A stretch of 64,000 nucleotides of DNA from Saxidomus purpurata (lineage: Eukaryota > Mollusca > Bivalvia > Venerida > Veneridae), in assembly GCA_022818135.1 (NCBI GenBank), contig JAFMSR010000019.1, positions 31,666,879 through 31,730,878 of the forward strand, written 5' to 3'. The position numbers and the translations under genes are program-made. Below are positions 1-64,000 of the stretch, in pieces. Below the pieces are notes generated by a model that made no database searches, was not told where the DNA came from, and saw only the letters and a list, made by a program, of their open reading frames with translations. The first letter of the stretch is position 1; each line of letters opens with the position of its first letter.

Positions 1-279
1 TAATGTAATAAAAATTAATTTATTAATACTTACATATACCAGTCGAGAGAGAATATTACTCTCTTAACAGCACATTTTGAATTTTCTTTTTACGATTATT
101 TTAAGTCGAGCTATATAGGAAAACGTACGGAACGGCACATGCATAGACAGTGTCGCTAGGTGGCGTCTTAACGTCACTTTGTTGCTAGGTAACCGACGTC
201 AAAATGAAATAAAAGTTGTAATTCCGTACCGGCCGTTTCAAGTGTCATCACTCCAAGTTTCAGGTCAATCTGATGAAAT
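1..279. other. AT-rich leader, no gene seen
   Basis: No open frame, splice-consistent exon or recognisable repeat was found here. The duplicated block shared with the 20.7-kb region begins just to the right. Confidence 0.4.
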
Positions 280-1706
280 GTTATTATTGACCTGAAAATC
301 TAAAGCATTGTAAAAGGTTGAAAAAAAGATCAATATGATGAATGCTTATAAGATATGTTCACGCTCGAAAAAGCAAATTGATAGAGAAGGCTTTTAATAG
401 ATCTATTATCAATAATTATTTTTCGACAAATTTGAAAAATATAATGAACTGATAATGACATGACATAGCATTTTGTCCATTTGCTAACAACTTTGACCCG
501 AAGTGATGTACTATAATTATTATAACAGCTGTGCTTTATTACGCTTTCTACTTTCGCGTTATAACGCCTTTGTTCAGTGTTATACATTTCTCCGAATTTA
601 ATGCTATAATATTGCCTTTCTCTTGCACGATAACTCATTTTACTTTCGCATAAAATTGCGTTCTTAACTTTATTTATAGAACAATACATTTATGCGAATT
701 ACAGGGCCATTGTAAACAATGACTTAGTTTCACGTCTTTTCATGACGCACGGCGTTAACAGTACCGCGCTTAAAGCGCTACTGATGTCATTGGTATGACG
801 TTAACACCACGTACGTTGTCCCACGCATTGTTAAGCGTCGCAATAGTAACTAAAGAGCGTTTATTTTTTTGTGATTTTTTGTGCTAGAATAATGTTTACT
901 CACGTTTTTGGTGTTATCACACCAGCAGAATCCATGAGAATATGTTGGTGCCCCGTCGTTGTAAATGATAAACGAATGTTCAGTTGTAAGATCCTATTAC
1001 ATTTCCCAGTATTATATTTAATCATTACTATCTGAGAAAATCATAGCAGAAACATATGCATGTATCTCCATATTTTCAATTCCATCCGCTTATAACTCAA
1101 ATGTGGCTATAAGCTTCGTGAAGCACGTTGGCGACTTGCAGTTGGCAACCATAATTATTCACAATGCTCAAACATCTAGACATGAACTCGTTACAAAGTA
1201 AATAAAAAATCAGTTCGAAATAACTAGCAACATAATAGTTACATGTTGAAACAGAGCTATTAAACAGAAAATAATAAAAACGAATAACAGAGGACAGATC
1301 GGGCTAGAGGATCTGAGCGAATTGAACTAGGCGGAGCGGGTGGAAATTTGCGGAGCGGGTTGAAGTGAGCGGAACGGATTTAAGTTGGCGAGCGATACAG
1401 GAAGAGGGGCAAAGAAAAACTACCAACACTTAATAAATTAATGTTTTGTGCAGTATATCTGTTTTCAGATCTTGTATTTCAAAATGTGACGATAAAAGTA
1501 AAAACAATTTGCTATTTTGGTTTCAGTCTCGTCCTCCGATGCATTAATTGACACATCACTGATGTATGAGGATGTATAGCATAAGATAAAGTAATTTAAT
1601 ACTTTGTTTTTGGATACTCTCTTGCGTTATTTATACATCAAATGTTTACAAGCATTGCACACAATTTATTTGCAGCTGATAAAGACGGAGATCTGCGTAC
1701 TAGTAT
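280..1706 (+). repeat. Segmental duplication upstream of GT77 copy 1
   Basis: This stretch aligns by eye with 20670-22237, the upstream flank of GT77 copy 3. Shared landmarks are a block starting 'gacctgaaaatctaa', a GC-richer block near 740-860 and an AT-rich block near 1190-1270. Copy 1 has extra sequence at about 937-1145 and a GGAGCGG-rich stretch at about 1325-1390. Copy 3 has an extra TTAA-flanked element where copy 1 has the empty site at 1430-1433. A minus-strand open frame (330-689) is kept in part in the other copy, but I do not recognise it and do not call it a gene. Confidence 0.7.
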
Positions 1707-1850
1707 ATGGATTCAAACATTATTAAATCACTGTTAAAATTACGGACGCTATTTTTTCTGGCGATCGTTGGGTTAGTAGTTATCATGTTTTCTTACGTAC
1801 AATAAACTGGGCTCTTCAAGAACATACATGTTACGATTTCTGAAATGAGC
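1707..1850 (+). pseudogene. Decayed GT77 N-terminal remnant, internally deleted
   Basis: An ATG at 1707 opens MDSNIIKSLLKLRTLFF, close to the start of GT77 copy 3 at 22238, and runs through the same hydrophobic anchor. At about 1795 it jumps to sequence that matches the middle of the gene (YNKLGS..RTYMLRFLK) and then stops at TGA 1846-1848. About 0.5 kb of the reading frame between anchor and DxD region is missing. The remnant lies directly upstream of intact copy 1 in the same orientation, which fits unequal recombination between tandem copies followed by deletion. Confidence 0.7.
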
Positions 1851-1921
1851 AGAGTTTCATGAACTTATATGCTGGTGACAATTAACTTTGAAGACGGCGG
1901 TCTGCGAATTTTGATACAGAA

Positions 1922-2830
1922 ATGTTTAACTCACTGTCAAAATTACGGACGCTATTTTGTCTGGCGATCGCTGGGTCAGTAGTGTTCATGTTTTCTCGTT
2001 CGAATTATATTCGTTGGGGATTTGGAATACAGAGGAATAATTGCGTGGATTACTCAAAAGTAAGCAGTGCAAGAAACGCTACAAATCAGACAAACATACA
2101 TAATGAATTCAGTGTTTCATATAAATGGTGTGTCGTTCTTACAGTAAATCTTGCATATTTTGACATGTTTGAGAATTGGTGGTGGCATTTCAAGAAACTT
2201 AACATAAAAGTGAATGTTACTGTAATAGCAGAAGATGATCAAGTGTTTGAAAAGCTGAAGAAGCAGCATGATCACGAAGGCATCACGATTGTTCGCAGCT
2301 GGATTTTGAATATTTCAAAATCACTCAAATTTGCGTCAGCTATGTACAATAAACTGGGCTCGGCAAGACCAACATACATGTTACGATATCTGAAAGAGGG
2401 TAACAATGTTTTGTATGCAGATACGGACAGTGTGTGGCTACGAAACCCTTTCCTATACTTTAAAGGATTGTCTGATATTTGGGCACAAACTGAAAACAAT
2501 GGAGAGATAGTTTGTGCTGGATTTGTTGCTGTAAGAAGCAGTACTCAAACTATTGAACTTGTGAAACGATGGGAAATGGAATTAAAAGCAAAGTCACAAC
2601 GAAATCAACCGATCTTCAACGAATTAATTAAACAATCGTGTGTTCATGTTTCCTCTTTGGATGAAAGGCTATTCATTGGTGGTCCGCAAGCATTTCACAA
2701 AACACAAGAACAATGGAATCATGTAGTCATGTTGCATGCTACGTTCTGCTATGGATACGAAGAAAAGGTTGCCTTCTTCAAAAAATGGAATTTATGGTTT
2801 GCAAGTCGCAATAAAAGAGACCTAGCTTAA
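1922..2830 (+). CDS. GT77-like nucleotide-diphospho-sugar transferase, copy 1
   Basis: Intact, intronless 302-aa type II membrane protein. Residues 8-25 form a short cytoplasmic tail plus signal anchor. A stem with N-glycosylation sequons (NAT, NQT near 52-56) follows, and the catalytic domain runs from about 67. The hallmark is a DxD motif in YADTDSVWLRNP (DTD at 167-169), which in this fold binds the metal-nucleotide sugar. A C-terminal HATFCYGYEEK...KKWNLW block (272-292) resembles the end of Pfam Nucleotid_trans (PF03407) proteins. In animals such proteins act in the Golgi lumen; the donor and acceptor cannot be read from sequence. The start is chosen because copy 2 begins at the same ATG. 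Bases 1845-4097 are duplicated around copy 2. Family call is from memory of motifs; enzyme specificity is unknown. Confidence 0.8.
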   Translation: MFNSLSKLRTLFCLAIAGSVVFMFSRSNYIRWGFGIQRNNCVDYSKVSSARNATNQTNIHNEFSVSYKWCVVLTVNLAYFDMFENWWWHFKKLNIKVNVTVIAEDDQVFEKLKKQHDHEGITIVRSWILNISKSLKFASAMYNKLGSARPTYMLRYLKEGNNVLYADTDSVWLRNPFLYFKGLSDIWAQTENNGEIVCAGFVAVRSSTQTIELVKRWEMELKAKSQRNQPIFNELIKQSCVHVSSLDERLFIGGPQAFHKTQEQWNHVVMLHATFCYGYEEKVAFFKKWNLWFASRNKRDLA

Positions 2831-2913
2831 CTCATTATTTCAAATACACTTTTTTGTCGATTTGTCACACAGGAAACTTTTCGTACAATTCTTGCCACTC
2901 AAAACAGGATGAA

Positions 2914-3012
2914 AACAAAAAAAACAAAAATAATATCAAACAGGGAATGCCACGTACCAAAAACGCAGCCTCCCCAAAACGAACCCAACAGCACCCAGAA
3001 GTGCACACCACC

Positions 3013-3056
<44 letters not shown>

Positions 3057-3211
3057 CACACGACACACACACACAATCATGTACACACACACATATACAC
3101 TACCAACACACACTAGCATACAAAGCAAACACACGAGGACAAAACGAACAATTAAAGGAACACAGTGGGGCACCGCCTTGGAACGGTCAGTGGCAAAAAC
3201 ACCACTGGGGA
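2914..3211 (-). mobile_element. CA-core short retroposon, about 298 bp, with known empty site
   Basis: The unit reads, on the minus strand, from a 5' block near 3125-3211 (CCCCAGTGGTGTTTTTGCC...) through a (GT)n core to a constant 3' block ending TATTATTTTTGTTTT. GT77 copy 2 carries the uninterrupted sequence 'gatgaagtcaaaaatacg' at 15149-15166, whereas here the unit separates 'gatgaa' from 'gtcaaaaat'. Any target-site duplication is at most one or two A residues. Related copies: 4841-4903, 6374-6582, 15809-16142 and 50017-50085. Long open frames across the CA core are repeat artefacts. Confidence 0.8.
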
Positions 3212-4097
3212 GTCAAAAATACGTTTTACTGTCTTTAACATTTGGAAATAAACAACAAGATCTAGTTTTTCCATATCTTGCGTAGGTATATTAAAGTGTT
3301 TTAACGTAAAGAACACGTCTTAACAATCATACATACATTTATATAACCAACGGATTCCTAGATGAGTGTTCTAGGAGCTACATGAAGTTTAGTTTTTTTC
3401 AAATTTCAATTTTGTTTTGAAAATGTGAATTGGGGTTTAGATCTAAGGGTGTTTTCTAAATTATGTCAGATGCAAAAAGGTCTTAAATTTCCTGACGCCT
3501 ATTTGAGTTTGTTTCTATATTACAGTAGACCCTAGAAACTCTGGTCGGCCTTGGACGGGAGAAAACTGACCGGAATGTTGAGGTGACCGAATTTTTAGGG
3601 AATGAGCTATCTAATTTCCATTCATCTAGTTTTTCCTGTATACAGGATACATGTATATTTATATGAATTATAGGGGTTACTTTGCAACATGGTTGTCTTT
3701 GATAAAATTCATATTAAACATTTAAATTCATGTCAAAGTCGGTACAACATACAATTAACATTCACAGCATTTAGAACCGCAATACCAAAATATCAGCAGC
3801 ATCCATGCCGTGTTATCTAAAACCCAAGTAAATATTTGTTGAAATCAAGTTAATGTCCTTTCTGTTCAGCATATATATATAAAAGATGATCACTTTTTAA
3901 AAAGTCGGTCGGTGCTTTCTGTTACATCTTTTTTCCCCTTCTTTTCTTTTACGACATTTTGAACTGCCTTTTAAATATTGGTCGATTTTAAAAGTCTAAC
4001 AATCATGAGAATTAATCAAATTCCTAACACTTTTGATACACAAAATGTACAATTAAGTCAATTGATAAGCCAACCACTCGTGCTTTGTGACAGACTG
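3212..4097 (+). repeat. Duplicated 3' flank of GT77 copy 1
   Basis: Near-identical to 15155-16378 behind copy 2, apart from an inserted retroposon in the latter. The match stops abruptly at 4097 (16378 in the other copy), both in '...gtgacagactg'. A left TIR-like end CAGTAGACCCTAG lies at 3533, but its right partner, present behind copy 2 at 16597, is absent here. No gene seen. Confidence 0.75.
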
Positions 4098-4442
4098 GTG
4101 TCACATGACTTATGGCGAACAATTTGAAAAAATATGTGCTCTGAGAAAAGAGTGAAATATCATATTATAAGCAGTTATATTGAAAGAATAAAATAGTGCT
4201 ACTTTTGAATGAATATAGGGTGAACACGGAAGTTTGATTTTGAAAAGTGCAAAATGAGGGATATCTTAAAAATCTGAGTTTTACCTTTGCTTTACCTGTG
4301 GTTTGTTGTGGACTTACTTATAAAACGTTTTACCTGGATTACCTGAATTATATATTGGATTATAACAGGGAAAGTTGTCATGATTTGTAATAATCATGTC
4401 GAATGGTATATTGTCTTTTGCATAGACTAAAATAATGCTCAA

Positions 4443-5430
4443 ATGTCTCCAAAAAAGAAGGACAAATACAAATCTCAGAAACAAGATGTGAACACTGTAA
4501 AAGTTGTTAAAGATAAAAAGAGGAAAAATGCTTTAGTATCTCCTGACAATCTAAATTTGGTACCAGAGAAGCGCTCAGATTCTCACATATCACCCACGGG
4601 TACAACTCTTACAGATGCGACTGTGTCGTGTAGTGTTGTGGGTAGTACAATGGCATCACAGGCGCCGTCAGGATATATACAATCTATGAATATGTCTTCT
4701 ATGACAAATACGAAAATTATCAGACTCAGCCAGGAGCCTTTTACACTACATTGTCTCATCCGCCACCTAACTCAATTTATGAACTCACCCCCGAAGTTCC
4801 AGTCAAATACCCCCAGGTCTACAATACTTACAATGATGGCTTCGTTTTGGGGAGGCTGCGTTTTTGGTACGTGGCATTCCCTGTTTGATATTATTTTTGT
4901 TTTCCAAAAATCAATGCTTAATCAACTATCGTCTTTATATCAACGTCTCAATAAACTTGACTCCATAGAAAAACGATTGTCTAACCTTTCTCAAAACCTC
5001 AGTTATATGGATACTCGAGTTACCTCCCTTCAAAGTTCAGTTCGCAAAGTTGATTCCAAGGTAACAGAAGTTGAAGCAAGTAGGGCATATGAGTCGCAGA
5101 TTTCTGAGGAGCTCAAATCAATAAATGCAGAGCTTGAAATAGTTTTGCAGGCGGAGCGTTTTAAAGCGAATAAATTATCCACTGAGTTCGAATCCATGAC
5201 ATCTATGTCAGATGATATTGAGGAACTAAGATCTCGTTCAATGCGTTCGTAATCTTTTATTCCATGGCTTTGAAGGGGAAAAATCACCTGTTGGTACAAA
5301 TCTGAAAACTGTGCTAAGATTGTTCTTGATTTTTTGCAGATATTGCAGATGCACATAATACAATAAAGATTGAAAGAGCCCATAGTATAACACGTCTCAA
5401 GCAAATTGCTATAAACCGGTATACCGGTTT
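4443..5430 (+). pseudogene. L1-like LINE ORF1 remnant
   Basis: An open frame of 269 codons (4443-5252) starts with a lysine-rich head (MSPKKKDKYKSQKQ) and a Ser/Thr-rich linker, then a heptad-type coiled coil (about residues 156-250, e.g. LNKLDSIEKRLSNLSQNL, RVTSLQSSVRKVDSKV). This layout matches ORF1 nucleic-acid-binding proteins of animal L1-type retrotransposons. The frame closes at ..RSRSMRS; after a frameshift the expected continuation can still be followed (NLLFHGFEGEK, then IKIERAH near 5370) before similarity fades near 5430. No ORF2/reverse transcriptase follows. A 63-bp retroposon tail has been inserted in frame (4841-4903). Dead copy. Confidence 0.7.
4841..4903 (+). mobile_element. 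Truncated 3' tail of the CA-core retroposon inside L1 ORF1
   Basis: Sixty-three bases matching the constant 3' block of the family (from TTCGTTTTGGGGAGGCTGCG to TATTATTTTTGTTTT). It interrupts the coiled-coil side of the L1 ORF1 and adds the hydrophobic stretch [19 protein letters not shown]. The length is a multiple of three, so the frame stays open. Truncated at the opposite end from the constant tail, as 5'-truncated retroposons are. Confidence 0.75.
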
Positions 5431-5605
5431 TATCGTGCATCACTAGTAGTACAAAATCTTCTTACGCTGAGTTGTTATGTTCTGGACCCATTTCCATCGT
5501 TTATCATACTCAATTGATATTGTGTTAATTCGTACAGGTAATAATTTGTTTTATTCAATGTTAACGAAACGAAAAGAACTTACATCAATGATTAAGGGTG
5601 ATAAC

Positions 5606-5690
5606 TGTGTTAGCAGCTTGGTAGCTTTGTCGGTAAGCGGAGGACCGGGGTTCGAATCCATGTCAGGCTGCAAAACTCCATCCTGACATA
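5606..5690 (+). repeat. tRNA-derived SINE-like sequence
   Basis: Contains an A-box-like TAGCTTTGTCGG near 5623 and a canonical B box GGTTCGAATCC near 5648, about 25 bases apart, as in RNA polymerase III tRNA promoters. It does not fold as a complete cloverleaf by eye (no matching acceptor stem), so I call it a SINE head rather than a tRNA gene. Confidence 0.5.
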
Positions 5691-7520
5691 ATGGTACAGT
5701 ACAGAATGAAAGTGTTGATCAAGACTTATTGAATAATACCGATTGAGAAAAGTCAATAAAGTACTCTTGTGTTTTCAGTCTTTCTTGAAAAATTATGTGT
5801 TCTACATATAGCGCACTATTTGTTTGAATGATATACATGTAGCAAAACATAAGAAGCACTTTCTGACAACACTTTTTAATGAAGACGCGACAAACATTGA
5901 GAGAAAAGTGTATGTCAACATTGTTTTGGAATAAAAAGAACGCACTGTATAATTGTTATACATGTATTTGTAAATTCAATATTATAAAATAAATTGTATA
6001 TGAGTATTTAAAGCTGCTCCTTCACAGTTTCCGGTGAAAAAATTAATGTCTCCAAACTGATATACTAAAACATAATATATAAAAGTAATGGCTAGAATCA
6101 ACAAAATAAGTAAAAACCTAGGTAGCAATTTGAGAAAATCTGTTGAAATGGCACCGCTGTTATAAACTATATGTTTATCGTTTGTAACGCTTTATAATTT
6201 GGTAGCGTATAATTTCAAATATACAGATATATTTCACAATTATTCATACTAGAACATTTTGATCTGACTATTCATTTTAAAATATATTGTTTCAGACAGT
6301 TTGAAGAAGGTGAGCTTTGTTTAACGGCACCGCTGCTATAAACTATATGACTGTTTATCGTTTGTAACGATTTATGTTTGCTTTGTTTATGTTTGCGTGT
6401 GTTTGCTTTGTATGCTGTGTTGGTAGTGTAGTTGTGTGTGTACATGATTGTGTGTGTGTGTGTGTGGTTGTTTGTGTGTGTGTGTTGGTGGTGTGCACTT
6501 CTGGGTGCTGTGGGGCTCGTTTTGGGGAGGCTGCGTTTTTGGTACGTGTCATTCCCTGTTTGATATTATTTTTGTTTTTATAATTTAGATAGCACATGAG
6601 AATTAATCTCATAAACACAGACTTTAAACGACAATGAGTAAGTTAGCTGCTTGTCTGGCTGGCTTACATTTTTATGAGTCTTAAGAACACTTAAAACAGC
6701 CAAAACCATCTGTAAAAAGGTCCCCAATCTTTTCACTGCTCCTACGTGGTACCAGTATTAAGATAAAGTCTCGGCCAGCCACTGATTGCTTCCTATATCA
6801 ATTATACAGGGTTTGGAAATCACCATGATCAATCATCATGGAGCTCATGCATTGACTTGTGATCGAATCAGCTATCCAGGACGCTAGATCACCGCTATAA
6901 TATAAGTTTAAATTGATATCTATTTTAGGATATGTTTATGTTTGCTTCCGGTCCGAACCCTAAAGTAGTAGGCTTATAAACGGCAACTGCCTCCAAACCT
7001 ACCAATTACAGACAAAGTTTGCCGTTTTATAAATTTCATATACACTCGAACTACTTTCTTTTATTTTAAACCGCATCCCTTGTGCAAAACTGAACTTGGG
7101 CGTAAAATCCTGAACAATAATCGAATGAAGGTCTTCTCCCGGGGTTATGTAAATTAAAAGTTTTTTTTTTCTATAGATCAAGAGAACTAGTTATTATAGT
7201 TATAGCCACTTGTGTAGAAGTTCTATTTGTACAACGCCTACCTGTTCAAATACGCTAAGGCTTTTCGTGCTCCTATACGTCTTATGTTATTGCGACATAT
7301 CTTAGTGGACGCGTCATTTAAATGATTATTTCTTTAAAAAAAACGTTATCCATTCATTTTAACAAAACAAGACATATGTACTAGCTGCAGTAACTGAAAA
7401 CTTTATAATGCACGTAGATGTTTAAATACAGTGTATATATCATTGTATCAAACACTTACTGACAGCGAGCTCTGAAAACAAACAATACCACTCAAAGTAT
7501 ATGATTGCCTATAGTCCGAA
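5691..7520. other. Intergenic repeats, no gene seen
   Basis: AT-rich. Holds a TTAA-flanked MITE relative starting at 6012 (AGCTGCTCC...; the conserved inner block GGCACCGCTG occurs at about 6150 and again near 6325) and the CA-core retroposon copy at 6374-6582. From 6583 to 7520 I see only short chance open frames. Confidence 0.5.
6374..6582 (+). mobile_element. CA-core retroposon, 5'-truncated copy
   Basis: Begins in the GTTTGCTTTGTATGCTG block, passes through a (GT)n core, and ends in the constant GGGGCTCGTTTTGGGGAGG...TATTATTTTTGTTTT tail. It sits inside an older TTAA-MITE relative. The roughly 100-base 5' block seen at 15809-15910 is missing. Confidence 0.75.
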
Positions 7521-7532
7521 AATAATATAATG

Positions 7533-7855
7533 TTATTAATCAAGTGATTTCATATTGGCCTTGTTATTTGTCCGAGGGTGGTCGTATTGGCCCTCGGCCT
7601 TCGGCCGAGGGCCAATACGACTGCCCGAGGAAAATAACAAGGCCAATATGAAATCACTTGATTAATGATAATTTTATTATTCAACTTTACAATATTGGCT
7701 AAATAAACAAGAATATAAAGAGAATCTAACATGTTCATGAGTTGTGAATAAGGAAATCCCACCCAAGGGTTGAGATACGTCACAAAAATGAGGCTCTGCC
7801 GAGTTTTTTTGGACGTATCTCAACCCGAGGGTGAGATTTCCTTATCCACAACTCA
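7533..7855. mobile_element. Double-hairpin MITE-like element
   Basis: Two long near-perfect inverted repeats in tandem. The first (7533-7668) pairs ATCAAGTGATTTCATATTGG with its complement around the centre GGCCTTCGGCC. The second (7739-7855) pairs GAGTTGTGAATAAGGAAATC with its complement around an AATGAGGCTCTGCCGAG loop. A second copy of the whole structure is at 33833-34155. No coding capacity. The family's mobilising enzyme is unknown. Confidence 0.75.
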
Positions 7856-9084
7856 ATGGACATGGTCGATTTATTTTCTCACCAATATAAAATATTTTAA
7901 AACCAATACAAGATATGAGCAGAGTTTCAAGAACTTATATGCGGGTGATAATTAACTTTGAAGACGGCGATCTGCGAATTTTGATACAGAAATGTTTAAC
8001 TCACTGTCAAAATTACGGACGCTATTGTATCTGCTAATCGCTGGGTCTGTAGTTTTCATATTTTCTCGTTCGAATTATATTCGTTTGGGAGTTGGAGAAC
8101 AGAGAAATAATTGCGTGGATTACTCAAAAGTAAGCAGTGCAAGAAACGCTACAAATCAGACAAATACACATAATGAATTCAGTGTTTCATATAAATGGTG
8201 TGTCGTTCTTACAGTAAATCTCGCATATTTTGACATGTTTGAGAATTGGTGGTGGCATTTCAAGAACCTTAACATAAAAGTGAATGTTACTGTAATAGCA
8301 GAAGATGATCAAGCGTTTGAAAAGCTGAAGAAGAATCATGATCACGAGAGCATCACGATTGTACTCAGCTGGATTTTAAATATTTCAGCACCACTCAAAT
8401 TTGCGTCAGCTATGTACAATAAACTGGGCTCGGCAAGACCAACATATGTGACGTCGTCTCAGAAAAACAGGCCAAATGCGGCGACGTCATAATTGCGAAA
8501 ATCACGTTAAAAAGTGCGCCATTAATTTTGTTTGTTACACAAACAAAACTAAATCATTTTCTCTTTGAAACGAAACACTGTGAATAGAGAAATCCCACAA
8601 AAGACACAAAGAAATCTTCGTGAATGTGTTTTTTAATAGTTTTGTGAGATATCGTGAAAAATATAACCTAAAATCGATAGATTTGTGAGATACTTGCGGT
8701 GCGCATACACGTGACTTCTGACGAAACATGGAGGACATGTAAACAGTGCCGATTCAGTCATCATTTACTCCCTGATTTCGAAGTGACATTCATCGCTTCG
8801 TGAAAATGCAGGTAAGATAATGATTTTGTGTTGTTGCACGCTAATCAAAATGTTATTTTTGTGAAAGTATTTGATAAAAAAGCGATTTATTTTTAACCCG
8901 GAAGTGGAATACTACTCTCAAAGGAAGTGGATACGGTTTGTTTATAGCAACAGCAACATAAAAAGAAATTGTAGCGGACAAATTAAAAATATATTATAAG
9001 CAAAAATAAGAAAAACGAGTCAAGAAAGTTATTTAAGTGAAACAAGTTCCGTTCCCTATGAAATTATTGAATACCAAGATGACA

Positions 9085-12000
9085 CATTTATTGAAGAATT
9101 GGCCATTGTAGATCAGTTATATTTCATAAATGATTTGACACTATCTGACTTTGGTGTACATGAATTAACTGAGGAAATGAATTTTGAGTCTGATGATGAT
9201 AGTTCTGATTCTGTTGCTTGTGATTTTGACCCATCAGAAAGTGTTCTTGTCACAGAGTCGTTTTCGCAAATAAACATGCGGTTGTACAAAATTGTATGGG
9301 GGAGCCATGTAACAAAATAATTGACTTTCAGACTGTTATTAAACATAGGGAGTACTGCAACGAATTGTCACGAGAAGAACTTCATTCAGTACTCGAAGCA
9401 CAACTATCTGCCCATAGGTTTACTTGTCCCAAAACTCAAGCAAAGAAACGTAAATCTAAGGAACATGTATATGAAACCCCACCAGAAATATTTCTTCAGT
9501 GTAAAGCAAGTCTGTGAAACCCCACCAGAAATATTTCTTCAGTGTAAAGCAAGTCTGCCATCAAACTTTCTGTTTCAGCCACTCTATTGAAAGACACAAA
9601 TTACAGACAATAGCAAAATCACTACATGAAGATGGTCTTACATCTCACACACATGGTAACACTAGAAATGAACCAAAACACAGCCTTACATATGAAGACA
9701 GAGAGGAATCAAAACCTTTATCTGTAAATATGCACCTGATAATGCACTTCCCCTGCTTGAATTTTAAGGAGTCTACTGCAAGATTTTTTTTTTTGTAATT
9801 GTGCTTATTGGGTCCACCATCCTCATTCGAGGTATAGTCGGTACGACCCGCATTTCTACTGCAAGACATTTTGATATTTATATATATATGTGTAACTATT
9901 GCATGATGTTACTGGATTTGAAGTATTCGTCAAACTCTTTCTTAATAAGTTCTTCTACAATTTTTGACAATTCTGAATCTTTAACAAATTATCTTATTTT
10001 CATTTTGTAAACGGTAAAGTGTTATTCTTGTTAATTGTTGGTATCTAAAATAAAGGGATGTAATTCGGCAATACCAAAATTAAAGGGAAATAAAGATAAC
10101 AATACTGACACATTTGCCTTTGTGTGAGATGATTAAAGTGTACACATAAAATAGCAATAAATAATCTCAATAAATCTATATTAAAAGATATGTTTTTAAG
10201 GCAAAACATTTCACTCATAGTTAAAGTAAGAAGCAATTAGAAAACCAATGCATACTGTGTATATTGAGAAACAGTCTAAACATACTGTATTCAGTCTTTT
10301 TGCATAGATTGATTGATAAATTCATTTATTAACTATTTTCAGTAAATCCACCTTGTTCTGTTGCTGGAAAACTTCACTATTATTGGGATTTTGTGCAGCA
10401 AATACATTATCCTGAGTATCCTCATCACAGTCAGCAATGTGGGCCAATCTTTTTCAAGAGTGCAATGTGTTTGGCATTTGTTCTGAAGGCTCAGGTTTGT
10501 ATTTATAATAAATCATTATCTACTCTATTTGGTTTAATTCTTGTGTGTTTTTTTAAGGAAATGCTGCAGTTTGAAAGGCTCAGGAAGATATGATTATACA
10601 TGTACAGAATTTTATAAATATAGTAACCTGTACATTGAACTTTTTTATAAACCTTTTTGTAAATTATTAAAGCTGTTCAGTATCAAGACCCAGTAATAAA
10701 GATACATGTATATTTTAACTTTGAAATTAGTTATAGTATCTTCTACTCTAATAAAGACTCTAGTACTCTTTTTCTTGTACATGTACAAATGGTCTTATTT
10801 CTTCCCATTATTAAAATTATGACGTCATTTCAATTCACAATTATACAAATGTAAATAACTATTTGTCATACTTTTGGTGTAAATGTCTTTAGAAATACTA
10901 TAGTGATGATAAATATATGTTACACTTGGATATCTTTATAACTTCCTTTTTTAATTTCTATTCACGGTAACAATTTGCAGGAAAGCAAACATTCTATCTC
11001 ATTGAAGGGAGCCAATTATGTGGTCAGTATTGCTCACCATTATTTCCAGCATCACAGTCATGGAGAAACAGATATTCTGATCCACTTTGACAACTGTTGT
11101 GGCCAAAACAAGAACAATGTGGTTCTCTGGTACTCTATGTGGAGAGTTTTTTTAAGGTAAAAGATCATAGTCTGCACAGTTTTCAAAATATATAATTTTG
11201 GCTTGTCTGAGTATTACAAGATAAAGAAATAAAGAATAATTGATAAAGAGGCAAACAGATAAATTTTATAGTCTAAAAATCAAGTGCACTCTAAGAGTAG
11301 TTGAAGGCAGTCAGTTTTCCAGCATTGTTGATAATGATAATTTTTTTACTGTTAAGAATGTGAATTATTGTGGTCATATTGAAATTTCAAATACTGACAA
11401 GTGTTATGATCAAGGAACAAAATATATGCTTCTAAAAATGAGCTTTAACTTGAAAATCAAAGCTTCAGACATGAAATTATGTTTTACACTTGTGTAGGTT
11501 TACATCAGTCAGTTGAATTATCAATGATGATAGCAGGACACACAAAGTTTAAGCCTGACTGGCATTTTGGTTTGTGGAAAAGGAGGTAATTTGATTCTTA
11601 TACTTACTTTTAGTGTACATTTGAGAATTTTTGCCTTACTTGATTTTGGTATCTTGTTTGTCAATGTAATTCATGAATTTCATGACATTGTATATTATTT
11701 TAGGTAGTTTTTAACACCTTGCTTATATATAGCCTGTAAAATAAGTGGTTACAAACCTTAAGCAATCGTTGAAAATGAACCCAAAGATGTGAAAACCATT
11801 GTCTCTACCATATACACCTAATACAACTTATGAATTTTTAACTGTAATTTAAAGGTGCAATATGTCATTGTATATTAATTTATCTGTTATAATCTCTTAT
11901 AACTCTGTATAGAGTGGTCATTTACAATTATGTTAGTCATATAATATATATGATTTTTATTATAAAATTTGTGATGTAAATGAAAGAGACTTTAATAAAA

Positions 12001-12715
12001 TATTTGAACTTGAAATATTTGAACCTAATGTTAATACAGGTTTAACAATTTCATATTAATCATATTCGTGGATATGCTAAATTATTCATGCCTCATGAAT
12101 ACTTAACAGACATGAGTGAAACTTACAGTATGGAACCAAATCAGTATCATACAAGTTTTTATGCGTGCAAATGTTAGAATTCTTTTCAAAAGATTTGTTT
12201 CTTCCATTTAAAATTATGGTGTTTTTTTTACAGATGGAGAAACAGTAATGCGGAGACAATGGCTGACATTGCACATAAAGATTCATCAAAAAGTGAGCAT
12301 GCTATTGCACAGCTTGTTGGAGATATGGCAACACCTGTTTTTTTCTATGAGTGGAGAGATTTACTGAAGTGTTATGTTAAACCATTGAAAAACGTAACAA
12401 AATACCACCACTTTAAGATCTCAAGTGATGAACCAGGCATTGTAACTTGCAAAATTTCAGCAAATAGTGAAGAAGTTAAGGTCAACCTGTTGGGAAAAAA
12501 TTGTTGAAATCACGCTAGAATTACCAGAATTATCTTAAGTTCCAGGAATGGATTAAGCATGTCAATGGTATTTGTATGAATCCATAAGACAATTTTGTAG
12601 TACTCCAGAATCAAAAGACAGCTGTTGTCCGAAACCTGTGGTACCAAAAATAAAGAGATCAAGCTCTGTGATGATAAATCATCCTGTAGAAACATTCCTT
12701 CAGGTACCGTAGTAA
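9085..12715 (+). pseudogene. Decayed DUF7869-type transposase gene
   Basis: Recognisable blocks in order: acidic head (HELTEEMNFESDDDSSD, 9160-9230); SREELHSVLEAQLSAHRF (9375-9420); QVCHQTFCFSHSIERHKLQ then LHEDGLTSHTHGNTRNEPKH (9545-9700); exon 10343-10494 (KLHYYWDFVQQIHYPE); exon 10981-11156 (HFDNCCGQNKNNVVLWYSMW, the motif I associate with the catalytic acidic core); exon 11498-11585 (AGHTKFKPDWHFGLWKRR); exon 12234-12715 (ETMADIAHKD, KYHHFKISSDEPGIVTC, then QWYLYESIRQFC after a shift). Exons are bounded by AG and GT. Frameshifts near 9300, 9515, 9705, 10462 and 12497 and a TAA near 12537 show it is dead. Confidence 0.7.
9473..9558 (+). repeat. 43-bp tandem duplication in the transposase frame
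   Basis: Two adjacent copies of a unit beginning GAAACCCCACCAGAAATA and ending AAGCAAGTCTGT. Since 43 is not a multiple of three, it shifts the frame and ends the upstream part with a stop right after the first copy (CKASL then TGA). Confidence 0.85.
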
Positions 12716-13789
12716 AAGGAAGTGTCTCTTACTGAACTAAAGTGTTCATAACATATTCTCAGACAGTACTATAATGTCACAGTGTGGTTGTATTTTCAGA
12801 ATGGTTCATTATTGAAGACATTTTTAAATAAGCTACCTGATGGGGGAAACATAAAGTTGCCACTTTGGCCGTCCGTCCCACATTCATTTCTGGGCTATTC
12901 CGCAACTACTTGCGGGAGTTAAACAATTCCTGATGTTCATAAATAGTGTTTAATAAAGGCAATTGTTGTCCGCTCTGTTTCTCAGCAGTCAATGATTGTG
13001 ATTTAACAGTACTTCATTAGAAGCTTAAATACTTACGAGTAAACAAAATGTAAATATTATCAAAATGTCTAAGCATGGCTATAAATTACCTCCCTTTATT
13101 GTATTTTCTAAATTCAGTTATCTTCCTTTACTGTACAAAATTATGTTTGTCTTGGACATTACTCGATATCGTTGTTTACTGAAGATACCATGTATTATTA
13201 ATTACGTATCAGAACTACTGATACGAGACAGTTGTTATACATAATATCTGTGTACAGTTGAGTTCTGCAAAGAACCATTGATTGATACGGATGTATTTGT
13301 TATAACATTTTGATATATAATACAAAGTGTTGCTTTCTATAGGCCTGAAATGATATACATAGTTTGTGGTTGTTTTTTACAGTCTTATTGTTGAGTTGAA
13401 TTTAGCTTTGGCCATTTTTGTATTTTTTTTCATGTCAGATCTAGATAATTTTTGGATTTTGTTTGTTATATGACTGTAGAGATTGGTTTAGAACAAATTA
13501 CTCTCTGGTTACTATAGTAACATACAGACTTATATTTGAGAGCAACAGATTGTTTAATAAATAAAAACAGATAAGTGCTGAAAATGAGTTTAATGATTTC
13601 AAAAAGTACTACTACAGTTCTCATATGATTCAAACTAAAATTTGCATAATGTCATACTTTTACTTGATAAATGAATTCTTTTTTGCTAATGAAAAAGCAT
13701 GTGGCATAGATGTAAATTATTAAAACTGTAATAGAATTTAATATTGTTTTCACTTTAGGGCAATAGTATTTACTAAACCTAAGTTTTAA
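12716..13789. other. Noncoding 3' part of the transposon
   Basis: AT-rich, without long frames on either strand or splice-consistent exons in the transposase frame. Probably 3' untranslated and intervening sequence of the element. Confidence 0.4.
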
Positions 13790-14480
13790 TACAAGGTTTT
13801 GAAATAAAAAAATACATGTCACTTTATCACTTTTGATACAGAACATAACAAGTATTTGCAACTAACATAATATAGTTCTGTTGCCATGGTTACAATGAAG
13901 TGAACTTCTGATATGTCAGAGTTTTTAGTGATTGTGGAACTATTAAAATAGCACTATACTTAACATCTTCTATTTTAACTTTTAACATTTTATTATGTCA
14001 ATGTATATTCATTACTGGATATAAAATTCAGAGATTTTGAATGTTTTTTGTTATTCGCAAAAATGTGGTGGTCTTATAAGAATGCCCATAGTAGTGGAAG
14101 TTGTAAAGGACTGCAACAGCATTAAAAATAGTTAAATAAGGCAATACAAATCAATAAAAGTTAGTTTTGAAAAAAGGTTTCAAATAAAGAATGCAGCGTG
14201 TCACTTTATTACATTTGATACAAATATAACAGTTTCTACAACGTACATAATTTTATTTCTGTTGCCATGGTAACAATGAGGGTGGACTTATGATATGTCT
14301 GAATTTGTAGCGATTAATATATGCATTTGCACCTATTAAAACAGTATTACACTAAATATCTTTTGACTTAACTATTTCTTTTTATGTCAGAGTATATCCA
14401 ACATTTAACATAAAATTGAGAGACTTGGGGTGTTTTTGATATTCACGCAAATACAGTGGCCTTAGAAAAAAGTCCACAGT
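13790..14480 (+). repeat. Subterminal tandem repeat of the transposon, period about 382 bp
   Basis: GTCACTTTAT blocks at 13818 and 14200, TCTGTTGCCATGGT blocks at about 13878 and 14258, and TAAAATTCAGAGA/TAAAATTGAGAGA blocks follow in the same order with a constant offset near 382. Two diverged units occupy most of the 3' noncoding end. Subterminal repeats often bind transposase in DNA transposons; that role is inferred here. Confidence 0.65.
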
Positions 14481-15477
14481 AACAAAACTAAATGATAGAT
14501 GTCCGAAATATTTTCAGAAATTATTTAGTATAGATAGCTCTTTCAGAAAATAGAAAAAACAGAAAATGTGGTTTTTCCTCATTTGGCCTCATTTTCTCAG
14601 GCATGGTCACATATATGCTACGATTTCTGAAAGAGGGTTACAATGTTTTGTATGCAGATACGGACAGTGTGTGGCTACGAAACCCTTTCCTATACTTTAA
14701 AGGATTGTCTGATATTTGGGCACAAACTGAAAACAATGGAGAGAGAGTTTGTGCTGGATTTATTGGTGTAAGAAGCAGTACTCAAACTATTGAACTTGTG
14801 AAACGATGGGAAATGGAATTAAAAGCAAAGTCACAACGAAATCAACCGATCTTCAACGAGTTAATTAAACAATCGTGTGTTCATGTTTCCTCTTTGGATG
14901 AAGGGCTATTCATTGGTGGTCCGCAAGCATTTCACAAAACACAAGAACAATGGAATCATGTAGTCATGTTGCATGCTACGTTCTGCTATGGATACGAAGA
15001 AAAGGTTGCCTTCTTCAAAAAATGGAATTTGTGGTTTGCAAGTCGCAATAAAAGAGACCACCTAGCTTAACTTATTATTTCAAATACACTTTTTTGTCGA
15101 TTTGTCACACAGGAAATGTTTCGTACAATTCTTGCCACTCAAAACAGGATGAAGTCAAAAATACGTTTTACTGTCTTTAACATTTAGAAATAAACAACAA
15201 GATCTAGTTTTTCCATATCTTGCGTAGGTATATTAAAGTGTGTTAATGCAAAGAGACATTTCTTAACAATCATACATACATTTATATAACCAACGGATTC
15301 CTAGATGAGTGTTCTAGGAGCTACATGAAGTTTAGTTTTTTTCAGATTTCAATTTTGTTTTGAAAATGTGAATTGGGGTTTAGATCTAAGGGTGTTTCTA
15401 AATTATTTCAGATGCAAAAAAGGTCTTAAATTTCCTGACGCTTCTATTTTAGATTGTTTCTATATTACAGTAGACCC

Positions 15478-16597
15478 TAGAAATTCGGCCTTGGGCGTGA
15501 GAAAATTGACCAGAATGTTGAGGTGACCGGATTTTTAGGGAATGAGCTATCTAATTTCCATTCCTCTAGTTAGTCCTGTATACGGGATATCTATACATTT
15601 ATATGAATCATGGGGGTTACTTTGCAACATGGTTGTCTTTGATAAAATTCATAATACACATTTAAATTCATGTCAAAGTCGGTACAACATACAATTAACA
15701 TTCACAGCATTTAGAACCGCAATACCAAAATATCAGCAGCATCCATGTCGTGCAGTCTAAAGCCCAAGTAAATATTTGTTAAAATCAAGTAAATGCCCTT
15801 TCTGTTCAGCATATAAGGGGGTAAGAGTGAGGTTAGGTGCGCACCATAAACCGGTTTAAGCTCCCCAGTGGTGTTTTTGCCACTGACCGTTCCAAGGCGG
15901 TGCCCCACTGTGTTCCTTTAATTGTTCGTTTTGTCCTCGTGTGTTTGCTTTGTATGCTAGTGTGTGTTGGTGGTGTATATGTGTGTGTGTACTTGATTGT
16001 GTGTGTGTGTGTGTCGTGTGTGTGTGCGTGTGCGTGTGTGTGTGTGTGTTGGTGGTGTGCACTTCTGGGTGCTGTGGGGTTCGTTTTGGGGAGGCTGCGT
16101 TTTTGGTACGTGGCATTCCCTGTTTGATATTATTTTTGTTTTTATATATATATATATATATAAAAGATGATCACTTTTGAAAAAGTAGATCGGTGCTTTC
16201 TGTTTCATCTTGTTTTCCCTTCCTTTCTTTTACAACGTTTTGAACTGCCTTTTAAATATAGGTCGATTTTGAAAGTTTAACAATCATGAGAATGAATAAA
16301 ATTCCTAACACTTTCGATACACAAAATGTACATTTGAGTCAGTTGATAATCCAACCACTCGTGCTTTGTGACAGACTGTTAAAATTAGATAACCGCTAAC
16401 AAATATGTTCACGCCTTTGGCACATTAGACGGCACACCAGACAGCGACCGAAGAATGAGAGAAATATTTACAAATAAAAATATAGACCGGAATTCGGAAT
16501 TTTCAAGGACCGGATTTATGGTGCTTCTTGAACAATGATGCTACTGGAGAGAAAGGGTGACCGTATTTATAAGAGTCCGGAATTTTGGAGTCTACTG
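15478..16597. mobile_element. TIR-bounded element behind GT77 copy 2
   Basis: CAGTAGACCCTAG at the left and GGAGTCTACTG at the right are near-complementary and each is flanked by TA, as in Tc1/mariner/pogo-type elements. It contains the CA-core retroposon at 15809-16142 and no open frame of its own. Behind copy 1 only the left end survives (3533 onward). Confidence 0.5.
15809..16142 (+). mobile_element. CA-core retroposon, longest copy
   Basis: Inserted in an (AT)n tract that is uninterrupted in the paralogue at about 3870-3882. This copy shows the most 5' sequence: GGGGGTAAGAGTGAGG, then CCGGTTTAAGCTCCCC (faintly like a polymerase III B box), TTTTTGCCACTGACCGTTCC, a (GT)n core, and the constant tail. 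Total about 330 bp. No protein is encoded; frames over the GT core are artefacts. Confidence 0.75.
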
Positions 16598-16604
16598 TAT
16601 TTAT

Positions 16605-19600
16605 ATTTTTCAAGATTATGTTCATCAGCAATCCTTAGATTATCACAAAATTGAATTTTGACAACCTGCGTACTTTTTCAATTTCATGTTCTAATTTGTT
16701 TTCTTTTATGGCAGTATATACGAGTGAAGACTTACTATCACATTTTTATGCTGTTTAATTGTTCTTTTGTATTTAGTAATTTTTCATTTGCCTTGGTTTT
16801 AGTTCAGATATATCTCCATTTATTTAATCCCATGCCTGTATGTGTTGCCTATATTTCAAATTGACATGCTTTAAATTGCTCGTAGTTTAGTGTAATTGCT
16901 TTTACAGCTGCTCGGTCTAAGAGTTTGGTAAAAATAAAGTCTGAAATCAACACATTTTAGAACGCAACATCAAATTATTAGGTTTTAGTATACATTCCTG
17001 TAGAGTATTTGCGTATTTTGGAAATTAAACACTAGCAAGTGATAAAGCGTTGCATATGCTTTTGATATTCCAATATAGCGGTGCCGTCGAGCCAAGCTCA
17101 CCAATTTCTCAAATTGCTATGTATATTTTTACATATGTTGTTGATTCTAGCCATTACTTTTACATTGTTTAATTGTATCATTTTTGAGCATTTTTCATAG
17201 GAACCTCTGAACGAACAGACCTCATACATTTCATCTCCTACAGGTGATTATTGTTGACCAGTTGAAAGTTATGATACCTGTTGTTAAGTCGGCACATATC
17301 TTATATACATTTGTAGTTAATGTTAATTGTTTTGAAATAAAGTTTTTATTTCGTTAAAATAAATTTCTTGTATCTTTTATAAGTAAGACACACTGCAAGT
17401 CATTGATCAGAAATTAAAGATGAAATATTATATCTGCCGTATATCTTATGACTTTTAACATCTTATCTGTTAACCGTCAAGTTTTGACAGTATTTCACAA
17501 GAGTGATTTTTATGTCACCTTACAGTTAAAAGAATGCTGATTCACAAACAATATGGCCTTAAAAGGGAGGGATTCTATTCCCAAAATGTTTTGTTTTTTT
17601 TTTAACTATAAATGTTTTATCTTCTTAAACCGTCGGACCAATTTGGAGAAAAACAAGAAATGATTATGAGCCGTTCAACCAAACGTCTTCAAAGGAAGCT
17701 GACTCATCAGTAAAACGTTACCGACAGGGGGGAGAGGGGGGCACATTTCCCAATAAACCTGTATATTTAACTTAACAGTCTCCTCAGATACCAAAAGTTA
17801 CATACTGCAGTTATTACATAGAATTTGTCTTTTTATGTCCATCTACAAAACTTGTTTACCTGTTTGTAGATATTCTAGCTAAATATATAGTAACAGTACT
17901 GTCAACTGTATTATTTACCACTTTAGCCGTTCGGTTCCATTTCGTTTGCGGTTCGTTTGTGTTTGCGCTCTAGTTAGGTTTGTCCACAACCGTTCACCGG
18001 ACAGAACGTTCATCGAACCGTTTCAATTTATTACTGTATTTAGCAGTTCTGCAAATTCATTTCCTGACTCCACTCACAATTATTTTTCGTTTAAAATCGT
18101 TAACCAGCGACAACAAATGACGCTTTTTACAGAGACAGCGGAAAAGTACTATGAAATTGAAAAGAGGCAATTAATTGTCAGTTGGTATATAAAAAGCCTA
18201 TTAGTAGATTAACACCTCACTGGTAATTTATCGTTACGCATTCTTAATTAAATTTATTTTGTAAATTAGGACCTCAAGCAAAAGCTGCTTGATCTCAACT
18301 TCAAAGCCGCTCTGCTTGACTGGTCAGACTTCACGATACATGTATGATCTACCTAACTGGCTTCAGGCAATATAATATGGTAAAACTTGTTCAATAGATA
18401 AAATATCACTGTCGTCTGATATTGTCATCACCATTATTTGATAATTTAGCTAGGTTCGTTTTAGTTGTAACTGTAATACAAGAGCTTTCACTGAAGATCT
18501 TTAAAATACCCCCTCATGCACTCCTTGTCACAAAGGTTTTTTTCATTACTCTAATCTCGATGACTATATGATAAACGTCTGTTACATGCTCAATAAACAC
18601 AGGACACAAAATTTAGTCACATGTTTTACATGTCGTGTTGATAATGTTAACATTTACTAAAGTTTCATGTAAATCTTTCAAAGGTTCAAGGAAGTACAGT
18701 TTCATGACCTTTGAACCCCTCAATGTGACTTTGACCTTGGTCATCTTTATGGCATAACCTTCTGGCCCCAACTGTAAAGAAAAGCATTCAAGGGGTTTAG
18801 GAAAAATAGTAATGTCTTTGACCCCGGAGTGTTATCTTAAGCTTAGCTAAGGGGTTTGAACATGGGTTCTGCACGTCAGATGAGATGTACATTTGACCCA
18901 AATATAACGAGATATGGAGCGGATGTCAAATACTGTGACCTTGACCTCTAGATGACGGGATTGGAGCATGCGAACTACACGCCGCCTTGATGAGATAAAC
19001 ATTTGACCCGAGTTGCATGATATTGCTTCAAAGGTTTTAAGGCGATATGGAGCAAACATGGAGCCAACCGACCTTAGACAAGCTGACACCACTGTTGGTG
19101 GGTATAATCATACATTTAATCAAATGCATAATGTTATGTTAATTGAAACAATAAATTGTAATTATATGTAGAAAAGTTTCATGAAAAGTTTGCATGTAAA
19201 AGTACTTGTTACTCGTAATTAACCTGCAACAAAATTGACCGCTATCTTTAACAAAACATTCGAACGTTGCATTTCATATGGAATGTACATGTCTTAAATA
19301 GCACAATATTTTAGTAATATCGACAAAGAGTAAGATAAAATATGGAAGAAACATACACGTTAACATTGTTTTAGAATAATTAGGAGACATTTTTGTCATT
19401 ATTCTATTTGTAAATTAATTATTCTATATGCCAATATCTAAAAAGCAAATAATACTCTAATTATTTTTAATTGCTTGATTCTTTGATATTCTAAGTATTT
19501 TAGGAAAATTGTGCAAGAATTAGACTATAAAAACACTACAAACATGTATATCAAGTTATTCTCTATTTTCTTCGATTGGATAAAAAAGATTTGTTTCTCA

Positions 19601-20669
19601 CCGTATTGTTTATCGTGAAGTGACGTTTCATAAAATGTTCAAGTCGTGCAATATCTTTCGGCATCTTCTGTCATAATTATGTAACAAATGTTATTTGTGT
19701 AACTTGGTCGCCGTGATGTTCGGGTATATTTTAAAGAGAAAGTGCAACATATTGAAAAACACGTAAATCTACATGTAATTATATTTTATTTTATTTTTAA
19801 ATTTTCTCATTTTCCTGTAAATGTACAGTTCCACAGATGTTGTCTATGTGGAGGACCTAACCTATTAATATAGTGTATTACTGATTGTAACTGTTCTAAA
19901 TGACTCATTGAGAATGTTATCTTAACCAGATAGTTATAATGATTTTAAACATTTCTATCATATAAAATTATTCAGTAGAAATTACAAGTGAGTCAATAAA
20001 CTGTTTTCAAGATTCTAAATGTCATCTTAATAATGCTCATTAAGAAGCAATATTTAAATATCGTGCAGAGCCTCCTATTTCCCAGCCTTCATCATTTCTA
20101 ACAGCAAATGATGAAAAAGTGCACACTTTTTTGCCTCATAACTGTTCTCCAAATTTTAGTAAAGCTATGTCTCCACATATAGGTGACGCTATGTCTTTGA
20201 AGACAAAGAAGGCGTAGAGTGTAAATTGGCTATATTGCATCATTTAAAACGATTCTTTATCTAAAAGGATCTAGTTACGTGAGCCTTATTGAGCCTACTG
20301 CTGACAAAACACCAGTCTAGTGCAGACCTAGACTATACACACAATTTATTTTGATTAACCAGCCATTACCTTTTCGCGTGATTATTTTTAAACAGCCTAT
20401 AAGCATGGTCCTTTCATGCGTAACAACGCAAACAAAGACGTGTTCATGCGAAATAAGCATATTCAATTGTACAACGTGTAAAGCGCATACCATGTCGAAA
20501 AGTACTGCAGTAACGTCGCGATACGAACATTGAAATGAATAGTTATATACAAATGGGGGATATAACATGAAATCAAAGGCGTTATCACATGAAATGGACA
20601 AAATAAAGTTTTAACACGAAATACATCATTTTACGAAAGTCAATTTAAGTTATATTTGGAGTTTTAAAT
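16605..20669. other. Intergenic, no gene seen
   Basis: Contains a decayed relative of the AGCTGCTCG MITE (about 16913-17170), a pyrimidine/GGGGG patch near 17725, and the repeat at 18650-19090. I find no exon series with consistent phases on either strand. Confidence 0.4.
18650..19090. repeat. Diverged 'tgaccttgacc' bivalve-type repeat
   Basis: Repeated short phrases (TGACTTTGACCTTGG, TGACCTTGACCTCTAG, ACATTTGACCC twice, GATATGGAGC twice) give a loose tandem structure. I recall this phrase set as a very common dispersed repeat in bivalve genomes. Open frames across it are not genes. Confidence 0.55.
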
Positions 20670-22237
20670 TCACCATGACCTGAAAATCTAAGGCATTGTA
20701 AAATAAATGATCATTATGATGGATGCTTTAAGTTAACTTAGAAGATATGTTCACGCTCGAAAAAGCAAATTGATAGAGAAAGCGTTTAATAGATCTATTA
20801 TCAATAATTATTTTTCGACAACTTCGAAAAATATGATGAACTGATTATGACATGACATAGCATTTTGTCCATTTGCTAACAACTTTGACCCGAAGTGATA
20901 CACTATAATGATTTTTACAGTTGTGCTTTATTATGCTTTCTACTTTCGCGTTATAACGCCTTTGTTCAGTGTTATACATTTCTCCGAATTTAATGCTATA
21001 ATATTGCCTTTTTCTTGCATAAGAACTCATTTTACTTTCGCATAAAATTGCGTTCTTAACTTTATTTATAGAATAATACATTTATGCGTATTACAGGGCA
21101 ATTGTAAACCATGGTCTTAGTTTCACGTCTTTCCATGAAGCACGGCGTTAACAGTACCGCGCTTAAAACGCTACAGATGTCAATTGTATGACGTTAACAC
21201 CATGTACGTTGTCCCATGCATTATTGAGCGTCGCAAAAGTAAAGGGCGTTTATTTTTTTGTGATTTTTATGCTAGAATAACGTTTACTCACGTTTTTGGT
21301 GTTATCACAACAGCAGATTCCCTAACAATAATAATTCACAATGCTCAAATATCTAGATATGAACTCGTTACAAAGTAAATACAAATCAGTTCGAAATAAC
21401 TGGCAACTTAATAGTTACATGTAGAACTTTACAGAGTTATTATACAGAAAATAATAAAAAAAAGTATAACAGGACATATCGGGCTAAAGGTTCTGAGCGA
21501 ATTGAACTGGGCGAGCAATAGGGAAGAGGGGCATAGAAAAATTACCAACACTTAAAGTGACATTATGCACATCTTTTTCAATTAAACATCCAGCTGAAAT
21601 AGTTGTGTGTAAAAAGGGTAGAGGATATAATAGTTTTTAACCCTATACGCCAAACTATTCCTGCTACCAGTACGAAATAATACATTTCCTAATATGACTT
21701 TTCCTATTTTGACTGCGAGAGTCAATTTAAGAAAAAAAAACATCTGCATGAAGGAGTTGCTTCCCTTCCACTGCCGAAATCTCTACCGACAACAAAAAAG
21801 AAACGCAAGGGAGATCACTGTGAAGAAAGGAACAATTATTTTATTAGTCCGATTTGTTTATTTCTAAAGCACCAACTTCTAATACTAATGCGGCATTGCC
21901 ATTAATTTAACACATTTAAATGCACAGCAACAGAAAATTGCGTTTATAAAACTGTCACCAAAAATACACTTTGTGTAGTAAGATGCACATAATGTCACTT
22001 TAATACATTAATGTTTTGTGCAGTATATCAGTTTTCAGATCTTGCTATTTTGGTGTCAGTCTCGTCCTCTGATGCATTACATATAAAATTTGAAAGACAC
22101 ATCACTGAAGCATGAGAATGTATCGCTTAAGATAAATTAATCTAATACTTTGTGTTTGATACTCTCTTGCGTTATTATACATCACATGTTAACAGGCATT
22201 GCACACAATTTTATGTGCAGCTGATAAAGACTCGTAT
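20670..22237 (+). repeat. Segmental duplication upstream of GT77 copy 3
   Basis: Matches 280-1706 in order, with one large insertion (21556-21999) absent from the other copy. The final part (TGCAGCTGATAAAGAC then TATATGGATTCAAA) matches the start of the remnant at 1680-1715, so copy 3 and that remnant share a 5' end, whereas copies 1 and 2 share a different one. Confidence 0.7.
21556..21999. mobile_element. TTAA-flanked MITE, 444 bp, with empty paralogous site
   Basis: Perfect 20-base terminal inverted repeats, AGTGACATTATGCACATCTT and its complement, flanked on both sides by TTAA (21552-21555 and 22000-22003). The paralogous segment at 1430-1433 carries a single TTAA and nothing else, so insertion into TTAA is shown directly. 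TTAA duplication is the rule for piggyBac transposases, so a piggyBac-type source is likely. No coding frame. Confidence 0.85.
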
Positions 22238-23158
22238 ATGGATTCAAAAATAATGACATCACTGTTACAATTACGGACGCCATTGTGTCTGGCGATCGTT
22301 TTGTTCGTAGTTATCATGTTTTCTTGTTCGAATTATATTCGTTGGGGATTTGGAGTACAGAGGAATAATTGCGTGGATTACTCAAAAGTAAGCAGCGCAA
22401 GAAACGCTACAAATCAGACAAATATACATAATGAATTCAGTGTTCCATATAAATGGTGCGTCGTTCTTACAGTAAATCTCGCATATTTTGACATGTTTGA
22501 GAATTGGTGGTGGCATTTCAAGAACCTTAACATAAAAGTGAATGTTACTGTAATAGCAGAAGATGATCAAGCGTTTGAAAAGCTGACCAATCAGCACGAT
22601 AGTGAAAGCATCAAGATTGTACGCAGCTGGATTTTGAATATTGCAACATCACTCAAATTTGAGACAGCTATGTACAATAAACTTGTCTCGGCAAGACCAA
22701 CATACATATTACGATATCTGAAAGAGGGTTACAATGTTTTGTATGCAGATACGGACAGTGTGTGGCTACGAAACCCTTTCCTATACTTTAAAGGATTGTC
22801 TGATATTTGGGCACAAACTGAAAACAATGGAGAGAGAGTGTGTGCTGGGTTTATTGCTGTAAGAAGCAGTACTCAAACTATGGAACTTGTGAAACGATGG
22901 GAAATGGAATTAAAAGCAACACCACAACGAAATCAACCGGCACTAAACGAATTGATTAAACAATCATGTGTTCACGTTTCACCTTTGGATGAAGGTTTAT
23001 TCATTGGTGGTCCGCAAGCATCTCAGAAGACACCAGAACAGTGGAATCATGTAGTCATGGTGCATGCTACGTTCTGCTATGGATACGAAGAAAAGGTTGC
23101 CTGCTTCAAAAAATGGAATTTATGGTTTGCTAGTCATGCTAAAAAGAACCTGGCGTAA
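22238..23158 (+). CDS. GT77-like nucleotide-diphospho-sugar transferase, copy 3
   Basis: Intact, intronless. An ATG also exists at 22199, but I take 22238 (MDSKIMTSLLQL) because the remnant at 1707 starts at the equivalent codon; this gives 306 aa. Order: short tail, signal anchor (LCLAIVLFVVIMFS), stem with NAT/NQT sequons, catalytic domain with YADTDSVWLRNP (DxD), and the closing HATFCYGYEEK and KKWNLW blocks. It is more diverged from copies 1 and 2 than they are from each other, e.g. NIATSLKFETAMYNKLVS and ATPQRNQPALNEL. Likely Golgi type II enzyme; substrate unknown. The 3' flank is still alignable with copy 1 for about 200 bases but is clearly older. Confidence 0.8.
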   Translation: MDSKIMTSLLQLRTPLCLAIVLFVVIMFSCSNYIRWGFGVQRNNCVDYSKVSSARNATNQTNIHNEFSVPYKWCVVLTVNLAYFDMFENWWWHFKNLNIKVNVTVIAEDDQAFEKLTNQHDSESIKIVRSWILNIATSLKFETAMYNKLVSARPTYILRYLKEGYNVLYADTDSVWLRNPFLYFKGLSDIWAQTENNGERVCAGFIAVRSSTQTMELVKRWEMELKATPQRNQPALNELIKQSCVHVSPLDEGLFIGGPQASQKTPEQWNHVVMVHATFCYGYEEKVACFKKWNLWFASHAKKNLA

Positions 23159-26100
23159 CTCATTATTTCAACACTGTCCGTCATGCAGAAAAGCTCTCGG
23201 ACCATTCATGCTATTCAAAAACAGGAAAAAGTCAGAAGTACATTTAACTGTCTTTAAAATGTATGTAAAGTCTCATTTTGAAGAACACAAATACATTTTA
23301 CGACAACAAGTTTTATTTTTCCACTTTTGGCGTAGGAATAATAAACGTATAGAAACATTTATTAACATGCATACATATTATAGCCGATCTGCACGAAAGA
23401 AAGCGAAGATATGACATGGAAACCTCAACGAAAGTCTAATGTATTCTTTTTCAGATTTCGTGTTTAGACAATTTGACAAAGGTTTTTTACCACACGTTAC
23501 TGTAGGCTTGTCTGGATTATTTCAGATCTACTTGATAAAAAAGAACTTTAACTTCCTGGTGCCTTTATTCTTTTTATTCAAGGAAACGGTCATCAGCAAT
23601 TCTTCGATTATCATGAAATTATATTTTGATCCTACCACAACTCATATCAGCCCCCATGCCCTCCCACCCACCTACATGAGTAACCCAATTAATTTTTATA
23701 AGAAATTTTTCTTTGTAGTAGAGATGATCAAGTGTACGATAATGAAATCATAGCGTACAATATATGACAATCGACAAGTCATCATTCTAATCGGTTGCGT
23801 GGACTTTCAATAAACCTATACTAAACGAAACTTATAACGCACCACCTGTCTTTTTCTTTCTTTATTTTATAATCGATCCCCCCAATATCTGTAAACTTAT
23901 TTTTCGCTATCGATGCACGAAAGCTGTGATGTGTTGCATTTATGAATCTTCCGTTGCATGAATTTCAAAAAGATTGATTGGTACAAATTTCATATGGAAG
24001 AGATTTTTGGCCTGGGGACTGAAAGTCCCCTAGGCCTAAGTTAGCATACCACATTTCAAACACTGCAAGAAATTTAACTGTGCTATAATAACAACTGTAA
24101 ACATGCGCTTTGGGAAAGTAGTGCAAGACAGACCAGATCAATCTTTTGTTTCAATGTCGCATACGATAAGAACATATTGCAAATAAAAACAGTACATAGA
24201 ACTTCAAACGATTGCAGAAAGGTCTATAGCTTACGGGCTGCATTACACATTTTTTTCTGTTTTACAAATTACTGCACTGTTAGCTGATTACGGAAGATAA
24301 CCATATGCATATCACGGAAAAGTACGGATATTTACGGAAATTCACGGAAACGTACGGAATGCGATATAAGAGTTTGTAGTTTGATTTTCAAATTTCTGAT
24401 GTTATTTCATTGACAACTTTCTTATTAACGAACGATTACATATACATTTACCTAAAAATAAATTTCTTAAAGAAACAATTTACGTACATTCCCGAGAAGG
24501 AACTCACGTGATCAAAATCACCCGCCATTTATCGAGGACGCTGTATGTCAAGGCACAGTGAACGGTTTCACCGATTACAACTACAAGGTAACCAAGAATC
24601 ATCTTTGGTTTTCCCTGTTATACACATTATACAGTACTGTATTTATATTTTATTGTTGGTATTGCTTTGTTTATTTCTGTTTCAAGGTCTTGTCCTTGGT
24701 ACACAATAATTTTCGATCCACATCATCAGATATCGCTTGAAGTTGAACAAAGCGCAGATTGAATTATTTTTATTGTTCTCTCAAACAATTGATATTGTTG
24801 ACCATTAGATTATTTTTCATTTAACGAACGTTTTATAATAAAACAAACTTCCCTGCCACCCATTTATTTGTGAATCATTCATTCTGTGTCATATACTAAA
24901 TTTCGCCCTATGCACAGTTCGACCCGCGCTTTAGGTAAGGTTCAGCGTAAATCACGAAGGTCAAAAGTTGTTTTTAGGGGAGTTAATCTATAGCCCCCAG
25001 GCCTTCAGCGCTCACAGCGCTTTGATTAAGAGTGGGTTTCTGAAGAAAGAGCTTCAAGGCAATAACCTCGGTTAAAGCTAAAAAGGTGAAACTTTTGTCA
25101 CTTCTTCAGGAAAATGTCTTGTCTTATTATTTGCCATGTCATTGAAAAAATTCTTTGCCATATCTATAGCATGAACATTCGATATAAAAGATCAATGTAA
25201 GAAATATTCTCGAACAAATAGCGATCAGTTTCGCCAGGAAATATCGTAGTAATGTAAGAGCTGAATAAATAATCTGATTTAAAGTTTACTTGTAATAATA
25301 TTGCTACACTAGTTGCATCATATGGAGGTCAAATAATCAACTTCTAACGTTTCAGTTTCGACATTGTTGGTCTTACTTAGATGATGACTAATGTATAATT
25401 TTATGTGGAAGCTGGTGGACGCTGAGTTTATCGGGATATAATCCACCGTTATATTTGGAAACAAAAAACACCAAAGATTTATGAAATGATATCCGTTCCA
25501 GCTGTGTTAATCGTCTAATAAACAATGATTTGGGGTGCTAATTTCGTAAATAACACATAATACGACACATAAAACAAAACAAACATACAGTATAGGAAAA
25601 GGTGAAATAGGTTGAAGGCCCAGTTTGTCACATTGGAAACAAGACGTTTGAGGCGACTTAATAATAACTTACATAACATCTCCCAATTTTCAGCCTAAGA
25701 GAGAAATTGTGTAAATAAATTCCGGCACAGTAAATATCTTACATTAACAATGCAGTACCTCATCATAAGATTTAAAGTAAAAAATAAAAAGGCACTTAGT
25801 TGAAAAAGAAACAGTGACAACTGGTATTCAATAATTCTTCTTAATTATAGCACTAAGAACCTATTGAAGGCACGACTAAGTAAGCAATGGATAATAAACA
25901 CCTTCCTTCCCGAATATTACGTGCGGAGGTTAGGAAGAGAGCATTGTCCATAATTTTTGTGTAATCAAAATATAGATATGTAATGACTGACTGAAAAGGG
26001 GTCAATCACTTAACACGTTTAATGTTCAAAGATATTTGTATTATGACCCTCTCAATATTAGGCATTTTATTGCCTAATAAAACAGTTGCTCAGAATGGTC

Positions 26101-26990
26101 GTGTTGCAACGGTGGCTTGTGGGATGAAGTATTGTCATCCCACAATTGGACTTTGAACAGAGCGGTGTCTTTAAATTCGTAGCAGCTTTGTTTTTTAGAA
26201 CTGTACATTAGCACTCTTACCTTCAGGTACTGCAAGATCTTTCGTCAGCCCTTGCCGCTCATACCTTGTTATGCAATCTACGTTTGCGCTCAAAATAAAT
26301 TAAACAATGCCTCGGCCCGGTTACAATATTTGGAAAATTTCGCGCGTTGTATCTTAGGTACTATCTTAAACAGGAGTTTTGCTCTTTCCACGTGAGGATG
26401 CCTCTGGTCTTCGGTAAGCAAATGGGGAATCCATCTTGCTATAATCTTTCTCATTTATTATTATTTTGGCAACATTGGCAGGGGCCTTTAATAGGTCATT
26501 AAGTGTTTTATAATATTGGCTGCAATTGTAAAGATGACGTTTAGTTGAACGCAATATTTGCTTCAATTTTCAATAGATATTCGAAAAGTTTTTTGCTACA
26601 GTATTTGCGTGACCTGTTTACTTGAATCGATAATTCCCTCTTTGGCATTTTACAAAATAAAATGAGTTTTGTCAATTTTAAACGGATTTTGCACCTTTTT
26701 TTGAGGCCCCGAAATGGAGATTTTGCACTTAAAATATTCTTTTAGCGGACGGATGGAAGTCGGCAAAGCTGACACAAGTGGGCAGACCGGATTGAATCGA
26801 AGTTAAACTGAAACTGCATACATGCATCCATCATTAGTTAAAAGATGAGTGCTTGTCGGATTTATTTTTGTTTTATTGCCATTTTTATTTCAGGATTGTT
26901 TTTTTCTTTTCTCTTTTTAAAGGCCAAATTGAAAATAAGTCAATGTTTTGCATGTCTTAATGTGTTAACCTTCAGTAAATAAAGATATTA

Positions 26991-27031
<41 letters not shown>

Positions 27032-28654
27032 TATTATCACTTCCTTTCACAGAAATTAATACATTTAGATCTAAAATGTTTCACTATCTTTCTATCTTCC
27101 TTTAATATCAAACTTCCCGCGGGGACATAGACATTTGCCACAAAGATATTAATAGACTGAGTTTAATAAGAAGATTGAAATTTTTAAAAAATAAGTTTGC
27201 TTAAAGAGTAAAGTATTTAAAAAGCTGGTGGGATAACTAGGGAGAGATATGATCACTGCGGTAAACAGTCGCATTGACCTGCTCTAGGGTAGGGGGAGTG
27301 GGTAAACGACGTTGAGGGTAAATGATTCCAGTAGAAGATAGTTCGAGAGAAGAAGGAATACTTATAATGGTTTGAATTTGAGGAATGGAAGTGTCGTATG
27401 CGGTGGGAGAGCAAGGTATTTTAATGGAGATAGCAACCAATTCATTATGGATGTATAACCTGTTGTCAATACGTCTACGATCACGTCGAATTGAGTATGT
27501 TAATAACACTGGATGTTTAATCCTGAGAAATCTCTTCAGATTTATTTGCTTATCGGCGACATTGTCTCCCTTGAAAGCAGGCTATTTGGTTTATCGATTA
27601 AGCGTTATCGATCAATTTATGCATATTATAATATATGGGAGATAAGTCTCTTACTCATTAAAAGGTACGTAAATCATAATCTGACAATATTTATTAAGTT
27701 ATTGAAGTGATCTGCATTCTTTCCACATAATTTCAGAAGATCTTAAATAGGAGTTACACTTGCATTAGACAAACAAAAAAAAACAAAAAATACAATAAAA
27801 ATAAATCAATCAAAAAGTATAAATATTTTTGCGGTAGAGACTTCAAGCTTTTATCGTGTTGGTATTCGTGTTGTATTGTTTCAAGCATGGTTTTTGTCAC
27901 ACTTTTACTGTGAAGTATAAATGATACAGTACAGGTAGTGAAATTGAAAAAGTTTTGCTTTTTAGGTGTTTTAACCATTTGAGTTTGAGATTAAATCATG
28001 GTAAACATGTGGGGAAAAACAGCAAAAAAGCGTGCATCTGGACTGTTGGTAAATTTGGTTTACGATTATAGAAAGTGTGTCATGGGCCAGGAGAGCACAG
28101 TTATATACCGGTAGGTAAATTTGTTTACTAGTTATAGTTGAACACATGTTGCATACAAAGGGAATTAATTATGCTTTACCGTTTACATGAGTAAAAAGTG
28201 TGTGTTAATAATTAACACTTAATTCTTGGCATATCTACAGGGTGTACTCTGGGCAGGGTCAACACTGTTTAGTCTATACTAGATCTACTACATCTACTGC
28301 TAGAACATTTTTTTATGAAAAATGAGAAATGTTTGAGGATTAACAATGGTACTACATAAAATGTAATGTCTAATGACCATTTCAGTTTAACAAGGTCAAC
28401 ATATCCAATGAAAACAAAGTGTAAAGTTAACAGTTAAGGTTCGTTAATTGTAAATAGATCTATCAATAAATTATAGGTTACAGTATTTCCTTAGGACTGA
28501 TGTACAGGCTTAAAAGAGGAATATTTCTAAATAACTGGTAATAATGAAAATAGTTTTAGAAATTTTTTGATTAAAAAGCATTGTTATCAAGAGGCATCGG
28601 TATTATGAGTAAAAAAGATTACGTGTAAATTGGTTCATGATTCTTTTTATAAAT
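23159..28654. other. Intergenic desert, no gene seen
   Basis: The first few hundred bases are the diverged 3' flank of GT77 copy 3. A run of short ACGGAAA phrases lies near 24314-24360. A Pro-rich minus-strand frame at 27237-27509 (RRIDNRLYIHNELVAISIK...) is open but I recognise no family and no splice context, so I do not call it. An ATT microsatellite is at 26991-27037. Confidence 0.4.
26991..27037. repeat. (ATT)n microsatellite
   Basis: About fifteen uninterrupted TAT/ATT units with one imperfection near the right end. Confidence 0.95.
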
Positions 28655-29218
28655 TTAATTGCTTCTCTTAAGTTTAATACGGACGAAGATGATAAGACGG
28701 AATTTAACGAAAAGGTATATTGTAGTGTTTTTTGTGTTAATCAGATACTGGTCTCTTTCATTTTGGAAAAAATGACATTCAACTATATAGTGTCGTTCAG
28801 AGCCAACTTGTCCATCATCACATAATGGGCATGTTCTGTTTTCAAAAGGGGTACTGTCATAGCGTCCTTTTTCAACAGGGAGATGGTGATTGGCGGTTCT
28901 GAATTTGAAAAGTGTTATATATTCTGTTTTATTCAGGGATTTTAAGTAGCTTTCAAACTCATTATTTTCTTTGAATGAGGAATATATTTGGCCTTTATTT
29001 GTTGTCCTTAGTTGTTCGTGCCACCCTTGTTTGAATTGGTCAATAAGTGTTTGTTTCACTAGTCTGTGAATATTTTTTTGGTTTATTTGAAATTGGTTAG
29101 TCCACAGGTCTGGTTGCCCTACAGACTGTAATATTTCTTTAATTTTATTGGGCCATTTGAAGTTATTGTCTGGGAGGTGCATCATATATTTATGGAATGC
29201 ATCATGGAGGTGCATCAT
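28655..29218 (-). pseudogene. LINE ORF2 C-terminal fragment with CCHC knuckle
   Basis: An open minus-strand frame encodes the C-terminal tail of a non-LTR retrotransposon polyprotein: LVKQTLIDQFKQGWHEQL, YITLFKFRTANHHLPVEKGR, and a terminal zinc-knuckle-like CPLC...HYIVEC (CX2CX9HX4C). No reverse transcriptase or endonuclease precedes it in frame. The same protein family appears on the + strand at 31780-32700. 5'-truncated, dead. Confidence 0.65.
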
Positions 29219-29389
29219 ATATTAATGGAATAAACTGACCTAGCGAGAGTGCGGTCAGTTAACGGTTTGATAAAGACAGCTGATTAGAGAAAAATAAAAT
29301 AATCGGCAACAAAAACGCTATCAATACCGCGCTCAACGAGGTGTAGCTAATAAAGGGAAACAATCGATTTTCACACATGCCTGATTATC

Positions 29390-29640
29390 AGGGGACAATA
29401 CTCTATTTACAACCGAGCTCCAATTCTGGCCATGGACCGCAATCGGACTTTATCCACCGAGCTGCTCTTTTTTGGACGCCCTCTATCTGGTCTATGGTCT
29501 GTCTGGGGTTTGTGTATAGGATGACCACATCTCGGAGCCATATTCGAGTTGGGGTCTCACTAGGGTCTGGTAAGCAATGGGTTCGGAATTAACCTTGATG
29601 ATTCTACGTAGCAACCCTTATGTTTGGTTAATGTCTGTGT
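29390..29640 (-). pseudogene. LINE reverse-transcriptase fragment (3' part)
   Basis: On the minus strand: RRIIKVNSEPIAYQTLVRPQLEYGSEMWSSYTQ... then RAARWIKSDCGPWPELEL after small shifts. This matches the block after the polymerase domain in CR1/Jockey-type LINEs (the LVRPxLEYxS motif). It lies in opposite orientation to the upstream RT part at 29740-30350. Confidence 0.6.
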
Positions 29641-29739
29641 TGACCTATTTTGTGGTCGTCAAATCTTTATTTCGTTATGTATTAATAAAAATGCCGACTA
29701 ACCATATAGTACATAATGACTAGAAAAAAGATAATACGG

Positions 29740-30350
29740 GTTTATCTTGGTTTGGGTACACCTTGACCAGATCCCGTCTTAGGGGACAATGTCTATGTGC
29801 TGTACCTGGACTTTAAGGCCGCCTCAGAAAAAAATCCTCATGAAAGACTACTACTGAAGGCTTGTGAGTATGGTATAAAAGGAAACGTTAATAAATGGTT
29901 AAGGAACTTCAAACCAATCGTAGGCAACGGGTTATAATAAATGGAAAAGTATAATCCTGGATCCGGCAGTGAGCGGAGTGCAACATGGGAGTGTTTTAGG
30001 TCCGTTGTTATTTCTCATCTATCTTATTGACATCTCTTAAGTCTTGTCGTGCGTAACAAGGCCTTTTGCTGATGACACTTAAATATATAAAGCAATAAAA
30101 ATGTGGAAGACCAGCAACAATTATAAAAAGGATATTTATGAAGATGGCAATTCGTCAAAGAATTGGCAACTACACTTCAATACAAAACTGCAACTTCATG
30201 GTGATAGAAACCAACGGCAATAGCACACAGTACTACATTAATAACCATGAAAAAGCGACGTCATAAATAACAAAAGTAAACTCAGAAAAGGATTTAGGGA
30301 TAACGTATGACCCCAAATTAACATTTAGCTCACCTAATACAGTGGTGCTC
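29740..30350 (+). pseudogene. LINE reverse-transcriptase fragment (palm region)
   Basis: On the + strand: VLYLDFKAA..., LLLKACEYGIKGNVNKWL, a GSVLGPLLFLIYLIDI block, FADDT (catalytic box), WQLHFNTKLQLHGD, and SEKDLGITYDPKLTF, with several frameshifts and stops. This is the order of reverse-transcriptase motifs in CR1/Jockey-type elements. Non-functional. Confidence 0.7.
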
Positions 30351-31417
30351 ACGTATAACTTTGCACACGGAACGAACGATACACGAACGATACAAGCAAA
30401 CGGAATGCAAGATGCACGCACGATAACTGATGATTGAATCATAAATGATGATCGATAAAAACGATACTATACACGATTCCCGATGTACGAAACGACAAAC
30501 GATTATTCTAACTCGGACTGTTTAGTATGCTTCACAAGAGTTTTAATAATAGATGTCTAATTACAATGTAATATTCATCGATTGTAAGGGTGCACTTTTC
30601 GCAAACAATTGACCAAATGGTCGTAACATTTTATCTACAGATGAAATGTTTACATTAAATATTCAAGTTTGTAATGAGACTTCATATAAGTCTTTTTATT
30701 TTCAGTTGACATGATCCATTAAAATGTATACTTGACGCGTATTAGCGTTAACTGTGATATAAGCTCTTACTTAAAACATAAAATACACAAAATGTTCAAT
30801 CTTATTAAAAGGGAATATTTACTAAAATAGTTTGTTATATACGTAAACAAACAAAAACGTTTCTTCTTTCAGCACGAGTTTTTACATTGTACAGGTCGCT
30901 GATCATGTCAAACTATGAATATTAAACAAATACTAAATACTTATCAAATACTAAACAAATACTGAATACTAAACAAATATTGAATACTAAACAAATAGTT
31001 GTGTGCGTCTGATGATCGTAAGTGATCAAGGCTGACTCCAAGTCTTGATTACTACAGTAAAATCTGTCTTATCCGGTACGTCGATTGCACGGAAAAGTGC
31101 CTTATTTTACCCATTTTCTTGCTCCCAGATACATAAAATATATAATGGAAAACCTATGACGGTATAAATATGCTAAATACGTTTCTATAAACTTTACATA
31201 ATTAGGTTTTCGGCCAGTGCGTCTACCAAAACTCAACGACTGCTGAAATGCATTTTTGGGGGGCAGAATCATCCTAGTCCCACATAAAAATAACAATATT
31301 TATGCGTGTTATCCAAACCTTTATGCCATTAATTTTAAGCTGAAGGACACCATCCCCATTTTCGGGGCATGTTTGTGGTCAACGATTGTCTTAAATATCA
31401 AATATTCCAGTTGTTAA

Positions 31418-34400
31418 TTATATCCAGATCCTTCGGAACATCATTCTCGTTGTATTTATACGAGGGAACTCAGTCACATTGTAAAACATGGAACACCCAG
31501 TGTCCGTTCGGTAACAGTATCGTCCATTCAGGTTAGAATAGGAACAGTAGTTATACCACCATCCCCCGTTATGAGCAGCACAATTAATCAGGGTTTTGTC
31601 ATGATCGAACGTAGAAAATGCCATGTTGTTATGATATAACAGTCCATCAGAACCTGAAATTAAATTAGATTTCTTTAAAAGCCTGTTTTCTTTTTCTGCT
31701 TAACGAACTTCGTTCTTGATTTATGTGTGCATATGTTCTGATTGGAGAGTACATTGTATTGCAATCCTCTGAACAACCCTTTGTCATTTATCGCTATATT
31801 GTTAGAAATACTGTTCTATATTTAGTGAAGTATGGGGTTTTATACATGGAACGCAATAGAAAGGGTCCATATGAAATTCTGTAAAAACATTTTAAATGTT
31901 AAGAAAACTACACAAAACGATTTTATATATGGTGAGCTGGGTAGATCAACTTACAAAACACAACGCTGTTTAAATATTTTGAAGTATGCGGTAAAGATAC
32001 TGAAAACTGATGATAAAAAGTATGTTAAGAATGTGTATAGTATGTTGAAACATGATTTTGAGAATGTTCCCAATTTGTCCAATTGGTGTTCTTTAGTTAA
32101 ATTTCTTTTAATATGTGATTTAGGTTTCACGATGCTTGGTTGATGCAAAGTGTTGGCAATACTGATTTGTTTTTATGCACTGTAAAACAGAGACTCCATG
32201 ATCAATTTGTGCAAAACTGGTCAAGTAGGTTGGAGAACTCTAGTAGGGCATTATTTTATAAGCAAATTTCCTATTTCAAATTTCAACCGTATCTTCGTCT
32301 GGTTAATATAAAAAAGTACCGTATCGAATTTACAAAATTAAGAGTATCTTCTCACAGATTACATATTGAAACTGGTAGATGGACGAAGCGAAATAGTACA
32401 CCTGTAAATGAAAGAAAATGTTTTATATGTAATGTTTTAGATAATGTATACCATTTTTTACTCGAGTGTAAATTATATTCTGATTTGAGAAAACGTTTGT
32501 TACCATCTTATTTTTGGAGACGACCAAATGTGTTAAAATTGCTAGAATTGGTAAACTCATAAAATGAAAATTTAACTCGTAAATTAGAAAAATATATATT
32601 CTGTGCTTTAGAGTTGCGAAAATTAAGTTTGTTTGGTGATCGCAACTGAGCTTTTATAATTATGATTTTGTGACTTTTCTAGCTTATTTATATTGTTGAA
32701 TATATTTCATGGCACTAAATGAATTAAAATAACTAGGGGCTTAATGATTTCGAAATCCGATTGTTGATCTTGTGTTTCGTTTCGCCAAGATCAAAAGAGG
32801 ATCATTTTTTATTAATGTTAGATCGAACACAGGTATTATGAATTGTTTTGGTTTTTTTTAGATACAAAAAAAACATTGTAAAATGTTTATCGGCAATTGT
32901 TAAAATTATTTTTCTTATAGAACCTTCTCCGTTTCACTGTTGTATTTGTCTCGCCATTTTCATGATTGCAAATCCTCATTCAGGACTATTTGAAAACAAA
33001 CTTATCAAACTTATTTAAAAGGACACTCCCTACATCCTCCAGACATCAATAATCGGTTCAATGAACATAATATGATGAACATATTTTACAGAACAACATA
33101 TATCGAAAAATGTCTAATTTAAGCACAAGATAGGCCTTCTGTAATAAATTGCTATTCACCCATTCATGGACAAGAAAATCATTGATGTAAAGCATCAAAG
33201 GACGCCGAAAAAAGTTTCTATTTCAACATTTATTAGTTATACGGTTTTTGCATATCGCAATTTAGCCTGACAAAAACGTACAATCGTAGATTTTTGCCGT
33301 AAATACATCGTAATAACTCATAAAAGTGACCAAATCGTAATCATCCGTGTACTTTTACGAATTTGTGCCATACGTAAGGATTCGTAAGACAAATCCCGTA
33401 TGTGTGAAGTTAGCATTACTTTTATTCACATGTTTAATCTGTAAAATTAATCAAAATTAATGCTTCTCAATTTTTATACGTTCTCAAGTAATGTACATTA
33501 GCTTTTTGATAAGCAATCATTATTAGTATTAGTTTGATTTGAATGAAAACGTTTATGAATATTTGCAGAAAACATTTAAAATCATGGTGGTTTTAAAGCT
33601 GAAAAAAAACGGAAGAAAAATTATTTTAAAAAATTGGGTTTGACCGGGATTTGAACTCCACTCGTAAAATTAGGCGGTCATCAGCTTACCAACTTCTGTC
33701 TATTTCGTATTATTTTAGCATACAGTTAAAACCATTTTTCTTCGCATTCAAATAACCGCTCCTACCATGCACTTCCGGAAAAACCATTCCATAATAGGCC
33801 GCCGCCGTCATCGGCGGCGCCAATAATATAATGTTATTAATGAAGTGATTTCATATTGGCCTTGTTATTTGTCCGAGGGTGGTCGTATTGGCCCAAGGCC
33901 GAAGGCCGAGGGCCAATAGGACTGCCCGGGGACAAAGAACTAGGACAATATGAAATCACTTGATTAATGATAATTTTATTATTCAACTTTACAATATTGG
34001 CTAAATAAACAAGAATATAAAGAGAATCTAACATGTTCATGAGTTGTGGATAAGGATATCCCACCCAAGGGTTGAGATTCGTCACAAAAATGAGGCTCTG
34101 CCGAGTTTTTTTGGACGTATCTCAACCCGAGGGTGGGATTTCCTTATCCACAACTCAATGGACATGGTAGATGTATTTTCTCACCGTTTGAATCGCATTT
34201 CACACAAGTAAGAAGAAATAAATATAGGCCTACAGGAGGGGGATGAAAAAATGAAAATCAACTTTTTCTCGAATTTTACTTCAAAGCTGTTATGGATTGA
34301 TAGAAAATGATCTAACTAAGAAAATGAATACCCATAACCCTATGTTTATTTCAAAAATAAAATATTTACAGTCATTTTTCGATATCAGCATGAGTCTAAA

Positions 34401-37400
34401 AACAAAATGGCGTCGTTTAAAAATCTAACGGACTTCTCCTTATTGGCCCTCTCTTTTAAACCAATCAGAATGCTTGAATTCCATATTAGCCCTGCTTTTC
34501 TCGTATTGGCCCTGCTTTTCTCATATTGGCTCAGTTATGCTTAAAGTTTGTATTAGCTCTACCTGTTTCATATCATGTGTGCAATTGATCTAATACAGAG
34601 TGTAATATTGTAAAGTTGAATAATAACAGCATTTAAAACGCTGTTTTTACCGATAAGGACTGGAATGTATAGCTTAAAGGTCCATTACTTTTTCTTTTAA
34701 ATCTGGAATCGTAGCGGGCGTCTTTTCAAAAGGAAAAATATGGCATACTGCATTGAATGTGACCATTTTGCGTTGAAAATTAAATAACAAAAGAATAAAC
34801 AAATAATATTTTGCCTTTTCAAAAACGAAAGTAGGTTTTCCCGTTTTCAAATAACTTTGTAATTTTTCAGAAATCTCCCAGAGAGAGGCTGTAAATAGGT
34901 TTTACATAAATAAGCATGCCTATTTGGAATTGCAATTGAAGAACTTTACTTCCAATGATGTGCAAGGTATATGTGTGACTGTTTACAATATTCAGCGAAA
35001 GTAGGACAAAAAGACCACCCAGGTAAATCTAAGGAAATACACAAAATTCACTCGTTTTTCTGCAGCAGTATTTGGTGTTAGTAACGGACATTAAAACCTT
35101 AAGGTTAAGTTATAATACTTGTAAATATCTATAATTTATGCTTTTGAAGTTATATAATTTGACAACAGTTTAAGGCAGTGCGTCTTTAAAGCATGAACAT
35201 TCAATTTTATGATAATTACTAAGAAAGTTATGTTTTCTTAGTAATGTAAGTACTTATAGCATCCGAAGTCAAGGCGGACTTTAAACTTGGGTTTTCAGTC
35301 CAATTAAAGGATATAGGGAAACAAGAAAGACAACGCTTTGAAGGAAAACTTTAAGCTTCGCTCAAATTTACTCGTATCCGTAACCCTTTGTGTTATTGCA
35401 TAGCCTATAACTAGCGAAGATATTTTTAATTGTTTACTCATACTAAACAAGTCAGTTGATTAATTTATAATCAGCATGCGTTTAATAACCGTTAACTTTT
35501 GTTTATTCTGTTAGTTAGAGAAGTAACCTTTTCTTAGTTGGTCAACATGCGTGTAACCATTGTTGAATGGTAACATGGTTTAACCAAAATTGTTACAATA
35601 TGTTGCTTTATAGGGGAGCGGTAATGTAGAGGTTAAGGTATCTGCCGCTCATGCCGGAGGTTGCGGGTTCGAGCCCCACTGGAGTCACGACCTTATCTCC
35701 TCATATGACACCAGTACTGTTTTTTTCCAGGAAGCGGACTCGAGAGTAACTCGATAAGCTCCAAGCTTTCTTCATAATCGAACTTAAATAAATTAATATA
35801 AACTATAAACCTACCGGCTGTTCCTGAAGCTGTAGATATATGAAGTGTGTAGTTAGTTCCTGCCGACAAAGAGAAATTTCGAAATGTTTCATATGCCTTT
35901 TTTCCATCAACCGTGGCAAATTCTATCCGCAGTTCCGTTTGTCCTTGTGTTGTTAGTTCATAAATGTACTCCAAACCTTTATGGTTGAAGATATAAAGCG
36001 GCTTTAAGGAGAAGCTATTGGTGAAAAGAACTCGTCATTTCATTAATACGATTAACATGTAAAACTAAGTGAAAACTAAAAATAATTGTAGTCTAAGAAC
36101 AGTCTTGGAAATTATCATTGATTGATCAGGATAAGCATGATCAACTTTGGGCGAGGTGAAAACTATAATGAGAAAAAAACGCTTTGAATATTTTGATATT
36201 TAAAAGCACTTATAAGCGAGAAATTTGGTATCAGCTTTGTTTTTCAGTCCTTTCTTAACATATTAAAATTAGATTAGTTTGATGAAGATACATGAAAGTA
36301 GAAACAAACAGAAGATATCGTATGTATAGATTCTAACGAAACAGATACCTAGCCAAAATTCTCCGGTAAGATTTCCAAAACCATCAACATATTGCTGGAA
36401 GTTTCTTGTAAAGTTTACACTGCCATCGTACCTGTTTTGAAAAACCTGAAATTAAAATGGTTACATCAAGAACTTATTATGCATTTATAATTTAGTTACA
36501 ATGTAAAATTTCTCTACCATTTTGTCATTTTATAAATATTTAAAAATGTTCACAAATAGCAATTTGTTCCGCACTTTTAAAGCTATATAAACATATTTTA
36601 GAACGAATAGTCATCTAAAAGGGTCCCAGTCTAATTTCCTGTAGGGTATAGATGTACATTTGAAACTGTATGCTTCCATATAATAAAGCGTTTCAAACGC
36701 TTTTGAAATTCCAATATAACCATACAGCCCAGCGAAACCAAACCCCATCAACATTTTCAATGGGTTTCTAAAATGTCTACCTACATGTAGATATTTACTT
36801 TCATTGATGATTCGTGCATTTATTTTTACATTGTATACTAGAATACATTATTTTGGAGGAAATGATGTGTTTCACCTAAAACTGCAAGCGAGCAGCTTAA
36901 ACAACGATGTGCCAATCAAAAGCTGCAGTCTTTCATTGACTATCGCATCAGTTTCAAGTCTAAAAACATGCAGTCATATTACCAAGCCGTAACAAAGTAT
37001 TGCTTTAGTTAAACAAATACAATCGTAGACACTAGAAAAAGGAAATTAAAGGGAGGTAATAATTTAATTTATTTTTGAAATAAACAACAAAATTTGTTAA
37101 CATAACTTTCTTTCATTTCATTTTTTTGAAATAAACAAAAAAAAATGTTAACATAATTTTCTTTTATTTCATTTTAACAAAAAAAAATGTTATGAAAATA
37201 TTTAGATATTTTTTCAAATTAACTTGTTATCTAACTGCATATTCTATTTATAGGACTGTTATGCATATACATCAATATGACATTAACTTCTTCGTTAACG
37301 GAAATGTTTGACCGCCTATTCCACCAGATAGTCGATTGAGTCCGCACACATATAGTTCCAGATCTAGTGGTTATGCATCTTGGGTGTGGGGGGGGGGAAT

Positions 37401-39241
37401 GACCTTGGTATGGGCGTTCCCTCTGAGGGTGTTAATGTTATGTTCTTTAAGCTGGTTAAAAAATTGAAAGATTTGGGTATGTCCCGAGTGTTGGTGGCGA
37501 AAGTCCCTTGCCGTGACAGGTTTAAAGGGACGGGGATGAAATTGACCGTCATGAGGCAAAACTGTAGGAATGTAAATATGTTCCTGCGACGGACTTATTA
37601 TAAGTCTAATATACATATGAAGGGTTCGAATCCTGGCTGTGACAATGGGAATTTCAGAAACGCTTTTCAGTGTTTCCCATCAATCTAGAGATGATCGACT
37701 GGTTAGAAGCCCAGGGGTAGTCCAACGTGTATAGGTGCAATACGCCGGGCATGTAAAAGAACTAAGAGGTCTATTCGTAAAGGAGCTAGGGTCTGGTACC
37801 CGAATTTCCTTGTATATGCTGACTAAGCATATAATATTCTTTTATAAGGTGTTACTGCATCAGTGTATTGCTTATTCTAACACAAGCGGCTGCTTTTCCT
37901 GTATAAACATATAGGGAAAGCCTGTATTTTATTTTACTATAACATACAGCACGTTTTTCCAAGGACGACGTGCCTAAAATGACGTAACGACGTGACGTAT
38001 GTAAACAAGCGCGTCCAATCGTATATCGCGTTTTAAGGTTACAATGATGTATTACTACGCGTTCAATAAAGTTCGCGATTGTTTTCAAAGAAAATAACGT
38101 GTTAAAGTCGAAATAATAAATTGTTCCCCATATTTTATCGTTGAATAAAATACAGTCAGTCATTTGGATGCGAAAACTTAAATCACTCGTGCTACACACT
38201 CGTGAGTTAATTACTGACCATATTTAATTCAACGATAAAATAAAAGGAGGCATTTATCATTTCTTAATTAATTTAGTCTATACATAGTTCCCACAATCAC
38301 AATACTTACCCCCCTGTTCTGAATTGTCAGCCACACTGTATGGTGACTTCCCTTAAAGTTAAAAGGGAAAAATCTACTAAACACTTACAAACTAATCAGA
38401 TTTATAAACGTAATTAATCTATGATGCTGATATGGACAGATGGCACACCATGTTCAAAGAAACATGTGGTTGTCACACATAAATGCTCTTGCTATTACCA
38501 CATAATTGAGAAAAAATCCTATTAATGCTTATTAGTTTTGCCATTCAAAAAGGCTGCTTATTCAGAACAAGGGAGGTAAATATTGTGGATATGGGAACTA
38601 TGTATAATATGCATACGTACGACCAGTGTGTCAAACGGGTTCTGCATTTGCACAATGTAAAGCGACTTAGCTTACAGTATACAGTAAACCTGGTTTATAA
38701 AGAACTCCTTAGCACCATTTAAATGTGTTCCTTATATCCAGAGTTTGATATATCCATTATAATTTTTATATATAGAATAGATAAAGAAAATACTCAGGCA
38801 GAAAAAATGTGTTCCTAATATCCGAAATTTCGCTATATCCGGAGTCGATATATATGCGGAGTTTACTGTACAGATATGTGACCAAAACGGGTTCTGAATC
38901 AGTACATTGTAAGGCGATTTACCTTACACTATTCAGATAATACTATGTGACCAAATGAGACAAAAACTGGTTCCACATTTAGTACATTTTGTAAACTGAT
39001 CTAACTTACAATATTTATACTACCAAATGAGGCAATTTGGAAAGTTTCAAGTACATTTAATCAAATTTAGGATACGCTGAAACACCAATATTGCTTCAGT
39101 TGATTACTACCGTCCATCCACCAGTTGTCATGTCACAATACACCTGCAGATCTTTGTGTGAGTTCCATGTTGTAATGTTATATATACCGTCCGTGTTGTA
39201 GTTCCTATACCGAGCCAGATCTCTGCAGTCTGTCATTAAAG
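31418..39241 (-). CDS. Fibrinogen-related domain (four exons)
   Basis: Exons 39241-39111 ([19 protein letters not shown]...[12 protein letters not shown]), 36445-36349 ([33 protein letters not shown]), 35976-35815 ([19 protein letters not shown]...[13 protein letters not shown]) and 31653-31418 ([20 protein letters not shown]...[23 protein letters not shown], stop). All the usual landmarks are present: GGWTVFQ, GFGNLxGEFWLG, ELRI, SGTAG, FSTxDxD, NCA..GGWWY..C. The calcium-loop run usually written DxDND is DHDKT here, so metal binding may be weakened. About 209 residues, normal for a FReD. Confidence 0.9.
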
Positions 39242-42200
39242 CTGCAACATAATAATAATTGTCGATCCTCTAAGATACAAAAGTAAGCCTACTCATCCCG
39301 GATGTTGCGGGTTCGAGCCCCACCAGGGTCACGACCGTACTTTCTCATATGACACCAGTACTGGCTTTTCCATGAAGCGGACTCGAGAGTGATTCGATAA
39401 GCTTCAAGCTGTCTTCCCAATCGAGCTTAAATAAATAAGTATAAACTAAGCCTACTTAAAGTCCAAGGATCGCATTTCCAAGTAGCTTTCTTTTTATCAA
39501 GAAAGAAGTGTTACAGACAGAAATGACCTTTATTTGTACCAAAAACATTCCTAACTTTGCGTTTTTAAATCGTTAAGTACACAGTGACATAGCGTTTTTT
39601 TCAATGATAATGAAAAAAAGAAAGCCTTTCTGACAATAACTTGAATACGAAAGAAAGGCATTAGTCAACATTGTTTTAGAGTGAATAGAACATGTTTCTA
39701 TCGTTCAACGATCCTGAGACTTTAAACACATTTTAGCCACACAAAACGTTTTTTTTTCTATTTATTAGCATTGTACATGTATGTCTTCAATATCAGTTAT
39801 AGATTATCATTTGACGTCAGCAATAAAAGGAATAAAGTTTATTGCTATGCAAAATTTTCTTTTAAATTGTATTTCTGTTTAAAATATTTAAATTGTTTTA
39901 ACTAATAAATGTTTCAAAATGATTGTAAATATGTGCATTTAAAGCCCTATGCCTCACAGTATCGGGTCGTTGAAGTAATAATAATATTTGAAAATTAATT
40001 ATTTAAAGTTTGGAGTACAGTAAACTCCGTATATAACGACTGCCGATATAACTAAAATCCAGATATAAGGAACACATTTTCTTTGCCCAAGTTTTTTTTT
40101 CTGTCTTTATTTTATATGAAAATGTTAAATGGATATAACAAATTTAAATGGTCCCAAGGAGTTCGTTATAAGCGGAGTTAACTGTTATACGTTTTGTTCG
40201 CAAATTGGAAGTAATATGATACTGCAAATGATCAATACAATTTTCTAATTGCTTGTGCTGCTATATTAGGACGTACGATAATATGTCAGATGATCAAAGT
40301 AGAAGAATGTGTCGCCGTACGTTGACGCTGCAAACCGCTGCAAAGAATAAAAGCCAGAAAGACTAGGCAATCACAAAAACTGCTGATAATGTCGTAAAAG
40401 CATCAGATATCATATGCACTATCCAACAGCACATCTGAACAGAAATTTTACCTGACACTTGACAACACTGACAAGGGAGCAAGGGGAACCACTTTACGAC
40501 AACACTAATAAAAACTGTTGTGACATCACCAAGCAATACAAATAAGGAATGAATTTGAGACCTTGGTTAACGCAGAAATTTCCTAAAACATTTACATTTG
40601 ATTGAGCATCTCCTGCCTTCGTAGCCTTCTTGGCATGCACATGTGTAATTGTTGACAGCGTCCACGCAGGTTCCATATGTTCCACAGGAATACCAAGCAC
40701 AGTCATCTAGGTCTAAAATATGCAGGTATGAGATAAAGTATCCATGGATGATGCCAAGTAATCATTTATGGTGATATATATTAATTTATGAGTACAGTAA
40801 ACTCCGTGTATAACGACTCCTGATATAATGACATTTCGGATATAAGAAACATTTTTTTCTATGGCGGATAATGTTTTTCTTTTTAAATCTAATTTGAAAA
40901 TGCTTTATGGATATAAGGTACTCCGGATATAAAGAACATATTTAAATGGTCCCTATCATTTCGTTATATACGGAGGTTACTGTATATGAAGTAAACATTC
41001 ATGTATGAGGTATTACAATGTAATAGTATCCATTCATGAGTTTATGAAAGGAGTATCCATTATTATATTAGAAATATGAAGTGACTGTATTATCAAACGT
41101 AACGAAAGTTAAGAAAATTAGTCTTACGTTGATAATATACATATTTTACAAGTTATTAAGTATTTATATACAATGAAAATAAAACTGTAAATTTTCAAAA
41201 AAGAAACAATTACACTTAAAGCATATACAAGTTAATTCGTTTCTTAGTTATATGCTGATTACTACATGTTATAAATTGTCCTCAAAGGTAGAACATTCAT
41301 ATTACCAACTTCGCACACAATCCCTGAGTAACCAGGAAAACACGTGCACGTAACGTATTCCCCTTGCATTTCACAATCGCCATTTTGACACGGGTTTGGA
41401 GTACAGTGGTCTGTAGATTCACATAGCTTCCCTGTATATCCAGACGGACACCTGCATACAAACTCTCCTCCGGCATTTTCACAGTTGCCATTTTGACACG
41501 GCTTTGGACTACAGTGGTCCTTAACTTCACACAGCTTCCCTGTATATCCAGACGGACACCTGCATACAAACTTTCCTCCGACATTTTCACATTGTCCATT
41601 TTGACACGGGTTTGGAGTACAGTGGTCTGTAGCTTCACATAGTTGCCCTGTATATCCAGACGGACACCTGCATACAAACTTTCTTCCGACATTTTCACAT
41701 TGTCCATTTTGACAAGGATTAGACATACAATGATCTGAAATAGAATCTTGTTGTTGAAATTACATGTAATAAAAATACCATCATATCATATAAAAGTTTA
41801 ATTAATTAAGAATTAACATTTCGGACAAAGAGGTGTATGCTAGACTCCTGTCTTCGTGTGAAACTGCTAATTTTCTCGCATAAAAAGACATGGGTTATGA
41901 GAGGTTACGGCTATTTCAAGTCAGCGATTCTAACCAATAGATCACGGGGGCAGACTATGGTTTTGTCAATATACAATGTGCTTGTATGTGACCTTGTTTT
42001 AATGTTGCACGGAAACATTGTTATTATGATAGAGTAGGAATGAGGTAAGGATCAACAGTTGTGATTGCATGACAAAATAATGTATGTGATGCAGTCTTCG
42101 AATCAATGCAAAACACGTATAAACAGGCGAGACAGGTAAAGAAGAAATGTGGTGCACTTTCACATTACGTTACAGTGCAAAGGTCCTTATGCTTACTGTT

Positions 42201-45200
42201 AATCCCGAGTGCCGTTTCACAGTCTCGGTTGCAAAGATCTCTACTGCAACATGCATCGCACACATGCAGTTCATGTGTTCTTTTTTCCATAGCTATATCT
42301 CTCTTTCCGATTATTGCCACATGTGTTGCATTTGCTGACTCACATGCCTAAAATAGTGTCGGGCAGAATTTGATAATAAACGGTTATAAAAAATGGTGTC
42401 TAAATATATGATATCTATAAAATTATGTATTTTTATTAATTTTATCAATTAAATAGAAGTACAATATATATGTACTCAAACAGTATTTTTTATCAATTAA
42501 ATAGAAGTACAACATATATGTACTCAAACAGTTTTTTTTTATCAATTAAATAGAAGTACAACATAAATGTACTCAAACATTTTTTTTTTTATTTTCTGTC
42601 TTGTGTCTACAGTGATCATCATTGTATTATATACAGACGCATATCCGTGTGTTCGTCATACACAAAATATTATGTAAAAATAATGTTTAAAGAACTTACG
42701 TGATTCGAAACACACTTGCTTGCATACACAATATTCGAAAATAAATTCTTGCCGACAATGCTGCATGCCTAAATGGAATAGACCACATATTAATATTTAC
42801 TTTTATATAGTAAACTCATTAAGATAACATAAAAAGGAAAGGCAATATTTAATTTCTAGTGTTATTATGTATAATATTACAAACGAAATATATCTTCACG
42901 ATCGAGCTAAAATAAGTAAGTATAAACTAAACTAAACTAAACTAAATCTCAAATTTATTCATTTACTATAATTATAATAATTGTTAGTGTCATTATAAAG
43001 CATAACTGCAATTAAATTGTTTTCCTATATGTCAAATAAAATGCTTGAGATTAATGACTTTGAAACTTCTTGTCGCTTTTCCGTACATACTGAGTATCGT
43101 GTACATGTAAACGCGGTGATTTGATTTTCGCTTTTTTTCGCGATTTTCAAATTCGCTAATTTGAAAATCTCACGAAAGATTAATTTCACAAAGATTTACT
43201 ATAATTAGAGAATAATCCTTTCGCGAATTTGAAAGGAACCAATCAAATAAGCTGAAACCACAGTTTAAAGTGTCACGTGACTCGTTAAAACGATGATTAT
43301 AAATACTATACTTTAAACTGTGGTTTAAGACTTTAATATGATGTTTTAAGAATTTGAAATTCGTCAAGCGAATATTGTTCCCAATTGACAGCGCATTTTG
43401 TAGTGTAATCTATCGCCTTGTACCCGGCTCACGTTGATTCTCTCATTAATGATATTGAAAACAATTAACCGTTTCTTTTTATCCTTTGACAAAAGAGCAA
43501 ATAGTTCGCGTGTGCATAAACATCAAACAACATACTTCACCAAGCGAGCAAAATTCTATATCATGACATCGACCTGCACCCGTGTGTATTGGACAGTTGT
43601 AGCAGATAGGTCCTATGTCCATAGGATATCCTTAAAGGAATACAAAAAGTTGACGAATTTGAATGCTTGAAGCTTTTGGTTTCGTCTCAAACTAAGTCAC
43701 GTCGTACCGTCCTGTATAGGCTAGGCAATCGTGAATACAACATGTACTATATTTTGTGAAGCCATTTATATTTAATGCAGCTTTGTTTGCCAAAATATCA
43801 TGTAAGATCAGAAAAAAACGAACCTGCAAGTGTCTGTAAATTGATGATATATGAAAAGCTGGCGGAAATATTTTGATGCATCTTTGTATACAGTTACCGT
43901 ATTAATTTTAGTGCAACCCTAGGTTTCCGCTGAAGGTGGGTGTTTCTTTACATTAATTATTCGTGCACTTGCTGTATTCACTATGCGCAAAAGGAAGATG
44001 GTCTTTACTTCGTTTAGAAATGACATTAAAGATAAATAGTTGCATCAGCAATGGTGATGATATAACATATTACGACTTCTGTTTGTAATAATTCTGCAAG
44101 AAAGCCGTCTGTGTGTGACAGGTTTTTCATATTAATGTCAAATTAAGTACCTGCTAAATGATTAAAATCAGTATGCATCAACAGACCTGGGATTTAGATA
44201 ACTCAAAGAAGGAACAACATATTGTATGGCAAGCGAAACGCACATTAATTCTTTAAACTATAGGTTTAACTTCTAAGCCTTGCCACATATGGGTTAAACT
44301 TTATGCTTTGAGGCACTAGTATAGTAAAATAAATAAGAATTATTATACACTTTATTGTAACCTAAATTTTCCAGTTATATAAATAAGAGGAAACAAAGCG
44401 ATTCCCCCCAATTCTAAAATGGTAAAAACAATCGCTGATATTTGAGTCAAGAGAGAGCATTGACAAGGAGCGTAAATCACCCTAAGTGACAACTAGTTAT
44501 AATTACATCTCATAACACGCAAAACATAATTACATTGTAATTCAATACTACTTTAAAACCAAATTAGCATAGATGATAATAAAGATACTGCAAGTGTGAT
44601 GATGCAGTAGCTATGGACGAATGGCAGAGATGTAAACTTTAATGTTCATATTCACGTCAATTCTGTCAGCGTGACGAGAATGATTTTACTTTGTTCATTC
44701 ATTCTTGTTTAATTGAGCGAAGACGAAAGGCGCTGACGTTACAAAAATAAATTGCAAATTATATCTGAATGTGGTAATATTAAGAAAAATTTCCAATGAT
44801 TATAACATTCAAATAAGTACCCTATCGGGAATACTGACAAATCAAGGTGAAAGTATGCAAAACTTTCAAATTAAAACTTTGTCATCAAAGAGGAAACGTC
44901 ATCTATCCGAGGACCCAATGAGAAAGTTGAAAAAGCTTTATTTTCATTATGATAATCTAGAGAAACGACCGATTGTGTCCAGATTCGACGCTGTTTAAAC
45001 TCTGAAACTGATTAAGATTTATCTTGAATCTCATGGTGACGTATCAGAAAATGTTTTTGAACAATAACTGTGTTCTTAAAACTAAACAATCTCAGAAATC
45101 CTATTCTCGATTTGTTCAAGATACATTTATAAAGTAATTTTTGAGAAGAGAGACTTGAAACATATTTTTTAATTTTCATTATTGAGGTAATGAAAGTATC

Positions 45201-48200
45201 AGAAATGGACGATTCTTATGCTGACACAAGAAGGTTTAACAGGTAAATCAATTAATAAATTTTGATATATAGATGCATGTGCATTTAAACGGATACAGCA
45301 AACATCGTATATAACGAACAATTTCCCATGGTCCCGAGGAGTTCGTTATAACCGAGTTTTACTTATTTTATAGTAAAGTGACAAATATCCGATAACTGCT
45401 ATACAATGTAAATATCAGGCTAAACCTGATCATGAGCAGTGTCTGTTTGAAATCCTTACAGTGTGAAAATATATCATAAGCGAAATTAGTTACCCAGTTA
45501 TTTCGATTCAAAACGTAGGATTATGACAGCCAGTTCAATAGCGGCGGAAAAAACGTCGACGTAATTATGCGCAAATTCGACGTCGAAAATGATTTGCAGT
45601 GCCGCTGTTCTAAATGCCGTGGTACGTAACTGATACTGTTTACGTTTAAAGGATTGGGAAAAGATGCAGATTACCATCTATGAATTTTAATGAGATTTGA
45701 GAACAAGCGAAAATCGACCCTTAACGGGCCGAGCCCTTTTATCAAAGTGCATTCTTTGTCAGTCATAGTTTAATATTTGACGTTAATATTCATCGGGTTT
45801 TTTTTCTTATTCGTGTGCTATAAATATCAACTGATGCGTAATTTGTTTATCTTAATATTCAGTGTTGTAAACATCAGGAATTATGCAAAAACTGTGCCTG
45901 AATCCGGTTTGCAACCCATGAAAGCGCCTGTAACATTTAAACATAAAATCATAAGGAACATTTTAACGCTGCACTGCATGTACATAGATGTATAAATAGT
46001 TAGAATAAAACATAAGAAAATAAGTAAGATGAAATACTGAACTAGCTTAATTCTTAAAAATCTAAACTGATAGCAAAGCCCTGAATGTAACTCACGCAAG
46101 CGAACATGATTGTGGTCTAGAACCTTAGAATCTAGAATCTTGATATCATATATATGCCTAATTTTATCAAATCTATAGACTCCCATGCATACTGGTACCT
46201 TACAAAATTTGAAAATCAAGGGAGTTTTGTTTTACCTGACTGCAATACCCTGTCAGTTGTATCCAAAGATTATGATTATTTAGCCAAATTGTGTAAAATG
46301 CCAGTAGTCAAAAAATAGATATACGAGATTGCAGACCAGACACGCGTTGCCAGCGTACATCGGTTCTCGAACCACTTTGCCTCATGGTGCATTTATTAGG
46401 TGTAATAAATCATTTACTTGTAAAAAGACGGCCAATTGTTTAATGTTTCGAGATAGATTCCAACCCAGTGGCCGTTGTAATTATGTATGAGAATTATTTT
46501 GCAAACGGCACATGAAACTATATGTTTAACAGTGAAATCCACGGTTCAAGAGATTTATTGTGCACTTGGCGCGTAAAACCCTAGATTAAAGTCTTAAACA
46601 CCACTTTAAAGTATTAATATATGTTATCATCGTTTTAACGGGTAAAGTTTTAAAAGGTCCACTTTAAACCGTGGTTTTTGCTCATAGGATTGGTTGTATC
46701 TTAAAGAATGGGTTTAACAGACTTTAAACTGCGGTTTAAAGGGACATACCCTATAACTGATGTCAAACTAAATAACCCCAAAACATAAATAATAAAATCT
46801 TTGGAAGTATTGTAACTTAACCTAAAAGTTTCACCTTTGCACTCCAGTCATTATCGATAAAATCAGCGGTTTAAAATATGCTGCTAAACCGTTCAATAAT
46901 CTATGTAGAGTTGTTGTTATACAATTAATGGGTGGATGCGATTTATTACAGAAGGCCTCTACATTTATAAATTGTGGTAAAATGAGGCATTTTTCTCCAT
47001 AGGTTCTTCTTTGAAATTGTATTTATTTATTTTTGAAATCACCAAATATTGTCATATTTGCTGCTAAAGTCACCAAATATTATCATATTTTCTTTTGAAA
47101 TTACCAAATATTATCATATTATCTTACCTGGCTCTCCACAGCCTTGTGAATTACAAAGGCTCCCAGATTCACAACATTCTATGCAGCTTTTGGTTAAAGA
47201 TGGATTTAGCTCGACAGTTGCATTACTGCAAACCTGAATACACGATATGTCAAAATAACATTTATAAAACAAATTTGAAATACAATACTACAGTCTTATA
47301 GGCAAACTTCATAAAAGGTAATACAAGCATAATTTAGCTTATCTTTCCATTCATTCCTACTAAAAACTGAAGAGCACACAAAACGATGCAAAATAGTAGA
47401 AAGCATTATTTTGTCTTTCAATATGTTTGTATGTGAAATATTCAGAAAGTTGTAAAACCTTCTCCACTTTGGTTAAGTAATATCATCTCATATATGTATC
47501 TACACTGCTATTATTTGGTGTTCGCCATATAATCTGTATATGTGTGCCTCTGTGGCTTTTTAGCCTAATGGTTTTGCTTGAAATCAAACTTTGAAACTTT
47601 GAAATTTTATCTTTTTTTGTATTAGGCTAACCTACATAAACATTTATTTGATACTTCGCAAACATAAATGGACAAAGATTTAAATATAAATTAAAAGTGT
47701 TGTCAGAAATAAAATATATGTCTTAAAAACAAATTACAATATATAAAAAATACCTGTTTTGAAAAGCAACCAAGATTAAAGACATGCTCTCCAAACTCAT
47801 TGAGTACTTTTTCAACACCACAAAACTGCGAAGAATTTGTAATAACACGTTATATGTGAACATAGATTAGTGTAAAGCAACCCTATTCTTTATTCAATTC
47901 GAATCATTTTTGTGCAAATATTTACCAAAATCATTCCAACAGTCGGGGAAAATCTCAATCTGAAAATCGCTTAAAACGGAAATGGCCGAGCCATGTTCAG
48001 ATTTCTTTTAAAATTTCGAACGAGGGAAAAGGGAAACGAAGACCTATTTGGAAGTAGTTGTTTCTGACAGAATATATGAGGTTAAACATGTAATAAGCAT
48101 AATACACCTCTAATAGCGTAAATATCCGAAGCGTTATCGAGTAAAAGTACGAGTTACCAACCCTGTATTGCGAGTAAAGTGGATGTGCTGCGCTAAAGTC

Positions 48201-50941
48201 TGTAAGAAATTGTTTATTTTTTAACTGTCTGACATAGTTTTTCGATCGATATACCACTAGAAAGCATATTTTCCAAGTATATATATATAATATACTGTAT
48301 GCTATATTTTCCCTGTGATGCAAAAGTGAAACCGGTTGGCAAATACAAATAGAAAACTCATATAGTGTCATTATTGTCATATTATTTATATAATATCCTA
48401 TATTTCATACCACTTCGTACATTGAAATAACTGTTAAACGTGACAATATACCGGGAATTTTACAGTGCATGTTATGTACATGTATACAGATAAGTCGTTA
48501 GTATTGTTTATTCGCTAAAAGTTGATAAAAACCAGGAGGAGAAAGGCGCTTTCTGGAAGTATTTAGTCGTGTATTAAATTGCGTGAGGTTAGCCTTAGAC
48601 ATGATACGTTAGGAAAAGACGTGTGGTTTAAATTATATCGCAGGACACACTATATGAACTATTTCAAGTATTGTTATAGTTTATCAGAATGATTTCTTAT
48701 GCCAAAGCATTTTCAGCTTCATAGACTCGGTAATTGAACAGGTGTATGTTTACATCGCTCAAATAATTCACAATGATTTAAAATGTGCATCTAGCTTTAA
48801 TATATATAATACTCACTTCCAATTCGAAACAGTCTACAACCTTGTTACAGTATCGTGGCTGCGGTACACCATCGCACTTAAGACATGTAAGTCCATCAAC
48901 TTGTGTTTTAAAAGAAGTAAAATGAACTACATTCAGCAGGTAGCATTAAAACATTAAGTTTATCATTTTCATTGGACATATGCTTAATTTTGTATATTTA
49001 ATTTGATATCATTTTCTTGATACGTTTTGAGTTATTTCGAACGGAAAATACAAATGCCACGTACATGTAGTTAATCAGAAGATTGTAACGTTTTCATGCT
49101 CGTGTCTATGCTGAGGTACTTATACCAAACAACGGAATTTTGACTTTAAAGCTGCTCGCTGTCAGATTTTGGTGAACAAATAGATCCTTCAACTTCTCCG
49201 AAAATAACATATTTTAGAACAAAAAGTCAAATTACAAAGTTCAAGTATAAATTCCTGTAAAGTATAGCTGTTTTTAAATAATACGCTACAAAATTATAAA
49301 GGGTAAAAGACACATTTGAAAATCCCAGTATAACCATATAGCGTAGCGATGGCGTTAAACCAAACTCTCCAACAATTTCAAAAGATTTCTGCAAATTGCT
49401 ACTGTGGTGCTGTGGTGTTGATTCTAGCAAGGCCTAAAAAAAAATTTTTTTCAGGTTTCATGCCACCTAAAAATAGGGTAGGTAGGTAGGGATTTTTTTT
49501 TTATTCTCAAAAAAAAACAACAAATTCAACATAGAATTTAATGAATTTATGCTAAAAAATATTAACACTCAAAAAATGTTCAAGGGTCGGGGCAAAAAAA
49601 TAGGGTAGGTCGGGAAACCTGAAACTATCATATTTTTTTACGCCTAATTACTTTTACATTTTATTTTTTATTTATATCATTGCAGAGAAATATATTTTTT
49701 ACCAGAAACTGTGCGCGAACAGCTTTAAATAAACTCCTAAAACTTTTCTGATTTTGTTTTTGTCCAAATAAGTTAACATGGCTCTTATCATTATGTTGAA
49801 GTCTGAAATGAATATTTAACTATCTACCTACCCTTCTTGCTGAACATCAGTGACAAAACAATAGTAATGGCTGTAATTCGTATAGCTGAAAAGAAAGTAA
49901 GTAATATTTTGACTGAACTGGCAAAGATTGTTAGACGAGTCTCAATGACGTTTACACTTTCCTATATGTATATAGCGCAAAACTTTTCCCTTCCGTAGAA
50001 TTTCTTCAGACTTGGTGGGGCTCGTTTTGGGGAGGCTGCGTTTTTGGTATGTGGCATTCCCTGTTTGATATTATTTTTGTTTTTTTGGTATTTTGACTGA
50101 AAATTAAGTTTGAAATAGAAATCTGAAGGAAAAATCATAGGTCACCGGTCTTGATTTTGAATTATCTGCCCTTGAAAATCAGAAAATATATCAAAAGGCT
50201 GTGTTCAGAGCAGATAATTCCAAATTAAAGCCCGGTGACCTACGATTAAAGGCAAATCTAGACGACTAAAGAATATTTAACAATATAACCTCATTTCCCT
50301 GCTATAAAGAGCCGGTATGCATTTCTTAGTTTGAACATCAACTTTTGTGTAGTATTGAACTGGAGAACTTGAAATGATTGTCAGGATTGAATGATTTGTG
50401 TGTATGTTAACTAAGAAATACATGATTATTTTTTAGTTGTTTTAACTTTCTAATGGTAATACAGGCACAGTGATATAGGCGTCTCTTCACAGATCTAAAT
50501 AAAACGCTTAATTGTTACTCGAAGTCTAGAAATAATTAATATCAAAATTATTCAATATAGATAAAAAAAACACCCGTGTGAAACTATTCTCTTAATATTT
50601 TATCCACGAAACGACAAAATTTGTCTGACATATTTATGTGCCCTAAATGGTAAAATACAATGTTCTGTCATTTGTATTCGTTTAAAGGTTATACTTGGGG
50701 AATTTTCTTATGAGACTTATTAAAAGTAGAACAGTTTGATTTTAGAGAAAAAGTTTAACCATACTGCAATATTATATATTTGTTAGATATAAACATCTTT
50801 TAAAATAGTATAAAAATTAATTGTACATGTATGATAATAATATGATTTATATATCTTATAAATTCTTACAGCAGTCCAGCAACATGTATTAGGATAAGCA
50901 GATAATAATGGGTCAAATTATAAATAGTTCTCACCTCTCAT
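31418..50941 (-). CDS. Secreted Ly6(x2)-EGF(x5)-fibrinogen-domain protein, 14 exons
   Basis: Assembled on the minus strand from coding exons 50935-50941, 49832-49885, 48817-48899, 47754-47825, 47128-47233, 43536-43630, 42700-42768, 42197-42347, 41306-41734, 40596-40712, 39111-39241, 36349-36445, 35815-35976 and 31418-31653. Every junction is AG/GT, phases match, and the sum is 1809 nt (602 aa plus stop). Order: signal peptide, two Ly6/uPAR domains, four EGF repeats, one calcium-binding-type EGF, FReD. Modules are flanked by phase-1 introns, the signature of exon shuffling. No transmembrane segment, so secreted or matrix-bound. FReDs bind acetylated or sugar ligands in several animals, and Ly6 folds mediate protein contacts; a recognition role is inferred only. 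FReD, EGF and Ly6 calls are strong; the first two exons are weaker. Confidence 0.8.
31780..32700 (+). pseudogene. LINE ORF2 C-terminal fragment in FReD intron
   Basis: Two overlapping frames: [21 protein letters not shown]...[13 protein letters not shown] (to 32143), then after a one-base shift [13 protein letters not shown]...[18 protein letters not shown] and a CFIC...HFLLEC knuckle (CX2CX7HX4C), stop near 32560. Homologous to the fragment at 28655-29218. Inserted antisense to the host gene, between FReD exons 13 and 14. Confidence 0.65.
33630..33705 (-). repeat. tRNA-like SINE or tRNA relic
   Basis: Read on the minus strand it has AGTTGGTAAGCTG (A-box-like) and GAGTTCAAATCCCGG (B box) with tRNA-like spacing. 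The acceptor stem does not pair convincingly, so a functional tRNA is not claimed. Confidence 0.45.
33833..34633. mobile_element. Double-hairpin MITE-like element, second copy
   Basis: Repeats the 7.5-kb structure (hairpins 33833-33968 and 34039-34155) and continues farther right to 34605-34633, where ATATTGTAAAGTTGAATAAT is the complement of sequence at 33970-33995. The part near 34245-34380 reappears inverted at about 62290-62440, so this is a composite or longer family member. No coding frame. Confidence 0.6.
35612..35808 (+). repeat. tRNA-derived SINE, full-length-looking, next to a splice donor
   Basis: Head with AGGTTAAGGTATCTGCC and B box GGGTTCGAGCCCC, body TCATATGACACCAGTACTG ... 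AAGCGGACTCGAGAG, tail CTTCATAATCGAACTTAAAT followed by an AT-rich end. Same family at 39280-39446, 55198-55341, 63850-64000 and tail-only at 42893-42950. Its end lies only a few bases from the donor of FReD exon 35815-35976 (read on the other strand). Confidence 0.8.
36572..36900. mobile_element. TTAA-type MITE relative
   Basis: Left end TTAA-AGCTATATAAACAT, right end GCGAGCAGCTTAAA, with the inner phrase AAAGCGTTTCAAACGCTTTTGAAAT shared with the copy at 61319-61661 (where it is AAAAGCGTTTGCAACGC). Diverged; ends partly lost. Confidence 0.5.
37320..37815 (+). repeat. SINE-like dispersed unit
   Basis: Includes a B box GGGTTCGAATCCTGG near 37623 and a downstream GC-richer block (GCAATACGCCGGGCATGTAA, CTAGGGTCTGGTACCCGAA) of the kind seen in mollusc dispersed repeats. 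The long frames on both strands at 37364-37688 are not genes. Confidence 0.45.
38120..38245. repeat. Inverted-repeat (hairpin) element
   Basis: TATTTTATCGTTGAATAAAA on the left is the approximate complement of TTCAACGATAAAATAAAA on the right, with CAGTCAGT/ATTACTG pairing farther in. Typical of a very short MITE. Confidence 0.5.
38682..38868. mobile_element. Pogo/mariner-like MITE
   Basis: CAGTAAACCTGGTTTATAA at one end and GCGGAGTTTACTG at the other, each flanked by TA. About 187 bp, no coding. CAGT...ATAACG-type ends with TA duplication are the signature of pogo/Tigger-like Tc1/mariner MITEs. Confidence 0.65.
39280..39446 (+). repeat. tRNA-derived SINE, second copy
   Basis: Shares TTGCGGGTTCGAGCCCCACC, TCATATGACACCAGTACTG, GAAGCGGACTCGAGAGT and the tail TCGAGCTTAAATAAATAAGT with the 35.6-kb copy; the first third of the tRNA head is missing. 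Lies in the intron just upstream of FReD exon 39111-39241. Confidence 0.75.
40018..40184. mobile_element. Pogo/mariner-like MITE
   Basis: CAGTAAACTCCGTATATAACG at the left pairs with GTTATAAGCGGAGTTAACTG at the right; left flank TA, right flank TTA. Same family as 38682-38868 and 40795-40982. Confidence 0.65.
40596..40712 (-). CDS. Calcium-binding-type EGF exon
   Basis: A 117-bp exon, phase 1-1, encodes [36 protein letters not shown]. The D-x-D-D-C start plus a later aromatic YTC matches the cbEGF consensus, including the Asn position (VNNYTC) where beta-hydroxylation occurs in some proteins. It links the EGF array to the fibrinogen domain. Confidence 0.85.
40795..40982. mobile_element. Pogo/mariner-like MITE
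   Basis: CAGTAAACTCCGTGTATAACG and GTTATATACGGAGGTTACTG, flanked by TA on both sides. Lies between the EGF-array exon and the cbEGF exon. Confidence 0.7.
41306..41734 (-). CDS. Exon with four tandem EGF-like repeats
   Basis: One 429-bp exon, phase 1 at both ends, encodes four EGF modules of about 38 residues: HC..[29 protein letters not shown] three times almost unchanged, then a diverged fourth ([25 protein letters not shown]). Cys pattern C-x4-C-x4-C-x8-C-x-C-x8-C. The first three are nearly identical at DNA level (114-bp period), which suggests recent duplication or gene conversion. They lack the acidic calcium-binding signature and probably act as a spacer. Confidence 0.9.
42197..43630 (-). 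CDS. Ly6/uPAR domain 2 (three exons)
   Basis: Exons 43630-43536, 42768-42700 and 42347-42197 encode [20 protein letters not shown], then [19 protein letters not shown], then [10 protein letters not shown]...[12 protein letters not shown]. The first five Cys have the same spacing as domain 1, and the intron phases (1-0-0-1) are identical, so the two domains arose by tandem duplication of a three-exon unit. In exon 42700-42768 another frame also looks Cys-rich, but only the chosen frame keeps phase with both neighbours. Confidence 0.75.
42441..42590. repeat. Minisatellite, three units of about 48-49 bp
   Basis: Three copies of ATCAATTAAATAGAAGTACA (at 42444, 42492 and 42541), each followed by ACATATATGTACTCAAACA and a T run. 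Lies in the intron inside Ly6 domain 2. Confidence 0.9.
42893..42950 (+). repeat. SINE tail with (AAACT)n
   Basis: CTTCACGATCGAGCTAAAAT matches the 3' end of the tRNA-derived SINE family and is followed by repeated ACTAA units. The tRNA head is absent: 5'-truncated copy. Confidence 0.65.
43252..43330. repeat. Short inverted repeat (AAACCACAGTTTAAAGT type)
   Basis: ACCACAGTTTAAAGTG and ACTTTAAACTGTGGT face each other about 40 bases apart. Related arms (ACTTTAAACCGTGGT, ACTTTAAACTGCGGTTTAAAG) recur at about 46660-46740. Likely a tiny MITE or recombination relic. Confidence 0.5.
43631..47127. other. Intron between the two Ly6 modules
   Basis: Includes a partial pogo-like MITE (45295-45362: CAGCAAACATCGTATATAACG ... 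CGTTATAACCGAG) and a TTAA-type MITE (about 46740-47035). A short + frame at 44771-44998 has no recognisable family. No additional Ly6 exon found. Confidence 0.5.
46740..47035. mobile_element. TTAA-type MITE, second family
   Basis: Starts TTAA-AGGGACATACCC and shares with 59422-59790 the ordered phrases GATGTCAAACTAAATA, ATAAATAATA, TTACTTAACCTAAAAG, CAGTCATTATCGATAAAATCAGC, TTACAGAAGGCCTCT and TGAGGCATTTT. The right end is unclear. Confidence 0.6.
47128..48899 (-). CDS. Ly6/uPAR domain 1 (three exons)
   Basis: Exons 48899-48817, 47825-47754 and 47233-47128 encode [15 protein letters not shown], then FCGV...[11 protein letters not shown], then VCSNATVEL...[13 protein letters not shown]. The spacing C-x2-C-x8-C-x5-C-x5-C...GC-x5-C...CC-x5-CN is the three-finger Ly6/uPAR pattern with its closing CC..LCN. 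Introns between the three are phase 0; the module is bounded by phase 1. One NAT glycosylation sequon sits in finger 3. Confidence 0.75.
49150..49724. mobile_element. TTAA-flanked MITE with a nested MITE
   Basis: AGCTGCTCGCTGTCAGATTT at the left and GTGCGCGAACAGCT at the right, each adjacent to TTAA (49146-49149; 49725-49728). Its body is interrupted at about 49433-49649 by a second inverted-repeat unit whose ends read AGGCCTAAAAAA..TCAGGTTTC and GAAACCTGA..TTTTTACGCCT. Lies in the intron between the signal exon and Ly6 domain 1. Confidence 0.65.
49832..50941 (-). CDS. Start codon and signal-peptide exons of the Ly6-EGF-FReD gene
   Basis: ATGAGAG at 50941-50935 is followed by a GTGAGA donor; the next exon (49885-49832) follows a TTCTTTTCAG acceptor and ends before GTAGGT. 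Joined they read [18 protein letters not shown] then KK, a short basic head, hydrophobic core and small residues, i.e. a signal peptide. The phase-1 end joins the first Ly6 exon as V-DGLTC. The seven-base coding exon is short, so its choice rests on phase agreement and the plausible peptide. The intron between them holds a CA-core retroposon and a hairpin element. Confidence 0.55.
50017..50085 (+). mobile_element. CA-core retroposon tail, truncated copy
   Basis: Constant 3' block only (GGGGCTCGTTTTGGGGAGG ... TATTATTTTTGTTTTT), without the GT core. It is the shortest-but-one copy in the window and again stops sharply at the 5' side. Confidence 0.75.
50134..50247. repeat. Hairpin element
   Basis: TCATAGGTCACCGGTCTTGA and the complement of the right arm (AAAGCCCGGTGACCTACGA) pair over about 40 bases, also including GAATTATCTGC/GCAGATAATTC. 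Loop about 30 bases. Confidence 0.65.
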
Positions 50942-51182
50942 CGTTTCAGCGGTTTGGCGTTCATTAAGACCTTTAATGATATCACAGTGTGTAATACTAT
51001 GTTGCTAGAACTTTAAACGATGGTCTTTATCATTAGTTTACAACGAGATAAATTTATCTGTGTTTGTATTTACTTCAACTATCTCAATGAATGTTAGTAT
51101 ATTGTCACTGGAGTTGGTTTAAACTTGAGTCAGAAGCAAAGTTTTTTTTCTTTTGCCAGTGTAGTTGTATGTAGCAAGTGTA

Positions 51183-51272
51183 TGGATGGATGGATGGATG
51201 GATGGATGGATGTATGTATGTATGTATGTAGTATATTAGTATGTAGTAGTATGTATGTATGTATGTATGTAT
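51183..51272. repeat. (GGAT)n/(GTAT)n microsatellite
   Basis: About seven GGAT units followed by two runs of GTAT units separated by GTAGTATATTAGTATGTAGTA. Confidence 0.95.
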
Positions 51273-51284
51273 TGTTGGTACCGG

Positions 51285-51545
51285 ATAATCCATATGACCA
51301 ACACCCCCGGAAGAGTTATAGTTACTTTAGGTTTCGGGGGATTGTGAAAGATACAAAACGCGTCCCGTTCCAGAGACAACCCAGATTTTTTAACAACTCC
51401 CGTTTTTTAACGCACCGATACATCAGACCTCGGCTATCGGTCTCATTCGAAAGACCATTAGCTATGTTAGTGATGGAGCGGGGGATCGAACTTGCTATCT
51501 CTGGATTACACGTCTTGTGCGTCTTATCCGCTCCTCGATAAATAT
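51285..51545 (-). repeat. tRNA-derived SINE-like sequence
   Basis: On the minus strand the head reads GAGGAGCGGATAAGACGCAC ... then a B box AAGTTCGATCCCCCG, in tRNA-like order, followed by about 200 bases of GC-richer body. The + strand open frame through it (51125-51541) is an artefact of the microsatellite plus SINE. Confidence 0.55.
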
Positions 51546-52682
51546 ATATTCTGCATCCAAGATATATACTTCAAACATGTAGGATGTGCACAGTCAGTAG
51601 TCGGTTGTTAACCAATCATATTGTTTAAATTCAATGCTTTAAAACAATAACATTGCTTTCGAATGTATTCACATTTAAAAACAAATTGTGACAAAAGAGT
51701 ATTGTTTAAAACATAGCGCAGTGACACTGGGTTGATTCTTATCAATATTTGTTGACTTAAGTGCAAGTGTTTATATAGAACTTATTTTCTATGCGCGAAG
51801 TATGCCGGTCTGGTATTACTACAGTAATTTACCATACAAGTAACATACAAACAACAACACGTTAATGATTTTATTTAAGTGAGGTGAGCATATTTCTCAT
51901 CATAAACACTATAGACAAATATTCACATATAGTACCCGGTCCGATGGACCTGTATGGCACCCTACTGTGTGACCCTAGGATACATAAAATGTTTCATTAC
52001 AACCAGTACTATTCCTGATTACTTTAACAAAGTATATTTGATGTAAAAAAAATATTTAGAGCAATTGTAAACATTAAATTGTCTTCAGAATTACAGTGGT
52101 GTGTCATCAAGGACATTTAAAATCAGTTTATTAAGGCAGGCAAGTATCTAATGGTTTACAATGAAAAGTGCCAGTATCACAAGAATATGATCCGCAATCC
52201 GGATTAGTTCTCGTCACAAACCGATCATAATCGTGCTTCGATATTCTGGATCACATTACAATATTTATATCCACATTTCTTTATATTGCAGTTTATTACT
52301 GTCAAACCGTGAAAATCGGTCATTAATATAATCAAATGTACATGATTAAGCAGAGTGATAGCGAGCAGCAGCAATAAGTTTGTTTATTCCTGTAATTTGA
52401 ACCTATCACCGGCTTAAAAATGTCCTAACTTACAAATATTTTTTGTATTGAGATATACAGATAGTAAGGGCGAAGATTATCTCTGTTTACTGGAAAAATA
52501 AGTGAAACAGTTATTTTCATATAGCAAATATTGTACATAGCAGACTCTTGAGTAAAATAAGTTTGCTAAGCTTTTCTAAATAATCTTTATGGTGTCTAAT
52601 GTCTGTTACCGCACTCCGTAGAGTAAACGTTATACGGAACATGGGACTTGCAAAGGTAAGTCCTTACGAGCTTACTCTCTGG

Positions 52683-53634
52683 TCATTGACTTTCCGTAAC
52701 GCTAAACCTGTATTTCAGGTAATCCATGCAAGTGATTGGCTCATATTTATTAGACCCATCAAGGCATTCGATGACGTAGTCATCATCTGGATTAACGAAG
52801 AAAACGACAGATTGCCGGAGCTTCTGGAACTCTTTGTCCGGTATGACCACCCTGTGTTTTGTTGCAAGAAGAGTGTCGGCCGTCCATCTCTGCATCAGAT
52901 CGCCTATATTTACAACAATAGTGCCTGGTATGGGAGTAACCGGAACAAATCCTTTGTCGGGAATTTCTACCTCGAGACCCCCGGAGTCATCTTGAAATAC
53001 CAAGGATATTGTGCCATAATCGGAATGTTCTCCGAGACGGATCTGACCTGGTTTTAACTTAGAATCCTGCGTAATCTGTGGATAGTACAAACTTCGTAAA
53101 TTCGTTGGATTGCCTTTTTGGCCAACACATTTATGTGCGTCTCTCATAAAGCGCTCTCCGAGGCCAAGACCAAAGGACAGTGCGTCGCACACCCGGTGTG
53201 CCAGTTCAGCAAATCTTGAAAATACTTCATGACTTGCCTGCTGAAAATCGACCGTCGGCCAGTCGTCGGGATCATCTGCTGGGTGAAAATTGAAAGCTTC
53301 TTTTAGATCTCCTGGCCGTGACGGGTTTAACTTTTCTCTTTCGACTGCAACCCAACCAAAAACCTTTTCCGGGTGCCGGGAATACCTTGCTTTTTCTTCT
53401 ACTGATTGTTCAAAAAATGCCTGTGATACGGCAAAGTAGTTGTCTATCAAACTCTGATCGAATCCATGGTTCTTCAAATAACAGAAGCCGACTTCACTGA
53501 AGGCATTTCTTATAAGACTACCAACTTTTTTAAGTGCTTCTCCGTCAGTGTTTTTGCTCTTGCGATGCAGCCCAAGCTCGTCAAAATCTATAATGGGTAT
53601 TGGCGACTCACTGCCCTCCATCTTATTTGATAAT
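52683..53634 (-). CDS. 2-oxoglutarate/Fe(II)-dependent oxygenase (isopenicillin-N-synthase-like)
   Basis: Intact 312-aa uninterrupted frame (ATG 53621, stop 52683-52685). N-terminal DIOX_N-type region (PIIDFDELG at 9-17, FSEVGFCYLKNHG at 41-53, LKEAFNF at 106-112) and C-terminal double-stranded beta-helix with iron ligands H199, D201 (GEHSDYG) and H256 (TKHRVV), plus R269-x-S271 (RQS) for 2-oxoglutarate. All catalytic residues are present, so an active soluble oxygenase is expected; the substrate is unknown. Related to the UPF0676/IPNS-like group found in fungi, bacteria and invertebrates. A TTTTTACAG acceptor at 53635 just upstream of the ATG implies a spliced 5' leader. The gene is GC-richer than its surroundings and intronless in the coding part, suggesting a retrocopy or old transfer. 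Confidence 0.9.
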
Positions 53635-55197
53635 CTGTAAAAAGTAAAAACAAAACATTTTTAAATGGTGGATAATTTCTGCTAATTCTTGTTTTCCTGT
53701 CTTCACACAAAAGGTCCACAAACTTACAATTTATCATGTCTTCATGTCATTATTTTTCGGGGGAAAACAGTGTACAATTATATTGGTGAATGTTCGTGTG
53801 GGCGGGGATTTTAATAGTGTTACCCTTTTTGACATATCAGCGTTGCTTACGACCCGGAGCCGAATCCACGACCATTAATAAGCTTTAACATGTCGTGCCC
53901 TCCTGTGTTCGGATTCGAGACTCATGGGAGCGAAAAACTGGTAAATTATCGTGCATGTGTGCTTAAAGCGACAAAACATTGTGCTTTCCGGCAATTGTCT
54001 GTATTTATAAATTTAGCGTCCGAAACGCTTAAAGCATGGTCGTAATCGTTGGGAGATATAGTTTGTATTTTTTAGCCTAAAAATGTATTGAACGACGACA
54101 GTTTTTGATTGCAAATTTTAAATAATTCGTGGAAGTCCTGCCGGTGCGTACATACAGCTGCAGTTATCCAACAAAAACGCAATGTTGTATATACCGATTC
54201 TTCACCGACAGTATGGTCCGAGAAACGATTTTTTACACTTTCATCATCAGTTTAAACGTATTTTCCTTCCATCGAAATCAAGTTCTTGCAATTTATATAT
54301 CCTACTTCTGATGATTGTTTACTTGAGTTTTGACCGGTACTCATGCCCCAAAAGGATTGTAGAGGTCGTGGTTAAATGCCGCTACTGAGAATCGAATCCA
54401 TGACACTCTATATCCCTTTACCACAGATAATTTAGGTGAATTATTACCATAGATGCTCTATCCAAAAAAATGTTGAAAACCTTAGCAATAGAGTGGATTT
54501 TGTCGTTGAAATCCTAATTACACTTTGTCCCATCGGTAAGTTGTATTTACAGATTTTTACTCTCCACACACACATAACTGGATAATAAGATACAAAGTGT
54601 TTGTCTATCCTGGATGTCTATTTGTCGACCCGGACAAACGTGTTCGTTATTGTTCGATCAGAGACTAGACATCGGTTTATCGCAGCGATCTTAAACTTGG
54701 TAGAACAAGTCATTGCAACTTGTGATTGACGCTTGTTCACTTTGTATTTATGAGAATGACAAATGCAGCGCTGCCTAAGTAGAACTCGCTTCGCCAACCC
54801 TCGACGGAATACCAAACTCATGCACAGTCGGCGAACGCCTAATAAACCAGTACAATGTATTGATAAAAGAGAGCGTAAATCCTACCTCGTTTCAACTCCA
54901 ATTTGGTTGCAACAGTAAAAAACACTTTATTGAAACTTGCGAGTTGAATGAATCATAAATCAGTAATACTGTGCAAAATGTTCACGCACGAAAAACTACC
55001 TTTAGAATTTATTGATGCATACATTAAATAAATTGCAATACGTATGTAATGTCAATTATCAATATAAACGTATGGTCTACGTGCAACGTTGCACCAAAAC
55101 ATTTAAACTACAGTGTATGTCCTACTTCTTATGTGCGAGTAAATTATGTGTTTTTCGGTACGCAAAACTCGAAGTCTGCAATCTGACATTAGTTTAT

Positions 55198-55341
55198 ACT
55201 TATTTATTTTAGCTCGATTGTGAAGAAAGCTTGCAGCTTATCGTCCTCTAGAGTCCGCTTCCTGGAAAACCCTGTACTGGTATCATATGAGGAGGTAGGG
55301 CTGTGACCCCAGTGGGGCTCGAACCCGCAACCTCCGGGTCG
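55198..55341 (-). repeat. tRNA-derived SINE, third copy
   Basis: Reverse orientation: TTTAGCTCGATTGTGAAGA (tail), GAGTCCGCTTCCTGGAAAA, TATCATATGAGGAGG, and GGGGCTCGAACCCGCAACC (B box on the minus strand). The far tRNA head is missing beyond 55341. Confidence 0.8.
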
Positions 55342-55490
55342 ACATGTTGCCCGCACTATTCGCTTCTGTTCTGTCAAACACTAATAGTGAACCATCTTCC
55401 GAGTATAAAATATTTCTTACTTCACATCAGTACTTTGCAAGCTCAGTCCCTGTTTCATATGCGCTAAAAAGTCTGTACCTTAGGCCAAAA

Positions 55491-55598
55491 AATAAGTGTG
55501 TTTCCGGTCTTTTTATAGCAGTAAACGCAAAAATGAAAATAAACTGCTGGCCGACTGACCTTAAAGTTTTTTGGCAAAGAAACCGGAAACACTTATTG
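55491..55598. repeat. Hairpin element
   Basis: AATAAGTGTGTTTCCGGTCT and AAACCGGAAACACTTATT pair around a loop of about 65 bases. Confidence 0.75.
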
Positions 55599-57129
55599 TT
55601 TGTTTGAACTTATAAACGATTTGTCATTTATTGTCAATACCTGTTTTGCATCATACTGTTACTCTGTATTAATCTTTACTAGTCCGTTAACCCATAGAAT
55701 CCTCCATCTGTGTTTGATCGTTTCCAAAACTGTAACCTATGAATATATATAATTTGCAACAAGGCAACAACATCGTCTAACAATAAATCTTGGTTCATGT
55801 ATCATTTCAAAGACATCCTGCCACACAGTTATGAATCCGGATAATTGAGCGACACAGAGATCCCGTAATAAGATAAGCAAATCAGACTCCAACACAACGG
55901 TGCCAAAGACTCAGTGGCAGGTATAAAACTTGATATTTGGAGTAGGTTATAAAGGCAGGAAAAGGTTTTCGAGACAGGGGAATATCTTTAGTCAGTGCCT
56001 ATATGCTGAGACATTATACGTTATTGTCATTTTATGAGTGCTTTATGTAACCTGCGAAGAAATTACCTTAAGCCGGGGGCTCGTTTATCGAATTTTTTGG
56101 ATGAACACCATTCTTATCATACAATGCTTAAACGTGCGAGCAGTGCAGGCTTTTTTTGTCTACAGCTATCTATTTCGCCTGGTAATTAACTAAAACAACA
56201 GTGTAAGTGTCTTCTGACTAGTATTTTATGATGTTTGACGTTTTCTTTCGGTCGGCCCTCCCTACTCCACGTTCGACCCTCTCCGTTTACTGTTCTTCAA
56301 ACAAACTTCGTTCAGTGCAGGCTCCCTCTCTCGGTCAACCTTAACCGTTTCTCGTCCGACCAAATCCGTTGCCAATTGCATTGTACCTTCCTTTTCCAGT
56401 TCTATTCATAATGTTGTTATTGAAGGTTCAAGGATCTTAAAACTGTTTCTTTGGCATTCAAATGACTGTTTTGAAACTTCCCATACGACTTTGAACTAGA
56501 CATGAAGATGATCTCTGTCGAAGTTATCTTTGTTTTAAAGAAACGTTAAATTTAAACTGACGAGAAAAAATCTTCCTGCAGCAATTTCAAAGAACAGTAC
56601 AGGTTATTCGTCTAGATCTTTGTGTCGGAGGTAGGTAGACGGTCGTTTTATATATCCGGGTCAGTATATCTTAACTTAAGATGAACATTTGCCTCTTGGT
56701 ATATAAAGGCTACTATTTGTGAACCGTAGCTTATTAGTTTTGAGAATATCTGCGACGAACCATTTATTTAAACATGTTATTCTTTATCTTCAATATAATA
56801 TAGATGAGGCTAGTGATGGACGATCACGAGGGTGTGGGAGACGAGTGGGTTTATTCTGTATAAAAGCAACCTAGCTTAGTGTACGAGATTACTTTCTCAT
56901 CATAAAGATGATATAAGAAACCTTGCACAAACAGTTGCAGATTAAAATGATGAACAGATTTATTACATAGAGCTATTTTAATACAAGTAGAAATGTTGCT
57001 GCGGATCGCAGCAAAGAAGATAGCGTTGCCCAAGGAAATGATGATGACTTATATTCAAGGCAGAACTGTATTAGACTTCGGAACACAATTTTGAGACGTT
57101 AAAAAAACAAGAGAGAGACATATTAATCG

Positions 57130-57640
57130 ACTGATTTTCTTCACTTGACTAGAACTGCCAACAAGAGTAGCCATCTTGACCCTATATCGTCCACCTGAGT
57201 GCATGGCCTACTTATTACACAATGTGATCAAAATCAACCTTGATCTATATGTGTTCCAGATTTAGTTAGGTCATCATCAAGACCGGAAGATTCTGGCTAA
57301 TTCTCATAAAATTGGTTATAAAATGTGACTTTTAGAGCAATAAAAAGTTATCTCTTGATCTGATCTTGTTATCTAGCTTTTTATCCAAGCTGACCACCAT
57401 TCCAATATAACATAGACACACATTTTGACCAATGTTCATTTGATTGGCTATAAAATGTGGCTTCTAGAGTGTTTACAAGGTTCTTCTTTAATTTGACTGT
57501 GTGACCTAGTTTCTATATAACTCCAGATGATTCAGATTCAAACTTATTGAGACAAACATTTTGACCAATTTACATAATGGTAGTCTCTAGAATGTTTTCA
57601 TGGTCGACAGTCATCCTTTGTATCAGGTGAGCTAATACTA
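57130..57640. repeat. Loose tandem 'ttgaccaat' dispersed repeat
   Basis: Phrases such as ATTTTGACCAAT, TGGCTATAAAATGTG, CTTCTAGAGTGTTTACAAGG and TGTGACCTAGTTT recur about three times at roughly 120-130-base spacing. I recall this phrase set as a common bivalve repeat. Confidence 0.6.
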
Positions 57641-58265
57641 TGAAAACAAGAATAAATGCCAGAAGTCTTGTCAGAAGTTCAAAATGTTTTGCAATAACAA
57701 TATAATCACATGCATACTCTTAATATACTTTACAACTTTAATACAGGGGCCGATTGATTAAAACCAAGGAATAGAAAGAAGCAATTTTTTTTTAATTTTA
57801 TAATTACACTGTGCCTTGACAATTACGACAAAATTTACTTATTGCAAGAACCCTGGTGCATACAGACTGTAATATTTCCCAGAATGGTGTTCTATTTAAT
57901 CATTTGTTTTACAATATGTCTGAGTTTTTTACCTAGATAATAAGCAAAATCTAGAAATGTGCAGACGTAATGGATGCTCCCAGATTGGTGTTCTATTCAG
58001 TAACATGCAAATATGAAAATGTATAACGACTATCATACAGGTGCACACATGTGTTTCTCTGAACTATTAAGTGCAAAATGTGGCCATAATCGAACTTGAC
58101 CTTTAAAGATGGATATTTACGAATGTAAATTGTATATAGGGGTCATCTGTAGTGAGCATAGGCTATATTCAATGCATTGTTACTGTACTTTCTATGCGAA
58201 TTTTAATTTTTTAAGCATTTTTCCTGACCATCATAATGGGGAGAAACAGTCCCGCAAAGATCATT

Positions 58266-58600
58266 ATGGCGGGTCTTTCGATTTGGAAAATTTTAATTGT
58301 TGGGGGTAAAAGACTACACCACGGAAAGCACGAAACGTACCGGAAATTTCCGCCGATACGAACAAAACAATATAAACAAAGAATACTCCGAACTCGGTAA
58401 AACATGAGCGGGCCTATATACACACAAATAAATCCATTCAGTGAACAAACATTGAATTTTGTAGTTTCTATTACAGATGGAAACGTTTCGATACTGCTCT
58501 TAGTGCTCAATATCATTACTTCAACAATGAAAAATCTAGTCTGCTTACACATGTACCAAATGCAGATATTTTTAATACCGAAATAATAACGCTATTGTGT
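58266..58600 (+). CDS. First two exons of an unrecognised gene
   Basis: Exon 1 (58266-58396) starts ATGGCGGGT and encodes MAGLSIWKILIVGGKRLHHG then a very basic stretch (KHETYRKFPPIRTKQYKQR). A GGTAAAA donor follows; a TTCTATTACAG acceptor opens exon 2 (58477-58600), which reads WKRFDTALSAQYHYFNNEKS ...NADIFNTEIITLLC and ends at a GTAAGT donor. The join is in phase (CG|A) and neither exon has a stop. The basic, hydrophobic-started N-terminus would suit a mitochondrial presequence or a small ribosomal protein, but I match it to no family. Later exons were not found in the remaining 5 kb. An alternative ATG inside the intron (58404) gives a poorer protein. Confidence 0.5.
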
Positions 58601-60117
58601 GTAAGTCATATCGGCGAACATTTCTGGTACGATCGGCCTTTTGTGTGTTCTGGTCTGGTCTGGTCAGGGTTTTACCACATACCTAAATATTTACCGAAAT
58701 GAACTGTTATTTGCCGAAAAAAAAGTTTAATATAAAACACGATTATTTATCATTTTTATCATTAAACTATTATGTGCCTTTGTAGCAAATTTAGAATACT
58801 GCACTGTTTACCAGTGGAATTTTGTTCAATGCCAGTAACTTCAACGAAGTCTTTTCAGTATCGAAAACGAATTTATTCACTACTACCGATACGGTGATAA
58901 ATTGATCATTGCCACCACACCAGTGACTTCCAGTTACGTGACCCCAAACGCTGAGGAGCAACGCAATAATATCTGTAGATCATAGTACATGTAAAATGAT
59001 TCCGGAAGTAACAGGAATAAAGAGCAATATACGGGTTTACAGTTTCGAGACTATACAACGTAGATCGAGTGGAATTGAGACTTACCTGCCTTGAATTTCG
59101 AGTAAAATGAATGTGTTACGCAAATAATCTGCAGAAAAAGGCTTTCTTAAACTGTCTTTATCGGACATGGTGGCTGATTATATTGCTACAATAACTACAT
59201 TGTTGGAAAGCGTATGATCTGAGTTTTTTCTATAATTTTGCAATACAACCATTTACTGCAAATTGTAACTCCTTGTAAAGTGATTATACATAAGACTTGA
59301 GTCATTCAGAATGATTTTACATGCATATATTGCAATATTAATGAATTCACATAGTAGATTAGTAAGACTATATGTATAGTAAATAAAGATATTAGAGCCA
59401 GATGAAACAAATCGTGCTTAAAGAGGCACTCCTTAAAACTGGTGTCAAATTAAATAGCTTCAAAAGCATAAATAATACAATGATTGCAAGTATTATTACT
59501 TAACCTAAACATTAAAAGCTATACATTCTAGTCATTATCGGTAAAATCAGCTTTTTTAAAATATGAATCAGTACTGTAAAACATTCAACAATCTGTGTAA
59601 AATTCTTGTTGAACAATAAATGTATGAATAGCTATTAATTATAGAAGGCCTCTGTTTTGATTATTTGAGCTAAAACGAGGCATTTTGCGATATATGTTGT
59701 CAATTTTGATTTATCATTTTACATGTACGTTCATTGGACACATTATGTTTGTTAGGAGAATACAATCTGCTCGATGTAAGGAGTGCTCCTTTAACATACA
59801 TTCAAGTAATTGTACATACTCAAAAGTAGGATACTTATGCACTCTCAGTACGCAAGTACTATAAATGGAGTTGGGAACATATCCTCGAACTAAACATTCC
59901 TTAACAACATTCGTACCTTCTCGGAGATCTCCGGCACACTTCGCAAAAGTAATTTTGCCCCAAAATATATTACTAACAGCGAAAATAAACAGTATCCGAA
60001 AGCTTCAACGGAATCAGGAATGACATAACCTTAACACATTCTCATCAAGATTTGACAACACAAAATGAACAACGAGTAAAAGACACTGAAACAAGTTTTA
60101 TGGACATAAATGAAGAC
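58601..60117. other. Region between two genes on opposite strands, no exon called
   Basis: Expected to hold intron of the + strand gene and 3' sequence of the minus-strand gene. Includes the TTAA-flanked MITE 59422-59790. A minus-strand Cys-containing frame near 59870-59990 (TFAKCAGDLREGTNVVKECL) is tempting but has no clear splice sites. Confidence 0.4.
59422..59790. mobile_element. TTAA-flanked MITE, complete copy of second family
   Basis: AGAGGCACTCCTTA and TAAGGAGTGCTCCT are inverted ends (one mismatch) flanked by TTAA at 59418-59421 and 59791-59794. 369 bp, noncoding. Relatives at 46740-47035 and, split by another insertion, 61916-63265. Confidence 0.8.
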
Positions 60118-61854
60118 TTAGGTTATTTTCCAAAACAGGACTGTGGCTATCAGTAGTAGTAATGTTACACTTTGCATCAGTGATTCTGTCCCCGAACATC
60201 TGTGGTCGGAGGTTTCTCTGTACGTCGTGTACCTGGAAAGCATTGCATATATTGATAACATTATTCGGAATAATTGGCCTTTTCTGTAGGAAAGCATTGT
60301 ATATATTGATAAGATTATAAGACATACAATAAGTCATGTATATTCATCTAATGCGCGAAAGCCAGAGACTAGCGACAATTTCTCCTTTATATCATCTGAT
60401 AAACAGCCACTTAAGACAACATTTAAGACCTGCTTTAACATTTTACGACAGTCGCGTAATAAACACATATATGGTATGCTATTGGTCAATAATATTCAGT
60501 AAGGCGTGTCCAAACTTTTAGCTTATCAGCATATAATTTCAATTGGAACGCGTAAGCCACGCCTCTTCTTTTGTTAAAGAAACTGAGTTTTCATACGTAT
60601 GATGTTGTATTGTTGATGATACAGTGAATAGTGTTAAACTCAAGCATTTTGCATACCACGTAGGAGTAAGAGAGTTATCACACTCATATGCCACTGTATT
60701 TAAAAATGTATTCCAATTAGTCAGCGCAGTACCAGAACAGCCCGCTGCCGTTATCAGCGCGTCAAGTGCAGCCTTCATAGTTATCCACTCACTGAAACAA
60801 TTGAAACATTTGATCATAGTTAAAGGTATAGTCCGGTGCTTGTACTGAATATATGTATTTTACAGATTTAGATTTAGTAATGTCATTCTAAAACATCTGC
60901 CCTTTTTTGGACTTTCTGTTACTAAATACCAAAAATTCCTTTCCTGGTTACATCTGTGTAGCGGTACCGCAAGTTAAACTAATCAGTCGTTGTACATGTT
61001 TGGAACATTTTATCGGTGATTAATGATTGGTGGGTGATAAAAATATAAAGGTTTGACAGCACTTGATGGGGTATTTTATTATGTTATGTTTTGTTTTGAA
61101 GTTAAAATTAACTCGCAGAGGACCGCGCGATACCTTTAAGTGAAGAACTAACTTAACCAACCTTCTGGCAAGTTTACAGAAACAAGTCAGATATTCGATA
61201 ATAAAAGAGAACACACTCTCTCAAGATTTAGTCGAGCTTCTCTAAAAATTTATCTTTGAACCTTTTTACATGATTCGTTCAAAAATATGCTAATTACGGA
61301 CAGTTTGACGAACCTTAAAGCTGTTCGTTCTCAGTTGCCGTTGAAAAAAATAAAACTTGCAAAAAACACAACAAAAAAAAAGAGGATAGAATAAACAAAA
61401 GAAGTAAAAATCTAGGTAGGAATTTGCAAAAATCGATTAAAAATGCTGTTTTGCGGCACCGCTACGCTATATGTTTATATTGTAATTTCAAAAGCGTTTG
61501 CAACGCTTTATTATTTGGTATCGTATTATTTCAAATCTACAGATATACATGACAGGAATCTATACTGGAACCTTCTTATATGACTATATGTTCTAACATA
61601 CATTATTTTTATGCAGTTTGAAGAGCTTTATTTTTTTACCAAAATCTGATAGCGAGCAGCTTTAAGCTTGATCATTCCCCACAATCTGAGTGAACGCAGC
61701 TTTAAAGAGGCCAAAAATACTTACGCACAAATGACAGTGGTATTCTCTGAACTAGTTGTATAGTACGTTTGTAACGATGTCTGAAATGCGCTGATAGTGT
61801 TAAGTGCGTCTTGGTTTGATACGGTACTTCCACAACTCAGTGATGCTGTCACAT
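60118..61854 (-). CDS. 3' exons of an unrecognised, probably GPI-anchored protein
   Basis: Three minus-strand exons with matched phases: 61854-61725 (VTASLSCGSTVSNQDALN...YTTSSENTTVICA), 60791-60657 (EWITMKAALDALITAAGC SGTALTNWNTFLNTVAYEC DNS) and 60232-60118 (YTTYRETSDHRCSGTES LMQSVTLLLLIATVLF WKIT, stop TAA 60118-60120). Splice sites are CTTCAAG/GTAAGT, TTTCAG/GTATGC and TTTCCAG. Paired cysteines, an NTT sequon, and a C-terminal hydrophobic run of about 15 residues after small residues (CSGTES) fit a GPI-anchor signal on a secretory-pathway protein. The first exon begins in phase 1, so upstream exons with the signal peptide must lie near or beyond 64000. No family recognised. Confidence 0.6.
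61319..61661. mobile_element. TTAA-flanked MITE, first family
   Basis: AGCTGTTCGTTCTCAG at the left and CTGATAGCGAGCAGCT at the right, adjacent to TTAA at 61315-61318 and 61662-61665. Shares the inner GCGGCACCGCTACGCTATATG block with 6.1 kb. Lies in the intron of the GPI-type gene. Confidence 0.75.
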
Positions 61855-61915
61855 CTTGAAGAAAAAAGAAAATAAGAGGGACCGAGTCAGTATATGTAAT
61901 AAATACATCAAGTTT

Positions 61916-63265
61916 AGTGAAAGAGACAATTCCTAAATCTGGTGTCCGATTAAATTATTTCAAATAGAATATCTGCATTTATTTTATGCTTTTCAGTGAA
62001 ATACTGAAATATATCGGTGAAATAAAATTGGTATTTCACTGTTTCAAAGCAGTGAAAATATCATTTTTATTTTCACTGTTTTTGCCGAACTACTTTTTAA
62101 CCACATTCTAAACAAAAGTCCCATTTTCACACCCAGGATCTCCAGCTCGTCCTCCATACAAAAGTATCATACACATGATTGACAGTGAGTGATTAATTAC
62201 GTTAAAATACTTAGCTTTATCCAATTTCTCAACTATGAGATACATATTTCCCCTCATTGATCGGTGATAGAAAATAAAATAAAATTGAAAATGGCTATAA
62301 AATTTTTATTTTTGAAATAAACATAGGGTTGTTGGTATTCATTTTCTTAGTTAGATCATTTTCTATCCATCTATAGCAATTTTGAATAAAGATTTGAGAA
62401 AAAGTTGATTTTCATTTGTTTTCACCACCATTCAATTTTCACAGTTATTTCTTAATACTTGTATGATCATGGTCTGAAACCTACAAGTCACCTATAAAGT
62501 GTGGAAAACTACCTCTACAATCGCTCATTATTCACAAATGCATTAAATTGTGACAAATTTTGCACTTAGGTCAGCCCTGGACCGAGCATTTTTTAATGAA
62601 TGAACAGCTGATTGATTATTACCCCACGATTCATGGTGTGACGAAGTGCAGACTTATTTAATAAAAAAAGCAATTTAGGCCTATATCTAATGAATTGATG
62701 TTTCATTTTCGCTGTATGATAAAGATTGAATTGACTTCTTCAATACTTTTATCTGAAATAATCAAACTATTTTGAACTACTTTTGTTGCGTGGTAGTAAT
62801 CATTCTGGGGCTCTGCATGGGGAATAAGAAATACTATAATTCCAAATTTACTGAATATTTTGCCAAAAAACATAAAATAAAAAGAAAATTTGTTTGTTTC
62901 AGTGAAATATCAATTTTATTTCACTCGTGAACACCAAACAAAGACATTTTCACTCGTGGCTACGCCACTCGTGAAAATATCGATGTTTGGTGTTCACTTG
63001 TGAAATAAAATTGATATTTCACTGAAACAAACAAATATCCTCTATGTATTGTTACTTAACCTAATGATTTAAGCTATAGATTCCAGATCAGTGTTTTGAA
63101 ATATGCTGCAGTACCGTAACGTATACAATAATCTATGTTAAGTTGTTGTTGTTCAATTAAAAGGTCGATGGCGATTTATTACAGAAGGACCTCATGTCAA
63201 TTTTTTGTGCTTAAATGAGGCATTTTTTTCGATTTACAGTATGTTGTTCTTTAAAATTGTATTTA
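61916..63265. mobile_element. Second-family TTAA-type MITE split by a later insertion
   Basis: Left part 61916-61973 (AGAGACAATTCCTAAATCTGG, GTGTCCGATTAAATTATTTC) and right part 63040-63265 (TTACTTAACCTAATG, TATTACAGAAGGACCTCATGT, TGAGGCATTTTTTTCG) match successive parts of 59422-59790. The middle is the inserted unit at 61974-63033. Confidence 0.6.
61974..63033. mobile_element. About 1.06-kb insertion with a long terminal hairpin
   Basis: Flanked by the direct repeat AATATC (61968-61973 and 63034-63039), a six-base target duplication. Its right end is a near-perfect hairpin (62891-63033) centred on CGTGGCTACGCCACTCG; the left end has a weaker relative (TTTCAGTGAAATACTG). The middle contains inverted 34.3-kb-type sequence (62290-62440), so it may be composite. 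No coding frame. Confidence 0.6.
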
Positions 63266-63849
63266 ATTATCATTTTACGTTGACTGAACACATTATATAT
63301 GATTAGTGATGATATGCACACTTAAAAGTCCATAGTTATGCCTTCAGCAAAGTTTTATCAAAATACAGCAAGTTGGTTCGGAGAAGAAATGCCTACAATA
63401 TTATCTATTTACATGTCCCTGTGAGCTTCGCCTTTAACACTGTGGTCCCGTATATTATAATATACACAGTAGCATCGCATAATGCCGTTCAAATCGGCAA
63501 GAATGTTACGAAAAGAAGCTCGGGCAGCTTGCAAGGGCAAACATTGTGTATGGAACATTTAAGAGCGATAATGCTCACTTATATTTGCAATAAAATGATT
63601 TTAAAAAAATGTTATTAAATTTGATTACAACCAGATTGGATTAGGTATGCATAATGTATTCGACATTTGTTTTTTGTTGCTGTTTTTGCTATTCTTGTTT
63701 CTTTTTTTCTTGCAAAATTAATAAAATCAATATTTTCACAACATATCTTGATACGTTTTGATAACTTTGTAACTAAACATAACAAGTGCGGTGTTTTAGT
63801 ACAAATCACAGATCATCATCTTCCTGTATGAACCTTTCCGTTTCTTTAT
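63266..63849. other. No gene seen
   Basis: Could contain an upstream exon of the GPI-type gene, but no signal-peptide-like frame with a phase-1 donor was found. A + strand frame (63373-63618) lacks family features. Confidence 0.4.
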
Positions 63850-64000
63850 AGTTTATACTTATTTATTTAAGCTCGATTGTGAAGATAGCCAGTAGCTTAT
63901 CGAGTCACTCTCGAGTCCGCTTCCTGGAAATAACAGTACTGCTGTCATATGAGGAGGTACGGTCGTGACCCTAGTGGGGCTCGAACCTGCAACCTCCGGG
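63850..64000 (-). repeat. tRNA-derived SINE, cut by the window end
   Basis: TATTTAAGCTCGATTGTGAAG (tail), GAGTCACTCTCGAGTCCGC, TGTCATATGAGGAGG, GGGGCTCGAACCTGCAACC (B box on the minus strand). Continues past 64000. Confidence 0.85.

Follow-up and report, generated by a model that had tools for sequence, protein, structure and literature searches.

On the minus strand of the window, i.e., the whole 64,000-nt stretch of Saxidomus purpurata DNA analyzed here (C19:31.67-31.73 Mb; the genome comprises 1.135 Gb in 4232 contigs), a 14-exon gene extends from position 50941 to 31418 and carries a coding sequence of 1809 nt for a protein of 602 aa (Table 1). Its domains are two N-terminal Ly6/uPAR-type (LU) domains, five EGF-like repeats and a C-terminal fibrinogen domain (FReD). 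All 13 introns have GT..AG borders, phases agree at every junction, and each module is bounded by phase-1 introns, namely exon 2, exons 3-5, exons 6-8, exon 9, exon 10 and the FReD (exon 11 to the stop).

Table 1 Features of the window and related loci elsewhere in the genome. Coordinates are positions within the 64,000-nt window, except for paralogous loci (Mb).
Feature	Position	Strand	Description
Exon 1	50935..50941	-	ATGAGAG (Met-Arg), 7 coding bases; phase 1 donor; no homology of its own
Exon 2	49832..49885	-	Hydrophobic, likely signal peptide; phase 1-1; low-identity alignment with N-termini of relatives
Exon 3	48817..48899	-	Ly6 domain 1 part a, Cys 1-4; phase 1-0
Exon 4	47754..47825	-	Ly6 domain 1 part b, Cys 5-6; phase 0-0
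Exon 5	47128..47233	-	Ly6 domain 1 part c, Cys 7-10, CC..CN; phase 0-1
Exon 6	43536..43630	-	Ly6 domain 2 part a; phase 1-0
Exon 7	42700..42768	-	Ly6 domain 2 part b; phase 0-0
Exon 8	42197..42347	-	Ly6 domain 2 part c including IIGKR loop; phase 0-1
Exon 9	41306..41734	-	EGF 1-4 within a single exon; phase 1-1
Exon 10	40596..40712	-	EGF 5; phase 1-1
Exon 11	39111..39241	-	FReD part 1
Exon 12	36349..36445	-	FReD part 2
Exon 13	35815..35976	-	FReD part 3
Exon 14	31418..31653	-	FReD part 4, DxD motif, ligand side; stop codon
Nucleotide-diphospho-sugar transferase genes (three)	1922-2830; 7992-8446 with 14609-15070; 22199-23158	+	Single-exon, PF03407; 90-97% DNA identity
2OG-Fe(II) oxygenase family ORF	52683-53621	-	Intronless, 312 aa; DIOX_N 3.9e-24, 2OG-FeII_Oxy 4.6e-19
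Repeated element, ~150-200 bases	35601-35800; 39292-39443; 55195-55337; 63854-63999		Copies 86-88% identical
ORF	32140-32562	+	In intron 13; Pfam only sub-threshold DUF4028
ORF	28655-29218	-	No Pfam match
Open stretches	59717-61954	-	Cysteine-containing
Paralog L033	C19:0.62 Mb		Six LU parts and four FReD parts found; splice borders fit window gene
Paralogs L037 and L038+L048	C14:21.94-21.97 Mb		Six LU parts and four FReD parts found
Paralog L039	C14:22.00 Mb		First LU part outside stretch examined
Paralog L035+L036	C19:33.46 Mb		Two LU parts and last FReD part not found
Paralog L040+L049 (with L024)	C19:30.59 Mb		First two LU parts not found

Positions 31418-50941 of the minus strand were read in three frames, and exons 3-14 were assembled from the DNA alone without an earlier exon list. 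Exons 1 and 2 were located using the end coordinate and total length given in a preliminary description of this DNA, and are therefore not independent of it; with these two exons placed in this way, the gene model of that description (14 exons with AG/GT borders and agreeing phases, 1809 nt, 602 aa) was reproduced exactly. Exon 1 is the least certain exon, with seven coding bases, a donor of middling strength (5 of 7 on an in-house measure) and no homology of its own, and a scan of the 6 kb upstream of exon 2 produced no alternative phase-1 ATG exon with a donor score of at least 6. A gene lacking a signal peptide was considered after a first scan, requiring at least 12 residues before the donor, came back empty, and was dropped when exon 2 and the 7-nt exon 1 were identified. 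A start of exon 13 at an upstream AG was likewise rejected due to a frame conflict, as the AG before GTTTGGAG restores both the phase and the usual FReD sequence. When the 602-aa protein was compared to the whole window by tblastn (E<0.1), only its own exons were matched, and thus no second gene copy was detected in the window. As judged by eye, exon 2 likely encodes a signal peptide and no membrane anchor follows the FReD, which suggests that the protein is secreted, in agreement with the preliminary description.

Pfam analysis of the full-length protein did not list Ly6 at E≤10. After being cut out, domain 1 matched UPAR_LY6 with an E of 4.3e-4 (21.1 bits) and domain 2 with an E of 0.92 (10.4 bits), neither of which reached the gathering cut-off of 24.8; the domain search proposed for the spliced protein therefore bore out the five EGF and the FReD, while Ly6 stayed below cut-off. 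At E≤1, UPAR_LY6 was matched by 5 of 18 whole proteins of alignment A1 and by 15 of 18 single LU domains (best E 1.1e-4), and Toxin_TOLIP by all 18 single domains (best E 5.1e-4). Using a profile of 18 LU domains (A3; two from the window protein and the rest from clam relatives) against PDB sequences, all 27 matches at E≤10 were three-finger proteins by name, 18 of them at E≤0.05, with SLURP1 (1.9e-5), PSCA and CD59 (both 8.9e-5) and GPIHBP1 (1.2e-4) as the best, followed by LYPD6, LYPD6B and LYPD1 and then by BMP receptor ectodomains (E 0.08-1.6). As single-sequence queries against the PDB, domain 1 gave no match and domain 2 one non-significant match (E 1.3).

According to the available part of a 2019 review, LU domains consist of 60-90 residues with ten cysteines (paired 1-5, 2-3, 4-6, 7-8 and 9-10) and an Asn after the tenth, and are encoded by an exon set that lies between phase-1 introns and is interrupted by a single intron at the loop 2 tip (PMC6600238). 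Both window domains and 18 of 18 aligned domains retain all ten consensus cysteines together with the Asn, and domain 2 as cut (92 residues) is slightly above the size range of the review. Exons 3-5 and exons 6-8 both have phase 1 at either end, matching the flanking introns described there. In place of the single intron at the loop 2 tip, each domain is interrupted by two phase-0 introns, located directly ahead of Cys 5 and Cys 7, a partition also present in paralog L033. Two additional cysteines (three before the CC, and after the CN) are invariant in the 18 aligned domains, bringing each domain to twelve, and may form an additional disulfide. The profiles of domains 1 and 2 match as homologs (hhalign E 2e-14 in local and 3e-13 in global mode), which together with their identical inner phases (1-0, 0-0, 0-1) points to duplication of a three-exon LU unit. 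All 17 aligned domains 2 carry a loop motif, [IL][IV]G[KR], roughly 20 residues ahead of the final cysteines (IIGKR in exon 8 of the window gene); the motif is possibly a basic cleavage or binding site. A regular-expression count of 27 of 27 for this motif was discarded, since an IVGK/IVGR string in another part of domain 2 confounds it.

Predicted models of two relatives were used to assess the fold. In the model of P0002 (28 sequences, mean pLDDT 75), the strands of domain 2 (110-112, 125-128, 133-142, 145-154 and 184-190) follow the two-plus-three order of a three-finger fold, at 10-residue block means of pLDDT of only 34-77 in the LU part. The model of P0003 (18 sequences, mean pLDDT 62) likewise has a compatible order of strands at low confidence in its LU part, and comparisons of the relatives' models by VIA-align and Foldseek listed FReDs only, which says nothing about LU. 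The three-finger folds proposed earlier for the N-terminal domains are hence supported by the PDB profile matches and the P0002 strand order, with the low model confidence counting against them, and remain a prediction. A cysteine-rich but non-LU identity, with chance resemblance among cysteine-rich folds, would be consistent with scores beneath the Pfam cut-offs and with the nearly empty single-sequence PDB search; it has only a slim chance in view of the exclusively three-finger matches of the profile, the complete set of consensus cysteines with the Asn, flanking introns in phase 1 as in LU genes, and the five-strand order predicted in P0002 domain 2.

In the central and C-terminal parts of the protein, Pfam identified EGF in five stretches (E 9.4e-23) and Fibrinogen_C with an E of 6.4e-46 (157.4 bits, cut-off 22), and neither an immunoglobulin family nor an FN3 domain appeared among the matches at E≤10. 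EGF 1, 2 and 3 of exon 9 share 83-89% DNA identity with one another, and EGF 4 shares 64-77% with these three. Given this similarity, and since in L033 three EGF exons encode a single EGF apiece, exon 9 was most likely expanded by tandem duplication within the exon. The DxD motif of the FReD, which we take to be a calcium site, reads DHD in the window protein and is present in 15 of 25 FReD-bearing relatives. By sequence, the best PDB matches of the FReD include FIBCD1, angiopoietin-2 and tenascin-R. The acetyl-binding pocket of FIBCD1 is formed by Y405, H415 and Y431, as given in the part of the source available (PMC9449597). In the window protein, Y405 is replaced by His and H415 by Ser, Y431 lies outside the aligned stretch, and one of 25 relatives has His at the H415 position. 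As the pocket is not conserved, an acetyl-lectin role like that of ficolins is not suggested. Compared with the LU exons, exon 14 shows clearly lower conservation in four of seven relatives (P0001, P0002, P0003 and P0005) and about the same conservation in the remaining three (P0007, P0008 and P0009).

The window gene has several paralogs. Fibrinogen_C was matched at least 152 times in the Saxidomus genome, single exons counting separately, and the LU-pair profile gave 24 matches at E≤0.01, six of which are the window gene itself. Six further loci carry LU, EGF and FReD exons in that order on one strand (Table 1). More distant LU exons (L026, L029, L030, L042 and L045) are located at C8:45.04 and 45.07 Mb and at C19:31.86 Mb; no EGF or FReD exons were found in the 30 and 20 kb examined near those at C8:45.04 Mb and C19:31.86 Mb, and the C8 and C19 exons are possibly stand-alone LU genes and donors of the pair. 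For the close paralogs L038 and L039, the overall omega of 0.26 suggests that LU-FReD genes (these paralogs, as distinct from the window gene) are under purifying selection. The omega values of this pair by part (D1a left out) were 0.07 (LU), 0.24 (FReD exons 1-3), 0.72 (last FReD exon) and 1.42 (EGF), with LU differing from the last FReD exon at a Fisher p of 0.004 (p 0.20 without exon D2c). A constant LU part and a fast FReD, as suggested by this pair, were not reproduced by L037 and L039 (LU 0.31, FReD exons 1-3 0.37, last FReD exon 0.24, EGF 0.08; D1a and D2b left out), and both pairs share L039.

Three protein searches yielded 220 listed proteins, which cover the best 120 each of 842 and 748 matches in the two large searches, so that all family counts are lower bounds. 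LU profiles built from 16 relatives and the window protein identified an LU pair in at least 26 of these 220, and at least 25 have a FReD at the end. Those bearing both and named to species number at least 17 and come from Mercenaria (P0002, P0003, P0004, P0012), Ruditapes (P0001, P0005, P0126, P0130), Dreissena (P0014, P0025, P0124, P0125, P0127, P0132) and Mya (P0018, P0020, P0129), providing the combination of Ly6, EGF and FReD that the preliminary description had suggested be sought in other bivalves. The middles vary: by regular-expression pattern counts among the 25 listed proteins with LU pair and FReD, there are five EGF in six, four in one, three in three, two in three and one in two, and the others have one TSP1 (five), two TSP1 (one), three TSP1 (one) or neither (three). 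P0001 (fibropellin-1-like X5, R. philippinarum) is 47% identical to the window protein across 98% of the latter (E 3.6e-176) and also consists of two LU, five EGF and a FReD, and P0002 and P0003 (both Mercenaria) have two and one EGF, respectively. As P0001 and five more of the 26 listed proteins already have the LU pair, five EGF and FReD, the architecture is not the single novelty that was first thought possible.

P0097 (Mercenaria) has an LU pair followed by a Thr-rich stretch and a Mib_herc2 match in the absence of a FReD, and is either a further mosaic built on the LU pair or wrongly annotated. Nine further listed proteins combine a FReD with one LU match, including P0148 and P0152 from Mactra; P0006 and P0151 of this group look N-terminally cut. 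Judging from P0097 and these nine, the LU pair and FReD are not inseparable. In the NCBI taxonomy, Mercenaria and Mactra belong to Venerida and Dreissena to Myida, all within Imparidentia, and on the sequences at hand the LU-FReD family is so far found in clams of Venerida and Myida, with the pair and FReD together in most putative members. No oyster, mussel, scallop or snail protein is among the listed LU-pair matches that carry a species name; because the search depends on exact words in common, this does not demonstrate absence. Database names of family members include fibropellin-1-like, neurogenic locus notch-like and SCO-spondin-like, and Ly6 does not appear in those of P0001, P0002 or P0003.

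The combined architecture could in principle result from a Ly6-pair gene and a neighboring EGF/FReD gene wrongly joined in the model, as the gene model is known from DNA, most relatives are themselves gene predictions, and the LU exons lacking nearby EGF or FReD exons make stand-alone Ly6 genes conceivable. Alignment with seven relatives also leaves room for this at the Ly6-EGF junction (8/9), which is gap-free in one of the seven (P0001); junctions 3/4, 4/5, 5/6, 6/7, 7/8, 11/12 and 12/13 (seven of 13) are gap-free in all seven, junction 2/3 in five, 9/10 and 13/14 in two each, and 1/2 and the EGF-FReD junction 10/11 in none. A fusion artefact is nevertheless very unlikely, indeed close to negligible, because the six further loci of the same genome share the exon order and strand. 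Both ends are moreover carried by the 25 or more listed proteins described above, and P0007 (608 aa) and P0017 (498 aa) are encoded on contigs of 1980 and 1779 bases, respectively, which appear transcript-like since they are too short for introns of the size seen in the window gene (their source, lgn, we take to be assemblies of sequencing-run reads). The claim that a single gene joins two domains of Ly6/uPAR type to five EGF and a FReD accordingly stands.

The LU and FReD ends also have correlated distances. Trees of both were made for 24 of the 27 pair members, the window protein included, leaving out P0004 and P0132 (incomplete) and P0097 (no FReD), and their distances gave a Mantel r of 0.80, with 0 of 999 permutations as high, which further counts against wrongly joined genes. 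The type of middle changed at least three times on the LU-pair tree and on the FReD tree, and strong support was limited to 6 of 21 inner branches on one tree and 8 of 21 on the other. The matching distances, to which shared species history contributes, argue against frequent reshuffling of the LU and FReD ends and not for an interaction between them.

No description of Ly6/uPAR or three-finger domains combined with a fibrinogen domain in bivalves or molluscs was found in the open-access literature, which is not proof of absence. FReD proteins of Biomphalaria glabrata are classed as FREP, sFReD and FReM (EGF and fibrinogen) in the available part of PMC7588048. The window protein resembles the FReM, likewise a mollusc protein, in having EGF-like repeats before the fibrinogen domain; the N-terminal region of the FReM is described in that source without a domain name and "Ly6" is absent from its main text, so that this comparison is by description only. 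FREPs of gastropods likewise place a C-terminal fibrinogen domain behind differing N-terminal binding domains and form a multigene family, but carry one or two IgSF domains according to the same source (PMC7588048), whereas the window protein has no Ig family among its Pfam matches at E≤10 and has LU domains in that place. With the LU proteins uPAR, C4.4A, CD177, SLURP1 and CD59, the window protein has in common the ten cysteines with the Asn and the phase-1 flanking introns, and with uPAR, C4.4A and CD177 the tandem arrangement; it differs in that each domain has twelve cysteines and is split by two phase-0 introns, and in being fused to EGF and FReD. FReDs are the recognition heads of FREPs, ficolins and angiopoietins, and EGF repeats also precede the FReD in tenascins.

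LU loops and the concave face of the sheet generally take part in protein-protein interactions (PMC6600238, available part). Based on these interaction surfaces, the probable secretion and the role of FReDs as recognition heads elsewhere, we favor an extracellular role of the LU-FReD protein in recognition or adhesion, in which a spacer of adjustable length would separate two binding ends. Taken jointly, it seems reasonably probable that the protein acts in this way and that the window locus is one intact gene for a secreted mosaic of signal peptide, two LU, five EGF and C-terminal FReD. The ligand of the FReD head would be located on a microbe, a cell or the matrix, the row of EGF repeats would serve as the spacer, and the LU pair would form a second protein-binding end, through self-association or binding of a partner or receptor. 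Both binding roles, as well as secretion, the three-finger fold and any link to immunity, are features that we infer. In hard clam, transcripts named "neurogenic locus notch" were raised in infected tissue, a link of which to the LU-FReD family is not shown (PMC4769524, available part), and the "fibrinogen-like protein A" of Manila clam, which is induced by poly(I:C) (PMC7430831, available part), could not be linked to this family.

The main rival is a structural or signaling matrix protein, similar to tenascins or angiopoietins, with one fixed FReD ligand and no immune role. Such a protein would agree with the angiopoietin-2 and tenascin-R structures among the FReD matches, with the altered FIBCD1 pocket positions and with the tenascin-like order of EGF and FReD, but we consider it less likely, as FN3 is missing from the Pfam matches at E≤10 and at least seven genome loci with varied middles would better fit a diversifying family.

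According to the available part of the 2019 review, LU domains occur mostly as single domains or in LU-only multidomain proteins, with GPIHBP1, SP-10 and TGF-beta receptors as exceptions; the domain is regarded there as a "proto-module" at most and probably not as a genuinely mobile one (PMC6600238). The LU pairs found here, with their symmetric phase-1 borders and placed in EGF, TSP1 and FReD mosaics of at least four clam genera, count against this view and add EGF, TSP1 and FReD to the known LU settings. Extending the recognition or adhesion reading, we tentatively propose, as a possibility that is somewhat doubtful, that clams made LU a true mobile module within an unrecognized family of secreted recognition proteins, FREP-like and with the LU pair replacing Ig, in which an exchangeable EGF or TSP1 spacer would connect a constant, partner-binding LU end to a diversified FReD as the variable recognition end. 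What is new is thus an LU-FReD mosaic family of clams, the members of which are already in databases under other, misleading names, and labels such as fibropellin-1-like or SCO-spondin-like may lead to misreading in studies of transcripts. Whether clams use LU-FReD proteins where snails use FREPs becomes a testable question.

The remainder of the window contains additional genes and repeats (Table 1). The middle one of the three PF03407 copies is split by a 6.2-kb insert, with halves that overlap by 5 nt, resembling a target-site duplication; direct repeats of at least 80 bases were not found in the insert. The 2OG-Fe(II) oxygenase ORF is located just upstream of the LU-FReD gene on the same strand. 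Two copies of the ~150-200-base element sit in introns of the LU-FReD gene, and this element, with what we take to be tRNA-like box-B text, is probably a SINE; scans of the window for tRNAs (ARAGORN) and Rfam families (gathering) gave no matches. The ORFs at 32140-32562 and 28655-29218 resemble the C-terminal part of non-LTR retrotransposon proteins. Finally, the open cysteine-containing stretches at 59717-61954 have the look of exons from a further gene, with the same orientation as the LU-FReD gene.
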